Shown: in pieces, positions 1-64,000 of the stretch
Position numbering within the stretch: position 1 is the first letter of the stretch
Layout: each line of letters starts with the position of its first letter
DNA from: Semisulcospira habei
Taxonomy: Eukaryota > Mollusca > Gastropoda > Semisulcospiridae
Direction of reading: 5' to 3'
Assembly (NCBI GenBank): GCA_036245525.1
Contig: BTPG01000004.1
Location: forward strand, 163,375,025 to 163,439,024
Length of the DNA: 64,000 nucleotides
The notes under the pieces: model-generated
Databases searched by the model: none
What the model saw: only the letters and a program-made list of their open reading frames with translations
What the model was told of the DNA's origin: nothing
Translations under genes and position numbers: made by a program

Positions 1-40
1 CTAACCCCACCCAAGTCCCCCAGGGCAGACCCGGGTGGGG
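1..40 (-). repeat. SINE copy, head end only (window edge)
   Basis: The first 40 bases match the head end of the dispersed SINE found complete six more times in this window (ccccaccc / gggtgggg inverted repeat around a gggcagacc core). The rest of this copy lies outside the window. It abuts the polymerase fragment directly. Confidence 0.8.
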
Positions 41-225
41 GAACTACAACTAAAGCAGTCTAGGTATCATCCCATATTAGGTAAAGCATGGTTACCACTG
101 CCAACAGAAGTAGTAAACAAAAAGGCTGTTGTTAACATTCAGAACAATGACAACTATTGTTTCATGTGGTGTGTGCTTGCTAAACTACACTTTGTAAAAA
201 TAAAACCTGAACGTGTTTCTGACTG
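41..225 (+). pseudogene. Polinton protein-primed DNA polymerase, N-terminal fragment
   Basis: The reading frame here matches residues of about 111-171 of the full-length polymerase at 42486-45911, including the block around the NNDN-x-CF-x-WCVL motif. Similarity begins right after the SINE and stops near 225, so only about 60 codons survive. This is a fossil fragment of the same element family, detached from the other decayed copy at 3724-8900 and in an order that does not match the intact element, so it was rearranged or inserted separately. It cannot encode a functional enzyme. Confidence 0.85.
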
Positions 226-1409
226 TATGATTAAAATGTTTGCCAAGGCTGAAAATTTCCCTTGCCAGAAAGCAACACCGATCGACCTCGTGTGAGCGAT
301 GTGATGGTGTGCAAATAAAAGGTCGACCTACTTGTTCCATATCATCAATTCTGTGAGGCAAGACATGTATAAATATTTACCAGTTAAGAACAGATATGTT
401 TCATGTGCGAAATATTGCGCTATTGCCTAATAAAAAACGGCATGTTGAACGTCAGGCGTGTTGTAATTTTGCGACAGAATATCTCTTCCCTGAACTTCGC
501 ACAATGTGAACCTCATAGCAGACGAATTAGACCATCACTTCCTCTCCTGTACATGCATAAAGCACCCACTTCGCATGTTTCAAGATAACAACACAAACAG
601 ACTTTTTTTGAAAGGCGAGTTTACTTCTACCCGGTTTTTGTTGTAATAATCGACGTTCGACATAGTTGTCTTTTCTTCCTCAACTGCTGCCGATTTCAAT
701 TTGGAAAATTGTACCCATCGTTTCTTCGTATCACGTGATGCATACGCGCTATGCTGATCGATGATTGCGGCAAGCTTCAAACCGACGGAACTCGAGAATG
801 TATGTTGTAATATTCGCCTTTATCTGACGTTCGACATAAAATCTACGTTCAACATACTATTCTGTATAGTTTTTGTATAACAGTTACCTAGAGAAAGGAT
901 TGATATGGCATTTGTACCGATAGGATATACAAGCTGTGCAGATTGAAACGAATTGGGCAGTTGTTGTCGCCAGCGATGTGCGTTGAAAATGATTAGCGAG
1001 TTGTACATCATTACATTACCACAAATGCGTGTGTGGTAAACATGACGTTCGATCAAAGCGGTGATATTTGGTGCAGCATCTTTGTCTAGACCACTCTCTG
1101 GAACGTCGTGTTTGGAGAAAACAGCTAAATTTGTAGAATGTAAAACCGATTCAGACAAAATGCTGTCACACGTGTTTGTAGTTGTTGACAAGCTCCCTTT
1201 TCAAGTCGTGTTGCGTCGACCGTCATATTCCAACACGGCCGATGTTGTAAACCTGATGTGCAAGCACCTGTTAAATGTGTGTTTGTTTAGAACGCCTTTC
1301 ACACTCAGATCGCCATTGATTGACACGTTCCATCTCGTAGAGTCACCCATGGAATCGTATGAAAGGCCTTGAGAGGGAGAGTGTCATGTTTGATAATAGA
1401 ACATGCAGA
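226..1409. other. No assigned gene; short recurring motif
   Basis: I see no convincing coding region. The stretch carries several diverged copies of a short motif of the form gttgtaat ... gacgttcgacataa (near 450, 640 and 805) that recurs at 3160 and 3510. A 103-codon open frame at 1061-1372 could be an upstream part of the OTU-like pseudogene that follows, but nothing in it is diagnostic. Confidence 0.4.
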
Positions 1410-2521
1410 TGAAGTGTTGAAAGTGTACTTGATAGATGAAAGTGGAAATGGAGATGGCAACTGTTTTTTTCAGTGCGCTGAGCCTTCTTATATTTGGCAC
1501 AGAAATGTGCCATGAAGAGCTCAGGTGTCGCATTGTTATTTGTATGGCACTGCATCCAGACAGTTTTCTGAATGGTTCTAATTGGTGCGCTCCTCGTGAC
1601 TCTGTGTCACCAGGTGAAGTTATTCAAATGGCTGTGCTGACCTCAGTTTCACCTGATGTCCCCCACCCGGGTCTGCCCTGGGGGACTTGGGTGGAGTTGA
1701 CTACTTTTTAGTTCCCAGGGTCACCCTGGTCAGCCGGCCCACAGGTTGGGTTTCCCTTCTACCCTGGGGCATGTGTTTCTGTCTACCTTTGTCCATTCAC
1801 CTGTATTTGCCTTTTTAAAACTCTCCCAACTGTCTGCACTGCCTGTACTACTTGTTATTGGATGTGTGTTGCTAAATGGTCTTAGCTTTATTTAGGCCCC
1901 ATGGCGTAGGTTTATTTAACGTATTGGACCGGCTGGCGACATACATTCAATATTCTGTTTATTTTTTATTTTTTCAGAAGCAGTGCAGGCACATCCTGAG
2001 AAAGCCTTGTTGCTGTCGGGACGTTAAGCAATGTACAATCAATTCACCTGATGCTTCAGAGCGTTTGTCGTTTGAAGCTGAAGTGATGTCAGTGGATCAA
2101 AACTGCAACTTGTCAGGGTTGTGGGAGTTGTGCGCAGCCAGTTTTGTGCTGAAGCATCCAAACCAGTCGGTTTTTCCAGATCTTGGTTGGGAGATGTACA
2201 GGCTTCACTGCAGCCGCAATTTTCGCGCTCCGGGTTGTGAGGATGGTCAGAAATTGTTGATCATGTGGTTCTCAATCCGCAGTGACATGGTGCTGATCAC
2301 TGGGTGCCAAACCACTTGTGCCTATCGTTCCCCGCACACACACTCAAGCTCCAGTGGTTGACATCTTCCATCTTGTTCAGTGGAATGAAACTGAATATGT
2401 TGGGCAAGCTAAAGACGTTGACGAACTTCTGCAGGTTGCCTGTGTGAGTTTCATGTCAAAGCGCCGACGCTTGTACTTTTGGCATATCCGCTTTGACTAC
2501 TACCATTTGATTTTATTTTGA
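1410..2521 (+). pseudogene. OTU-like cysteine protease-domain gene, broken
   Basis: A DGNC motif (codons at 1453-1464) followed in a shifted frame by ALSLLIFGTEMCHEELR looks like the catalytic-cysteine region of an OTU-family deubiquitinase domain. An extra T in the T-run right after the Cys codon breaks the frame. After the SINE the frame continues with WELCAASFVLKHP and a VFPDLGW block, then a WVPNH-like segment near 2305, reminiscent of the catalytic His end of OTU domains, again across a frameshift. The SINE duplicated ttcacctgatg on insertion. Host gene fragment or transposon-borne gene cannot be decided here. OTU assignment is from motifs only. Confidence 0.5.
1659..2042 (+). mobile_element. 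SINE copy, full length
   Basis: Copy in head-to-tail orientation on the plus strand: hairpin head (ccccaccc...gggtgg), body, then tail gttaagcaatgtacaatcaa. It is flanked by an 11-bp direct repeat ttcacctgatg (1648-1658 and 2043-2053), the target-site duplication. It interrupts the OTU-like pseudogene. Confidence 0.85.
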
Positions 2522-3723
2522 GGAGGGTCTCTCTCAACCTCGATAAAAGCACATCCAGTCAGAGGCGTCAGTTTTTCACAGTTATTTAGGACATATGCTG
2601 CATAGAAATTGCAGAAGAAACGGGTATAAATATAACTAAGTGATGTCAAGGTGTTTGTGTTTTCCTACACATTTCAGTATATTTACTGACATGTGTAGCA
2701 AAGCAAACGTGAAATCACTGTATTTGTCCGTTTCTCCTGCACTTTCTAGTTGCTTGAAGACCCATACTGACCATCTGTCACTATATTAATAGTTCTCTCA
2801 GCGGAGCCCCGAGACACCTACGAAAGGGTTTTGGCCCCAGTGTAAAAAAAAAAAACCAAAATAACATATATTCATATAAATGTATGAATTTTTTTTATAC
2901 ACTGTTTTAACCTTCATTGTGTGAGACAGTTTTGAGAAGAAATAAGTGTAAAGCGAGATGTGATCTGCAGTTTTAGGGATTGATGAGCAGTTCAAATACA
3001 TGATGAATAGTGCAGAACGATATGTGATTTAGCAGTATTGCGGATTGATCGGCAGTTCATGTCCATAAGGAAATGTGTATATGCAGTGTTTGTAGCGGAA
3101 GAAAAGTGACTTGTGGGAGAACTTGTGGTTTTGGATGGATAAATGTTAAACCTCCGTTCAGTTTGTTGTAATTAGGACGTTCGACATAATATCTGTTTTC
3201 CTGAATTTGCATTTATTCTTCCTGTACTTGAAATAAAATGATCATAGGAAATGTTGCTGTTGTCTCTCTTAATTCTTTTTACATCCCTGAAATGTGGTTT
3301 GAAAGAGAATGTGGCTGCATTTCACATTACAACAAATAGAAAGAAGCACCTGTGTCGGATGTCAGGTATTACAACAATTGATCCTTTTCAGTGACACCCA
3401 GAAAACCTTAATGATTTAGTTTTGCAACAGAAATTCACATTTACTAATCCATTTAACTGTTCAAGTAAACATTTTCCAACTTGGATCAATAACAAAACCA
3501 AAACTTACACGGTTGTGTTGTAATACCTGACCTCCGACATAATGTCATATAAAAAGTTCTGAATGAGATTTCTCTGAAACTAAGGAACAGACTATATTCC
3601 AATTTCACATACTGTTTGCACATGCCATAAACTGTCCAACGCGGATTTTTCATGTAATTCTATCACTTTTCACTTTCAAGCACTCTTGTTGCCTTTTCAG
3701 TAACACCTTTTGGCAATGGGTCA
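2522..3723. other. No gene recognised
   Basis: AT-rich sequence with no supported coding region. It contains further copies of the gttgtaat ... gacgttcgacataat motif near 3160 and 3510 and an inverted copy near 3360. The decayed Polinton begins at about 3724, where similarity to the intact element starts abruptly. Confidence 0.4.
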
Positions 3724-4232
3724 TATAGAAAGATCAGCGAGGTTAGAAGCGATTAGTATTGGGAGACAAAAACTGAAAACACAGGCCAACAGGATTAGAG
3801 AAACTATTCAGAAAATACTTCACGAAGACACTACTTTGGCTGAGAGATTGAAAACACTTTTCAGAGAACAGGGTATTACAATTGCTAGTTTAATTACTGC
3901 TCTTGGATTTATTATCAGTACTGTTGTGTTGGCTGTCTCCGGGGACCCGGGGAGGTCCAACACCACCAGCCCCGGCACCCCCAGCACCACCAACAGACCC
4001 AAAAGATTTACAGACATGGGTAAAGAAACGATTAACACACATATCAGACTTGCTTAAAAAATTGGCTGTGAAAGCAATGGACGCGTTGCCTGGTATTATA
4101 GGCACAGTTGTCAGTTGGCTGATCAATACTGCAGCAAAGGTAGTAGGGTTTATGGCAGAACATGTGTTGATATTTTTGGTGTCAGTAGGAGGATTAATGG
4201 TGGGTTATTTAATGAAACAGATAAAGAAGTAA
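3724..4232 (+). pseudogene. Decayed copy of Polinton coiled-coil/membrane protein (C-terminal part)
   Basis: Matches the C-terminal 40 percent of the gene starting at 33687: the IERSARLEAISIG and RETIQKILHEDTTLAERL helices, the hydrophobic ITALGFIISTVVLAV segment, a proline-rich linker, then SDLLKKLAVKAMDALPG and a C-terminal membrane segment ending MKQIKK. A frameshift lies in the proline-rich linker near 3950. This copy shows what the uninterrupted C-terminus looks like, which the otherwise intact copy has lost to an insertion. Its last codons overlap, on the opposite strand, the end of the next gene. Confidence 0.85.
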
Positions 4233-5483
4233 TATACCTAGTCCTGTGAGGCCTATTACCAATGCAGTTCTCTCTGACTCATGTGTGTTTGATGACGGTG
4301 CTGGTGCTGGTGATGGTGCCAGTACAGGAGTGGGTGCCGGGGCTGGGGCTGTTATTGACATTACTGGTGTTACCAGGGCTGCCTGTACGGGTGGTGATGA
4401 TACTGGGCTGGCACTATTATTGATTGTAGGTGTGTGTTTACAGATTTATTGAGTCCTAATTTTTGATCACGACCAGCGACAATGATTTCATTATTATAAT
4501 TTGTTATTGTACCCATTTGTAATTGAAGGTCAGATGGTAGCATGTATAACCCAATGCCAACTACAAAGTCAACTTTTGATCTGGCATATCTGAGTACGTC
4601 TTGATAGCGTTGTATGCTTGATGGAGATCTACTGTTGAATTAATAGAGTCTTCTAGATTAGCAAGAAACTGTTTTTGTGCTTCAAATTTGCCACTCCCGT
4701 TTAAAATGTTTGATTTTGTTAGTGACTGTGCACCTAGTATACACCAGACATATGTTCTGATAGACTCATTTACGCGCTCGACTCCTGCTTGAGTAAACCC
4801 GTCAGTTTTATCTAAAATAAATGTAGTCCAGGCATTAGACTGTTTCTGTTCTATTGATCCTAACCATACTTGTGATTTTTGTGAGAATGACGTGTAACCA
4901 GGGTAATAGTCTTGTGGTATTGTCTGTGACTCATAGCGTAATACAATGTACCCATACCGTTGTGAGTCATCAAGTTTTTGTGTAAAGTCATACTTAGTGC
5001 TGATGTTAAATTCATTACAGATCCGTTCAAATGCTTTCATATCCATGGGTTGTTAAACCTGTTGAAACTGGATTCAGTGGGTAGTGGTGTATGAAGTTCT
5101 GACAGTATAACGTCTTAATTGGTAATATGTGTGGAAACGGTAGACAGACCTAATCAGTTTGTTTGAGTGATTCAAATGGTCTGTAAATGAAACACCACAG
5201 CCAGTAGTAGAACACAGTATAGCAAAGTTAAGTTGGTTTTGAAACATCTGTAGTGGTCTTGATGTCCACTTTCTTGCAGTAGTATCGTCTGTTATTGGAG
5301 GGTTTAGGTATTGATCAAACGGATTCGGTACTTTGACTTGAAACAAATCTTGTTCTGATACAGCAATATCAAGCTGATTTAGTTGAATTATTTCTGTTCA
5401 TAAGTAGGTGCGACATTATATTTGGCATCTACATTAAATTGAAATGCATTTGTAGTGGTAATGGTTGGTGATTTAAATTCCAT
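4209..5483 (-). pseudogene. Decayed copy of Polinton 408-residue membrane-anchored protein
   Basis: Homologous along its length to the gene at 36130-37356. Single-base indels relative to that gene lie near 4620, 5046, 5115 and 5390, so several frames are needed. The Pro/Ala/Gly-rich linker before the C-terminal membrane segment (about 4270-4440) is longer and different from the intact copy. The start codon sits 27 bp from the divergent start of the minor capsid gene, as in the intact element. Confidence 0.85.
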
Positions 5484-5510
5484 CATGTTCTTTTTTATGA
5501 GATAATAAAA

Positions 5511-6608
5511 ATGTTTATCACATTAACAAATCTTGACACAACAAAGCAAACCAGTGTGTGGTTAACTAATGGTTTGATTGATTGATTGTACATTGCTTAA
5601 CGTCCCGACAGCAACAAGGCTTTCTCAGGACGTGCCTGCACTGCTTGTGAAAAAAAACTAAACAGAAAATTGAATGTATGTCGCCAGCCGGTCAAATACA
5701 TTAAATAAACCTACAACATGGGGCATAAATAAAGCTAAGACCATTTAGCAACACACATCCAATATCAAGAGCTACAGGCAGTGCAGACAGTAGGGAGAGT
5801 TTTAAAAAGGCAAATACAGGTGAATGGACAAAGGGTAGACAGAAACACATGCCCCAGAATAGAGAGAAAAACCCACCCTGTGGGCTGACCAGGTGACCCT
5901 GGGAACTAAAAAATACCTAACCCCACCCAAGTCCCCCAGGGCAGACCCCGGGTGGGGCGGTTAACTAATGGATTGATAATCGTGATGGTAGCAAGGCTGT
6001 AGCTATCCATGAAATGTTCTATACAGTAAAATGGTTTAATAGAAGACAAAAATTATATGTAATCTTGATGTGTGACTGAGCTATACCACCTGGTATTATG
6101 ACTTTGTACTATAGCTGAATGGTTTCAAAGTAAATTTAAAATTAAAGCAACTTTAAATCCAGCTAACCTACTTGTTACATTAGAATTTCCGCACAAAATT
6201 GGTAAAAATCTCAGTCAGATTGCATATTTACTTGGATTTTATATTGATGAAGATTGGTATAGAACAGATGATATGGATGAAGCTAATTTTGATATTATAA
6301 CAATGAAGACAAAAAAACTTAAAATAACTGGAAAACGGCCTGTCAATTTGTCAGTACACACAGTATTAAATATTCTCTTAAAAGAACTAAACACAACTGA
6401 AAATATACACAATGGTAAGCCTTCAACTTTGTTGAGATGCTTACCGACTGGAACTGCTCCCTATTGTGAAAGTGTGGTTGTTAGATTTCCTTTACAGTTT
6501 AAGAAATTGGGTTCCAGTTTCTTTGAGTCACTTTGTATATCTGTAACTAATCAGGATGGCAAACCAGTTCTTATGCATGATTTTAGTGTAGTGTTAGAAG
6601 TTAAATAA
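5511..6608 (+). pseudogene. Decayed copy of Polinton minor capsid (penton-like) gene, split by a SINE
   Basis: Starts ATGTTTATCACATTAAC like the intact gene at 37380, is interrupted at 5573 by a SINE, resumes at 5959 and has internal deletions and frameshifts between 6030 and 6270. Only the last 111 codons (6273-6608) are open. These keep the conserved LSVHTVLN ... NGKPSTLLRCLPTG ... SLCISVTNQDGKPV block. The ATAATAAAAATG start context is kept. Confidence 0.85.
5573..5958 (-). mobile_element. SINE copy, full length, in minor capsid pseudogene
   Basis: Flanked by a perfect 13-bp target-site duplication ggttaactaatgg (5560-5572 and 5959-5971). The plus strand shows the tail first (ttgattgattgattgtacatt) and the hairpin head last. 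Insertion postdates the Polinton fragment. Confidence 0.9.
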
Positions 6609-6629
6609 TTTTATTTTTGTTTATAAAAA

Positions 6630-7505
6630 ATGAGTGGTGGTCCAAAGCCGAGAATCATACCAGTTGCATGTCCGGTAACAGAGTTGAAAGATTTGGCTGA
6701 TGTACAGGATTTTGAGAAGGAGGGGGATGTTGGAGAAATATATGGTTTTGAACTTGATTCAAATGGCATGTACAAGAGGAAAGTAATTGTTGACATGAAA
6801 GACGGTGAAAGACAGATTCCTAAACTTGGTCAGCTTCGTGATGTTACTGTACCTACTCCACCTGTAAATAATTCGCCCTACAACTTAATACATGTGGGTA
6901 GTAAGTGGGTTGTTTCACCTGTACCTGTTCCACCACCCACAATTGACTGGGACATAAAGATTGAATTTATTAGTTCTTATGTATACACTGATGATGAAGG
7001 CGCCTTAGTGTTTAGGAAGGTTGTTAACTCGGGGCCGCTTATTGTAAGTCTTGTTCCAAGTTTTGCTTCAGACGACAATAGCAGAGAAAAACTGAAAGTT
7101 GAAAATTATGAGAGAAGGAGATATCTTCTTACACATAGGAAGGGTAGGTCTGATGCGAAGGTCGTGTTTGCACCAATAAACTTTCCCATCGCAAGAGAAG
7201 CGACAATAGTATTTGAAATTATCATGAGATCAGTAACTACTGCTAAAGAGGCTCAAATTGCACAAGGAATTAAACTTACATGGAATGACACAGTATCAGA
7301 ATCAACAAAGGTCTTTATTGCTATTACAAAAAATAATGATGTTATTAATGTTTCGAGCAGTGTTCCAGCTGTCAAGGTGGTGGTAGACAAAGCAACTTTT
7401 GTTCGTCTAACTTACATAAACCTTGAACACATTGATCTTGTTTCATTTTATTATGCCAGCAAATTATATACTTTTGAAGAGTTGCAAGATGTAATTGCTG
7501 ATTAA
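6630..7505 (+). CDS. Polinton 291-residue protein, intact frame in a decayed copy
   Basis: An unbroken 291-codon frame, colinear with the 294-residue protein at 38114-38998; by eye about nine residues in ten match. ATG is preceded by tttataaaaa as in the intact copy. Sequence begins MSGGPKPRIIPVACPVTELK and ends FEELQDVIAD. No catalytic motif, signal peptide or strong membrane segment is visible; it is mixed alpha/beta in feel with a proline-rich SPVPVPPP stretch. I do not recognise the family beyond its conserved place in this element, between the minor capsid candidate and the 211-residue protein, which suggests a virion component. Its neighbours are all broken, so preservation may be chance or recent. 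Confidence 0.75.
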   Translation: MSGGPKPRIIPVACPVTELKDLADVQDFEKEGDVGEIYGFELDSNGMYKRKVIVDMKDGERQIPKLGQLRDVTVPTPPVNNSPYNLIHVGSKWVVSPVPVPPPTIDWDIKIEFISSYVYTDDEGALVFRKVVNSGPLIVSLVPSFASDDNSREKLKVENYERRRYLLTHRKGRSDAKVVFAPINFPIAREATIVFEIIMRSVTTAKEAQIAQGIKLTWNDTVSESTKVFIAITKNNDVINVSSSVPAVKVVVDKATFVRLTYINLEHIDLVSFYYASKLYTFEELQDVIAD

Positions 7506-7530
7506 ATAAAAAATATTTGTTAATAAAAAA

Positions 7531-8624
7531 ATGGTAAAATTCTATCCAATACTACCAACGCTTGAGCCGACTGAATCAATTGCGATGACTAAAACAACGC
7601 TTGCACCTGATCCGCATGCGACAGCTGTACCAATTGCATCAGATAAAACATTACAGACAGACGCATTTCGTTTAATGAATATTACAGAAGCAATTAAATA
7701 TTTGGACGGATTGATTGATTGATTGTACATTGCTTAACGTCCCGACAGCAACAAGGCTTTCTCAGGACGTGCCTGCACTGCTTGTGAAAAAAAATAAACA
7801 AAACATTGAATGTATGTCGCCAGCCGGTCAAATACATTAAATAAACCTACAACATGGGGCATAAATAAAGCTAAGACCATTTAGCAACACACATCCAATA
7901 TCAAGAGCTACAGGCAGTGCAGACAGTAGGGAGAGTTTTAAAAAGGCAAATACAGGTGAATGGACAAAGGGTAGACAGAAACAAATGCCCCAGAATAGAG
8001 AGAAAAACCCACCCTGTGGGGCTGACCAGGGTGACCCTGGGAACTAAAAAATACCTAACCCCACCCAAGTCCCCCAGGGCAGACCCGGGGTGGGGTTATT
8101 TGGACGGAGAAGAAGCAAAATATTCACGGTGCAAAAGACGGTATAAGACCATTTTTAATTCTGTTCAAAACACTTCTATGGCTATTGGTGCAGTTTCAGC
8201 TGGATGTTCTGTAGGGGGTATTGTATTGATTTCAACTGGAATTGGAAGTTTAATTGGCGTTGGCCTTGAAGGAGCTAGCATTGCCACAGGTCTGGCATGC
8301 TTTGGTTTGGAGGCCATAAACAAGAGATTTCACACTAAATTACAGAAACATGAAGCATTGAGTACGCTGGCTGGTGCAAAACTTAGTAGTCTAAAACTGA
8401 TTATAAGTAAAGCGTTGCAGGACAATTTTATTGATGACGATGAATTTAAGAGAGTGCAAGACGATTTAAATAATTACAAACAACTGAAATCTGAAATACA
8501 AAATAAGATGCGTAGTCAATCTCCCGTGAATGTTGAAGAACTAAAGGCCAGTTTTTTAGCAGAAGGAAAAAGGATAGGGGTACAGGAGACCACAGAAAAA
8601 CTTCAAGGATTTTTAGGGAAGTAA
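7531..8624 (+). pseudogene. Decayed copy of Polinton 211-residue hydrophobic protein, split by a SINE
   Basis: The first part (7531-7710) matches the N-terminus of the protein at 39020 with a short insertion of about 20 residues; a SINE splits it at 7711; the rest (8097-8624) continues with EEAKYSRCKRRYKTIFNSV, two hydrophobic glycine-rich segments, INKRFHTKLQKHEALSTLAG and a C-terminal helical region. An apparent longer ORF starting at 7917 is SINE sequence read through into the gene. Confidence 0.85.
7711..8096 (-). mobile_element. SINE copy, full length, in 211-residue-protein pseudogene
   Basis: Bounded by a perfect 12-bp direct repeat tatttggacgga (7699-7710 and 8097-8108). Same orientation as the copy at 5573. 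Tail ttgattgattg, head ending in the gggtgggg inverted repeat. Confidence 0.9.
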
Positions 8625-8728
8625 AAATCAGTTTTGGTAATCAAACAATATTTTTGTCATATACTTCACAGAGAGATGACACGCCACCTGTCTATTTGAC
8701 GCCCACAGCTCCGCCAGAATATTTTTAA
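8537..8728 (+). CDS. Short late-domain frame after 211-residue gene (decayed copy)
   Basis: Open frame of about 63 codons, -1 relative to the upstream gene and overlapping its end, with no upstream ATG. Its second half contains FGN-x3-FLSYTSQRD and ends PTAPPEYF, combining a PTAP and a PPEY motif. The same frame, with mainly synonymous differences in the distal part, exists after the intact gene at 39568-39756. See the finding on late domains; how it would be translated is unknown. Confidence 0.5.
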   Translation, partial: RTKGQFFSRRKKDRGTGDHRKTSRIFREVKISFGNQTIFLSYTSQRDDTPPVYLTPTAPPEYF

Positions 8729-9168
8729 AAAATAACTTTTTTTGTCTTTGTTTCTTGTCAAATTTGACTCAGTATCTTGTCACTGGAGACAAGTTTTTGT
8801 AAGTAATTAATAAGTTCTTATTGTAAGTAATTAATAAGTTCTTATGGTAAGTAACTATAAAGAACCTGCAGAGGTAACCTTTAAGTTACCTACAACTTGT
8901 AAGTAAGTACAAAGTTCTACTTGACACCAGTCTATTAAATAGTGTTAGGGTATCTGCTAGACAATACAGTTGATGATTCTCAGGAGTAGGTGTGATAGAA
9001 CTAGTGGGGATGCTAAGGTTTGTTTAACCAAAAGATCGCCGATCTTCTCCTGGGAATGTTAGCGTTGAGAGCGTGATAGGGTGGTTGTGTCCAAAATTAA
9101 AGATTTAAATAGTATCTGTTCAGCTTATGAGAATCTGGTGCCCTTTAAATCTCTACTCTTCTATCTCT
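8729..9168. other. End of decayed Polinton and unassigned spacer
   Basis: Up to about 8920 the sequence still resembles the intergenic region after 39756 (gttacttgtaagt-type repeats; the 24-bp unit gtaagtaattaataagttctta occurs twice at 8799-8845, and ggtaac/gttacc inverted repeats follow). Beyond that no similarity to the intact element is seen, and no gene. Confidence 0.5.
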
Positions 9169-10168
9169 CTTATAACCCATGTCTTTCTCCAGAACTTAGG
9201 AAGTAGGCAGGAGAAACATACATACACACGGTCAGGTAAATACCCTGATTTCCCACAGTAGATGCACAGAACATTACACAACAATGTAACGATACAAATT
9301 TGCCTCGAGTTATAGATACTCACAAACCAGATAGGTAAGGCTAGCACTGGCAGAATTGTACACAAATCAAGGGGAATCCCTCAGCGCTAGACAGACAAAC
9401 AGTTAGATCCCCTGCCTATCAGGCACCCATTTACCAGCCCACAGAGAAATACGCAGGTATAGAACAAGACGATCATCTACATCCCTAAAAAGGATGCATC
9501 AGGTCTCGCTTATAACCCATGTCTTTCTCTGGAACTTAGGAAGTAGGCAGGAGAAACATACATACACAAACATGAAGGTGCATTACTATATGTGGTCGGG
9601 TAAATACCCTGATTTCCCACAGTAGATGCACAGAACATCACACAACAATGTAACGATACAAATTTGCCTCGAGTTATAGATACTCACAAACCAGATAGGT
9701 GAGGCTAGCGCTGGCAGAATTGTACACAAACCAAGGGGAATCACTCAGCGCTGGACAGACAAACAGTTAGATCCCCTGCCTCCGCCTATCAGGCACCCAT
9801 TCGCCAGTCCACAGAAAAATATGCAGGTATAGAACAAGACGATCATCTACATCCCTAAAAAGGATGCATCAGGTCTCGTTTATAACCCATGTCTTTCTCC
9901 GGAACTTAGGAAGTAGGCAGGAGAAACATACATACATAAACACGAAGGTGCATTACTATATGTGGTCAGGTAAATACCCTGATTTCCCACAGTAGATGCA
10001 CAGAACATTACACAACAATTTAACGATACAAATTTGCCTCGAGTTATAAATACTCACAAAAATACTCACAAACCAGATAGGTGAGGCTAGCGCTGGCAGA
10101 ATTGTACACAAACCAAGGGGAATCACTCAGCGCTGGATAGACAAACAGTTAGATCCCCTGCCCCCGCC
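9169..10168. repeat. Tandem repeat, unit 340-370 bp, about 2.8 copies
   Basis: Units start with cttataacccatgtctttct at 9169, 9509 and 9879 and contain gaagtaggcaggagaaacat and a cctgatttcccacagtagat block. The first unit lacks about 30 bp (acgaaggtgcattactatat region) present in the others; the third has a small internal duplication of actcacaaaaat. The third unit ends in the inverted repeat below. No coding content. Confidence 0.9.
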
Positions 10169-10238
10169 TATTGTAGGCGGGGGCAGGGGATCTAACTGTT
10201 TGTCTGTCCAGAGCTGAATGATTCCTCTTGGTTTGTGT
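10106..10238. repeat. Long inverted repeat, 65-bp arms, 3-bp loop
   Basis: The end of the third tandem unit (acacaaacc ... cccccgccta) is followed after ttg by its near-perfect reverse complement (taggcggggg ... ggtttgtgt). The inner 31 bp are perfect, the outer part has a few mismatches. Could be a fold-back at a rearrangement junction or the tip of a terminal repeat. Confidence 0.85.
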
Positions 10239-11167
10239 TACCAATTTCAGCCCAAAAAACCGTTGGAGTATACATCACAACCAGGGGGGCAACTCTAGGG
10301 AGCCGTTACCAGGAAACCCTGGGTTGCCTCCTCTGCCTCCCTAGCCGGTCACGTGCCTGACAGTACCGGCCAGTCTTTGCCTTAGCTCAACAGCGGCAAG
10401 CGGGGCAGGAGGGAGGGACCTCCGAGTATTGCCATCGGTAAGTATTTTTCGAAAAAATACATTTTAGAGAAAAATACATTTGTTTTCTCAAAACTCTTAG
10501 CGATGGCATTACTAATAGGAAGAATTGCAAATAGGAGGTGGGTGCCGCCCCCTATGCATCTCCCAAGTGTTCACTTTGCCAGGGAAAAGATGCACAGCAT
10601 CGTGCGTTAAACTATTGAGGCCCCCCCCCCCCCCCCTTCACGCGCCCCACTCCGGACAATTCCAGCTAGGCATGACCTAAGGCGCCTGTGGCGCCGGGAA
10701 GGAGTGTCGCACTGCTGAGATGTCCCCCACTAGGGCCAGGCTGTCGCGCTGCCGGGGTAGGTCTCAGAAGTAGAGGCAGGCGAAGGTGGATCACACCAAG
10801 CCAAGGCCGCCCCTACGTCTCTTCTGCGCAGTTGCGGTCAAAGCGGTGCTCGCAGCCACTCCTCCGCTCTCATGTGCGCGGATGCGCATCATCCTCGCCC
10901 GCTCCTCTCTCTCTGGGTGTGAGGACTGCGCTCCTGATGCCTGGACTCGCCTAGGGAGCACGTCCTGTCATGGGTGGACCGGCAATTCCCTTCACCGGAT
11001 GCACTCGTCTGTGTCGGGAAGTCACGTCCGCCCTGGGCCCAGGACAGGAAAGGCGTGAGCGCCCTTGTCTGAGTGGCTTAGTTCTGCGCAGGTAAATCTC
11101 AACGGCCGGATGGGGTCCTGTAGATGGGACTCCTGGGACTGGTACTTCGCCTAGAGCTGGTGGATGG

Positions 11168-11794
11168 TCAACACCTGAGGTGAGGCCACTGGGGCCAGTT
11201 CTTGCCCAGGAACGTCGGGTTGGTGAGAAGCTGTACCGAACCATTGGCCCTGAACTGGAGACAGGAGGGTCGCCCCATGAAGGCGTGGATCTCGCTCACC
11301 CTGGATGCCATGGTGAGGGCAAGAAGGAAACAGGTCTTACTGGTTAGGTCTCCGAGCCACGCCGGGGGTGGAGGCTCAAACCGCTCTGAGTTGAGCCAGG
11401 TTAGCACCCAGGACAAGTCCCAGCAAGGGATCCGCGAGCAGGAACCAGTCGCTGAAGATCCAGGCACGCCATCAGATCCGAGCGGTCCTTGCAGGCCCCA
11501 GGGACAGATAGGCCCCAGTGTCGACACGTGTCTGCAATCATCACCAGGTAACCTCCGAAGGTGAGGGGGCCAGAAGAGCTCGGCCGGCTGGGGGTCAGAC
11601 AGGTCCATGGGGGAGAGCTGCTCGGCTGCGCACCAGGACAGGGCGACCCGCCGCTTTCCCTCGTAGACGTTACGTGTAGAGACCCTGTGAGCCGCTGCGA
11701 TCACTTCCACCGCTGCACCCGAAAAGCCTCTTGTGGCGATGGCCTGCCGGACAACCTCCAAGCATGTAGTACTAGTAGCAGCCGTTTTGGGCAC
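11168..11794 (-). pseudogene. Tyrosine recombinase remnant of DIRS element
   Basis: Near residues 148-170 of this 208-codon frame, TSKTCFLLALTMASRVSEIHAF resembles the region around the first catalytic Arg of DIRS tyrosine recombinases (typically K-x-FLLAL-x3-R-x-SELHAL). The rest of the catalytic domain (His-x-x-Arg, Tyr) is not visible in one frame. Truncated and degenerate. Confidence 0.7.
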
Positions 11795-11872
11795 GGGTGA
11801 AACAGCTGCTGTCGGGGCTGCTTGAGCATCGTACGAGGCATGGGGAGCCTCAGCGGAGGGTCCGTGGCGAGG

Positions 11873-12427
11873 CTAAGAAGGTCTGTTGTCCAGCCGAACG
11901 TGGTCCAGGTTGTTGCCCCCGAGCTTCTGGAGCACCTTAGGTACAGGACGAAGGAAGGGAACGTATATGCTAGCCGCGTGTCCCCCGGGATGGAGAGCGC
12001 ATGTACGGCCCAGGCTAGTGGATCCGGAATGTGGGAGACGAAGAGCGGAAGCTGCCTGTTCTGAGGCGAAGAGGTCGATCACGGGCATCTCCCAGCACAT
12101 GCAGAGTAGCTGGAAGATATCTGGGCGGAGAAGCTGACCGTGACACGAGAGGAAGTCCGCGACGACGTGCAGATGGCCCGGGATGTGCTGCGCCTGAAGC
12201 ATGATGCCCCGCTCGCTGCACCACAGGAGGACTTAGTACACGAGGATGCAGAGGGAGGGAGCATGCGTCCCACCCTGGTTCTGTATGTAGGCCAAGCCCG
12301 ACGAGTTGCCGGAGAGAACCAGGATCCCTTGCTGAACGAGGAGATCTTCCCAGGCGATGTGCCAACCAACGGCCTTCAGCTCCAGCCAGTTGATGTGTCT
12401 GTCTGCATGGTCCCACGGCCAGGCCAG
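11873..12427 (-). pseudogene. DIRS-type RNase H/linker remnant
   Basis: The frame from 12202 contains QAQHIPGHLHVVADFLS and VIDLFASEQ, matching the end of the RNase H domain (HIPG-x2-N-x2-AD-x-LS) and the following DLFA-type motif of DIRS elements. The upstream half is spread over other frames. Non-functional. Confidence 0.75.
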
Positions 12428-13202
12428 CTACTCGCGGTTGTGATGAACTCCGGCAGCCGCAGTGCTCCACAGCCGGAGAGGATCGCGTCCATGCAGATGG
12501 AGAGCTGGGGCGGTGGGGAGAAGAGTGCAACCCCTGACGCTAATCAGGCCCTGTCCGTCCACCGCTGGAGATGAGACTTCACCAAAGCGAAACAGGGACC
12601 AGGACTGCCAGTTCGCCGGAGGATGGGCGCCAGTGGCGCAGCAGATGCAGCTGGATCGGGCGAGCCTGTCGAGGGGTAGGCGGCCCGCTGCTGCGCTTAG
12701 GAGACCATGGTCGGGAGAGATTCTGAGCGAGACACTTGGAGCACCAACCCCACCATCCTCTAAATCCGGCCTTCGGTAGAGGTCGGTCAGGAACTCCATG
12801 CCTATGTGAATAACCTGCATGAGGGCGTGAGATCGGGCTTGCCTCCGTTGACCAGGAATCCGAGCTGGTGGCGCAGGGTCAGCAAGGGGTCCCTGTCCTC
12901 CTCTGAGGCTGTCGGCATCTGGTTCCGGAGGAGCAGATTGTCCAGAAGTTGGAAGATGGGCTTGAGGCCATCTGTCTGAACCTGGGGACGACTCCGTCAA
13001 TAATCCTGGTGAAAACCCACAGGCTGAGGTCGAGTCCGAAGGCCAGAGCCCGAAACAGGTATACTCCTTTGCGGAAGGCAAAGCGAAGATATCGACGAGA
13101 TGCCATGTGCACGGGTACGTGGAGATATGCATCCGCAAGGTCAAGGCTCATGGCGAAGTCCTGGTGTTGCACCGCTGCCCTCAGGGCTCTGGTTGTCTCC
13201 AT
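12428..13202 (-). pseudogene. DIRS-type reverse transcriptase remnant
   Basis: The frame from 13202 reads FAMSLDLADAYLHVPVH, YLRFAFRKGVYLF and FGLDLSLWVFTRI, typical of the palm of DIRS/Ngaro reverse transcriptases. The position of the catalytic Y-x-D-D box reads LLDN in a shifted frame near 12950, so the second Asp is lost. Another frame (12779 onward) carries IGMEFLTD, like the region after the catalytic box. At least two frameshifts; not functional. Confidence 0.8.
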
Positions 13203-13773
13203 CTGGAAGTGAGGGGCCGAAATGTCCCTGTTTAGCGCCGAGAGCTCTGTGACTGGACGCCCCTTGTCACAGCGATCCCCCGAGGGGAGCCTGGCAAAGT
13301 TGTGCCTTTACCGAAGCCGGGAATGAGGTGCCGAGTCAATAATGGCGTCCCGCTGCATCAGGTCGCAGCCACCATGGCGTTAACCGAGGAGTAAACCGCC
13401 GGTCTGTTCGCCGCTACCAGCACCAAGTGTATGCTGCGGAGAGGAGCCAAGACCGAGAGTTCTCAGGTGTCCTCGAGGCACCTTACCACTGACTGCGTCG
13501 CCATCTCGAGGAAGACTGCACCCGCCAAGGAATTAGTTAGTTATTTGGGTTTAACGCTGAGCAGGCGGGATGGGTAAAAATCTGGTCAGCCAGACTAAAA
13601 GCAGGATGGGTAAAAATCTGGTCAGCCAGACTAAAAGCAGGTCTTAAGACAAGATGTAAATATAGCTTTAAAATGTCAGGTTAAAATGTCGCACGTCTTT
13701 AAAAGAAACGTCTACAGACTCTCAAAAAGGGCAAATAAAAAAATTCACATAGTCTATGAATGCTCAGATCTTG

Positions 13774-16700
13774 TTAAAAATATTGCATTCTCTCAAAGAA
13801 ATTGAAGATTTTGTCCGGGGGAACATCCCGGAACAAAACCTTCCAGGAGTCTGCTGTGAAGTGTTTATATCTCGTGTCAATTAGATCAGCACAATACAGC
13901 AAAAAGTGTCGAACAGAAAACTGCTCATCACAGGTAAAACACCATGGATGCTCATCCTGTTTAAGTAAGTAAGAATGCGTAACATACGTGTGCCCGATGT
14001 GGAGCCGAGTAAGGACAGTCTCCTCACAGCGGATGCCACAGCGGAAAGGTAGACTGTCGGACACCGTAGGAAGAGCTTCATGAAGCTTGTTCCCTTCCTC
14101 TTTGTCCCACTCGGACTGCCACTCGCGAGCTTTGTACGCACTAATCACAGGTTTAAAATCACTATAAACAGTCTGTGTGTCAGGGACAGTGTCACTGCAG
14201 GCACTGTTGGCAGCAGAATCTGCGATTCTGTTGCCTTCGATGCCCACATGGCCCGGGACCCAAATAAAAATGTCATAATATTCCTTCATCAATTCTGCGT
14301 AGAGCTCTCTAATCTGCACCAGCAGTGGGTGGTCTGTTCCCACGCCCTGAAGGGCTTGCAGGGCAGAAAGAGAGTCAGACAGAATCAGGAAGTTACTTTC
14401 CCGAGACTGATAAGCATGCTTGAGTGCCAGCAGAATTGCCTGCAGTTCTGCACTAAATTACAGAGGAATGGTCAGGGAAGCGGAGCTTAAATGGGCATCT
14501 AGGATGGCGAGAGGACACTGCAGCCGCAGCCACTCTCCCATCCTCAGACTTGGACCCATCTGTATAAAGACGACAATAGCCAGGAAAAATTGAAAAGAGT
14601 TCATTGAGGCTCTGTTGGTATATGGCTGGTGGAGTACAATCCTTCTTGTGGTCGGTCAAGTCCAGCAAGATGTCAGGAACTGGAAGTAGCCAGGATGGAG
14701 TGACGTGTTGCTGAGATTCCGAAACTTTGTCCAGGTCCACTCCGGCCACCTGCAGATGAGTTAAAAACACAGTCATAGGCAGGATTGTCTGGATGGGCCT
14801 TCAGCTTCAGAATGTAGCTGAGCATGAGGTGGATGCGGCGGAGCCTGAGAGAAGGCTCCCCTGCCTCGGCATACAGACTAGGAACTGGAGATGTCCTGAA
14901 GGCATATGCGCAGACCTTGATGGTGAATTGTGTTCAGACGCTGTAGAACAGAGTTGGAAGCCGAGCCATATACCACAGAGCCGTAATCCAGTTTGGACCG
15001 AACAAGGGCCCGGTACAGTCGAAGTAAGATAATGCGGTCTGCACCCCAGTCAGTACGACCAACGACACGAAGAATGTCGAGGGCCTTCTGACAAGAGGTT
15101 CTAAGGTAGTTAACATGGTTGCAGAAGGTCAATCTTTTGTCAAAGATGACCCCAAAAACTTTGCCTCTTCTGCCACCTTAATTGGCACTCCAGCAATGCT
15201 CAGGCTAGGTTCTGGAAAAAATTTCGTCTGGTTAGTAAAATGCACACAGACTGTCTTGGAGGGCGAGAACTTGAATCCGTTGAGAGACACCCACCCCTGG
15301 ATGCGATCAATGCACAGCTGCAAGCACCTCTCAAGGGACACAAGTCCTCGACCTCGTGAACACAAAGCAAAGCTTTCCACAAACAAAGAGCATTCAGAAT
15401 CATCAATGACGGTCTTTACAATGTTATTCTAAATAAAACAGGAGATGGAATGCTGCCCTGTGGGACACCCATCTCCTGTTCAAAGGAGTCGGAGAGGGTG
15501 GAACCCACATGGACATGGAACGACCTGTTAGACAAAAAATTGTGAATAAAAACGGGCAGGTGCCCTTTAAAACCCATGCCCGACAAATCAGACATTATAC
15601 CATACTTCCAGGTAGTGTCATATGCCTTTTCAAGATCAAAGAAAATTGCATAGACATGCTGCTTGTTGACAAAAGCATCTCGGATAAAAGACTCAAAGTG
15701 GACTAGTTGGTCAGTTGTACTACGGAAGCGCCGGAAACTGCACTGGAGGTCTGTGATGAGACCCTGTGACTCAAGATGCCACACCAGTCGGGCGTTGACC
15801 AAGCGTTCCATAGTTTTACATAAACATGATGTCAAAGCTATTGGCCAGTAGTTGCCCGGGTCAGAAGGATCCTTACCCGGCTTGGGGATTGGCACAACCA
15901 CAGCCTGGCGCCAAGATGGCAGAAAATGACCGGTTATCCAGATATGGTTAAAGGCCTTGAGAAGTACAAGAAGTAAATCTTCAGGCAGATGTGTTAGGAG
16001 CTGATAGTGGATGGTATCTAATCCAGCAGCAGAGTCAGTACATTTCTGCATGGCTTGCTGCAATTCCCAAAACGTGAAAGGGGCATTATAGTCTTCCGAG
16101 TTATCCGATATAAAATCACAAGTACAAGACTCTCGCTTCTCCTTCTCTCTCTGGAAGAAAGGTGAATAATGCTCCGTTGAAGAATTATGGGCAATGGTGG
16201 AGGCAAGCAAATTGGCCACAGCCTTTTTATCTGTGACCAAACTGGCACCATCTCTAAGATGGCCGATGAAGCCGAGCCACCACTGCCCCTAATTCTTCAA
16301 ACAGCCTTCCAGACTTTTTGTGATGGAGTCCTAGAAGATAAAGATGAGACGAAGCATCTCCAGGAAGCATGGCGTTCACGTTTAAAAATGTAACGGGCTT
16401 TCACCCGCTGTCTTTTAAATGTTAAAATATTCACTTGCGACAGATTATGAAAAGCACGTTGCTGAGCAGATTTGCGCATTTTTTAGCCTTGCGGCACTCT
16501 TCATTGAACCATGGTACTCTCGGCTTCCGAGGGAGTGATGTGAAAGTTCTAGGGATGGTTTCACCTGCTACGTCCAACAAAATAGAAGTAAAATAGGAAA
16601 CAGGTTCTTCAGCTGACATGACCACCTCCTCTGTAAGACGAGACTGACAGAGGGAGGCGAACAGAGGCCAGTTAGCTTTCTTGAGATTCCAGCGCCCCAC

Positions 16701-17386
16701 CGGCGAATCCTCCTCACAGCTGACCGATGACAGGACTACTGGGACTTGGTCACTACCACACAGGTCGTCTTGAACCTTCCAGTCAAAGTCCAGCATGAGA
16801 GAAGGATCACAAACAGTGAGGTCTAGAACAAAACTAGATCCTGAACCTGAGTTAGAGTATGTAGGTGAGCCATCGTTAAAGACACATAGGTTAAGTTGAG
16901 AAAAAACATCTTCTAACATCTGACCTCTGCCATCATAGTGGTCACTACCCCAAAGGTGAGCGTGACTGTTAAAATCCCCCATGAGAATAAAGGGTGGGGG
17001 CAGTTGATCTACTAAGTTAAAAATATCATTACTACAGACCTGCAGGGATGGTGGCAGGTAAATACTGCANNNNNNNNNNNNNNNNNNNNTATGGTTATGG
17101 TCTTTTTTAAGGTAACCCGAGCAGCGACAGCCTGAAGACAGGTGTCGATGCTAACGGGGCTACATAAAATTTGGCTACTAATGAGAAGAGCCGCTCCACC
17201 CGAGCGCCTCTCCGAATCAGAGCCTTTATGTATAACATTAAAACCATTAAAAGACACAGGGTCAGAAGTCTTCAGGTAAGTCTCCTGAAGAGATATGACT
17301 GAGGGGTTATAGAACTTGACTAAAAGACGTAATTCCTCAAAGTTAGCTCGAAAACCACGACAATTCCACTGAAGCAAAGAGTCCAT
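13774..17386 (-). pseudogene. LINE ORF2: endonuclease, reverse transcriptase, RNase H
   Basis: ATG at 17386, two bases after the ORF1 stop. Endonuclease: LLQWNCRGF, SLQET, GDFNSH, but the terminal SDH motif reads GSDQVPV, losing the His. Reverse transcriptase (16240-15129): IFFDLEKAYDTTW and MGVPQGS are present, while the catalytic box reads LFVESFALC, without the Asp pair. RNase H (about 14600-14150): LYTDGSKSEDG, LSDSLSALQAL, WVPGHVGIEGNRIADSAA, so this domain looks intact at the motif level. Frameshifts near 16241-16430, 15416, 14790 and 14450 plus the 20-N gap break it into several frames. Confidence 0.85.
17070..17089. other. Assembly gap, 20 N
   Basis: Twenty Ns inside the endonuclease domain of the LINE. 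Probably a fixed-size placeholder; the true missing length is unknown. Confidence 0.99.
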
Positions 17387-17388
17387 GA

Positions 17389-18852
17389 TTAAGTCTGATC
17401 TGGGGGTAAGGAGTTTTTCCCCCCTTTTTCCTTTACCTTGGAAGGAGTTGAAGAAACAGAGGGGGGCCGGCTCCCGGGCCTCCTCTGGTTCTTCGGAGAG
17501 GAAGGGGGTGGAGCTGCCGCAGCATCAGCAACAACAACTTCCACTCCCTCCATCCGCTCCTCCAGTGCAGCATATTTGTTTTGAAGGGGCACATCTGTGT
17601 TCCCCTTCTGGGCCCGTGCGCACAGCGGTCCCATAGATTTCTTAGACTTCTGGTCCTGGGCAGCGTTCCTGCCGCTAGAGTTAGCGGCCTTAGAAGGCTG
17701 ACCAGAGCCAGAAGCCTTTGGAGTTGACTGACTAACAGGTTTGGGTGGGGGCTGAGGCTTAGGGGCAACAGAAGGCGGCACAACCGGACCGGCAGTGTCC
17801 GCCTTCTGCGTTCCCTGGCTCCTTGTCACCACCGGAGGAGGGTTACTCTCCAGGGGCGAGATGAGCCGAGGCTCCGCCCCCAACCAAGAAGTTGGGGTCT
17901 GACATGAAAAGTCTTTGGTGGGGCGCTTGCCTGCCACCGCTGCACTAAAAGTATACACTGAGGTGTTAGAGGTTGGGGCAGCCGCAGCTGCACCAGGGCC
18001 TTCAACCAGTTTTTTGGCATCCAGAAAGGACAGCCCCTTCTCCACACGCACCTGCTGAATCTTGCACTCGGATATCCAACGAGGGCATTTCTTATCCGAA
18101 GCCATATGCGCCCCCTGGCAATTCACACACAGGGGGGTGGCTGTGCAGGACTCAGCAGAGTGTCCGGGCCTAGTGCAACGGGCGCATGAAGCCTCTGCCT
18201 GACGGCATGTCTTCTGCCCATGGCCATACTTTTGGCACTTAAAGCACCGGAGGGGAAGAGGGACGTACTTTTTCACTCGCAGGGAGTAGTAACCTCCCCA
18301 GATGGTAGTAGGAGGGGTGGGGGTGCCAAACGTCAGGATGATGGTAGGGAGACGGATCTCCCCACCACCTCGCTTGGAAGCGAAGCGCCTGACGCAAGTC
18401 ACCCCCTGAGACTTAAGGTTCCTTACAAGTTCATCTTCTGACAGTTCTGCCAAAGCTTGATCTTTGATTACGCCTCTTGACGAATTCATAGTTTTGTGGG
18501 GTGCGACTTCCACAGGAGTGTCTCCGATGGAAGAGAGCCCCAGTAGCCCGCTGGAGTGTGCCCGAGTACGGCACTCCACCAGCAAGTCACCAGACCTGAG
18601 GCGCTGGGCGTCAGGCCTGCCAACACGGCTCCTGAGGGTCTCCCCCACCAGAAAAGGATGCAGCTTGGTAACTGGTTTCTCCTTCATCTTGCTATGGACA
18701 ATGAGGAAGCGAGGCCATACGGCCGACGCCTGAGGCGTCGCTTCCTCACAGTCTGAATCACTGTCATGTTCAAATTCGGTGTCTATATGCCGTTTCTGTG
18801 CTAGTTTTGGTTTTTTTTGTTTTATCCATATTATATTAGTAGAGATATTCAT
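17389..18852 (-). CDS. LINE ORF1, gag-like with CCHC knuckles
   Basis: Open for 553 codons; I place the start at the Met at 18852 (MNISTNIIWIKQ), because the upstream part overlaps GC-rich 5' UTR sequence, giving about 487 residues. Three zinc-knuckle-like motifs occur in the middle: CFKCQKYGHGQKTC, CARCTRPGHSAESC and CVNCQGAHMASDKKC. The C-terminal third is Pro/Ser/Lys-rich and low complexity. Role by family: nucleic-acid-binding chaperone that forms the LINE ribonucleoprotein. Unlike ORF2 it has no visible break. Confidence 0.8.
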   Translation of the reverse strand: MNISTNIIWIKQKKPKLAQKRHIDTEFEHDSDSDCEEATPQASAVWPRFLIVHSKMKEKPVTKLHPFLVGETLRSRVGRPDAQRLRSGDLLVECRTRAHSSGLLGLSSIGDTPVEVAPHKTMNSSRGVIKDQALAELSEDELVRNLKSQGVTCVRRFASKRGGGEIRLPTIILTFGTPTPPTTIWGGYYSLRVKKYVPLPLRCFKCQKYGHGQKTCRQAEASCARCTRPGHSAESCTATPLCVNCQGAHMASDKKCPRWISECKIQQVRVEKGLSFLDAKKLVEGPGAAAAAPTSNTSVYTFSAAVAGKRPTKDFSCQTPTSWLGAEPRLISPLESNPPPVVTRSQGTQKADTAGPVVPPSVAPKPQPPPKPVSQSTPKASGSGQPSKAANSSGRNAAQDQKSKKSMGPLCARAQKGNTDVPLQNKYAALEERMEGVEVVVADAAAAPPPSSPKNQRRPGSRPPSVSSTPSKVKEKGGKNSLPPDQT

Positions 18853-19480
18853 CCCCCGGGGGTCCCCGCCCGCCACCGAGCCCAACAAGGGAAAGTGCAA
18901 CTGTCGGCGGGTCTCCAGCCGACGCACAATGGAGACTGCCCGAAAGATATACTCAAGGGGGTAAGCCCGATTGAACCGTTTGAGCCACCGCCCTCTATCA
19001 CACCGTTGAATGCAGGGGAATACTGGCGTAAAGCACCTAATCAGCAGCAAAGGCTATAGCATGGTGCTCCGTATAGCAACCCGCATGTCAACAGTGGGAT
19101 AGGGCTCAACGTGACAAGAGCCGATTGACTAGGCCGGTACGACTAGCCTCCCGTTTAGGCAGAAGTCAAGGCCAAAGTGGAGTGTTTCAGCCACCAGGAT
19201 CCTCTTCTCCCCCGACACGGGTCTCCAAGCACGGCAAACACTTGGGATCCAAAGGACCAAAAAGTCACGAGTATTTTTAAGGACCAATCCAACATGGTAC
19301 GACCTGGGTTAGCACAGCTCCCTAAAAACCGGACCAGTGAAAAGGCTGAACAACATATCTGTTGACATCAAGTCCTAATCCTGGACAAAGATGGCACCCG
19401 TCTGCTAGCCCACTCAGTCAGGGACTGAGCGGACTACCCACCTACACCACGTGGAGGCCGGTGCCGGGTAGGCTCCCGCA

Positions 19481-20530
<1,050 letters not shown>

Positions 20531-20881
20531 TGATTGATTGATTGTACATTGCTTAACGTCCCGACAGCAACAAGGCTTTCTCAGGACGTGCCTGCACTGC
20601 TTGTGAAAAAAAAAAAAAAAAACACAAAAAAACCCCAGAACATTGAATGTATGTCGCCAGCCGGTCAAATACGTTAAATAAACCTAACACATGGGGCCCA
20701 AATAAAGCTAAGACCATTTAGCAACACACATCCAATATCAAGAGCTACAGGCAGTGCAGACAGTAGGGAGAGTTTTAAAAAGGCAAATACAGGTGAATGG
20801 GCAAAGGGTAGACAGAAACACATGCCCCAGAATAGAGAGAAAAACCCACCCTGTGGGGCTGACCAGGGTGACCCTGGGAAC
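20531..20881 (-). mobile_element. SINE copy, head-truncated
   Basis: Flanked by an 11-bp duplication tcgggagaaca (20520-20530 and 20882-20892). The tail tgattgattgattgtac is complete, but the copy ends at accctgggaac and lacks the hairpin head, as expected for 5' truncation of a retroposon. Confidence 0.9.
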
Positions 20882-20892
20882 TCGGGAGAACA

Positions 20893-23800
20893 GAGCTGTA
20901 GGAACGTTAGTGGTGTGTGCGATACCTTAGCCCGTATTCCAAGACTCTGAAGTCTAGAATTCAGGTATGTTTCTATATTATATGTATTATTGATGGTTAC
21001 TGCGTTAGAGATAGTCTGCTTTAGTAGGAGTTAATTCGGTTGTGTAGTGTTGACTGGTTTGGTTCAGTTATGTTGGTTTGGAATTCATTGAGGCAACCGG
21101 GGTTTTCTATGTAGTTATTTACCGAGATGGATAACTAAGGAATGTGAGGTGTGTATGCCTGTCGTTATGAAGGTAGTATGTGGTTAGGTATAGTCTTTTC
21201 CAATGTATGAAAAAACGTATAGCTAGAGTGTCTGGTTATAGTCTGTTTCAATGTAGTGACAGTTATGGGGTGTTACGAAAGTAGTCGGGTTATGAAGCAC
21301 GTGTATGTGTGAAGGAACGTGCGAGTTATTTGTATCAGCCAGGTTACGTAATGTATCTCATATCCAATATGTTGTGTCTTTAGCAAGTGTTATGATTTAG
21401 GACTTTATTATTGTTCAGAGTGCTGGTCGGAGATTGGAGCGACGGACGCCGAGACGTCAGTCACCAGGGACCTATTGCGAGGTCATCTCTCCATCTCTAC
21501 ACTCAGGGAGTGAGCGACCAGTGCTGAGACACCCGGGTCACAGTAAGGACTGTGATACAGAGCGAGCTACGAGGACGTACACGGTACGAGGGACGGGACG
21601 ACTCGGGAGCGTACGACAAAGGATTTGCACACCTAGACGTGAAAAGGACTGAACGTAACCAGGCGAAAACACCAAAACAGGTTGGATTGTGAGAGACAGC
21701 TACCTAGCCTGGCATTTACATTGTGTGCGTGTATGTGGTGTTGAGGTGCTTGTAGTGGGGAAGGTGTGGTGTACATAGCTGTGATAATCTTTTGAGCGTT
21801 CTTTTATTATTTGGTTATAAACGTCTTTGATAGAAAGGAAGCCCGGGTGTTCAGTTTTACCGTGTGAGTGCGCCCGTCTAAGTCAGTGGTGGTGTATGCG
21901 TCTGTTGTGCGAGAGTCTGTACGTGCAACTGGGGGAAAGTCTGCGTGCGTTACACTGGTTATGGTATCGAAAGCCTTAATTGTATCGACAGCACCATGAC
22001 AAAAAGGTGATATTTATATTTAATTAAAGATAAGTGTATCTTCCATGTTGATCTTCCATGAAGGAAAACCCTTCTCCTTTAGTTTTAAACTAATTATAGT
22101 TTATATTTATATGAATCATTCTCAAATGGTGAACACCAAAGTATGACAAAAAATCAAGTTATTAAAATGTTTTGAAAATTGACTGTTTAATGTCTGTGGC
22201 ATGTTTTGTCATTCTTATCTAGTTTTCAAAACAGTGTTTGAAATGATCATCTGAGATTCTTTATTGCTGTTAGAGCCCCTTAAATGTCCAAAATCTGAGA
22301 AGAAAGGACGTTACTGATGACAGGAAATATTATCCAGTACAACAACAAAAATAAGCAAATGTGTGCATCTTTTAACTCCAGCACAGACAGAACCAATACT
22401 ATGATTAAAATAATACCAGAAAATTTTACGCACGTTTACTAAGATGTACTTCGAAAGAAATGTTGTGTCATCAGTAACGCCCAAACGTTCAGCTTCCAAT
22501 TTCTGGACGTTGTTCCGTCATAAGGAGCATTTTCTGCCAAACGCAACTTTTTCTTTCAATTCCACACAACACCCATGCTCAGAACTGGTTCCTTGCTAAG
22601 CAAATATGACCGTCAAATTGTGCAATGCCTTAGAAATATTCTACATCAATATCTTATTAAGGTCAGCAGGAATTTTTTTAAAATATTGGTGAGAATGCGC
22701 GCGTAAGTTATGAAAAATGTCTGGACTGACATAAAATGGTGATGACTAAAATAGAAAATTGCTTGCCATGTCTTGTCTTCGTCATTTGCAGTGAACTGAA
22801 AGGTGAAGGTTATCCGCATCTGTGTCATCGGTATGTACAAAATTAGAATCAAAACTTCCCGGTTAGTTGCATTTTGTGGTGTTAATTCGAGCATGTTCCT
22901 GGACGTTAAAAAAATGACGGAAAATTTTCTCCGAAAAATAAATAGCCTATAAAACTAAATTGGCGCCCTCAAGACGTAAAATGTTCACCTGCACTGATGT
23001 CATTTTAAAATATCAGTACAGACATAGGCTTGAAACTCCAAATGTTCACTTGTTTGGCGGGACATGCAATGTCCAGTCGCGTAAATTCGCAGGTGTCTTA
23101 ACACCAATAAAAACGTTTTTCTGTAACTAACTAAAACTTTCCGAATAAAGTATTACACCTAATCTATCAATGGAAAAGGCTGGTTTGAGGAAATAATAAC
23201 AGTGAAAGGTTTGTTTTTACTTGTTTTCTCAGAGCGGGTTCTCGTGTCATGTTTTCAAGCTGCTAAACATTATGTTTTTGTCTAATACATCCTCAACAAA
23301 GTACACTTTCAGAAGAGTAATCAATTCAATATACAACACATTGGTGTAAAACGGAGTGTGTCAGTGCAATATCATGCTTGAGTGACAAAAGTGGTCACTG
23401 TTCAGTGCTTTCACCTTTTGAGAATGGCTCATGTAACACATTTATGACATTATATTTTTCCACTCACTTTTCAAAACCTACTTATGACAAACGCAATGTT
23501 ACTCTAAAACTGCATATGATGCAGCCTCATTAAAGACTTTACAATATTCTTGCAAGAAAATGCGGGACCAATGATAGCCTGAGACGACATCCTCACAGCA
23601 AGTTTCATTTGCAGCTAGTAGTGCTACGTCTGTGTCTGACAGTAACAGTCCTCTCTCTCCCATAATACACAGACACACACACAAACCCGAATTGTGCTGT
23701 ACAACACCATTAACAGTGCGATCTTGATAATATAAGGGGTTCCTGCTGTTCTGTTGTAGCTGTTAATATGCGGAAAGTGTCTTCACATGGATTTTCATGA

Positions 23801-24309
23801 GCAAGGTGCATGTATGATCATACCGTTTTATGGTTTTCTCTGCTGGCTTCTGGTTCAAATCGTCCCATTTTTTCAAATTTTTATTTCAAGTGGAGGTGAA
23901 CATTAATTTATGTTGATCCATGTAAGACCAAGTAGCCACAAAGAGTTACACCTCTGAGTCTGAATAAACCAATGCTGGTGTTTTGGCAAAGTCAGTTGTC
24001 ACTGAAGATCACTGGACTCCAAGGATGGTCTGAAGATCTGTGCAACTATTATTTATATTATTACTTATTAGCAGTCAGCACACACACAGATCGCTGATTC
24101 ATGTCTGAATTTTGTCAGTGTCCTAGTTCGGTAAAATTAAAAACATTGTTGGCTATTTCATTTGGACTCAAGCGAAATCAATGCGATCGAGTCAACAGCT
24201 GAACAGGTATGTGTTTATGCGTGCTGGAAGAAAAGAGAAAAGACCACAAGGCTAAAAAAAAAAAAAAAAAAAAAAGGTGGGTGGGGGGGGGGGGGGGGAG
24301 AGATGTTAA
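20893..24309. other. No gene recognised
   Basis: No convincing reading frame. 20893-21955 is GT-rich and could be part of an LTR. 22000-24240 is AT-rich intronic-type sequence. Poly-A and poly-G runs lie at 24256-24297. Confidence 0.4.
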
Positions 24310-25480
24310 CACTAACATCTAAATAAGAAAGGCAAAGCCCTCATGGCTTACGTGTATGACTGAACCACATATGTATGACCTTTATGACAATAAGTATAAA
24401 GCACTAGCAAAGCCAAAATACATGTTTTCTCAAAATTTAAGCATTTTTCACACTTCAAAACCCCTTGACCCTTGACCTTTGCTGTGAATCAACTAAATTA
24501 GTATGCATAGAAATGTCTTGCAAACTTCACCCCAAATCTGATTGAAAAGTTTTTAAAAAAAAACTTTGATAATATTAATATTAAATAATAACTACAATTC
24601 TAACAAAAAAATGACATTTTGTGACCCTTGACCTTTTCAAGAGATCATCCAAATTAGTATGCATAGATATGTCTTACCATCAGGTATCTCTGTAGCAAAT
24701 TTGGGTCTGAAGTTGAAACTAGTATTTAAGAAAAAAAATTGGGGGTCAAAATATGGCTTTTTTAATTTTTGTTTTTTTAACACCTATTTCTTGATCATCC
24801 CATGACCCTTGACCTTTGTGATGGGTCAACTAAATTAGCATGCATATGAACGTCTTATCACCAGCTACCTTTGAGCCAAATTTGAATTTTGATTGAAAAC
24901 TTTTAAAAAGATGTTCATTAAATACTTTTTAAAAGATGTTCATGTTAAAAGATGTTCATTAAAAACTACAATTCTATCAAAAATTTGCATTTTACACACA
25001 TCTGTCGACCTCTTGTGACCCCTGACTTTTCCGAGGGGTCATCCAAATTAGTAAATAGTATGCATAGATATATATATATGTCTTACCATCAGGTATCTTT
25101 GTACCAAGTTTGAAGTTGTGCGTAGAACTTGAGAAAAAAACATCTTTTGTCAAAATCTGGCTATTTTTTACCAAATTATTATGCATAGGAAGGTCTTACC
25201 GTAAGGTATCTTTGTACCAAGTTTGAGTTTGAAGTTGTGAATAGTTAATAGTAATGAGAAATCAATTTTGACAAAATATGGCATTTCCTACCTATTTCTT
25301 GATGCCCTTGACCTTTGACTTTGAGAGAGGTCACTAAAATTGGTATGTTTAGAAAGGTCTTGCCACAACATAACAATGTGCCAAGTTTGAAGACTGTGGC
25401 TTGAATAGTCTCCAAGATAATGCCAACATTAAAGTTTACCACGGACAACGGCGGACAGACTACCACTGGCCCAGAACACT
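24310..25480 (+). repeat. Dispersed element with internal tandem units of about 150-190 bp
   Basis: Begins with a leader (ggcaaagccctcatggctta) also found at 30437, followed by five or six diverged units. Each has a tgacccttgaccttt box, a ggtcatccaaattagtatgc box, a gtcttaccatcaggtatct box and a gtaccaagtttgggtttgaa box, then ends near gacaacggcggacagac. The same units flank the intact Polinton. Confidence 0.8.
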
Positions 25481-25581
25481 CACTTCTGTTTCACATGTAA
25501 GCCAAGTAGGGTCCGTAGGCAAGATTTTGTGTGTGTATGTGTGCAATGAATGGATGAAACTGTCTATGAACACAGCAGACA

Positions 25582-25700
25582 AAATAATAATAATAATAAT
25601 AATGAGTACTTGTATAGCGCCTAACCTCAGATTAGAGCTCTAGGCGCTTAACAAAAACTAATGTACAAAAATAACTAATTACAAATATGCAATTTACAAA
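25582..25700 (-). repeat. 3' end of a (TTA)n-tailed retroposon
   Basis: An (AAT)n run followed by gagtacttgtatagcgccta and ctctaggcgctta resembles, in reverse, the 3' end of invertebrate non-LTR elements with TTA tails. Only the end is recognisable. Confidence 0.5.
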
Positions 25701-25940
25701 AAACAAAATACAACGCACTCTGTAAACAAGCTATAAAGTCACCATTCAAAAGTGCTAGGCTTATGGACTCATACTGGCATTCACACACACACTCACACTA
25801 CTTCTAACATAGATAGAGATGACATTAACATGACAGGTATGTGACAAAGTCATTTGTAGCTGACAGAGATGTCTGACAAATGTCATGGAGACTAAAATAA
25901 TGATGGCTAATTACCCTTGTTTTCTCCATTCAGCCCTGAA

Positions 25941-26015
25941 AATGGCGAGTAATTTACTCGCCATGGCGAGTGAATTTTTTATTTGGCGAGTAAAAAAAAA
26001 TACCCACTCGCCAAA
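25941..26015. repeat. Nested ggcgagt palindromes
   Basis: atggcgagtaa/tttactcgccat forms a near-perfect 23-bp palindrome, directly followed by a second hairpin tttggcgagt ... actcgccaaa with 10-bp perfect arms around a poly-A loop. Confidence 0.7.
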
Positions 26016-26411
26016 TGCGAGTGCGCTCGTGCGTTTTCCAATCCAACGGCTAACCGCCAGCCGAACATCAGGTACGCCGACGCGTGACCTGACCGCACCG
26101 CGAGTTGCCTCTAACATCACTTTGGGGCAGTAGCCGAACACGTCACTCGAACCATAACAGTGGTCAGTGACAGTCGTTCTATTTTTAGTGACGATTTGGT
26201 TCGTTTAGCGGCTCGCTCAGTCGCGGCTGCGTTCAGAATCGACCCGTAGCCGGCGTCCGTGCGAGTGTAACAGGGTTTATGTGTGGTGTCAGCATGTTAT
26301 TACAAAGTGCGCGCTACATGTTGAACGCGTTACTTGCTGTGACGTCACCGTACATACTATTATGGGATACGGCATCGTGCGTTTCGCTTTCGATCTAGAA
26401 CGAAGTTGTAC

Positions 26412-26606
26412 ATGGCGGAGAAAAAGCAAAGGAAAAGCTGGAATGCTTCGGATTCTTCAATCCGGCACCGTCTGATCTTGATAATCGCTAAGCAGAAAGT
26501 TGCACTTCGACATCGCCATCAACAAGCGACAGTACCAGAAATCAGAAATGCTACCCTTGGGCCGTGTGTGGCACCGCCGCTACGACACAGTTTTCAGAGT
26601 CCATGA
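26412..26606 (+). CDS. Possible small exon or spurious frame
   Basis: ATG in context gtacatggcgg opens 64 codons beginning MAEKKQRKSWNASDSS. The region (26160-26600) is GC-richer than its surroundings with CpGs, as for a 5' exon. No domain is recognised and no splice evidence is clear. Weak call. Confidence 0.2.
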   Translation: MAEKKQRKSWNASDSSIRHRLILIIAKQKVALRHRHQQATVPEIRNATLGPCVAPPLRHSFQSP

Positions 26607-27114
26607 CTGTGCTGAGTGTATTTCCATGGCTAAAGCATGACGCCACTCGAATGGCATGCGCAATGAGCACTGAGGCAAACTCAAAAAGCAAGTCCAGAAA
26701 TTTGAACAGAAATAAGTTTGTCAGTTTTTTTTAAATCGTGATCGATCCATCTTCTGGTACACAGTTATTAGGCAAAAATTGGAGAAACACGTCTCAGTTC
26801 TGAGTGGTTAAACGGGTAAAACAAACTTTGAAGTACATCAGTTTACACACACACAAACACACAGAGTTTAGACAAGTCACACTTTGGTTGTCAATCTGCC
26901 GCGTTCAGCAGAAAACGCTATATTCTCTGTTACAATACATTATCAAACGATCATACAAATAAATAAATAGATTTTTTTTTCTGTGTGAGAGAGCTAGGGA
27001 GACGGGCTTTTGCGCGATAGCTCACCAGTTAAAGAATCAGATCATGGAAAGGACACACACACACTGTCACAACACATTTAAAGAGGAGAGAGCGAAATGA
27101 GATAATTATTTTAA

Positions 27115-27490
27115 TAATTGATTGTACATTGTTTATCGTCCCGACAGCAACAAGGCTTTCTCAGGATGTGCCTGCACTGCTTGTGAAAAAAAAAGAAACA
27201 GAATATTGAATGTATGTCGCCAGCCGGTCCAATACGTTAAATAAACCTACGCCATGGGGCCTAAATAAATCTAAGACCATTTAGCAACACACATCCAATA
27301 TCAAGAGCTACAGGCAGTGCAGACAGTTGGGAGAGTTTTAAAAAGACAAATACAGGTGAATGGACCAAGGGTAGACAGAAACACATGCCCCAGAAAAAAC
27401 ACACCCTGTCTGTGGGGCTGACCAGGGTGACCCTGGGAACTAAAATGTAGTTAACCCCACCCAAGACCCCCAGGGCAGACCCGGGTGTGG
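27115..27490 (-). mobile_element. SINE copy, full length
   Basis: Tail taattgattgtacattg at the left and hairpin head at the right. Flanked by ataattattttaa (27102-27114) and ataatttattttaa (27491-27504), a target duplication with one indel. Confidence 0.85.
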
Positions 27491-28105
27491 ATAATTTATT
27501 TTAAGGAACATACAGATGATGCAGTTTTTCTTAAATAAATCTGCGGACCCTCTATAATGCTAGGATGGGGGTCTGTATACCCTCTAAAATGTATACCTGG
27601 AGGTCTACAGACCCTTTAACCTGTTGTGCAAACAGAAGCCCAGCTCTACTTACAAAAAATAAATAAATAAAAAATCCCACCAGTTCACATGGGGACTTTG
27701 TCAGTTATTTCTCCACTTGATACTATCAAAAGCCTGAAGTCAGGACATAAACATTAACTTGGTTATGATTGTCTGTTCAAATATTTGTTCTCAATGCCTC
27801 TGGGCAGAAAACACTCTCTAACATTGGGTGTCAAACACTTGTGGTACATTATATTGTCGAGTTGGGGGGCTATTTTCAGTAGTAAAATTTTCAGTTTTGG
27901 CTAGTAACATTTTCAGTTTGGCTAGTAAAACTTGGAAGTCACTAGCCAAAGGCTGGTGGGCAAAATGTTAGAGTTTCAGGGCTGTCCATATTGCCACAGA
28001 ATGCTAAACTTGGGGCACTGGATGCCATTGTTGTAAAGCCAGGGGAAGCCACTTGCTGCTGAGTACTACATGGATTCCCTCCCTTTGAATAAGGCAGTAC
28101 AAGTA

Positions 28106-28502
28106 CTGAAGTAGCTTTGATTGTATTGATTGTACATTGCTTAACGTCCGGACAGCAACAAGGCTTTCTCAGGACGTGCCTGCACTGCTTGTGAAGAAAA
28201 ACTAAACAGAAAATTGAATGTATGTCGCCAGCCGGTCAAATACGTTAAATAAACCTACAACATGGGGCCTAAATAAAGCTAAGACCATTTAGCAACACAC
28301 ATCCAATATCAAGAGCTACAGGCAGTGCAGACAGTAGGGAGAGTTTAAAAAGGCAAAAACAGGTGAATGGACAAAGGGTAGACAGAAACACATGCCCCAG
28401 AATAGAGAGAAAAACCCACCCTGTGGGGCTGACCAGGGTGACCCTGGGAACTAAAAAATACCTAACCCCACCCAAGTCCCCCAGGGCAGAGCCGGGTGGG
28501 GT
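28106..28502 (-). mobile_element. SINE copy, full length
   Basis: Same family and orientation as the neighbours. A 10-bp direct repeat agtacaagta (28096-28105 and 28503-28512) flanks it; a shorter alternative repeat aagtagc is also possible. Confidence 0.85.
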
Positions 28503-29271
28503 AGTACAAGTAGCCATTTCTATCATGTGCATGCCTGATTCGTTTGCTTGTTTTTTGTTCACGCAATAAAAGTTTTAGATTGGAGTGGGGAAAAAGGTCA
28601 GTCAGGTTACGGTAAACACAAAAATGTTGACCTAAAAACGGAGCAGTCACTGTGACGGTCTCTGCTTTTGTGGCAGTAGGTTATGTCTTTCTGAAGTTTT
28701 ACTGCTGTTCACCACCTTCATACAAAATGTTCATGTTGATCGACTTTAATGGATACTATTACTAGTCATCACTGCAGCTAGATATGTTATCAATGCCAAA
28801 CGTACTGTGTACTAACCACAGATTTCTTCCTGCACACAGCAAACACAGTGGTGTGTATGTACCCTTTAGCACATGGACTGTTTTTGCTTACAGTTACAAT
28901 ACAAAATGCAGTTTTTTAGTTTTTTTGTTTTGCACAAGTACAACCTCTCCAAACTGTCCACTGAAGAAAAAGGTATGTGTTCACTGTGTGTGTTTGTGAG
29001 TTGGGGGAGGGGGGAGGACTACTTGAGCAAATGGCATATCAAACTAAAAGCCTGAGGATCAAAAGCTGCACTTAACATATTTTCTTATTTTAAATTCCCA
29101 TCGTAAACTCCAAAGCATCAAGAAAGATACAAATTATGGACATTGGCTTAACTGCTGGTGTTCTTCTTAACGGGGCCCTTTCGCCTTATGCGGGTACAAA
29201 CCAATAATACGTCATGCAGGGTCACCATCACCACAAGAGATACCGAAAAAGAGGTTCACCTGTCCACTGAC

Positions 29272-29465
29272 CTTGCCTGGGCCTCATCAAGACTTTGGTC
29301 AGTAATAGTCATGATCTGTTGAAGAATGTCTCCAATTTCCTGCTTTCTCTGATCAGGGTCACCTGGCGCCCCTTGCTGCATTCCGTCGTAGCCTGTCTGC
29401 TGTGGCATGACACTAGCCATGCTCACTGGGCCTTGCGGGTGCATCAGCCTTTGTTGGTCGTCCAT
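29272..29465 (-). CDS. pbx: PBX/extradenticle homeobox gene, first coding exon
   Basis: Minus-strand frame starts [11 protein letters not shown] and contains [20 protein letters not shown] then DEAQA-R, the start of the PBC-A domain of PBX/Exd TALE homeodomain proteins, a segment almost invariant in animals. The frame ends in gcaag|gtcagtg, a canonical splice donor, at the same place (after EAQA) as in vertebrate PBX genes. Only 64 codons are present; the rest of PBC and the homeodomain must lie in exons below coordinate 1, so intron 1 exceeds 29 kb. PBX proteins are nuclear Hox and Meis cofactors; PBC-A binds Meis/Homothorax. A single clear host gene in the window. Confidence 0.93.
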
Positions 29466-29800
29466 GTTGGATCCGTACGGGGCTTCCAGCGTGAATAGTT
29501 GGTTTGCGGCGTAAACACCGACGATCTACTATTTAAAAAAGTGTTAGTAGTACTATTGCTGCATGTGCGTCGAATCCCTGACCAGTGGAGCCGACAACGT
29601 GGTTGACCACAGTGTCACATAAACACAGTTTTCGTGAAGCAGGAAAGGGTGGGCACTGCTCTGCCACTCAAATCGCACGTCATAGCAAATGGCGGCTCGC
29701 ATGCATAAAATGGACCCACTTAGCAGCAACTATCCAATCAGCGTGCAGCCTTCTGGGCTTCCTCTCACGAGCGCACGCGATGGAGGAAATGACACAGTGA
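29466..29800 (-). promoter_or_regulatory. PBX 5' UTR and proximal promoter region
   Basis: Sequence just upstream of the PBX start codon. It is richer in CpG than flanking DNA and contains a CCAAT box (29734-29738, as CCAATCA on the plus strand), a possible distal promoter element about 270 bp upstream of the ATG, and a ttaaatag stretch near 29530. The transcription start is not determined. Confidence 0.45.
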
Positions 29801-30429
29801 CCCATTTAGAGTACCTTCTTTGGATACTCATTCTGCGGACCCGCCTTTGACGACTTTGATGTTTGATTGACAGGTTTTGACGGGTAGAGTGTAGGCCCTA
29901 TTGATGTAGGACTAGACAGCTGAGGCTGTGCTGTCTGCGTGCCGATGTCTTCCAATGTTGGGATGGGAAGGGCGGGTTGCCGGGGTGGGGTGGGGGGGGG
30001 GGGGGGGTAGGGGGGGGGGGGGCTGAAACCAAGACCTGCTGGAGCAAAGACGAAAACATGATTCTGTGCCTTTCTCCAATCGATATTTCTTTCCGGCGAA
30101 GACAAAAGATCTCTCTCTCTCTCTCTCTCTGGAGCTCGTACGTAAACTACGTAAACATACTCACAGACAAAACATAGATAGCGTTTGCCTCCCCCCCCCC
30201 CACCCCCCCCCACCAGCCCAGTACTGAATGATCTTGAAAATGGGTGTCTCATAAAAGAGTTAAATGACCGTTTATAGAAAGTCGGTTGACCCATATTTGA
30301 GTCCATAATTTTATTATATTCTCCGGGCTTAAACTTGGATATAGCACGCTTCCAGAAAGACATTGGATGTGTCTGTTAGCCAGCTTTGCACCTTTTAACT
30401 TGTTTTTGGTAAAAATTTAAATATTTGCA
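29801..30429. other. No gene; simple repeats
   Basis: Poly-G runs (29985-30023), a (TC)n run (30113-30131) and poly-C (30190-30215). A 60-bp segment with gactttctataaacggtc (30246-30303) recurs at 55869-55925. The long minus-strand frame through this stretch is low-complexity and not supported. Confidence 0.4.
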
Positions 30430-31206
30430 GAACCAAGAATGGCAAAGCCCTTAAGGCTCAATGCATGAATGACCCAGTTCTAACGTAAGTATAGGGTTTG
30501 CTTTTGTACTTGCAAAATCCATATTTTCTCAAAATGTTTGCATTTTTACACTTTTTGTCAATCTCCTGTTACCCTTGACCTTTGCGGTAGTGAAGCAAAA
30601 TAGCATGCATAGAAAGATCTTTGTCAGCTACCTCTCTGCCAAATTTGGATAAAAAGTTTTGCAAACATGCTGATAAAACTAACATTCTACTTTTTCACAC
30701 CATTTGCCGATCTCTTGTGACCCTTGACCTTTCTGAGGGGTTATCCAAATTAGCATGCATATGTCCATATCTCTGGACCGAGTTTGGGTTTGAAGCATTA
30801 AATAGTATTTAAAAAAACATTTTTTTCAAGAAATAGCTATGTTATCTATTTCCTGATCTCTTGTGACCCTTGACTTTTTCGGAGAGGTCATCCAAATTAG
30901 TATGCATAGGATGATATTACCATAAGGTATCTCTGTACCAAGTTTAGGTCTGAAGTTATGAACAGTATTTGAGAAGGAAAAAAAAAACATCTTTTGTCAT
31001 AATATGGCTTTTTTAAAAACCTATTTCCTGATCTCTTGTGACCCTTGAGTTTTCTGAGGGGTCATCCAAATTAGTATGTATAAAAAGGTCTTACCATCAA
31101 GTATCTCTATACCAAGTTTGGGTTTGAAGTTGAAAAAGTGTTTGAGGAGAAACAATTTGTGTGAAAATATGGCTGTTTTTTTTAAACACCACCAGAGAAA
31201 GTATAT
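30430..31206 (+). repeat. Tandem-unit element, left part, interrupted by Polinton
   Basis: Same leader and units as 24310-25480 (agaatggcaaagcccttaag, then about four units with tgacccttgaccttt and gtaccaagtttgggt boxes). The Polinton terminal repeat begins at 31207; the right remainder is at 48275-48480. Confidence 0.8.
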
Positions 31207-31509
31207 AGGAGAATACAACGACACCCATTTAAGAAACAATTGATTTATTTAATCCTTTCCGTAAATAAACAAACGCACTTGACCAAATTCATTTAACAGA
31301 TTTATCTGCCCAGTCAGGTCCCCCAACCCCTTGGAAACAAAAGGCTAGTTAAAATATCTTCCCGAGAAATACACACCACCCACCCACCCCCCCACACACA
31401 CACCCCCACACCCCACCACTCAATGCTGTCAGAGTTGGCCTTCCTGAGAAATAGTGTCTACTTCCTGTTCATACCACCATTGTAAACAATAGTCTTCTAT
31501 GCCCAAATA

Positions 31510-31558
<49 letters not shown>

Positions 31559-32190
31559 CACACAAAACAAATTAGCATTCCTTTTTGTGTCAACGCTTCA
31601 ATGTATGTCACTAAACCACTATGTCATTTTTCTTACTCTGGGGCAAACCAAAAATATAGAACAAATCTCTAATATAGGTTATTTCCCAAATGTGGAACAC
31701 CACGTCGTTCGTAAATGAAACGTCCAACGTGAAAATTTATCTGTGAAAAGTTTTCACTTCATGCATCGTGACTGCTGCGACGCACACGGACATTGCGCTG
31801 TTGAACAATCGGCCTTTGTGCTCAAGACTGTCGCGTGATGAAACCGGATTCCTGTTGGGTGCAGTTATTGCCGTCATAACCTGTAGGTAGAGACAGCTGT
31901 TGTGTAGTCATTGTTAGTTTACAAGATTGCATCTCTTTCATAACCAGAAAGTTGGGCTTGAAAATTGGTTGTGAAACGGTTTCCTGTTTTCGCTCCAGTG
32001 GGTGACATTTCTGAACAATAGGTCTTTATGCTTAAGCTATTGCGTAGTCACTGTCGCGTGATGCATTTAAATTGAAAGACAAAACCCAATAACTCTAATC
32101 CCAGTGATAGACCTAAATGATTCAAGTTACTAGTACACCCCTCCCTGTTTTTACGAGTGTTTTTAGATCACTCGAGGTGAAAATTGGGAA
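31207..32190 (+). repeat. Polinton left terminal inverted repeat
   Basis: Reverse complement of 47337-48274. The outer 800 bp (to about 32007) match almost base for base except for a longer (TC)n at 31512-31555 and small indels; the inner 180 bp are diverged, with shared islands such as cgcgtgatgcatttaaattg and ttttagatcactcgagg. Confidence 0.93.
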
Positions 32191-32361
32191 TGTTGAAATC
32201 GGTAGTGAAACTGTTACCTCAGTGAAACGACGCCTTTTATTTTCAGTTTAGTCCGTGTTTCAGCACAAGCGTGACGTGCCTACTAATACGTTCGGATTTT
32301 ATAGTGATTTCGGTATTCAAAATGGGCTGTGAAGGATTAAAACCAAGCTAAGTGAATACTT
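32191..32361. other. Spacer between left repeat and capsid gene
   Basis: Short non-coding stretch after the terminal repeat, before the 3' end of the capsid gene. Nothing recognised. Confidence 0.5.
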
Positions 32362-33645
32362 TTAATATATGTGACTACTTAGCCTGCTCTCAGAGATGTT
32401 TAGTTGCGCATCATAAATCAGATACAAATATATATTGATTGCTTCAGATTTTTCTGTTTTTTTCTGTATTTGAATTGAGATTCCGTCACTACCGTTTTCG
32501 ATAATACGGCCAGAACCATGAAGGAAATTGTCATCCGTAGAACGCAGATCTAGCCACAGTGCGTACTTGTCTGTCAGGTATTCACCGATTCTTACGTCAT
32601 ACAGATGCAGATCTTTGCACGCAATATTTGCTGATTTTTCTCTAAGTCTTCCCCCAGCAAAATACTTTGTGATCTCATCATAGTGCTGATATCCCATCAT
32701 TCCAGACGCAAAAATTTGATTAGGTCGGCCTTCGATTGTGCAGGATAAATGTGTAATTTTCGGATTATAGAATTTTTCTGAATCTCCTTGGTAAGGACTT
32801 TTTGGTTCAACAAATAACATAAGAACGCCTTTTAGTGACCTAGCAGGCGTGTTTAGGTTTATACTCCAAATTTGGTCGCTCTTGTCTTTGGGTAATAAAC
32901 TGTGTCTAATCACTCGATCATAATAAATTGGAAGTCTTGACTGGTACTGATTTTGAATGAGTCTGGCTAGTTCAGTATGCGTGACAATCTCATATTCCAA
33001 GGAAATGTTAGAGATCTTATATGATGCATTGAGATCCGTTGATTTGATAACTTTGGAGTAATCATTGAAGGTTAGTTCGAAGCTCAGGCGGTCATTTAGT
33101 GCCCCTTGGTAATAAGGCGAATGTCCTGTTAGGATTTCAAATTCGAGTGGAATGCAAAACCTATTTCCATATGTTTCGGCCACAATAACGTCCTTTCCTT
33201 CTGTGGTTGTTTTGTCTGATGCATTTATTCGAATTTTCATAATGCTATCTGACTGTATGCCTTGGTAAATACGATCTTCTCGTTCTTCTCTTGTAAGCCA
33301 CAAATCCGTGTAGCAGTAGAACACATCAGCATCGTCAAGACTAAACACTTCCTGTCCTTCAAGTTTAACTTTAATATTCTTAATAATTGCTCTACCTAGA
33401 TTGTTAACTAGTGTTCTTTTGTCATCTGCGTCCGATGAAAGTTCAATATTAAAAGCAAGGCGAGCAGTACCAGGAACAATAACGTCACTGGGGCCTAGGT
33501 TTGGAAACTTGACAGTAAGAGTCTGGTTTTGGTCTATAGTACTAGGATTGTTTGTGATGACAATTGATTGTCTAACTGCTTTAACACCGAAAGGTTCACG
33601 TAGTTTTCTGTGTGGGTCTAACTTTGATCCGTAGGACTGTGTCAT
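32362..33645 (-). CDS. MCP: Major capsid protein (double jelly-roll)
   Basis: 427 residues from the ATG at 33645; five upstream codons in frame have no ATG. It resembles the Polinton/adintovirus hexon-like capsid: QTLTVKFPNLG, VPGTARLAF, NLGRAIIKNIKVKLEG (about residue 81), SLDDADVFYCYTDLW, YGNRFCIPLEFEIL and LSFELTFNDYSKVI occur in the order known in that family. Family role: trimeric capsomer of an icosahedral virion. The frame is complete with no stop. It diverges from the coiled-coil gene with only 41 bp between start codons. Length is in the expected range for single-chain Polinton capsid proteins. C-terminus lies about 170 bp from the left terminal repeat. Confidence 0.88.
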   Translation of the reverse strand: MTQSYGSKLDPHRKLREPFGVKAVRQSIVITNNPSTIDQNQTLTVKFPNLGPSDVIVPGTARLAFNIELSSDADDKRTLVNNLGRAIIKNIKVKLEGQEVFSLDDADVFYCYTDLWLTREEREDRIYQGIQSDSIMKIRINASDKTTTEGKDVIVAETYGNRFCIPLEFEILTGHSPYYQGALNDRLSFELTFNDYSKVIKSTDLNASYKISNISLEYEIVTHTELARLIQNQYQSRLPIYYDRVIRHSLLPKDKSDQIWSINLNTPARSLKGVLMLFVEPKSPYQGDSEKFYNPKITHLSCTIEGRPNQIFASGMMGYQHYDEITKYFAGGRLREKSANIACKDLHLYDVRIGEYLTDKYALWLDLRSTDDNFLHGSGRIIENGSDGISIQIQKKTEKSEAINIYLYLIYDAQLNISESRLSSHIY

Positions 33646-33686
33646 TTTTATTATGCACAATAAAAAAAATTAAATTAATAAAAACA
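33646..33686. promoter_or_regulatory. 41-bp divergent intergenic region
   Basis: Separates the start codons of the capsid gene (minus) and the coiled-coil gene (plus). Reading outward it gives ataataaaaATG on the minus strand and ttaataaaaacaATG on the plus strand, so each start codon has the A-rich element seen across the whole Polinton. Any promoter for both genes must be here or inside the genes. Confidence 0.6.
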
Positions 33687-34910
33687 ATGGCCGCGGGAGG
33701 ATTTAATCATGAAGATTTTGAAATGGATGACACGTATGATTTTGGTAATACAACAGATATGGCAGATATGACTGGTACAAGAAATATTTACAGTTTACGT
33801 CATGAACTTTTAGAAACCAAAGTGAACTCATTTTATGATCATGTTGGTAATCGCCCAGACAACATAGACCCTAACCAGTTTGAACTTGATGGCAAGGGTC
33901 ATTTATATTTAAATACTGTTGACAAAGGAAAAGTACTATTGACTAACAAAAAAGACCCTAGTAGGTTTAGGGCTTTAAGTACAATAAAAAATGAAGGTGG
34001 TGTTAGTGCCTTGCGTCAACTTGGTATTGGTGGGTCTCCTATCACGCCAAGACTGGTTAGTGTGCTTCAAGACACGCAAACAAAGTTACCAACAGGGCAA
34101 GAAATTGAAATGGCACCAGTAACAAGCCTACCAGAAATAGCAAACACAGTGATACAAGAAACCTCATTTACTGAAGGACAAATAAATGACGCTTTGAAAA
34201 CAATAGATGATCCACCTTTGTCAATGCGGGAGATTATAGGGTTGGATAAATCACTGCAGACAATAAGAGGTGAGATGGTTAATAATCTTGCCAAACTGGG
34301 AGAGCTTGATAAACACATAGAACGTGAAAAAGAGAAACTGGCTACCGCAGACAATGGGAATTTTGACACAGAAATGAAAGAAAGAATCCAACACAGATTA
34401 AATGATTTGCAGATAGAAAGATCAGCGAGGTTAGAAGCGATTAGTATTGGAAGGGAAAAACTGAAATCACAGGTCAACAGAATAAGAGAAACTATTCAGA
34501 AAATACTTCACGAAGACACTACTCTGGCTGAGAGACTTAAAACACTTTTCAGAGAACAGGGTATCACAATTGCCAGTTTAATTACAGCTCTGGGGTTTAT
34601 TATCAGTACAGTTGTGTTGGCTGTAACGGGTGGTGGTTCTCCACCTCCAGCACCACCAACCCCAGTTCCCACAGATCCAAAAGACTTACAGTCGTGGGTA
34701 AAGAAACAGTTGTCACACATATCAGACTTGCTTAAGAAATTGGCTCTGAAAGCAGTAGACTCGTTACCTGGCATTTTAGGCACGGTTGTCAATTGGTTGA
34801 TTAGTACAGCGGCAAAGGCAGTAGGGTTTATGGCGGAGCATGTTTGGATCTTTTTGGTGACAGTAGGAGGGTTTTACCAATGCCATGCGTTGGTTTACAC
34901 ATCGCTGTGA
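33687..34910 (+). pseudogene. Polinton coiled-coil/membrane protein, 3' end disrupted
   Basis: ATG at 33687 (MAAGGFNHEDFEMDD). Order: acidic N-terminus, GGVSALRQLGIGG region, long coiled coil (about residues 175-285, rich in E/K/R/L, with ERSARLEAISIGREKL), hydrophobic ITALGFIISTVVLAVTGG, proline-rich linker, amphipathic KLALKAVDSLPG and a second membrane segment. The frame then runs into foreign sequence at 34876; the native last residues (GYLMKQ...) reappear after the insertion at 36118-36150. This protein is common in animal Polinton/adintovirus-type elements; exact role unknown, probably a membrane-active virion protein. About 396 of some 410 native residues remain before the break. Confidence 0.85.
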
Positions 34911-36117
34911 GGTTAGTTCTTTTTTTTGTTGGTTTGGGGTGGTGGTATTTGTTTTGGTTAGTCTTGTTGGGAGTTTGTGGTTGCATTTGTGTCTTACGTT
35001 TATGTGGGGGGATATGAGTGTTGTTGTGATGCGGTGTTAAATAATTAGCGTATTGGTTTTTTATGCATTTTTTTCGTGGGTAGCTCCGTTCTCTCTTTTC
35101 AGCTTTTACAAGTCTATTTACTACCTTGCCGCTAAAGTATTTCCGGAGCAGCTTCTCAAACTTTGGTTGTACATCAAAATTTGTTTTACTGTTTTTTAAA
35201 GTTCTTGGAATCCTGCTTTCTGGTCCTGCTTAGCAAGGGTTTTCCGGCGTGATACAGTTCCTTCCTGTAACAGCTTTTTTCATTTCTCGGGCCCTGTTCT
35301 TATAAGTTCTGTTGATGTTATCTTTGTTGAGTTAATGTAAATAAGTGTCATTTGACTAATAAAGCCTTCCGTATACAAGACAAAGCCTTTCTAATAATTT
35401 TAAAACCTCGTTTGCACAATACCCAGCACGCACCACTCCCCGCCGCCAACCCAGCACCAGATCCGACCCAAACACCCTCCAGATCGACCCTCCCCATCGT
35501 GCGATTGTTTTGCCCTTCGCCTCTCCCTCCCGCGCGCCCTCTCCCTTCCTTCTCCCTCCTCGTTCGTATCTTTCGTTTTCCTTATCTTGATTTCCTTTTT
35601 TTTTTTTCCAAGCCTTCCACTGTTTTAGCGACACAATTGATACTTGATAACTTTTTATTGGATTTATCGTTGTAAGTGGCTTCCTCTTGTTTGAGTTGTT
35701 AGCCCCTATTTGGTACTGTGTCGTGGCGGTGATTTTAAAACGGTCAGGATGTGGGGCGGTTGAAGCATGTAAGCTAGCCCGCGGTTTATAATATCGTTTT
35801 GTTGTTTTTGTTGTGTGATTTTTGGTGTAGTGCGTTTGGCCTCTGGCTGAACTACAAGGGAGTTGTTTCGCGATCTTGCTTTTGCTAGTTTTGTTTTGCA
35901 TCTACATATGTTTGGTTTCCTTGGGCATTTATCTTTGTGGGGATTGTTTTTTCTCTGAGTTTCTGAGGCAAAATCGTTATTCTTTCGTTAGTTTAGTGAC
36001 ATCTTTCTTTGACAGGGATTTAAGCTTTGGTTGTTTAGTTACTACGCGATTATTCTCCCCCTATGCTTTCCACCCCCCCTGAGGATGGTTGTGATGTNNN
36101 NNNNNNNNNNNNNNNNN
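34876..36117. mobile_element. 1.24-kb foreign insertion with gap, identity unknown
   Basis: Sequence from ttttaccaatgccatgcgtt to the N gap interrupts the coiled-coil gene: the decayed copy at 4190-4232 reads straight through the same point. It is T-rich on the plus strand with an AATAAA near 35360 and C-rich patches. No coding frame, terminal repeat or target duplication can be shown, partly because its right end is lost in the gap. An LTR or a mis-joined contig are both possible. Confidence 0.7.
36098..36117. other. Assembly gap, 20 N
   Basis: Twenty Ns between the foreign insertion and the resumed Polinton sequence (atgataggttatttaatg). The true gap length is unknown, so the insertion could be larger than it appears. 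Confidence 0.99.
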
Positions 36118-36129
36118 ATGATAGGTTAT

Positions 36130-37356
36130 TTAATGAAACAGGTAAAGAAGTAATATTCCTACTCCAGTAAGGCCAATTACCAATGCAGTTCTCTCGGATT
36201 CATGTGTGTCAGGGGTTGACTGTACTGGTTGTATAGCTGTTGGAGCAAGGGAAGTAATCACTTGTAATGTTTTTTTCAACTGTACGTGCACAGTTGTTCC
36301 TCCTAAATTTACAGATTTATTGAGACCTAGTTTTTGATCACTCCCAGCAACAATGATTTCATTATTATAATTTGTTATTGTACCCATTTGGAGTTGAAGG
36401 TCAGATGGTAACATGTATAACCCAGTGCCAACTACAAAGTCAACTTTTGATCTGGCATATCTGAGAACGTCTTGGTAGCGTTGTATGCTTGATGGGAGAT
36501 CAACTACTGAATTTACTGAATCTTCAAGATTAGCGAGAAACTGTTTTTGTGCTTCAAATTTACCACTTCCATTCAGAATATTAGATTTTGTTAATGATTG
36601 TGCACCTAGTATACACCAGACATATGTTCTGATAGACTCATTGACGCGCTCGACTCCTGCTTGAGTAAATCCGTCACTCCTGTCCAAGACAAATGTGGTC
36701 CACGCATTAGTCTGTTTCTGTTCAATTGAGCCTAACCACACTTCAGATTTTGATGAGAATGAAGTGTAGGGAGGCCAGTAATCTTGAGGGTATTGTCTGT
36801 GACTCAAAGCATAATATAATGTACCAATGCCGTGGTGATCATCAAGTTTTTGTGTGAAGTCATACTTAGTGCTTATGTTAAATTCATTACAGATGCGTTC
36901 AAATGCTTTCATATCCATGGGGTTGTTATACCTGTTAAAACTGGATTCAGTGGGTAGTGGTGTATGCAGTTCTGACAGTATACGTCTAAGCTGGTAATAA
37001 ACATGGAAACGATACACAGACCTAATCAGTTTGTTTGAGTGATTCAAATGGTCTGTAAATGAAACACCACAGCCTGTAGTAGAACACAGTATAGCAAAGT
37101 TGAGTTGGTTTTGAAACATCTGTAGTGGACTTGAAGACCACTTTCTTGCTGTAGCATCGTCTGTTATTGGAGGGTTTAGGTAATGATCAAAAGGGTTGGG
37201 TACTTTGACTTGAAATAAATCTTGTTCAGACACAGCAATATCAAGCTGATTTAACTGAATTATTTTCTGTTCATAAGTAGGTGCAACATTATATTTGGCA
37301 TTCACATTGAATTGAAATGCGTTTGTAGTGGTAATGGTTGGTGATTTAAATTCCAT
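36130..37356 (-). CDS. Polinton 408-residue C-terminally anchored protein
   Basis: Complete frame from ATG at 37356. Contains YEQKIIQLNQLDIAV, KVPNPFDHYLNPP, a conserved RVNESIRTYVWCILGAQSLT block (about residues 238-257), KQFLANLEDSVNSVVDLPSS, and GTGLYMLPSDLQLQMGTI with NNEIIVAGSDQ. Near the C-terminus a short variable linker leads to one membrane helix, ALVIGLTGVGILLLYLF. Same gene is present, decayed, at 4209-5483. Its last codons overlap antisense the end of the coiled-coil gene. Conserved in this class of element; no biochemical role is assigned. A single C-terminal anchor suggests a virion or inner-membrane protein. Confidence 0.8.
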   Translation of the reverse strand: MEFKSPTITTTNAFQFNVNAKYNVAPTYEQKIIQLNQLDIAVSEQDLFQVKVPNPFDHYLNPPITDDATARKWSSSPLQMFQNQLNFAILCSTTGCGVSFTDHLNHSNKLIRSVYRFHVYYQLRRILSELHTPLPTESSFNRYNNPMDMKAFERICNEFNISTKYDFTQKLDDHHGIGTLYYALSHRQYPQDYWPPYTSFSSKSEVWLGSIEQKQTNAWTTFVLDRSDGFTQAGVERVNESIRTYVWCILGAQSLTKSNILNGSGKFEAQKQFLANLEDSVNSVVDLPSSIQRYQDVLRYARSKVDFVVGTGLYMLPSDLQLQMGTITNYNNEIIVAGSDQKLGLNKSVNLGGTTVHVQLKKTLQVITSLAPTAIQPVQSTPDTHESERTALVIGLTGVGILLLYLFH

Positions 37357-37379
37357 CCTTTTTTTATGTGATAATAAAA
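37357..37379. promoter_or_regulatory. 23-bp divergent intergenic region
   Basis: Only 23 bp separate divergent start codons. Outward readings are cataaaaaaaggATG (minus) and gtgataataaaaATG (plus). The corresponding region of the decayed copy (5484-5510, 27 bp) keeps both A-rich elements. Confidence 0.6.
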
Positions 37380-38093
37380 ATGTTTATTACCTTAACAAAT
37401 CTTGACACAAGCAAACCAATGTGGTTAACTAATGGGATTGATAATCGTGATGGTAGCAAGGCTGTAGCTATCCATGAAATGTTCTACACAGTAAAGTGGT
37501 TTAATGTAACGGATGATGAAAATTATTCTGTAAGTGGAACTCTTGATGGTATTGAGAAGGGTGATACTTTACGAGCCGGATATTATGACTTTTGTACTTT
37601 AGCTGAATGGCTTCAAAATGAATTTAAAATTAAAGCAACTTTAAACCCAGCTAATTTACTTGTTTCAATTGATTTTCCGAAAAGTGGTCAGTTTTCTTTA
37701 TCAATTAGTCTTTTATTATTACTTGGATTTTTTAAAACAATAACACATCCAGATGAAGATTGGTCACAATCAGTTGGTAGTCTACTATCACCAAAAAAAC
37801 CAAGAATAACTGGCAGATATCCTGTTCATTTGTCAGTACACACAGTGCTAAATGTTCATTTGAAAGAACTGAACACTACTGAAAATGTACACAATGGAAA
37901 GCCTTCAACTTTGTTAAGATGCTTGCCGACTGGAACTGCCCCATATTGTGAAAATGTGGTTGCTAGATTTCCTAATTCTCAGTTTAAAAAATTAGGTTCT
38001 AGTTTCTTTGAATCATTGTGCTTATCTGTAACTAATCAGAATGGTAAACCAGTTGTAATGCATGATTTTTATGTTGTTTTGGAAATTAAATAA
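37380..38093 (+). CDS. Putative minor capsid (penton-like) protein
   Basis: 237 residues from ATG at 37380 (upstream in-frame GTG rejected). The C-terminal half has the pattern LSVHTVLNVHLKEL, NGKPSTLLRCLPTG, FFESLCLSVTNQNGKPV and HDFYVVLEIK. This matches my recollection of the conserved strands of Polinton/adintovirus penton-type minor capsid proteins (LLR-x-P, then an I-x-L-x-D-x-x-G-x-P strand pair at the C-terminus). By family role it would form vertices together with the major capsid protein. Single jelly-roll fold is inferred, not shown. First of a run of same-strand genes through the integrase. Confidence 0.55.
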   Translation: MFITLTNLDTSKPMWLTNGIDNRDGSKAVAIHEMFYTVKWFNVTDDENYSVSGTLDGIEKGDTLRAGYYDFCTLAEWLQNEFKIKATLNPANLLVSIDFPKSGQFSLSISLLLLLGFFKTITHPDEDWSQSVGSLLSPKKPRITGRYPVHLSVHTVLNVHLKELNTTENVHNGKPSTLLRCLPTGTAPYCENVVARFPNSQFKKLGSSFFESLCLSVTNQNGKPVVMHDFYVVLEIK

Positions 38094-38113
38094 TTTTATT
38101 TTTGTTTATAAAA

Positions 38114-38998
38114 ATGAGTGGTCTTGGTCCAAAGCCGAGAATCATACCAGTTGCGTGTCCAGTAACAGAGTTGAAAGATTTGGCAGACGTACAGGATTTT
38201 GAGAAAGAGGGAGAAATTGGAGAAATATATGGTTTTGAACTTGATTCCTATGGCATGTACAAGAGAAAAGTAATTGTTGACATGAAAGATGGTGAAAGAC
38301 AGATTCCTAAACTTGGTCAGCTACGTGATGTTACTGTGCCTGTTGCGCCTAATCTTGTAAATAATGTGCCCTACAACTTAATACATGTGGGTACTAAATG
38401 GGTTGTTTCACCTGTACCGGCACCACCACCCACAATTGACTGGGACATAAAGATTGAATTTATTAGTCCTTATGTATACACTGATGATGAAGGCGCCTTA
38501 GTGTTTAGGAAGGTTGTTAATTCTGGGCCGCTTATTGTAAGCCTTGTTCCAAGTTTTGCCCTAGACAACAATAGCAGAGAAAAACTGAAAGTTGAAAATT
38601 ATGAGAAACGAAGATATCTTCTTACAACTAGAAAGGGTAGATCAGATACTTCTGTTGTGTTTATGCCAGCAAGCTTAGTCGTGGCTAGAGAAGCGACAAT
38701 AGTATTTGAAATTATCATGAAATCTGTTGCTACTGCTAAAGAGGCTCAAATTGCACAAGGAATTAAACTTACATGGGATGAAACAGTATCAGAATCATCA
38801 AAGGTCTTTATTGCTATTACAAAAAATAATGATGTTATTAATGTTTCGAGCAGTATTCCAGCTGTCAAGGTGGTGGTTGACAAAACAACTTTTGTTCGTC
38901 TAACTTACATAAACCTTGAACACATTGATCTTGTTGCATTTTATTATGCCAGCAAATTGTATAATTTTGAAGAGTTGCAAAATGTAATTGCTGATTAA
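38114..38998 (+). CDS. Polinton 294-residue conserved protein, unknown function
   Basis: ATG at 38114 (MSGLGPKPRIIPVACPV) after ttataaaa, 20 bp after the previous stop. No catalytic motif, no clear membrane helix. It has a proline-rich SPVPAPPPTIDWDIKIEF stretch about a third of the way in and ends FEELQNVIAD. The close counterpart at 6630-7505 is also open. Position among capsid-type genes suggests a structural role; that is inference. Confidence 0.75.
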   Translation: MSGLGPKPRIIPVACPVTELKDLADVQDFEKEGEIGEIYGFELDSYGMYKRKVIVDMKDGERQIPKLGQLRDVTVPVAPNLVNNVPYNLIHVGTKWVVSPVPAPPPTIDWDIKIEFISPYVYTDDEGALVFRKVVNSGPLIVSLVPSFALDNNSREKLKVENYEKRRYLLTTRKGRSDTSVVFMPASLVVAREATIVFEIIMKSVATAKEAQIAQGIKLTWDETVSESSKVFIAITKNNDVINVSSSIPAVKVVVDKTTFVRLTYINLEHIDLVAFYYASKLYNFEELQNVIAD

Positions 38999-39019
38999 AA
39001 AAATATTTGTAAATAAAAA

Positions 39020-39655
39020 ATGGTGAACTTGTATCCACAAATACCACCTGAGCAGCTTGAGCCTATTGAGCGTGATAAAACATTAAAGGCAGATTCATTT
39101 CATTTAATGAATATTACAGAAGCGTTGAAGTATTTGGAAGAAGAACAAGCAAAATACTCGAGGTGTAAACGCCGTTACAATACGGTTTTCAATTCTGTAC
39201 ACAACACATCAATGGCCATGGGGGTGTTTTCAGCCGGATTATCTGTAGGAGGTATAACTCTTTTTGCAACGGGGGTGGGAAGTGTTATAGGAATTGCTGT
39301 TGAAGGTATTGGTCTTGTCACAAGTCTAGCATGCTTTGGTATGGAAGCCATTAACAAAAGATTTTATATGAAGTTGCAGAAGCATGAAGCATTAAGTACG
39401 CTCGCAGCAGCTAAGCTGACGAGTATAAAACTTATTATTAGTAAGGCTTTGGAAAATAATGAAATTGATGACGAAGAATTTAAGCGAGTCCAGGATGATT
39501 TGGCTAACTATAAACAACAAAAATCTGAAATACAGAATAAGATGCGTAGTCAGGCTGTAAATGTTGAAGAGCTAAAGAAATCTTTTTTAGAACAAGGAAA
39601 AAAGATAGGCGTAGAAGAAACTATGAAAAAAGTTCGAGAACTTACAAGCAAGTAA
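39020..39655 (+). CDS. Polinton 211-residue hydrophobic protein
   Basis: ATG at 39020 after gtaaataaaaa, 21 bp after the previous stop. Order: short N-terminal region with LMNITEALKYLEEE, KYSRCKRRYNTVFNSV, two glycine-rich hydrophobic segments (FSAGLSVGGITLFATGVG and IGIAVEGIGLVTSLACFG), INKRFYMKLQKHEALSTL, then a charged helical C-terminus (IDDEEFKRVQDDL). This Cys-Arg-Arg-Tyr plus GVG plus KHE arrangement recurs in animal Polinton-like elements. The paired hydrophobic segments suggest membrane insertion, perhaps membrane penetration. Followed in the -1 frame by a late-domain peptide. Confidence 0.8.
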   Translation: MVNLYPQIPPEQLEPIERDKTLKADSFHLMNITEALKYLEEEQAKYSRCKRRYNTVFNSVHNTSMAMGVFSAGLSVGGITLFATGVGSVIGIAVEGIGLVTSLACFGMEAINKRFYMKLQKHEALSTLAAAKLTSIKLIISKALENNEIDDEEFKRVQDDLANYKQQKSEIQNKMRSQAVNVEELKKSFLEQGKKIGVEETMKKVRELTSK

Positions 39656-39756
39656 CGATAGGTTTTGGTAATCCATTATTTTTGTCATACACTTCGCAAA
39701 GAGATGTCATGCCTGCTCATTTGACGCCATCAGCTCCACCACCAGATTATTACTAA
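39568..39756 (+). CDS. Short frame with overlapping PSAP and PPDY late-domain motifs
   Basis: Open for 62 codons, -1 relative to the 211-residue gene, beginning inside it and running 100 bp beyond its stop. No in-frame ATG precedes the conserved part. A basic stretch (RTRKKDRRRR) lies in the overlap; the distal part reads FGNPLFLSYTSQRD and ends PSAPPPDYY. PSAP binds TSG101 and PPxY binds NEDD4-family ligases in budding viruses (established for retroviruses and others). The same frame in the decayed copy (8537-8728) keeps the motifs. Expression by frameshifting, splicing or a non-AUG start is open. Confidence 0.55.
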   Translation, partial: RAKEIFFRTRKKDRRRRNYEKSSRTYKQVTIGFGNPLFLSYTSQRDVMPAHLTPSAPPPDYY

Positions 39757-39823
39757 AAAAAAGTTTTCTTATTGTCCTTGTAACTTGAGAAATCTGTCCG
39801 AGTGTCTTATGACTTGGGTTAAG

Positions 39824-39902
39824 AACTTATGATAACTAACGTCAAAGTTACTTGTAAGTTGTAGGTAACTTTGAAATTAGTTATCAAGTAAGATCATAAG
39901 TT
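39824..39902. promoter_or_regulatory. Nested intergenic stem-loop
   Basis: Perfect complementary blocks nest around one centre: aacttatgat/atcataagtt, ataactaa/ttagttat and tcaaagttac/gtaactttga, with a loop of about 13 bases. It lies between the late-domain frame and the 115-residue gene. The decayed copy has a different but also repeat-rich hairpin here (ggtaac/gttacc near 8870). Candidate transcript 3' end or processing signal. Confidence 0.6.
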
Positions 39903-39940
39903 ATTCACAGGTAAAGTTTTTTTTTTTTTTCATTATAAAA

Positions 39941-40288
39941 ATGAATCAAGACGAATTACTTCTTCTAAACGATATCTGTGCTGTAGAGAACAAAGACGTA
40001 GACTCCAAAAAACAGCGGCTTTTGTCTGTAATTGTCTCAGGCAAATCAAAGACTTATCTAGGAAGACAATACATGATAGAGGATATTGAATCTCTAACCT
40101 CTGACGAGCTAATCAAGCTTCATTCTAAATATGAAAACCACATTGCCTCACTAATGACACGTGATTTAAGCAGGTCTATAATATTCCTATATACAAAAGC
40201 TGTAAGTCATTTCCTACCTGTGGATAGTGACAGTCTATCACACGACCTTGAAAGCAATCCTATTGTTTCAGTTCAATTGGTAAATTAG
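39941..40288 (+). pseudogene. Polinton small protein (115 residues), probable 3' frameshift
   Basis: ATG at 39941 after cattataaaa. Contains KTYLGRQYMIEDIESLTSDE and MTRDLSRSIIFLYTKAVSHF then LPVDSDSLSHDLESNP, a pattern familiar from Polinton-like elements in other animals. The frame stops at 40288, but the -1 frame continues immediately with a hydrophobic segment (MFYKFGNYLAPVVTLLV, 40300-40350) of the sort expected at the C-terminus of this family. I therefore read it as a single-base break, or a programmed shift. Product role unknown. Confidence 0.65.
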
Positions 40289-40396
40289 CATGTGTCATGT
40301 TTTACAAGTTTGGAAATTACCTTGCACCTGTCGTAACCCTTCTTGTTACTGGGAGTCATATTGATTTTTCGAAAATAAATTTTACTGCAGAAGAAA

Positions 40397-40846
40397 ATGG
40401 ACGAAACCCAGGCGACTCCACAACTGAACCCTGTTTTGACACAGGTTCAAACTGTGACGAAGACTAAAAGTCCAGGCCGTGTTGATGCTGGAAAAAGATT
40501 AGCTGAATATAATAGGCAAAAAAAATTACAGCTTAAGGCACAAACAGAAAAGACTCATGTAACTGATCCACCGTCAGGATCGTCAGGACCTGTGTCAGTA
40601 CCGTCACACCTTCATGAAAGTGAGAGACAAACAACTAAGTCTGACCCTGACCCCGAACCTCAAACAACAAAATATGTAGTTGCCGGATTTGTTGTCGGAT
40701 TTGGTTACGTAGGTTATCAATTATACAAAAAATACAAACCACAGACTCGTACAGTGACCAAAAAATCAGACACTCCAAAAACAAAACCAGAAGTCGCCAC
40801 ATTACCAGTAACATCCAAAGCCGTTGACCCATTTTTTATGCAGTAA
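40397..40846 (+). CDS. Polinton 149-residue single-pass membrane protein
   Basis: ATG at 40397 after aagaaa, the least typical start context in the element (AATAAA is 20 bp upstream). The N-terminus includes DAGKRLAEYNRQKKLQLKAQ, a basic helical stretch; a Ser/Pro/Glu-rich middle; one hydrophobic segment (YVVAGFVVGFGYVGYQLY, about residues 94-111) followed by KKYKP, so probably anchored with a basic inner flank. Similar AGK-x-LAEYN proteins occur in other Polinton-type elements. Role unknown. Confidence 0.7.
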   Translation: MDETQATPQLNPVLTQVQTVTKTKSPGRVDAGKRLAEYNRQKKLQLKAQTEKTHVTDPPSGSSGPVSVPSHLHESERQTTKSDPDPEPQTTKYVVAGFVVGFGYVGYQLYKKYKPQTRTVTKKSDTPKTKPEVATLPVTSKAVDPFFMQ

Positions 40847-40881
40847 ATAAAAATATTATTTTAATTTTTCTTGCCTAAGAA

Positions 40882-41110
40882 ATGAACGACTCAAAAAATT
40901 TAATGAACCTTGTGTATCACTGCCGTAATCAGCGGATTAGCAGTAGCTTATTCTATGCTGGGAAAAAGTCTACTCAAAATGAAATCAGCAGACCTCAGTA
41001 GACTCGATTTCGAAGACAGCACTAAGCTAATTGTAGTTGTTACAGCGTCGATTGCGACAAAAGACTTTCTTGTCAAGCAGGGAATTATTCCTGAAAATGT
41101 TTCTATGTAA
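40882..41110 (+). pseudogene. Polinton small membrane protein, frameshift near start
   Basis: An ATG at 40882 (MNDSKNLMNL) is followed by a frame that soon stops, while the +1 frame from about 40910 encodes CITAVISGLAVAYSMLG, a membrane helix, then KSADLSRLDFEDSTKL and IVVVTASIATKDFLVKQGI. The open frame itself has only a TTG-type beginning or an internal ATG at 40955. A one-base indel near 40905 is the simplest reading. Homologous short proteins with a TM helix and a V-x-ASIATK motif occur in related elements. Confidence 0.6.
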
Positions 41111-41121
41111 ATAAAAATATT

Positions 41122-41556
41122 ATGGCGACGATAGCTATTATGATAGGAGGTGCTATGGTTAATGCTCTGGCATTTAGTGGCTCTAATTATCTCTTTTCAA
41201 AAATGGGTAGAGAAGAATCTGCAGAAGAATTAAAACGTCATAATGAAGCATCTGAAAAACTTGCTCAAGCCCAGCAAGATTATGAAAAGAATAGAATTGA
41301 GAAACTTGATTTCATCAATGAAAAACTCAGGCTTGAAGGTCACGCACAGCATACGTTTTCAAATACAGACGAAGCAATCCGTGAGTATTTTTTAGTCACG
41401 GGTGAAGATATGTCTATCCCAAAACCAAAACTAAGTGACTATTACAAACCAAGCACACAACAAAGAAACGGGGAGATAATCTTTGTTCTAGTGGGAATGA
41501 CATTTGTTTATTTTACAGGAGTTTTCATTGCTAGAAAAAATGGCAGCCGAAAATAA
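41122..41556 (+). CDS. Polinton 144-residue two-helix membrane protein
   Basis: ATG at 41122 after aaataaaaatatt. N-terminal hydrophobic segment IAIMIGGAMVNALAFSGSNYLF, then a charged coiled-coil part with ELKRHNEASEKLAQAQQDYE, RIEKLDFINEKLR, and IREYFLV; C-terminal membrane helix IIFVLVGMTFVYFTGVFIA followed by RKNGSRK. The NALAFSGSNYLFS plus KRH plus LDFIN pattern is widespread in Polinton/adintovirus-like elements. It overlaps the integrase start by 17 bp. Function unknown; probably a virion membrane protein. Confidence 0.75.
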   Translation: MATIAIMIGGAMVNALAFSGSNYLFSKMGREESAEELKRHNEASEKLAQAQQDYEKNRIEKLDFINEKLRLEGHAQHTFSNTDEAIREYFLVTGEDMSIPKPKLSDYYKPSTQQRNGEIIFVLVGMTFVYFTGVFIARKNGSRK

Positions 41557-42499
41557 ACTATCAAAAATATATTACTCTCCATCAGGCTATTGGAAAGGAG
41601 CAACAGCTATTCAGAAATTACATGCCGCTGTGGGCGGAGATATAACACTCAATCAAGTCAAGCAATGGTTACAGAGACAGGCAATTTGGCAGATATATTT
41701 ACCTGCTCCAAGAAAAATAACAAGACCCCATTTTGAAAACACTACCCCAAATGACACACACCAAATGGACCTCCTGTTCTTACCACATGACACAATAAGA
41801 AAGAAACGATACAAGTATGCACTGACTGTTGTAGACATTGCTTCAAGGTATAAAGACGCTGAACCCATATCTGACAAAACAGCCAGTACAGTTGCTACAG
41901 CATTAACAAAAATATATGGTCGAGGCCCTTTAAGATACCCCAGACTAGTGCAGGTTGATGACGGATCAGAATTCAAAGGTGCAGTTAATCAGTTATTTGC
42001 TAAGCATGGCATACTGGTCAGACGCGGTATTCCAGGTGTGCACAGATCACAGGCAATTGTAGAAAATTTCAATAAACAGTTGTCAGAGAGACTTTTCAGT
42101 TACCAGTATTCTAAGGAACTCATGCATGACACCCGTAACACGGAGTGGGTTAAGAGATTACCACATGTGATAAAAGCAATGAATAATGAAGGACACCCTA
42201 AGCCTGCTGATGCTATTAAATTGAAAACAATTGCAGAGCCAAAAAAAGGGCCAACCCCACCTCCAGACACAAGTTTATTTACCAAACAGGTGAGATATTT
42301 ATATCAACCAGGGGAAGCTGAAAATGACATAAGACGCAGGGCGACAGACCCCATCTGGTCAACATCTGTTCATAATATAAAAAAAATAATCCCTGGTCCA
42401 GACGCAACAATATATTATCTGTATGAGCCTGCGCCTCAGAGGGCATTTGTCAGAGAAGAATTACAGATTATTCCCCCAGACACCGTTACGCATTTTTAA
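41540..42499 (+). CDS. INT: Retroviral-type (RVE) DDE integrase
   Basis: 320 residues from ATG at 41540. N-terminal region has YYSPSGYWKGATAIQKLHAA; the RVE core carries D77 (HQMDLLF), D140 (VQVDDGSEF) and E175 (AIVENFN), with 34 residues between the last two. A C-terminal barrel-like region follows (FTKQVRYLYQPG ... AFVREELQIIP). Family role: joins the element's ends to host DNA with 6-bp staggered cuts, leaving 6-bp duplications. All catalytic residues are present and the frame is intact. The last 14 bp overlap the end of the polymerase gene on the other strand. Confidence 0.93.
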   Translation: MAAENKLSKIYYSPSGYWKGATAIQKLHAAVGGDITLNQVKQWLQRQAIWQIYLPAPRKITRPHFENTTPNDTHQMDLLFLPHDTIRKKRYKYALTVVDIASRYKDAEPISDKTASTVATALTKIYGRGPLRYPRLVQVDDGSEFKGAVNQLFAKHGILVRRGIPGVHRSQAIVENFNKQLSERLFSYQYSKELMHDTRNTEWVKRLPHVIKAMNNEGHPKPADAIKLKTIAEPKKGPTPPPDTSLFTKQVRYLYQPGEAENDIRRRATDPIWSTSVHNIKKIIPGPDATIYYLYEPAPQRAFVREELQIIPPDTVTHF

Positions 42500-45400
42500 T
42501 CATTTCATCAACTAACTCATTGATTAGTTCATCAACCAGTTCATCAGCTATTTCTTCAGATAACTTGAGCCTGTAATGACCAGGTGCATAAGCTTTCTCC
42601 TTACTGAAAAACACTCGTTTCGTGTCCCCTACTGCTAGAGACTTCTTTTGTGTTTGAATCATTTCAATATTGTGTCTATTTGACCTCAGTGTTTTGTTTG
42701 GATAATCAGGCATCAGTTCTCCATCTAACACTTTCTTGTAATGTTCATGACGGATGTCTTTATTTTTTATTGCTGTTTTTTTAATTCCTTTGGCTTTGGA
42801 TTGACTTCCCTTTTGATGCAGTATAGAATACATTTTTGATCTCAGTCCAACATACTCAACTATAGGCACACCATTTAGTTCATCTTTAAACTTACCAGGC
42901 ACTTTCTTGTTTTGTGTGTTGAACAGTGGATGGTCTTTAGGGTAATCAGATGTGTCATACATGTGTAACTCTGTTTTCATGTCTTCATAAAAGTCTTCAG
43001 TAGGCACGTCTATGATCATAGAGTCAGTGTCAGTGTATAGCAGACGACACTCAGGATACTTCGGTTTAAAGTAATCATAATAAAATTCAAGCATCAACAG
43101 TTTTGACAACTCCAGAATTGCCATACCAATGAATACTGGCTTGTCTAGTTTAACAATCTTTTTTTTGAGTGACACTGCATACAATGATGAATGAAATTCT
43201 TTGTACCCTGTGTACTGTGGCTTACCTGTAAGTTTAATTGCACCTGATTCAGTTGTAACCAGTCTCACATCTTTGCGGTGATGAGGATTTTCCATCGTCT
43301 TACCAAAACAGGCATTGTTCATAAGCTTAAAGAAGTCTTTGTCAAATGCAGTGTTGCCGTCTCTGGCACGCAATGTGGTGTTCTTCATTATGTAATCTTT
43401 CATGAAAGCACTCTGATCAAATTGAATTCCTCTGTGAACTTTCTTTAGTACTAACCCATGTCTGATGTAAAACTGCAACAAGCGATAGTGACACACGTAA
43501 TTGAATTTATCATTTAAATTTGGTACAAGTTTGGTGTCTTCTTTTTTCCCCGTCATACTCATTTTCTCAACAGCCAACGGATAATCATTGTGGTAATCAT
43601 GTAGGTGGTGTGGGTACTCCAGGTCTACTTCAAAGATCCAACCCTTTTCATCATTTTGACCTCGATCCATAATATATTTTGTTAATTTTTTTATACCATA
43701 CTGTGACAAATCATACAAACAAAAGTTTTTTAATGGTAATAATTCACACATCGCGAATCCGTACAAATTGTTAGCGTCCACGTACGTAATAAATGACCTT
43801 GGCTTTGAGGGGTCAAAGTCATCAAGATATTTATTATTTGCCTTGGCATAATTGTTTGCTGCTAGACTAATCCCTCCCCTCAATCCACGTTCCACCATTT
43901 CACCCATCGTACGATCAGACAACAGGTCTATAAATATCTTACTGGATTTCAAAAATGCATCCCATGTCATGCCAGGACTAGTGATGTAACAAGCAGGGTC
44001 AAGCTTGTAGTGTAACAAACCCTTTTCACGGTAACTTTCAAATATATCTGCTAGCAAGCAAACGTCAGCTTTCAAGTACTGGTCGTGATAGTCACCAATT
44101 GTTTGACATCCTAACTTCCCCCATGCATCAAGTGCGTGTTGATATTCAGAGTCAGAAATACCTTTGCCAGTTAGTGTAGAATAAAATTTCTCTTTTGGTG
44201 GCAGTCTTGTTTCTTCAAACACAACCCAGTCACTGATGTACTCATATGGATAAACACCTTTTTTAATCAAGTCCGGCTCAAAATATTTACTTGTTATTGG
44301 ATACTCAGTCAGTCCTTCTGCTAGACTAGCCAACCCTAAAGACAGATGTTGCATAGAGTCATAAAATGCTAATTTATCTAACCTAAAAGTCAAGTATTTC
44401 TCAGTTGTCTGGGCAATACAACTTATGTTTCTGTACGACTCATCCACAGCCTGCATGATAATATGTGAATCATATCCTTTGAGATTGTGGAAAAAGATAG
44501 GTAACTTATATGTCTTAGGATCTATTTTTAATAATAAGTTACAATTGCTATGTGCAGCACCTCTGTAACATCCAGTTATGTGATCATGGTCACGAACTTT
44601 ATCACCCCCCAGAGGCTGTTCACAAATCCAACACATCTCAGCTGTATCAAATTTCAGTTTGTCTTCTTCTGTCATCACTAAAGGCATCTGACATGTTGTG
44701 AGATACTGTACTACCTGACTATACAGATGTCTCATTTCTGTTAAAAACAGACATGCTGCATTTTCACCTCTGTAGATAACAGGCTCTGAATGAAGACCGT
44801 CTGACCTAACAATAATGTATCCAAAAGAACACACCACTTGGTCACTCAATTTTATAGTCTTTGGTAATGACTCTGGAATTGGACCTTCATATGGAACGAC
44901 GAGTGATTCAAAATCTGCGTATACTACAAATGGCAGCTTTTGTTGATTAACATAGTTCTTGAAATAAACCTTGCTGCCAGGATCTGGATACCTAAGTATT
45001 GTTTGAATGTCATCAGCCGACCTACAGTGCTGGGTATGCTTATGTGCCACTTTTATACAGGAGAATCTTTGTAAACATCTCTTACACACTTCCTGTTTAC
45101 CATTATGTTTTGATACATGATTATGAATTAGACGTGACATATTTCTGATAATTGTGTAGTGAAAGTTATCACCAGAGCTTATTAGCAACATATCAACATG
45201 TTTATCTTCTGACTGTCCATATGTTGGGGCAATTGGTGATACTCTAATTGGCTGTAACTTATTCTCTGACTCATTTTCCCACACATACACATTCACAGAT
45301 ATATCAGGATTTAGTTTTTCAAACAAGTCTATGTCCTCTATTTTAACAGGGAACTCAATGCCACTGAAGTTGAGTTCGTTTATAAATTTGGTATAGTTAG

Positions 45401-45911
45401 ATACACGTTCAGGTTTTGTTTTTACAAAATGAAGTTTAGAAAGCACACACCACATGAAACATAAATTATCATTGTTCTGAATATTGACGACAGCCTTTTT
45501 TTTTGCAACCTCAGTTGGAAGTGGTATCCATGATTTGCCTAAAATAGGATGATATCTTGACTGCTTTAGTTGTAGTTCATGTACAAGGCCTTCATGCCAG
45601 CCAGACCCTTGCATTTCTGCTCTGTCAATTGCTTCATGGAAGTCTGGTAACAATCTTTCTCTAAACACTTTCTCTAGTTCTCTTCTCGAATTAACTGTGT
45701 GCTGCCTTGTCGAGATATACGTTACAATAACTTCACCAACATCTCTGACAAATTCTATTTTTGCAACAATCTGAATCTTTACACTATCAGAAAGAAGGTT
45801 ATTTTGTATGACTAAAAAAGATCTTTCTATTGATTCATAGACATTGTAAATATTATATATAGGTAAGTCAGTTGTGTGAAACACGTTTCTTAATCTTTGA
45901 CGGTTGTCCAT
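42486..45911 (-). CDS. POLB: Protein-primed family B DNA polymerase
   Basis: 1141 residues, uninterrupted. N-terminal domain with a Cys in NNDNLCFMWCVL (C151) and a His in DNFHYTII (H251), similar in layout to OTU-like cysteine proteases; zinc-finger-like CKRC-x10-H-x5-C (about 276-296); exonuclease motifs YADFESL (331), NLKGYDSHI (476) and YLKADV (612); an inserted Cys/His segment CWIC ... RDHDHITGCYRGAAHSNC (427-457), HNH/endonuclease VII-like; polymerase motif A YVDANNLYG (710), motif B FKLMNNACFGKTMEN (861), motif C LLYTDTDSM (958). Family role: replicates the linear genome from a terminal protein primer. Start ATG follows aaataaaaaag. Confidence 0.96.
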   Translation of the reverse strand: MDNRQRLRNVFHTTDLPIYNIYNVYESIERSFLVIQNNLLSDSVKIQIVAKIEFVRDVGEVIVTYISTRQHTVNSRRELEKVFRERLLPDFHEAIDRAEMQGSGWHEGLVHELQLKQSRYHPILGKSWIPLPTEVAKKKAVVNIQNNDNLCFMWCVLSKLHFVKTKPERVSNYTKFINELNFSGIEFPVKIEDIDLFEKLNPDISVNVYVWENESENKLQPIRVSPIAPTYGQSEDKHVDMLLISSGDNFHYTIIRNMSRLIHNHVSKHNGKQEVCKRCLQRFSCIKVAHKHTQHCRSADDIQTILRYPDPGSKVYFKNYVNQQKLPFVVYADFESLVVPYEGPIPESLPKTIKLSDQVVCSFGYIIVRSDGLHSEPVIYRGENAACLFLTEMRHLYSQVVQYLTTCQMPLVMTEEDKLKFDTAEMCWICEQPLGGDKVRDHDHITGCYRGAAHSNCNLLLKIDPKTYKLPIFFHNLKGYDSHIIMQAVDESYRNISCIAQTTEKYLTFRLDKLAFYDSMQHLSLGLASLAEGLTEYPITSKYFEPDLIKKGVYPYEYISDWVVFEETRLPPKEKFYSTLTGKGISDSEYQHALDAWGKLGCQTIGDYHDQYLKADVCLLADIFESYREKGLLHYKLDPACYITSPGMTWDAFLKSSKIFIDLLSDRTMGEMVERGLRGGISLAANNYAKANNKYLDDFDPSKPRSFITYVDANNLYGFAMCELLPLKNFCLYDLSQYGIKKLTKYIMDRGQNDEKGWIFEVDLEYPHHLHDYHNDYPLAVEKMSMTGKKEDTKLVPNLNDKFNYVCHYRLLQFYIRHGLVLKKVHRGIQFDQSAFMKDYIMKNTTLRARDGNTAFDKDFFKLMNNACFGKTMENPHHRKDVRLVTTESGAIKLTGKPQYTGYKEFHSSLYAVSLKKKIVKLDKPVFIGMAILELSKLLMLEFYYDYFKPKYPECRLLYTDTDSMIIDVPTEDFYEDMKTELHMYDTSDYPKDHPLFNTQNKKVPGKFKDELNGVPIVEYVGLRSKMYSILHQKGSQSKAKGIKKTAIKNKDIRHEHYKKVLDGELMPDYPNKTLRSNRHNIEMIQTQKKSLAVGDTKRVFFSKEKAYAPGHYRLKLSEEIADELVDELINELVDEMIKNA

Positions 45912-46023
45912 CTTTTTTATTTGTCCGACAAAAAAATAAATAGAAAATTATATAATGAAAATGGCACTTTATTGACTGTAACTCCTACAAAACAGATTTG
46001 TTTACACACTGACTCAATCATCA

Positions 46024-46368
46024 TTATTGTATGTGTAATACCATTTTATTAAATGTAATATCGTTAAAATATAAATTTATTTTATATAGTTCTTTTGCTA
46101 AATTACTACACAATTTAGTAAACCAACCATCGTAATATTCGTTAACAGTAAATGATTGTGTCTTAATATCAACAGTTATTTTTTTAATAAATGGATTATC
46201 AACACATAAAGTTATATTACCAGACATATACACTGTTGTTGGTAACATAAATAAATTACCAGGTGACTCTCTATTATTAAGCTGGCTTTCATATTTAACA
46301 TCTTTAAAGCAATGTGTAATATCTATGATTTCACTAATAGGCCAATTTTGTCTGTCTGTCAATGTCAT
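46024..46368 (-). CDS. Polinton 114-residue protein, unknown function
   Basis: ATG at 46368 (MTLTDRQNWPISEI) after ctttaaaa; six earlier in-frame codons begin without ATG. Contains HCFKDVKYESQLNN, LFMLPTTVYMSGNITLCVDN and KITVDIKTQSFTVNEYYDG, mostly beta-strand-like, no membrane helix. It sits between polymerase and ATPase on the same strand, 27 bp after the ATPase stop, so probably co-expressed. No family recognised; not protease-like. Confidence 0.65.
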   Translation of the reverse strand: MTLTDRQNWPISEIIDITHCFKDVKYESQLNNRESPGNLFMLPTTVYMSGNITLCVDNPFIKKITVDIKTQSFTVNEYYDGWFTKLCSNLAKELYKINLYFNDITFNKMVLHIQ

Positions 46369-46395
46369 TTTTAAAGACAAACCCAAAAGTATAAA

Positions 46396-47001
46396 TTAAT
46401 TCACTAACCCATACCCTGTAGGTTGATCTGTCTTTAAAATGAGCTTTAGATGCTTAGTTGATTTCAGTTTATTTTTTACATCATCCCGTTCTTGCTTATT
46501 TGGAATGACATCGTTCTCTCTGAGACAGTCTTCAAAGCTGTCACGGTCCTTACAGTAAAACAAACAGATAAACTTTAACTGTTCTCGAAAATCTTTCAGT
46601 ACAGTATTATATTTCTGAGTGAGAATCCATACACTTATGTTTGCATGTCTGCCACTGAAGGCAAGTTCTGCTAATATGTTTCTCTTTTTGACAATGTCTT
46701 TCTCTGCAGAACAGTCATCGACTATGAACAATGTTGGCTGTCCTTCAAATTGCTTGTATAAATATAGCAGGTAATCATTCAGTTTTTTCTCAGGGTCGAC
46801 TAAGTATATGTTGTTGTCAGTCCAAATGAATAAACGGTTGTGATAAGCTTTGTTGTGTTTGATTGTTGGACAAAATATTACAATGTTTTCGAAATGATGA
46901 AGGTATCTTGTTTGTAAGAGGTTAAGAACAAATTGAGTTTTTCCACAGCCCGTGGCACCGGCAAATAAGCCGCAATGTGGGTCATGCGTCATTAAGTCCA
47001 T
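46396..47001 (-). CDS. ATP: Packaging ATPase (A32/FtsK-HerA type)
   Basis: 201 residues from ATG at 47001 (after gtttttaaa). Walker A GATGCGKTQ (residues 15-23), Walker B TLFIVDDCS (D95, D96), and a TQKYN sensor-like motif about 30 residues after Walker B, as in A32-like ATPases of Polintons and large DNA viruses. Family role: pumps the genome into preformed capsids. Frame intact; length is typical of the compact Polinton form. Confidence 0.92.
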   Translation of the reverse strand: MDLMTHDPHCGLFAGATGCGKTQFVLNLLQTRYLHHFENIVIFCPTIKHNKAYHNRLFIWTDNNIYLVDPEKKLNDYLLYLYKQFEGQPTLFIVDDCSAEKDIVKKRNILAELAFSGRHANISVWILTQKYNTVLKDFREQLKFICLFYCKDRDSFEDCLRENDVIPNKQERDDVKNKLKSTKHLKLILKTDQPTGYGLVN

Positions 47002-47336
47002 TTTAAAAACACAATATAATCTGTTTGTACAAAAACACTATGCTTGCCTTTCTGGTTATAAAAGGGGTTTCAAACTAACCACTCACACCGCAAGCCTTAT
47101 AATAATGACTACGAAAAGCTTGTCTGGTTTTATTTATGGTGTGCGGTCTGTGATTTTAGACCTTACGCCCAGAAGCTGCAAGGTCCAAAATCACAGATAG
47201 GTCCGCCATTATCATGTTGGTTGGGTAAACAAGGTAATAAAACGCACGCAACACAAATGTCCGTGATCTGGTTTCAATTTAAATGCATAACACGACAAGG
47301 CAATGTCCGTGATCTGGTTCAAAGTAACAAATCACA
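47002..47336. promoter_or_regulatory. Spacer between ATPase and right repeat, with hairpin
   Basis: Non-coding. A stem of 17-bp arms with one mismatch (tctgtgattttagacct, 47147-47163, and aggtccaaaatcacaga, 47181-47197) has a 17-base loop. Two direct repeats of aatgtccgtgatctggtt lie near 47258 and 47301. Could contain the leftward promoter for ATPase, the 114-residue gene and polymerase. Confidence 0.5.
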
Positions 47337-48274
47337 CCCGATTTTCTCCTCGAGTGATCTAAAACACTTGTAAACATGATGGGGTGTATACTAAATTGAA
47401 TAATTGAGGTCTCTCCTGGGATTAAAGTTGTGGGTTTCAATTTAAATGCATCACGCGACAGACTAATAAATAACTGTATGAAAGGCTGATTGTCACCCGC
47501 TGGAGCGAAAACAGGAAACCGTTTCACAACCAATTTTCAAGCCCAACTTTCTGGTTATGAAAGAGATGCAATCTTGTAAACTAACAATGACTACACAACA
47601 GCTGTCTCTACCTACAGGTTATGACGGCAATAACTGCACCCAACAGGAATCCGGTTTCATCACGCGACAGTCTTGAGCACAAAGGCCGATTGTTCAACAG
47701 CGCAATGTCCGTGTGCGTCGCAGCAGTCACGATGCATGAAGTGAAAACTTTTCACAGATAAATTTTCACGTTGGACGTTTCATTTACGAACGACGTGGTG
47801 TTCCACATTTGGGAAATAACCTATATTAGAGATTTGTTCTATATTTTTGGTTTGCCCCAGAGTAAGAAAAATGACATAGTGGTTTAGTGACATACATTGA
47901 AGCGTTGACACAAAAAGGAATGCTAATTTGTTTTGTGTGTGCAGAGAGAGAGAGAGAGAGAGAGAGACACTATTTGGGCATAGAAGACTATTGTTTACAA
48001 TGGTGGTATGAACAGGAAGTAGACACTATTTCTCAGGAAGGCCAACTCTGACAGCATTGAGTGGTGGGGTGTGGGGGTGTGTGTGTGGGGGGGTGGGTGG
48101 GTGGTGTGTATTTCTCGGGAAGATATTTTAACTAGCCTTTTGTTTCCAAGGGGTTGGGGGACCTGACTGGGCAGATAAATCTGTTAAATGAATTTGGTCA
48201 AGTGCGTTTGTTTATTTACGGAAAGGATTAAATAAATCAATTGTTTCTTAAATGGGTGGGGTTGTATTCTCCTA
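47337..48274 (-). repeat. Polinton right terminal inverted repeat
   Basis: Reverse complement of 31207-32190. Near-identical from 47491 outward, with a shorter (GA)n at 47944-47968 than its left counterpart; diverged but alignable inward to about 47337. Ends GTTGTATTCTCCT at 48274. Confidence 0.93.
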
Positions 48275-48480
48275 TATTGTATCTCTCCACCCCCCCCCCT
48301 CCCCCTCCTGGACCCCCTGTGACCAAGTTTGGGTTTGAAGTTGTGAATAGTACATGTATTTGAAGAAGAAAATATGTTGGTCAAATATGGCTATTTTTGA
48401 CTTATTTCCAGGTCCTCTGTGACCTTGACCTTTGAGAGAGGTCAATGAAACTGGTATGATTAGAAAGGTCTTGAGACTCT
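48275..48480 (+). repeat. Tandem-unit element, right part, after Polinton
   Basis: After a short poly-C stretch, caagtttgggtttgaagttg and tgaccttgacctttgagaga boxes match the units at 25220-25400 and 30890-31180. This is the continuation of the element split by the Polinton. Confidence 0.75.
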
Positions 48481-49225
48481 TTTTTGCTTTGTGCGTCAGC
48501 AAAAAGTAAAAATATAATAACAAGCCAGCTTCTTGATACAATCAGACAATATCAGTGACTGATTTAAAAGCAGCATTTGTCACCATGCAGACATTGATGA
48601 AACACTTTAGATTTGACTTAATTTTCTCTCTCTCTCCTGCACACACATCATCGCTCTCTAAGAAAAGCATGCATCATCAGCAGTCCACACATGATGTGTG
48701 TTAACACATCAAATTGCTTGCCACAGCGTGTCCAGCATTTTGCTTATGGTGAAATACTAATGAAATTCTGTGTCATCCTTGGCAGCCCAAAACAAGGTAT
48801 GAACTCTTTAAAACATTGTGCAGAGGCATAGACAATACACTTTATCACTAAAGTGAACATCGTGACCAAATTATTTTTCTCATTATGTGGTAATCATGGC
48901 TGATTGTTTACAGGTACATGTAGCTACATTTTTCACGTTTCTATTGCCTCTATGTTTAAATGAATCTTTTAGCTTCAAAACAATCTTTTAAAACCATATC
49001 ATGTTTAGCAGTAGGCGGTTGATTGAACGAAGACAATTGGAATGTATTCATATTCATTCATGTTGGAGAGTTGATTTTTGTGGAAGGTACATGATTCAAC
49101 CAATCCTCTGTGCGCATGGGCACATCATGTAAGAAGAAATGAAGCATCATTAAAATTACGTAAGTTTTGCACTGCCACGAATTAGTCCGGTCCTGCAAGG
49201 GGGACAAGCCAAAGTAATGAGAAGA
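48481..49225. other. No gene recognised
   Basis: AT-rich, no supported frame, short (TC)n at 48623-48636. Confidence 0.4.
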
Positions 49226-49560
49226 TACAGTCACAGAAAGATGCCAGAGCCATTCTCGTAGAGACAGTCACCCGTGTATGTGTTGTGCTGGCAGCATCAG
49301 AGCCATTAATTTTTGTCATGGAGACAAGTCACCATGTACGCGTTGTGCTTGCAGCATCACAGCCATTTTCATGGTGACAGTCACCACTATAATTATGCCT
49401 TGTGCTGGCAGCATCACAGCCATTCTCATGGAGACTGTGACCGTGTATGTGTATTTGCTGCCAGCATCAAAGCCATTTTCATGGAGACAGTCACCATGCA
49501 CACGTGCTTCCAGAGTCAGAGCCATTTACGTGGAGTCACCATGTACGCGTTGTGCTTGCG
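49226..49560 (+). repeat. Minisatellite, unit about 55-65 bp, five to six copies
   Basis: Units of the form gagacagtcaccatgtacgc, gttgtgcttgcagcatcaca, gccattttcatg repeat with variation. Both strands are partly open because the unit lacks stops, which explains short frames here; no protein is supported. Confidence 0.8.
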
Positions 49561-50124
49561 GCTAGAAAAGCGACCCCCATCCCTTGCGATGCGAAGGTGC
49601 GCACAACTGAGTCTTCGGAGCAAATGCCAGAGCGTAAAACGCATACCTAAGGGAGGCAACCATGCCCAATAGGGAGTGATTTTGCTCGCTATGTTTACCT
49701 CTCTTGCACCGACAGACCTGGCCACAGGCGGCACACCGTTGACTCGGATCGGCATAACAAAGCCGGATCGCGAAAGATAGGACTATCTGAGCCGGCACGC
49801 GCTGAACACGCTCTCGATCGCTCGCAAAACAGCTGTCAGGAACTAGAAAGTTATGGACTCAAATGCATTTCTTCATAACTTTTGCACATAACTTTTGCTG
49901 TTCATGCACAAAGCAGTTTACAGAAAACGCGATTGGCACTACGCTAAGGCGGAACACATGTCATCATGTTTTTTTGGCCCGATGCGACTGTCGACAGGCA
50001 GTATTTTCTGAACTAAACAAAAACTGATGAAAATAAACAAAATGATTCTAGTTACTTCCATGCAGGTACGCATCCTCGCTTTCGGGCTTTACTGACGGTC
50101 TACAATATATCTATCTATATCCCG
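49561..50124. other. No gene; possible unclassified retroposon piece
   Basis: 49570-49800 is GC-rich, with a gatcggcataacaaagccggatcgcg block that loosely resembles 58120-58170 (gatccggctatgcacctatctgagtcggcg). No further structure is assignable. Confidence 0.35.
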
Positions 50125-50335
50125 TAGTCTTGCCGACCGTTGGCAGTGAGGCACCGGCACTGATGGGGACTTGGGGCAACCAGCTCCCTCCATTCCTCTC
50201 TGTTCTCTGCCATTCTTAGCGTATCACCCAGCCTCAGTCCTGTCCACTCTGAGATATTGTCCTCCCATCATCTTTTCCTCTGTCTTCCTCTCCTTCGTCC
50301 TCCTTGCGGCACAGTGCCTTGCAGGATTGTTTACG
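50125..50335 (-). pseudogene. Non-LTR retrotransposon ORF2, C-terminal fragment
   Basis: The minus strand reads ILQGTVPQGGRRRGRQRKR, a stop, then WEDNISEWTGLRLGDTLRMA and ENREEWRELVA. This is the familiar C-terminal tail of endonuclease/reverse-transcriptase LINEs in invertebrates (GRRRGRQ-x-KRWEDNI-x-EWTGL). Only the tail is left, with one in-frame TGA. Confidence 0.75.
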
Positions 50336-51299
50336 GTCTACACTGATACATAATTTGGTGACCTAGGATACTTTGGTATTTCACATTTCGAAATCAGTTA
50401 TTTCTAACTGGTGCAGATTTTTCGGCGGATATGAACAAGCACACCGGCTCAGTGCCTGTTTTGTGAGTCGCACTGGATAGGTACCGGCTGCCACATTGGA
50501 TAAGAACCAGCACGAATGATTTTTGTGTAGTGCCGGAGCCAGCGGCAATGCTTTTACGTAACTTGATTAAGATGCCCGCGGTGTAAATACCTGTTTGTCA
50601 GTGTGTATGCCTATTAGCACAGAGACATCGCTCTGTTATAATTATGGAAGAATGTTGACACTAAACAACACTGAATAACTGAAATATTATTGCAATACGG
50701 ACAGTATTAACTTAACTGTACAAAAAGTGTCATTGATATATTCATTAGAATCTGAACTGTTTGCTAGAAACGTGGACTAAAATTGAATGTTTTTGTTATA
50801 AAATGTATTAAAGATTTAACTGACGTAAAAAAAAAAAAAAGGGTCTCAGTTGAAAAAACAACTATATCTTCAAATACTATATCTTCAAATGAAAATATGC
50901 TTTCTGCATTACGCATCAGTTTGAGATGACTTTGTCGGGGCCGGATTCACTCATCAATTAAATAATTATATGTATGATATTTTTTTAATAGGAGCATTTC
51001 ACTTTATGTTTTAGGAAGCAATATGAATTTTGAATGTTACCACTGTGGGACGGAATTTAACCAAATTATAAAGCATAGCATAGATGAACATGTTGATCTG
51101 AACTTAAAATCGGCTGTTTGACAATTAATGGCTTAATGAGGAGGGACTTCGGAGTTGTCCCCTCCGATCTCATGAAAGAGGGCAAAACTATAATTGAAAA
51201 TGAATGCGCCGCCCAAGAAATTGTTTTGTCAAGTGAAAGTACATCGCCATCAACTGCTGTTGAGATCAACTTACAAGTAGTTGTATAAACAAAGGGTAT
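50336..51299. other. No gene assigned; one zinc-finger-like peptide
   Basis: Mostly AT-rich. At 51023-51115 a short frame MNFECYHCGTEFNQIIKHSI with CxxC and HxxxxH spacing directly follows a tgttttag acceptor-like sequence; it may be an N-terminal piece of the LINE that follows. Weak. Confidence 0.3.
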
Positions 51300-54200
51300 C
51301 TTGCAAAAGTGCAATATCTGCTACAAACAGCGGGCAATTACAAACTTGGAAATCAGCGAATTCATCATTGATAATGACCTAGATCTGCTTTTCCTGACCG
51401 AGACTTGGTTAAGGCCGACTGGTGACGAAGCCAAGTGTAGAGACCTAACTCCGCCCGGTTATGTAGTCAACTCATTCCCTCGTTCTTCTAGAGGAGGCGG
51501 AATTGCAGTGGTCTACAGAGACGTTTTCGCACCTTTCATCTCCTGCTCCTCTTTGTTTAATGACTGACTTCGCGCACGAGTCCTTCGAGCTTTGCCATGT
51601 CAAACTGACTCTTCCACAACGATCACTCCACCCATTCTGTGTTTACAGACCGCCGCCAAGCCGTAAGAATAAACTCTCTGACTCTATGTTTATGGGGACC
51701 AGTTTCCAGATCTTCTTGAGTTTGTTAATTCACTCAGTGGCGATCCTGTGCTCCTGGGCGAGTTTAATTTCCACTATGATAGTCCATCCAATCCTTCAGT
51801 GTCAAAACTGTTGGACCTTCTCTACATGTTCAACCTGTCACAGGTTGTTGACAGGCCTACACACATCCACGGACACATTCTTGACTGGGTTGTTGTGAGA
51901 TCAGACAGTGACTACCTATCCTCTACTGCAGTTACTGATGCATTATCGTCTGACCACTACTGCGTTACAGCCCGCCTTAACGTGCTTCGGCCTTGTGCAG
52001 CTCCAGTGTTCAAAAAAAAACTTCAAGTCAGTTCGAAACTTTCGGGCTCTTGATCGACTTGCATTTGAGGCGGATCTTTTGGAGCGACTTCCCACTGTTA
52101 CCGAGGTTACTGCTGAAGCACTGGATAAATGTCTACGGTCGGCACTGGACCAACTTGCTCCTGCGACACGTCGTAAGATTCCAGCCCGTAGATCAACCTC
52201 ACATGGCACAATGCTGTAGCGAGTACTCTGCGCACCGCCAAACAGGAACGTCGCAGGGCAGAAAGACAGTGGCGCAAATCTGGGCTTACAGCAATTGTTT
52301 TCTGCTGCCAAGAAAGCTGTAACCAGGTTAGTGAGCACAGCAAAAACTTCCTACTACAGTATGAAGATCGCCGCATGCAACACCAGTAAGCAACTGTATT
52401 CAGTGGCTGATCAGCTGCTGGGCAAAGTCAAGTCTTCTCCTCTTCCTAGCATACACTCCATGACTGAACTTCCATCTCGTTTTTCCACATATTTCATGGA
52501 CAAAGTTCAAGCCATTCGCGACGACCTTGTCTCACAGTCTTTTCAGACAAAAACAGTCTCTTCTAATGACTATGTTTCTGTGGTCAGACCATGTCTGTGT
52601 TTAGACCTGTCTGCTGTGACGATGTCCACAAGTTGTTAATGAAGATGACCCCTAAGTCATGTGAGCTCGATCCAGTGCCTACCATTTTGTTGTATAACTG
52701 TTTGGATAGTTTACTGCCGTACGTAACTCACATTATCAATGCTTCGCTTTCATCTGGTGTTTTCCCTTCAATGTATGAAAGTGCTGTTGTGAAACCCCTA
52801 CTGAAAAAAACCCTCATTAGATCACAACGACCTTAGGAGTTATAGACCTGTCTCAAACCTACCGTTTCTGTCAAAAGTGATCGAAAAGATTGTGCTTTCG
52901 CAACTTTTGGATCACGTGGCATTGAATAATCTTATGGATCCATTTCAGTCAGCCATAGTACTGAAACAGCACTTCTCAGAATCCTGAATGACTTGTTACT
53001 TTCTCTGGATGATGGTAAGGTGTCAGTGCTCGCTTTACTCGATCTTTCTAACGCGTTCGACACAATCGACCACACTATCCTGATTAATCGTCTCCACCTT
53101 GTTTTTGGCATTGATGGCACTGCCCTGTCTTGGTTCCACTCTTACATTTATAACTGAGCGGTCACAGACTGTTTCTGTCGATGGGCATGTCTCTGCACCT
53201 GCCAGCCTCCGTTTTGGGGTCCCACAAGGTTCGTATTAGGCCCAGTGCTTTTCCTACTGTATGTACAGCCTTTGTCCAGTATCATTGCTGGACACTCTGT
53301 TGCACATCATGCTTACAGTCATGATACACAGCTCTATAGGTCAGGCAGTGTGAGTCAGGTCAAAGAGATCATCCAGAGCGTGTCACATTGCATTCTTGAT
53401 GTGAGGCTGTGGATGTCAGAAATCAAGCTCAAACTGAATGAAGGAAAAACGGAAGCCATGCTCATTGCATCACCCAAAGTATCTTCTTCTACCCCTTTGC
53501 CTCAGCACATCATGTTTGAGAACACGACCGTCAGCTTCTCTCAGGCGAAGAACCTGGGTGTTGCAATTGAGCATGTGACTTGTCCATGGATAAACAGGTC
53601 ATGAACATTTGCAGGGCAGCCTATTTGGAGATGCGTCGTATTAGCTCTGTTAGACAGTTTCTTACCTCAGAGTCTACAAAAACACTGGTTTGTTCATTTG
53701 TTCTGTCTCGCATTGACTATGCCAACGCACTCTTATCTGGATGCCCGCAGTATCTATTTGATCGGCTCCATAGAGTCCAAAATTCAGCCGCACGACTGGT
53801 CATGAAAGCGAAAAAGTCAGACCATGTGTCCCCCACCCTGCACGCTCTCCGCTGGTTGCCAGTGAACTTGAGGAGAGTCAAGCACAAAGTCTTGTCCATT
53901 TGTCATGTTTCTCTTTCTGGCACTGGACCCACTTATCTCTCAGAGCTCTTTCACTGTTATATCCCTTCGAGGCAATTGCGCAGTTTGTCTGACAATAAAA
54001 TGCTTCGGATTCCTACAGTAAGGACTAACAGATTTGGGCAGAGATCTTTTTCTTACCAGGGTCAATCAGCCTGGAATGATCTTCCTAAATCATTGAGACA
54101 CAGTGAGTCTAGTGCCAGTTTTAAACACAGCCTTAAAGCCCATCTTTTCCCATCTTGATTATCAGTGTTCATGTAATTAGTCGTTTTCTGTTCTTCTGTG

Positions 54201-54363
54201 TAATTGTAGATGTGGCTTCTTGATTATCAGTGTTCATGTAATTAGTCATTTTCTGTTTTCTGTGTAATTGTACATGTGGCTTTGTCACCTTTTGTGTCAT
54301 ATTTTCCTTGTTCATATGTACGGTTCCTAGAGCATCTTACTTATTATTATTATTATTATTATT
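51300..54363 (+). pseudogene. CR1/L2-group LINE, degenerate, with (TTA)n tail
   Basis: Plus-strand order: AP endonuclease (DLLFLTETWL, RGGGIAVVYRD near 51380-51535; GEFNFHYD and LSSDHYCV near 51760-51960), then reverse transcriptase (SCELDPVPT, RSYRPVSNL-type block near 52840, LLDLSNAFDTIDHTIL near 53040, FGVPQGS near 53215). The catalytic box reads AYSHDTQLY, not ADD, so it is inactive. The C-terminal part (53580-54157) has IDYANALLSGCPQYLFDRL, VQNSAARLVMKA and AWNDLPKSLRHS, ending KAHLFPS. Multiple frameshifts. The 3' end is a (TTA)n run at 54339-54362, fitting this group. Confidence 0.8.
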
Positions 54364-54644
54364 CCAGACATAGACAATTAAGTTCTCATAAACTCCTGCG
54401 GCGAGGCTGCTGAGTTCCTGCGACCACAAGGGCTCATCTGACACCTAGCATCATGCAGATAGACCTGGCTGGGATAATGCCAGTTTTAATCTCGTTTTCA
54501 AACAAGAAAACCGACGACATTAAAGAATGTAAACTTATTTATTCCTGTGTGGATTTGCTTTCAAATTGCCATCATTTTAGAGGGCAACCGAAGTCAACAC
54601 AACATGGTGACTGATGTGATATGATATTGTAGTGTAACACAACA

Positions 54645-54712
54645 GTTGGTTATTGGGTTTAACGCCGAGCAGGCGACTAAGGCCATCTCACGGCGGGTAA
54701 CACAAAAATATC
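54645..54712 (-). repeat. 3' end fragment of retroposon with gcgttaaaccca tail
   Basis: ggttattgggtttaacgccg followed by agcaggcgactaaggccatc is, in reverse, the same 3' terminal sequence as the LINE ending at 13530. Only about 70 bp. Confidence 0.7.
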
Positions 54713-55166
54713 AAATAGCAGAACAAACCGGTTTAACTAGAACAATTGTTCCACCACAATAGCACTGAAAAATTATCTGACGTCACCTTTTCTCTCAACA
54801 CTTAGATATAGTACCGAAAATTAATACACGAGCAGCAAAATGACGTCACTATAAGCTTGATGTCACGGCATCGCTAGTCTCACGACGCCGTTAGTGTACA
54901 CAGTGACGAAATTGATAATTCGCGTAACTCGTCCGAAAGGCCGCACGCAGCCCGCTCTTCCAGGGCTGACTGTTTTGTTCCACACAGCCTCTTCCAGGAC
55001 TGACTGTTTGATTGGAGTATATAGTGGATCCAAAACTTGCAACAATGAATTAATTAATATTCAAAATGTAGCTACATGATATACTCAGTACACCTGCATG
55101 CTTTTCTGAAAGCGCGTCGATATTAGTTGTGTGTATGCGTGTCACATGAGTGCACGCGCTCCAAAC
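54713..55166. other. No gene recognised
   Basis: Short direct repeat of cttccag(g)ctgactgtttg near 54957 and 54989; nothing else. Confidence 0.35.
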
Positions 55167-55233
55167 ATCTCCAAGAGGCATAGATCCTCATGTGCCTTCC
55201 GGGCGCATGAGAATCTATGCCTTTTGGAGATGC
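55167..55233. repeat. Inverted repeat, about 31-bp arms
   Basis: catctccaagaggcatagat pairs with atctatgccttttggagatg around a ttcc loop, with three or four mismatches. A (GT)n/(GA)n run follows at 55240-55272. Confidence 0.75.
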
Positions 55234-55420
55234 GCGCATGCCTAGTGTGTGTGTGTGAGAGAGAGAGAGAGAATTACGTCATATTTACAGTATTGCGAGT
55301 GGTGACGGAGTTGTTTTTTTTTACGTCACCGCCACTGTCTGACTTTCTCAAGAAGTCAAGGTTTTTTACTGTTTAATTTTTTTATGAAAAGAATTCATTT
55401 TTACTGGAGAAGTTGAAAGG

Positions 55421-55850
55421 GTGCAAAACTGGCTAACTCATCCAATGTCTTTATCCAAACTAGCTATATCCGAAATTTCAAGTAAAAATGACAAAAATTC
55501 TCTGCGGTCCTCCAGTGAGAAAATTTTGAAGGCTCCGAAACGTAACTTGAAAACTGTTGGTGGGAACGCTCATTCAGCTTCATTGCACCTTCAGTTTGAA
55601 ACTCGCTGCCTGCCCAGTCTGCGAAATCGCCCTACTCTCTCTCAGTTTAACTGAGGCTCAGTTGAAAACTCACTTCTTCCAGCTTGCTTTTCCTCAGTCG
55701 TAGATCCGTGGTCCTGTTGTGTTTATTTGTAATGTTTCACATCGTCTATGTCATGTTTGAATGCGTGTGTTAGCGCAATGAGGTTTTGCCACAAAAAAGA
55801 CTTTGCGCTATACGAAGAACCATTAATTATTATTTATTATTATTAAAAAT
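55421..55850 (+). pseudogene. LINE 3' fragment
   Basis: Frames containing FETRCLPSLRNRPTLSQF and then, shifted, a VENSLLPACF-like block resemble the end of ORF2 of CR1/L2-type LINEs (LP-x2-LR ... F-x2-x-L-x-T-x-LF). The 3' UTR has gcgctatacgaagaacc and a (TTA)n-like tail at 55830-55850. Confidence 0.5.
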
Positions 55851-55996
55851 TACTGACTCTAGGTCTAATCTGGGTCAACCCACTTTCTATAAACGGTCTT
55901 TTACGTCTTAATGAGACATCCAGTTACAAAACGCTCGGAGGCTGTCTTAGCCACCCCTTAACTCATTCTACCCCAGACACACCACAGCAAGATAAG

Positions 55997-56092
55997 GATC
56001 GATCATGATAGTTCAAGGGTGATGCCAGAATAGCTTGGCGCCTATGGGCGCCAAGCTATTCTGGCATCACCCTTGAACTATCATGGTCGATC
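55997..56092. repeat. Long palindrome, 46-bp arms, 4-bp loop
   Basis: Arms 55997-56042 and 56047-56092 are reverse complements with a single mismatch; the loop is tatg. The inner end is cttggcgcc/ggcgccaag. No flanking duplication was noted. Confidence 0.95.
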
Positions 56093-56241
56093 TGTGTCCT
56101 GCACTGCAATGCAGTCTTCAGAGAACAACGGCAACACTTGGGGATTTCGGTGTTGGGGTACAATGACTTAAATAAAGTATTTCGCCGTTTCACGCTTGTA
56201 CGTACAGCAATGTCTGAGATTCTCGCGTATACATACATACG

Positions 56242-56251
56242 CACGCGCGCG

Positions 56252-56284
<33 letters not shown>

Positions 56285-56307
56285 GCACGCACGCACACAC
56301 ACACGCA
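56242..56307. repeat. CG/CA microsatellite
   Basis: (GC)n then (AC)n with interspersed gcacgc. Confidence 0.95.
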
Positions 56308-56469
56308 CCGGCCTTTCGCGCCAAATGTACGTTCAGCAGCGAGGTTAGCGTAACTAGATATGACGTAGTTTGTATCTTGTTACTTCAGTTGTCAGAGGTT
56401 TAGCCTGCTCGCCTTTGACGTCATGGACTGACTTGCTATTAAATTCGCCCCACCGCGACCCATCCTAAA

Positions 56470-56497
56470 AAGTCCCTTCTATAAATAGAAGGGACTT
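56470..56497. repeat. Perfect 28-bp palindrome
   Basis: aagtcccttctat / atagaagggactt with a 2-base centre. Confidence 0.9.
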
Positions 56498-57087
56498 GAA
56501 AAGTCACAAGATACTCACAGTTTTAGCAGGTCTTCGTGTGTCCAGTGATAAAGTCCTCTTCCATTTTACTCGAAACGTGTGGATGTCACCACACACGTGT
56601 TTACATGGTAAAGAAAAGAAACAGTGAACAAGACAAAAACAAAACAATTTTATTTTAAATTCCCGGCGTGAACCTCTTAAAAAAAAAAAACCACGTCAGC
56701 TTCATCACAAGAGCACATTCGCTCACTGAGTTCACCAGTCCTCCTCAGTTTTCATTCGCGAGAAAAAGAACTAACGATGGTATCGATTAAAATGTAAATA
56801 TTAAGATTTTAGCAAAGTTTTGATTTGAAATATTAAAGGACAAATTATTTGAAACTTCTAGGCGACAGATGTGTGTTTGGCCTGCAGTGAGCGTCAAAAA
56901 CAAAGGCAGAACTTTTACAGAACCTTCAGCGCAGTTCTATTGTATAAATATCAAACGAGTATAAAGAGGATTAAAAAACAAACAGATCATGTTCCTTCCT
57001 GGGACACCTTGACATCATGTGTCGTTTCAAGTTTGAAGCACGCTTGAATTTTGCAAAACATCTTGCACGTGAAAAGTTAGAACAGCA
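56498..57087. other. No gene recognised
   Basis: No supported frame. Possibly intron or UTR of the zinc-finger-like gene on the minus strand. Confidence 0.35.
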
Positions 57088-57450
57088 TCAGTATGCAGAT
57101 GCTGTTGAACATGTTTTTTTCCCGTGGAACGTTTTATCACATACTAGACAAAAATGAGAGGGGGTGGGGGTGGATGGGGGGGGGGGGCGGGGGTGGAGGG
57201 AGGGGGGCGGGGCGTTTGGACTTGGCATACCTGTCGGCGAGCGTTTCTCTGCAACGGAAGCGGCCTTGCACGTCACTCTTTTGATCCACAAGCGGATAGT
57301 GTTCATATGCGAATGCAGTTCTTTTGCATCATCAAAACCTTTATCACAAAATGAACATTTGTGGGCTGGTCCACCCTGGTAACCGCCTATGTTTGAGTCG
57401 CCTGTGTTGTGCAAGGGATGAAGAGTCAGCAACGATACATATTTCCGCAT
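57088..57450 (-). pseudogene. C2H2 zinc-finger-like gene fragment
   Basis: Minus-strand 120-codon frame with HKCSFCDKGFDDAKELHSHM (about residues 29-48; CxxC, F and His in C2H2 spacing, second His position replaced) and SHFCLVCDKTFHGKK near the C-terminus. After GKK a run of seven A lies where the -1 frame would supply HVQQHLH, so the second finger is probably frameshifted. Between them lies a proline-rich linker from a poly-G/C tract. Could be a host exon or a pseudogene. Confidence 0.4.
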
Positions 57451-57772
57451 TCAGAGAACAAAGAGAACTGCTTCCTTTTAGCAGGTGTTGATGATGTCTG
57501 ACAGGGCTGGAAGGGCTCATTGGGGCCAGGCTGCGTCTCCACAACCTCTTTATTCACATCAAAGAAACTTACACCACGTTCCCAGAAAGTTTCATCTAAA
57601 AAAAGACATATATTCTATATATCAAATCCTCATATTATCACAAATCAAATAAAGAGAACGTCTGTCCTTCTTGTCCAAGCCAAAATGCTGGAGGGGCTGG
57701 TTTAAACCCACTGTGTTTGCCGGCTCAGTTCACTATACCACAGAACATGCACTACCTAATTTCTTCTTTCAC

Positions 57773-57845
57773 ATTGCCGCGTACTATCTAGGCCAGTTGG
57801 AGCGCTGATTGCCGCGTACTATCTAGGCCAGTTGGAGCGCTGATT
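57773..57845. repeat. Exact 35-bp tandem duplication
   Basis: attgccgcgtactatctagg ccagttggagcgctg repeats twice in tandem without change, so it is very recent or an assembly artefact. Confidence 0.9.
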
Positions 57846-59380
57846 TCTGGAATGTATGTGCAAAACATAATAAAACTTAGATGTTCCGACAGAAATGTGT
57901 TTATCTCGTGTAAATCGAAACACTTGTTAATTAAAGTGGAAATCTTATGGAAAACAGTAACAAAATGCGTCGAGCGTCCGTTAACGTGCAAGCAGCACGA
58001 CAAAAAATTACGTATGAGCAGAACAGAAGCTATCACACAAACAAAATTCAGGTCAAAACAAGGCTCTACAGAGACAGTCGATACAGTTTAGTTATGGGAA
58101 CAGTCACGGTTCGTGTGTGGCGATGGTCTTCCCGATCCGGCTATGCACCTATCTGAGTCGGCGGTGTGAAGGGAGGCAGGCAACCACTTCTGTTATACAG
58201 TCGACGACGCTTAAGTCGTACCTGCAGTGCAAAGTTTTTTTTCGTTCAGAGTTGTTCGACCTGAGCGTTGTTGTTTTTTTCATTTCTACGGAACAAAACT
58301 ATGTTCATAACACACAACATTCTTCTAAGATAAGAATAAGACATAAAAAGTCATGTTGAAACAGACAAAAAGAGCCGATGAGAAGGTGTTCTGACAAAAG
58401 CACATCAGAATTTACCTAAAATGAATCTCTCGTAATGCCGGGCTGACTAGAGACAGACGGACAGACTTTCCAGGCGACACCTGTAACCACACTCCTGAAA
58501 ACAGCTATAATTCAGAACGTTATTTTTCCTGTGTCTGAGTTTTCTCAAATCCATGACTGAAGGAATTTACACACAAATGAACAACTTTCAGCACTTAAAG
58601 CTCAATAAATTCATTGCATATGGCTGTTTAACCTGTTTTCCATCTTTCCATCCTCATTAGTAAATCCAGACACGCCTCTTTCTTTCCAAACAAACAGATA
58701 TTAGATGATCAACAAAGAGAGAAGAGAGAATACACGTAACACGGACCGACCGACTCATTTTGTGGTTATTGTCCTCAGTTCCTTACAACAGTTACGTGTT
58801 TGGCTGTAAACATATAGTAACAACGGCAATGACAAATCAAAAAGAAAACACAAGAAGCACGACGCAATGGATGCATTAAAGCTGTCTGCCCTAGGATGGG
58901 CAAAACGGGTTCAGTCTCAATGTTGTCTTGCCTCAGCGGAGACTTTTCTGCTCTTCTTTCCACAACCCCATGTGAGCATGCACACGTAACAGAGGTCTTT
59001 TAGTGGCTCTGGTAAAGGTCGTTGGAACTCACCAGCATACACTAAGGGAAAACCGAGGAGATCAGAGAAGTCTTTCATTTCGTTACATTCAGACTTCAAA
59101 AGCTGTTAGCCTTTTTATTATTGTAAGACATACTGAGAACATTTGAATAAAGTAGATATTGGCAACTATTGATTCTCCATTGTCGGGAACAGGTCACTTT
59201 CAAAGTCACCCACAGACACACACTTTACTGTTTAATTCTCTCCCCACCCCCACCCCTCTCTCTCTCTCTCTCTTGCATTATTTGCATTGCTTTTTTCCAG
59301 TTTATTTCTTCATGTTTCGATTTATTGTGTTATTGTGTTTCTTACTCTTTGCTGTTAATATTTCTTTTCTAACAGGACAG
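57846..59380. other. No gene recognised
   Basis: Several short frames, none with a recognisable domain. Short (TC)n at 59251-59271. Confidence 0.4.
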
Positions 59381-59437
59381 TTTGTAAGAGAGGCGTTTCG
59401 CCTAAAACCTTATCCTGTCAATAAAACGTTTCATCAT
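59381..59437 (+). repeat. LINE 3' terminus with (ATC)n tail
   Basis: gcctaaaaccttatcctgtc then aataaaacgtttcatcatc is the plus-strand version of the 3' end seen reversed at 60775-60825. The polyadenylation signal AATAAA precedes the (ATC)n tail. Confidence 0.65.
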
Positions 59438-59468
59438 CATCTCTCTCTCTCCCTCCCTCCCTCTCCCT

Positions 59469-59505
<37 letters not shown>

Positions 59506-59506
59506 A

Positions 59507-59572
<66 letters not shown>
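59438..59572. repeat. (CT)n-(CA)n microsatellite
   Basis: ctctccctcc variants followed by about 30 CA dinucleotides. Confidence 0.95.
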
Positions 59573-59574
<2 letters not shown>

Positions 59575-60120
59575 CAATTTTGATTATGACGACCTCATTC
59601 GATGACGGGCCCGAAGGTTCGAGGTGTACAGCAATCGACAACGAGCATGACCAGAAGGGGCCGGTGTGACTTATGTCGCTGTGTGTTCAAAAAGACCCAT
59701 ATATATCTGAGTTCGACTCATCCGAGCTCGGAAACACATTCGACTTACCTGAAGTTTGACTCGACGGAGCCGTTTTCAGTTAAAACGATAGTCATAGAAA
59801 GTATAGTTGCACGCTATTAATGGTATACCGAAAGAAAAAAAACAGAACGGTATGGCACCGCACTGGTACGCCATTCCGGACGGGTGCGGCCGTGTACCGG
59901 TACACTGGCCAATTAATAACAATAAACTATTAAATTTAAAAAAAACTGATCGAAGGCCGGAGGCAACTAGCGTGTGCTGTTTTCTAAACTGTGCTTTTGT
60001 TCAGCTTGGTAAATCACTTTTCTACATTGTCTGATACGTATAAATCGCGGTGAACAGATCAACCAATTAGTTCATTGTTGGCAACTGATTGGCATGGCGT
60101 CATACTCGCGCGCACACGTG
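59573..60120. other. No gene recognised
   Basis: No supported frame; a region around 59826-59900 (cggtatggcaccgcactggt) looks like a short decayed repeat. Confidence 0.35.
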
Positions 60121-60160
60121 TGTGCCGGTGTGTGTGTGTTTGTGTGTATGTGTGTGTGCC

Positions 60161-60248
<88 letters not shown>
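60121..60248. repeat. (GT)n-(GA)n microsatellite
   Basis: Compound GT then GA run. Confidence 0.95.
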
Positions 60249-60251
<3 letters not shown>

Positions 60252-60452
60252 TTGAATCATTGAGATAGAGGTGTTAACACGATCAAAGGCCAGGCAATTC
60301 TAAGCACATGCCGTTCAGGACAATTAACGAAAACAATTAATTGTGTATAAGGAAAAATAATGTTAAGGAAAATACAACGTTACAGAAAAATAATCAATAA
60401 TCATCCCTTTAAAAACTAAACGGATGCTGCTAACTGAACTATTGTTATTTTC

Positions 60453-60455
<3 letters not shown>

Positions 60456-60503
<48 letters not shown>

Positions 60504-60595
60504 CAATGAATCAATGAATCTTTATTTTACAACGCTGAAGATATTAACACAGTCAGGGATTATGTCATTTTTTTTCGTACCTGCCGTTGATCCAC

Positions 60596-60679
<84 letters not shown>

Positions 60680-61630
60680 CAATGAATCTTTATTTTACAA
60701 CGGTGAAGATATTAACACAGTCAGGGATTATGTCATTTTTCGTACCTGCCGTTGGTCCACCGGAGAGAGAGAGAGATGATGATGATGATGAAACGTTTTT
60801 ATTCAGGATAAAAAGTTTTAGGCATAGCAATGCCTATCTTCCAAACTGTCCTGCTACTCTACACATATAAAAATACATCAGACGATACAGCAAAAGATAA
60901 AACATATATAAGTAAAAAGACCAATTCCCCCCCCCCCCCACCATCAGAGAAAAAAAAATAATAAAAAGTAAAATACAAAAGGAATTAAAACAATATATAT
61001 ACTTGTATGAACCTGACATGTTAATGCAGACAGTCAAACTATTACATAATCTGCAGCAATCTGCTGTGCTGGAGCAACATACTAAGCAGAAAGATAGAAC
61101 ATTCACATCGACAGCAGATATTTATGGACGCGAGCTCTGAAGATAGATAACTTTGAAATAGACTTTAAATGAGAGGGCTTAGCACCGGAAAATGATATGC
61201 TAGATTTGAAGATGTCGATTCTGGGTTTTGGGAGATGGAGTAAGCTGTTCCTCGTGTTCTCTCTATTCGTGTGGGAAAACAGCTCACGGAGATGGGGAGG
61301 GGCGGCATCGTTTAGAATTTTTTGCACAAGTAAGCATCTATTAAGTTCCAATTGTTTACTGAGTGGTAGGATATTAAGGGCCTTCAGTCTTTCATCAGTA
61401 GGGGACGAACCAGGAAGAATAAGCTTAATACCTCGCCGGTAAAGGGAATTAATTTTTTTCAAATGAATGTCTCCACAGCCGTCCCAGATATTGGAAGCAT
61501 AATTGCAATGTGTCTTGATGTGTGCGTTAAAGAATAGTTTTCGAGCATCAATGTCAACTATACGACTTAATTTGGATAATAAAAAGAGATTCTTCGAAAT
61601 AGTTTTACAGGCAGTTTCTATGTGAGGCTC

Positions 61631-61705
<75 letters not shown>

Positions 61706-61800
61706 GAGAATCAATGAATCAATGAATCTTTATTTTACAACGGTGAAGATATTAACACAGTCAGGGATTATGTCATTTTTCGTACCTGCCGTTGGTCCAC

Positions 61801-61898
<98 letters not shown>

Positions 61899-61989
61899 CA
61901 ATGAATCAATGAATCTTTATTTTACAACGGTGAAGATATTAACACAGTCAGGGATTATGTCATTTTTCGTACCTGCCGTTGGTCCACCG

Positions 61990-62066
<77 letters not shown>

Positions 62067-62154
62067 AATGAATCAATGAATCTTTATTTTACAACGGTGA
62101 AGATATTAACACAGTCAGGGATTATGTCATTTTTCGTACCTGCCGTTGGTCCAC

Positions 62155-62237
<83 letters not shown>

Positions 62238-62325
62238 AATGAATCAATGAATCTTTATTTTACAACGGTGAAGATATTAACACAGTCAGGGATTATGTCA
62301 TTTTTCGTACCTGCCGTTGGTCTAC

Positions 62326-62406
<81 letters not shown>

Positions 62407-62515
62407 AATGAATCAATGAATCTTTATTTTACAACGCTGAAGATATTAACACAGTCAGGGATTATGTCATTTTTCGTACCTGCCGTTGGTCCACCGGAGA
62501 GAGAGAGAGGGAGAG
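60456..62515. repeat. Composite satellite: retroposon 3' end plus (GA)n, seven units
   Basis: Seven copies of a unit of about 97 bp (aatcaatgaatctttatttt, acaacggtgaagatattaac, acagtcagggattatgtcat, ttttcgtacctgccgttggt, ccaccgga) start near 60501, 60678, 61709, 61897, 62062, 62233 and 62402, separated by (GA)n of 60-100 bp. In reverse the unit ends in AATAAA then (ATTC/ATTG)n, like a retroposon 3' end. A LINE 3' fragment (60775-61633) splits units 2 and 3. Confidence 0.9.
60775..61633 (-). pseudogene. LINE ORF2 C-terminal fragment with 3' end
   Basis: The minus strand encodes CKTISKNLFLLSKLSRIVDI, KLFFNAHIKTHCNYASNIWD, INSLYRRGIKLIL, and SKLSIFRARVHKYLL, the end of a reverse-transcriptase ORF of a non-LTR element, followed by a 3' UTR (61100 to 60790) and an (ATC)n tail. 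5' truncated. The same family appears at 63320-64000. No catalytic box is included. Confidence 0.8.
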
Positions 62516-62610
62516 AGAAAAATGAAATGAAATGAAATGAAACTATTTTCCAAGGATAAAAGAATAGGTGCGCAGACCTTTTTTCATTCTTGTCCTTGCT
62601 ACAAACTACA

Positions 62611-62615
<5 letters not shown>

Positions 62616-62668
<53 letters not shown>

Positions 62669-62757
62669 CACACGCACGCACGCCGGCACGCACACGCGCT
62701 TGCACACACTCACACACACACCCACACACGCGCGCGCGCGCACGCACACGCACGGAA
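62616..62757. repeat. (CA)n microsatellite with CG variants
   Basis: Long CA run followed by gcacgc/gcgcgc variants. Just upstream, (ATGAA)n and ctattttccaaggataaaag (62520-62560) look like one more retroposon 3' tail. Confidence 0.95.
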
Positions 62758-63083
62758 GTACGTAAATCAGAGTTAGGTCAGACCCCGCTACGGCTCAAAC
62801 ATGGGATTAAAGGCCGGGAAAAACGTTGTATCGTGATGTATGTCCCGGGCCTTCAACCAACGCCCGCGTCAGACGAAGCACAGTTCCGACCCACGTCTGG
62901 CTAATATGCATCACGCACGGTACATGAAATACTACTACATAATAAACACATATATAGTATACATTGCACACTGATAAGACTACATTCGGTACATTGAACG
63001 CAAAAACTGTAAGCATAAACGTCAAGATTATCTAGACGTTTTACATCCTTCTGACTAACCCACCACACACATACATGCACGCA
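62758..63083. other. No gene recognised
   Basis: No supported frame. Confidence 0.4.
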
Positions 63084-63097
63084 AGATGCACGCACAC

Positions 63098-63161
<64 letters not shown>

Positions 63162-63292
63162 GCACACGCGCACGCGCGCGCACACACACACACACGCACA
63201 CACACATGCACGCACACACCAGCATAAACAAATATGCACAAAACACACTGTTCCGCACACACGCACGCACACACATACACACGCGCCCACAC
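63084..63292. repeat. (CA)n/(CG)n microsatellite
   Basis: CA and CG dinucleotide runs with atac variants. Confidence 0.95.
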
Positions 63293-63319
63293 ATTTGCAT
63301 GTGTAATAACAGTCGTTAT

Positions 63320-64000
63320 TCAGAACGCAGCAGTCGCGTGCGCTTTGTTCGGCGGCTCAATTAAGTGCCGGAATAGTCTTGCCTTGAAGGTGGACAATGA
63401 AGATACCTCGGTAATATTGGCCGGAAACGAGTTCCACAGTTTGGCCCCTGAGTAAGACAGACTAGTTTTGAATATATCAAGTCGTGGCCTAGGTACTGAC
63501 AGTTTGTTCCTTGATGTCTTGTATGGTGTGTTAGCATCCTTAAACAAATCCGAGACGTACCGCGGGGCGGTTTGGGATTTTCGGACTTTAAACATTAACA
63601 CGCCCTTATTGAACAGAAAGAGGTTACGTAACGGAAGCATGTCAAGGGACCTAAGTCGCTCGTCAGTGCTGTCTCTGCTATTAGGAAGGATTAGCTTGGC
63701 TGCCCTCCGGTGGAGGGACTAAGCCTTTTTAAGCACGCATCACTACACCCGTCCCAGACTGTAGATGCGTAGTCAATGTGGGACTGGATGTGAGCGCTGA
63801 AGAAGAGTTTTCTAGTTGGTGAGTTCGTAAAGTAAATAAGTTTTGAAAGGAGAAAAAGATTTCTGGACACAATTTTGCACACACTGTTTACATGCGCATG
63901 CCATGTCAATTGATCGTCTATAATGACGCCTAACAGCCGGCGCTCCTTAACTTGTTTAATTGGCTGACAGTTAAGGGAAAGGCTAAGTGGCGGTGGGTTT
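63320..64000 (-). pseudogene. LINE ORF2 C-terminal fragment (continues beyond window)
   Basis: Minus-strand frames VCKIVSRNLFLLSKLIYFTN, KLFFSAHIQSHIDYASTVWD (63909-63691) and, shifted, RNLFLFNKGVLMFKVRKSQT, PRPRLDIFKTSLSYSGAKLW, SLSTFKARLFRHLI (63640-63320). Same family as 60775-61633 but a different copy. A frameshift near 63700-63720 separates the two parts. It ends in the CA-rich tract on its 3' side. Confidence 0.8.

What the first reader, a model, noticed from the sequence alone, without database searches (positions are those of the whole stretch)
31207..48274. Near-intact Polinton/adintovirus-like element with full catalytic gene set
Terminal repeats, capsid, integrase, polymerase and ATPase frames are all open with catalytic motifs present. 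Sequence shows only one large insertion and two small frameshifts. Such completeness suggests recent activity or recent viral endogenisation in this lineage.
Basis: partly seen in the sequence, partly recalled or inferred. Interest (0 to 1): 0.75.

Follow-up and report, generated by a model that had tools for sequence, protein, structure and literature searches.

The report
Recently inserted, slightly damaged Polinton
The window holds a 17-kb virus-like mobile element (a Polinton, also called Maverick) that appears to have inserted recently and keeps most of its genes, but one gene is cut by an insert that abuts an assembly gap and another changes frame; elements of this kind are already well known.

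Summary

Corrections: the 'large insertion' (34874-36097) abuts a 20-N assembly gap and breaks the end of one gene. One frame change (39881-40467) is supported; I found no second one. No C5/Ulp1 maturation protease was detected. The candidate target duplication is 5 bp, not 6. 'Adintovirus' is not shown (no chromodomain hit). A decayed sister copy lies 22 kb away, with signs of purifying selection between copies. A conserved 408-aa helical protein has no fold match. Copy number, polymorphism and host identity could not be tested: the genome tool did not answer any of 8 requests.

The parts
31189..31193 (.). candidate 5-bp target-site duplication, left copy (CCACC)
   Evidence: identical to 48287-48291; equal 5-mers in 7 of 3136 pairs of the two 60-nt flanks
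31194..32007 (.). left terminal inverted repeat (814 nt)
32362..33660 (-). major capsid protein, double jelly roll
33612..34910 (+). open frame with coiled-coil-like sub-threshold hits and one hydrophobic segment; last codons replaced by the insert
34874..36097 (.). 1,224-nt insert relative to the sister copy
36098..36117 (.). 20-N assembly gap
36130..37356 (-). conserved 408-aa protein, hydrophobic C-terminal segment, function unknown
37368..38093 (+). probable penton (minor capsid protein)
   Evidence: 11 homologues; penton identity inferred from size, position and recalled resemblance, no structure made
38102..38998 (+). open frame of unknown function, also open in the sister copy
39020..39655 (+). 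open frame with one hydrophobic segment, unknown function
39881..40467 (+). small gene split over two frames
40397..40846 (+). open frame, unknown function
40907..41110 (+). short open frame, unknown
41122..41556 (+). open frame with two hydrophobic segments, unknown function
41504..42499 (+). RVE integrase
   Evidence: rve 5.7e-11; PDB integrases 9.8e-08; D75, D138, E173 of the 317-aa form
42486..45911 (-). protein-primed-type family B DNA polymerase
   Evidence: exonuclease, palm and OTU-like motifs in order; endonuclease-VII-like stretch 3.6e-06; 44% to the L001 piece over aligned columns
46024..46386 (-). open frame, unknown function
46396..47001 (-). A32/FtsK-type packaging ATPase
   Evidence: Pox_A32 5.7e-15; Walker A and B; L001 match 5e-13
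47491..48286 (.). right terminal inverted repeat (796 nt)
48287..48291 (.). candidate target-site duplication, right copy (CCACC)
3722..8784 (+). decayed sister copy of 34410-39814, interrupted by other repeats
   Evidence: 74-89% identity
41..227 (-). fragment of a related PolB gene, inverted relative to 45392-45578
   Evidence: 85.6% over 187 nt

Best explanation
31194-48286 is a recently inserted Polinton/Maverick. Most likely mechanism: PolB copies the linear DNA from its ends with a protein primer, perhaps released by the OTU-like domain; the RVE integrase joins the TIR ends to host DNA; the capsid protein, probable penton and ATPase package the DNA. Shown here: TIRs, genes and motifs, the capsid fold, flanks from one satellite array. 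Inferred from the family's literature: protein priming, integration chemistry, packaging, virions. This copy is probably not autonomous now, because one gene is cut by an insert and one changes frame, unless these are assembly errors.
Against: No C5/Ulp1 protease found. PolB is not named by Pfam, NCBIfam or PDB sequence searches. Capsid and penton are not named by Pfam or PHROGs. TSD is 5 bp, not 6, in a C-rich site where chance matches are easier. The 43 nt or so around the junction do not match the satellite. Five of 6 TIR mismatches crowd into the outer 28 nt, unexplained.
Confidence: 0.9

Rival explanations
1. Scaffolding chimera: the left part (to about 36097) and the right part (from 36118) come from two copies of the family and were joined at the 20-N gap. 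Each half is real, but the near-complete element is not one molecule.
For: The gap lies inside the element, exactly where homology to the sister copy resumes. The TIR arms differ by 18 nt in a (TC)n run and at 5 sites in the outer 28 nt.
Against: Both flanks carry the same satellite family with preserved spacing, and both ends are flanked by CCACC. The TIR arms otherwise show one mismatch in about 770 nt.
Confidence: 0.08
2. The 1,224-nt 'insertion' is not an insertion: 34874-36097 is host DNA beside a truncated copy, attached to the element by the assembler.
For: The stretch has no second copy in the window, no inverted repeats, no Pfam hit beyond E 0.12 in its longest frame, and its 3' edge is the gap.
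Against: A real insertion of an unknown sequence would look the same; flank evidence favours one locus.
Confidence: 0.2
3. It is an endogenised adintovirus (exogenous virus that integrated recently) rather than a genome-resident Polinton lineage.
For: Capsid, ATPase, integrase and OTU-bearing PolB are shared by both; near-identical TIRs.
Against: No chromodomain in the integrase; a decayed sister copy in the same window suggests long residence of the family; seven IMG/VR scans found no relative, though their reach is limited.
Confidence: 0.15

Closest known systems
Polintons/Mavericks of animals (Polintoviricetes)
   Same: TIRs, size, PolB with OTU-like and endonuclease stretches, RVE integrase, A32-type ATPase, double jelly-roll capsid (family description from PMC11071308, PMC4028283, PMC8097293)
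   Different: no protease detected; candidate TSD of 5 rather than 6 bp; one insert and one frame change; gene order differs from the vertebrate two-module layout in PMC8097293 (passage)
Adintoviruses
   Same: OTU-like PolB, integrase, capsid and ATPase types
   Different: no chromodomain hit in the integrase; hexon not compared with references; definition seen as a passage of PMC11071296
Mavirus-type virophages
   Different: PolB here has exonuclease motifs; mavirus PolB lacks the exonuclease domain according to PMC11071308 (passage)

Membership tests
Polinton/Maverick | long terminal inverted repeats and size of about 15-20 kb | tested here: met
   814/796-nt TIRs, 17,093 nt
Polinton/Maverick | RVE integrase | tested here: met
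[quoted passage not shown]
   motifs in the right order and an endonuclease-VII-like stretch, but no polymerase HMM or PDB sequence hit; motif meanings recalled
Polinton/Maverick | A32/FtsK-type packaging ATPase | tested here: met
   Pox_A32 5.7e-15
Polinton/Maverick | double jelly-roll major capsid protein | tested here: met
Polinton/Maverick | single jelly-roll penton | tested here: inconclusive
   candidate 37368-38093 with 11 homologues; no PDB profile hit; not folded
Polinton/Maverick | C5/Ulp1 cysteine protease (identifiable in 74% of 72 elements in PMC4028283) | tested here: inconclusive
   no hit in Pfam scans of 21 of 65 frames; a diverged protease is not excluded
Polinton/Maverick | 6-bp target-site duplication | tested here: inconclusive
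   5-bp CCACC on both sides; the 6-mers differ
'Intact' Maverick in the sense of PMC8097293 | eight conserved unbroken ORFs (seven in Xenopus) with TIRs and 6-bp TSD | tested here: not met
   no protease found, one gene cut, one frame change, 5-bp TSD
Adintovirus | integrase with C-terminal chromodomain | tested here: not met
   Pfam scan at E up to 1 gives rve only
Adintovirus | PolB with N-terminal OTU-like domain | tested here: inconclusive
   Cys and His motifs at residues 146-154 and 250-253 only
Adintovirus | hexon recognisable by reciprocal BLASTp with reference adintoviruses | not tested
   no reference hexon sequence was fetched

The most novel reading that the evidence does not exclude
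The element belongs to a widespread Polinton lineage that builds its capsid without a C5/Ulp1 maturation protease and carries a conserved 408-aa, probably tail-anchored helical protein of a fold not yet solved, which may serve capsid assembly or membrane passage.
Probability: 0.25. Interest if true: 0.5.

Novelty: new member of a known kind. Interest (0 to 1): 0.3.

Why it matters
A young Polinton with preserved capsid genes, and purifying selection seen between two family copies, adds to the case that these elements spread as functional virus-like units. The undetected protease and the conserved 408-aa protein are two concrete questions for this lineage.

Tried and rejected
IMG/VR was scanned 7 of 8 allowed times (capsid alone and aligned, PolB alone and with L001, the 408-aa family, ATPase, integrase); no pattern match encoded a relative. 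Single-protein scans reach close relatives only, so this does not show absence of virions.

The window's own genome was asked for 8 times with the same request and never answered; copy number, other sites and intact copies are untested.

First idea that the ends carry no target duplication: dropped. The first dN/dS run without trimming is reported beside the trimmed one; the trimmed run drops poorly conserved columns and so favours low dN.

Papers: sections read of PMC11071308 (4 and 9; passages) and PMC4028283 (section 3, part 1 of 2); passages only of PMC3671162, PMC8097293, PMC10294476, PMC8905726, PMC11071296. Others were seen in search listings only.

Full report
Ends. The stretch 31194-48286 (17,093 nt) is bounded by terminal inverted repeats of 814 and 796 nt. 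They agree at 790 of 814 columns. The left arm has 18 extra nt in a (TC)n run, and there are 6 mismatches, at left-arm positions 6, 8, 9, 27, 28 and 806. Five of six mismatches in the outermost 28 nt is not what uniform mutation would give; I have no explanation.

Insertion site. The arms begin with AGAGA and are flanked on both sides by CCACC (31189-31193, 48287-48291). Equal 5-mers occur in 7 of 3136 pairs drawn from the two 60-nt flanks, so this is suggestive, not proof; the adjoining 6-mers differ. Published vertebrate Mavericks have 6-bp duplications and (AG)3 or (AGT)2 ends (PMC8097293, passages). With the flanks joined at one copy of the 5-mer, nt 1-342 of 360 align as one stretch to a satellite array at 25011-25362 (70.7%, E 9.5e-39). 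About 43 nt around the junction itself do not match the array (47 nt in the array), so the test shows that both flanks belong to one array with preserved spacing, not the exact pre-insertion bases.

Enzymes. Integrase 41504-42499(+): rve 5.7e-11, retroviral integrases in the PDB from 9.8e-08, D75, D138 and E173 with 34 residues between the last two. ATPase 46396-47001(-): Pox_A32 5.7e-15, Walker A and B. PolB 42486-45911(-), 1141 aa: exonuclease I-III, palm A, B, C and KxY motifs, an OTU-like Cys/His pair and an endonuclease-VII-like stretch in order (motif meanings recalled), the last supported by PHROG 423 at 3.6e-06. No Pfam, NCBIfam or PDB sequence search names it a polymerase. Polinton PolBs are described with an OTU-like domain (PMC11071308, section 9) and with inserted homing endonucleases (passage).

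Damage. Relative to the sister copy 1,224 nt (34874-36097) are inserted at the end of the 33612-34910 gene, whose last codons are replaced. A 20-N gap follows at once, and the element resumes on the far side of it. The insert matches nothing else in the window and has no inverted repeats. The gene at 39881-40467 is split: its two frames match residues 4-95 (E 6e-21) and 97-125 (E 4e-05) of one L001 protein. I found no second small frameshift, but I did not compare every gene with an intact relative.

Protease. Pfam scans covered 21 of the 65 stop-to-stop frames of 60 aa or more, among them all 17 of 120 aa or more. None hit a C5 or C48 protease; a motif scan gave one spurious hit in the ATPase. 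Four genes including this protease are called the Polinton core in PMC3671162 (passage), yet it was identifiable in only 74% of 72 elements (PMC4028283). Its absence here neither excludes membership nor is proven.

Sister copy. Pieces of 3722-8784 match 34410-39814 at 74-89%, and 41-227 matches part of PolB in inverted orientation at 86%. Two gaps in the match hold copies of a dispersed repeat of about 290 nt. In six comparisons over well-conserved codons (two are pieces of one gene), dN/dS is 0.07-0.28, and third positions hold 196 of 323 differences. Without that filter five comparisons gave 0.14-0.47. Family genes were therefore under purifying selection for at least part of the time separating the copies. 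dS runs from 0.19 to 1.46, which suggests mosaic ancestry.

Relatives and host. Seven IMG/VR scans gave nothing. One scan of bacterial and archaeal genomes gave one relative among 48 pattern matches: L001, a 4.6-kb contig filed under a Diapherotrites MAG, with pieces of capsid, ATPase, the small gene and PolB, best read as a stray contig of eukaryotic or viral origin. Two homologues are filed under Candidatus Thiodiazotropha MAGs (P0045, P0104); that these are lucinid clam symbionts is recalled. No call identifies the host; an invertebrate, perhaps a mollusc, is a guess. Mavericks are reported in all mollusc genomes examined in PMC10294476 and listed for the hard clam in PMC8905726 (passages).

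Judgement. A young, slightly damaged Polinton: a new member of a known kind. The main caveat is the assembly gap inside it; flank and TIR evidence makes a chimera unlikely but does not exclude it. A copy like this is probably no longer autonomous, though copies of the same family elsewhere in the genome could supply its functions (inference).

Noticed in passing
31194-31221 and 48259-48286: Five of the six TIR mismatches lie in the outermost 28 nt while about 770 inner nt show one; unexplained.
   Followed up: partly
3722-8784 against 34410-39814: Identity drops from 84-89% to 74% at about 39131, and dS runs from 0.19 to 1.46, as if the sister copy were a mosaic.
   Followed up: partly
5567-5859, 7703-7995, 20540-20832, 27103-27395, 28111-28403: Dispersed repeat of about 290 nt, five direct copies at 72-93% to the first, with a further inverted copy near 1786-1970; two copies interrupt the sister Polinton.
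   Followed up: no
13774-19053: Frames that look like a non-LTR retrotransposon (reverse transcriptase, endonuclease, zinc-knuckle protein; by eye), with a 20-N gap at 17070-17089 across which the reading seems to continue as if nothing were missing.
   Followed up: no
24450-25389, 30543-31190, 48317-48472: Satellite-like units of about 150-180 nt shared by both flanks of the element.
   Followed up: partly
60456-62518: Array of about 170-190-nt units built around long (GA)n runs.
   Followed up: no
L001:1-4602: Polinton-type capsid, ATPase and PolB pieces on a contig filed under an archaeal MAG; probably a binning error.
   Followed up: partly
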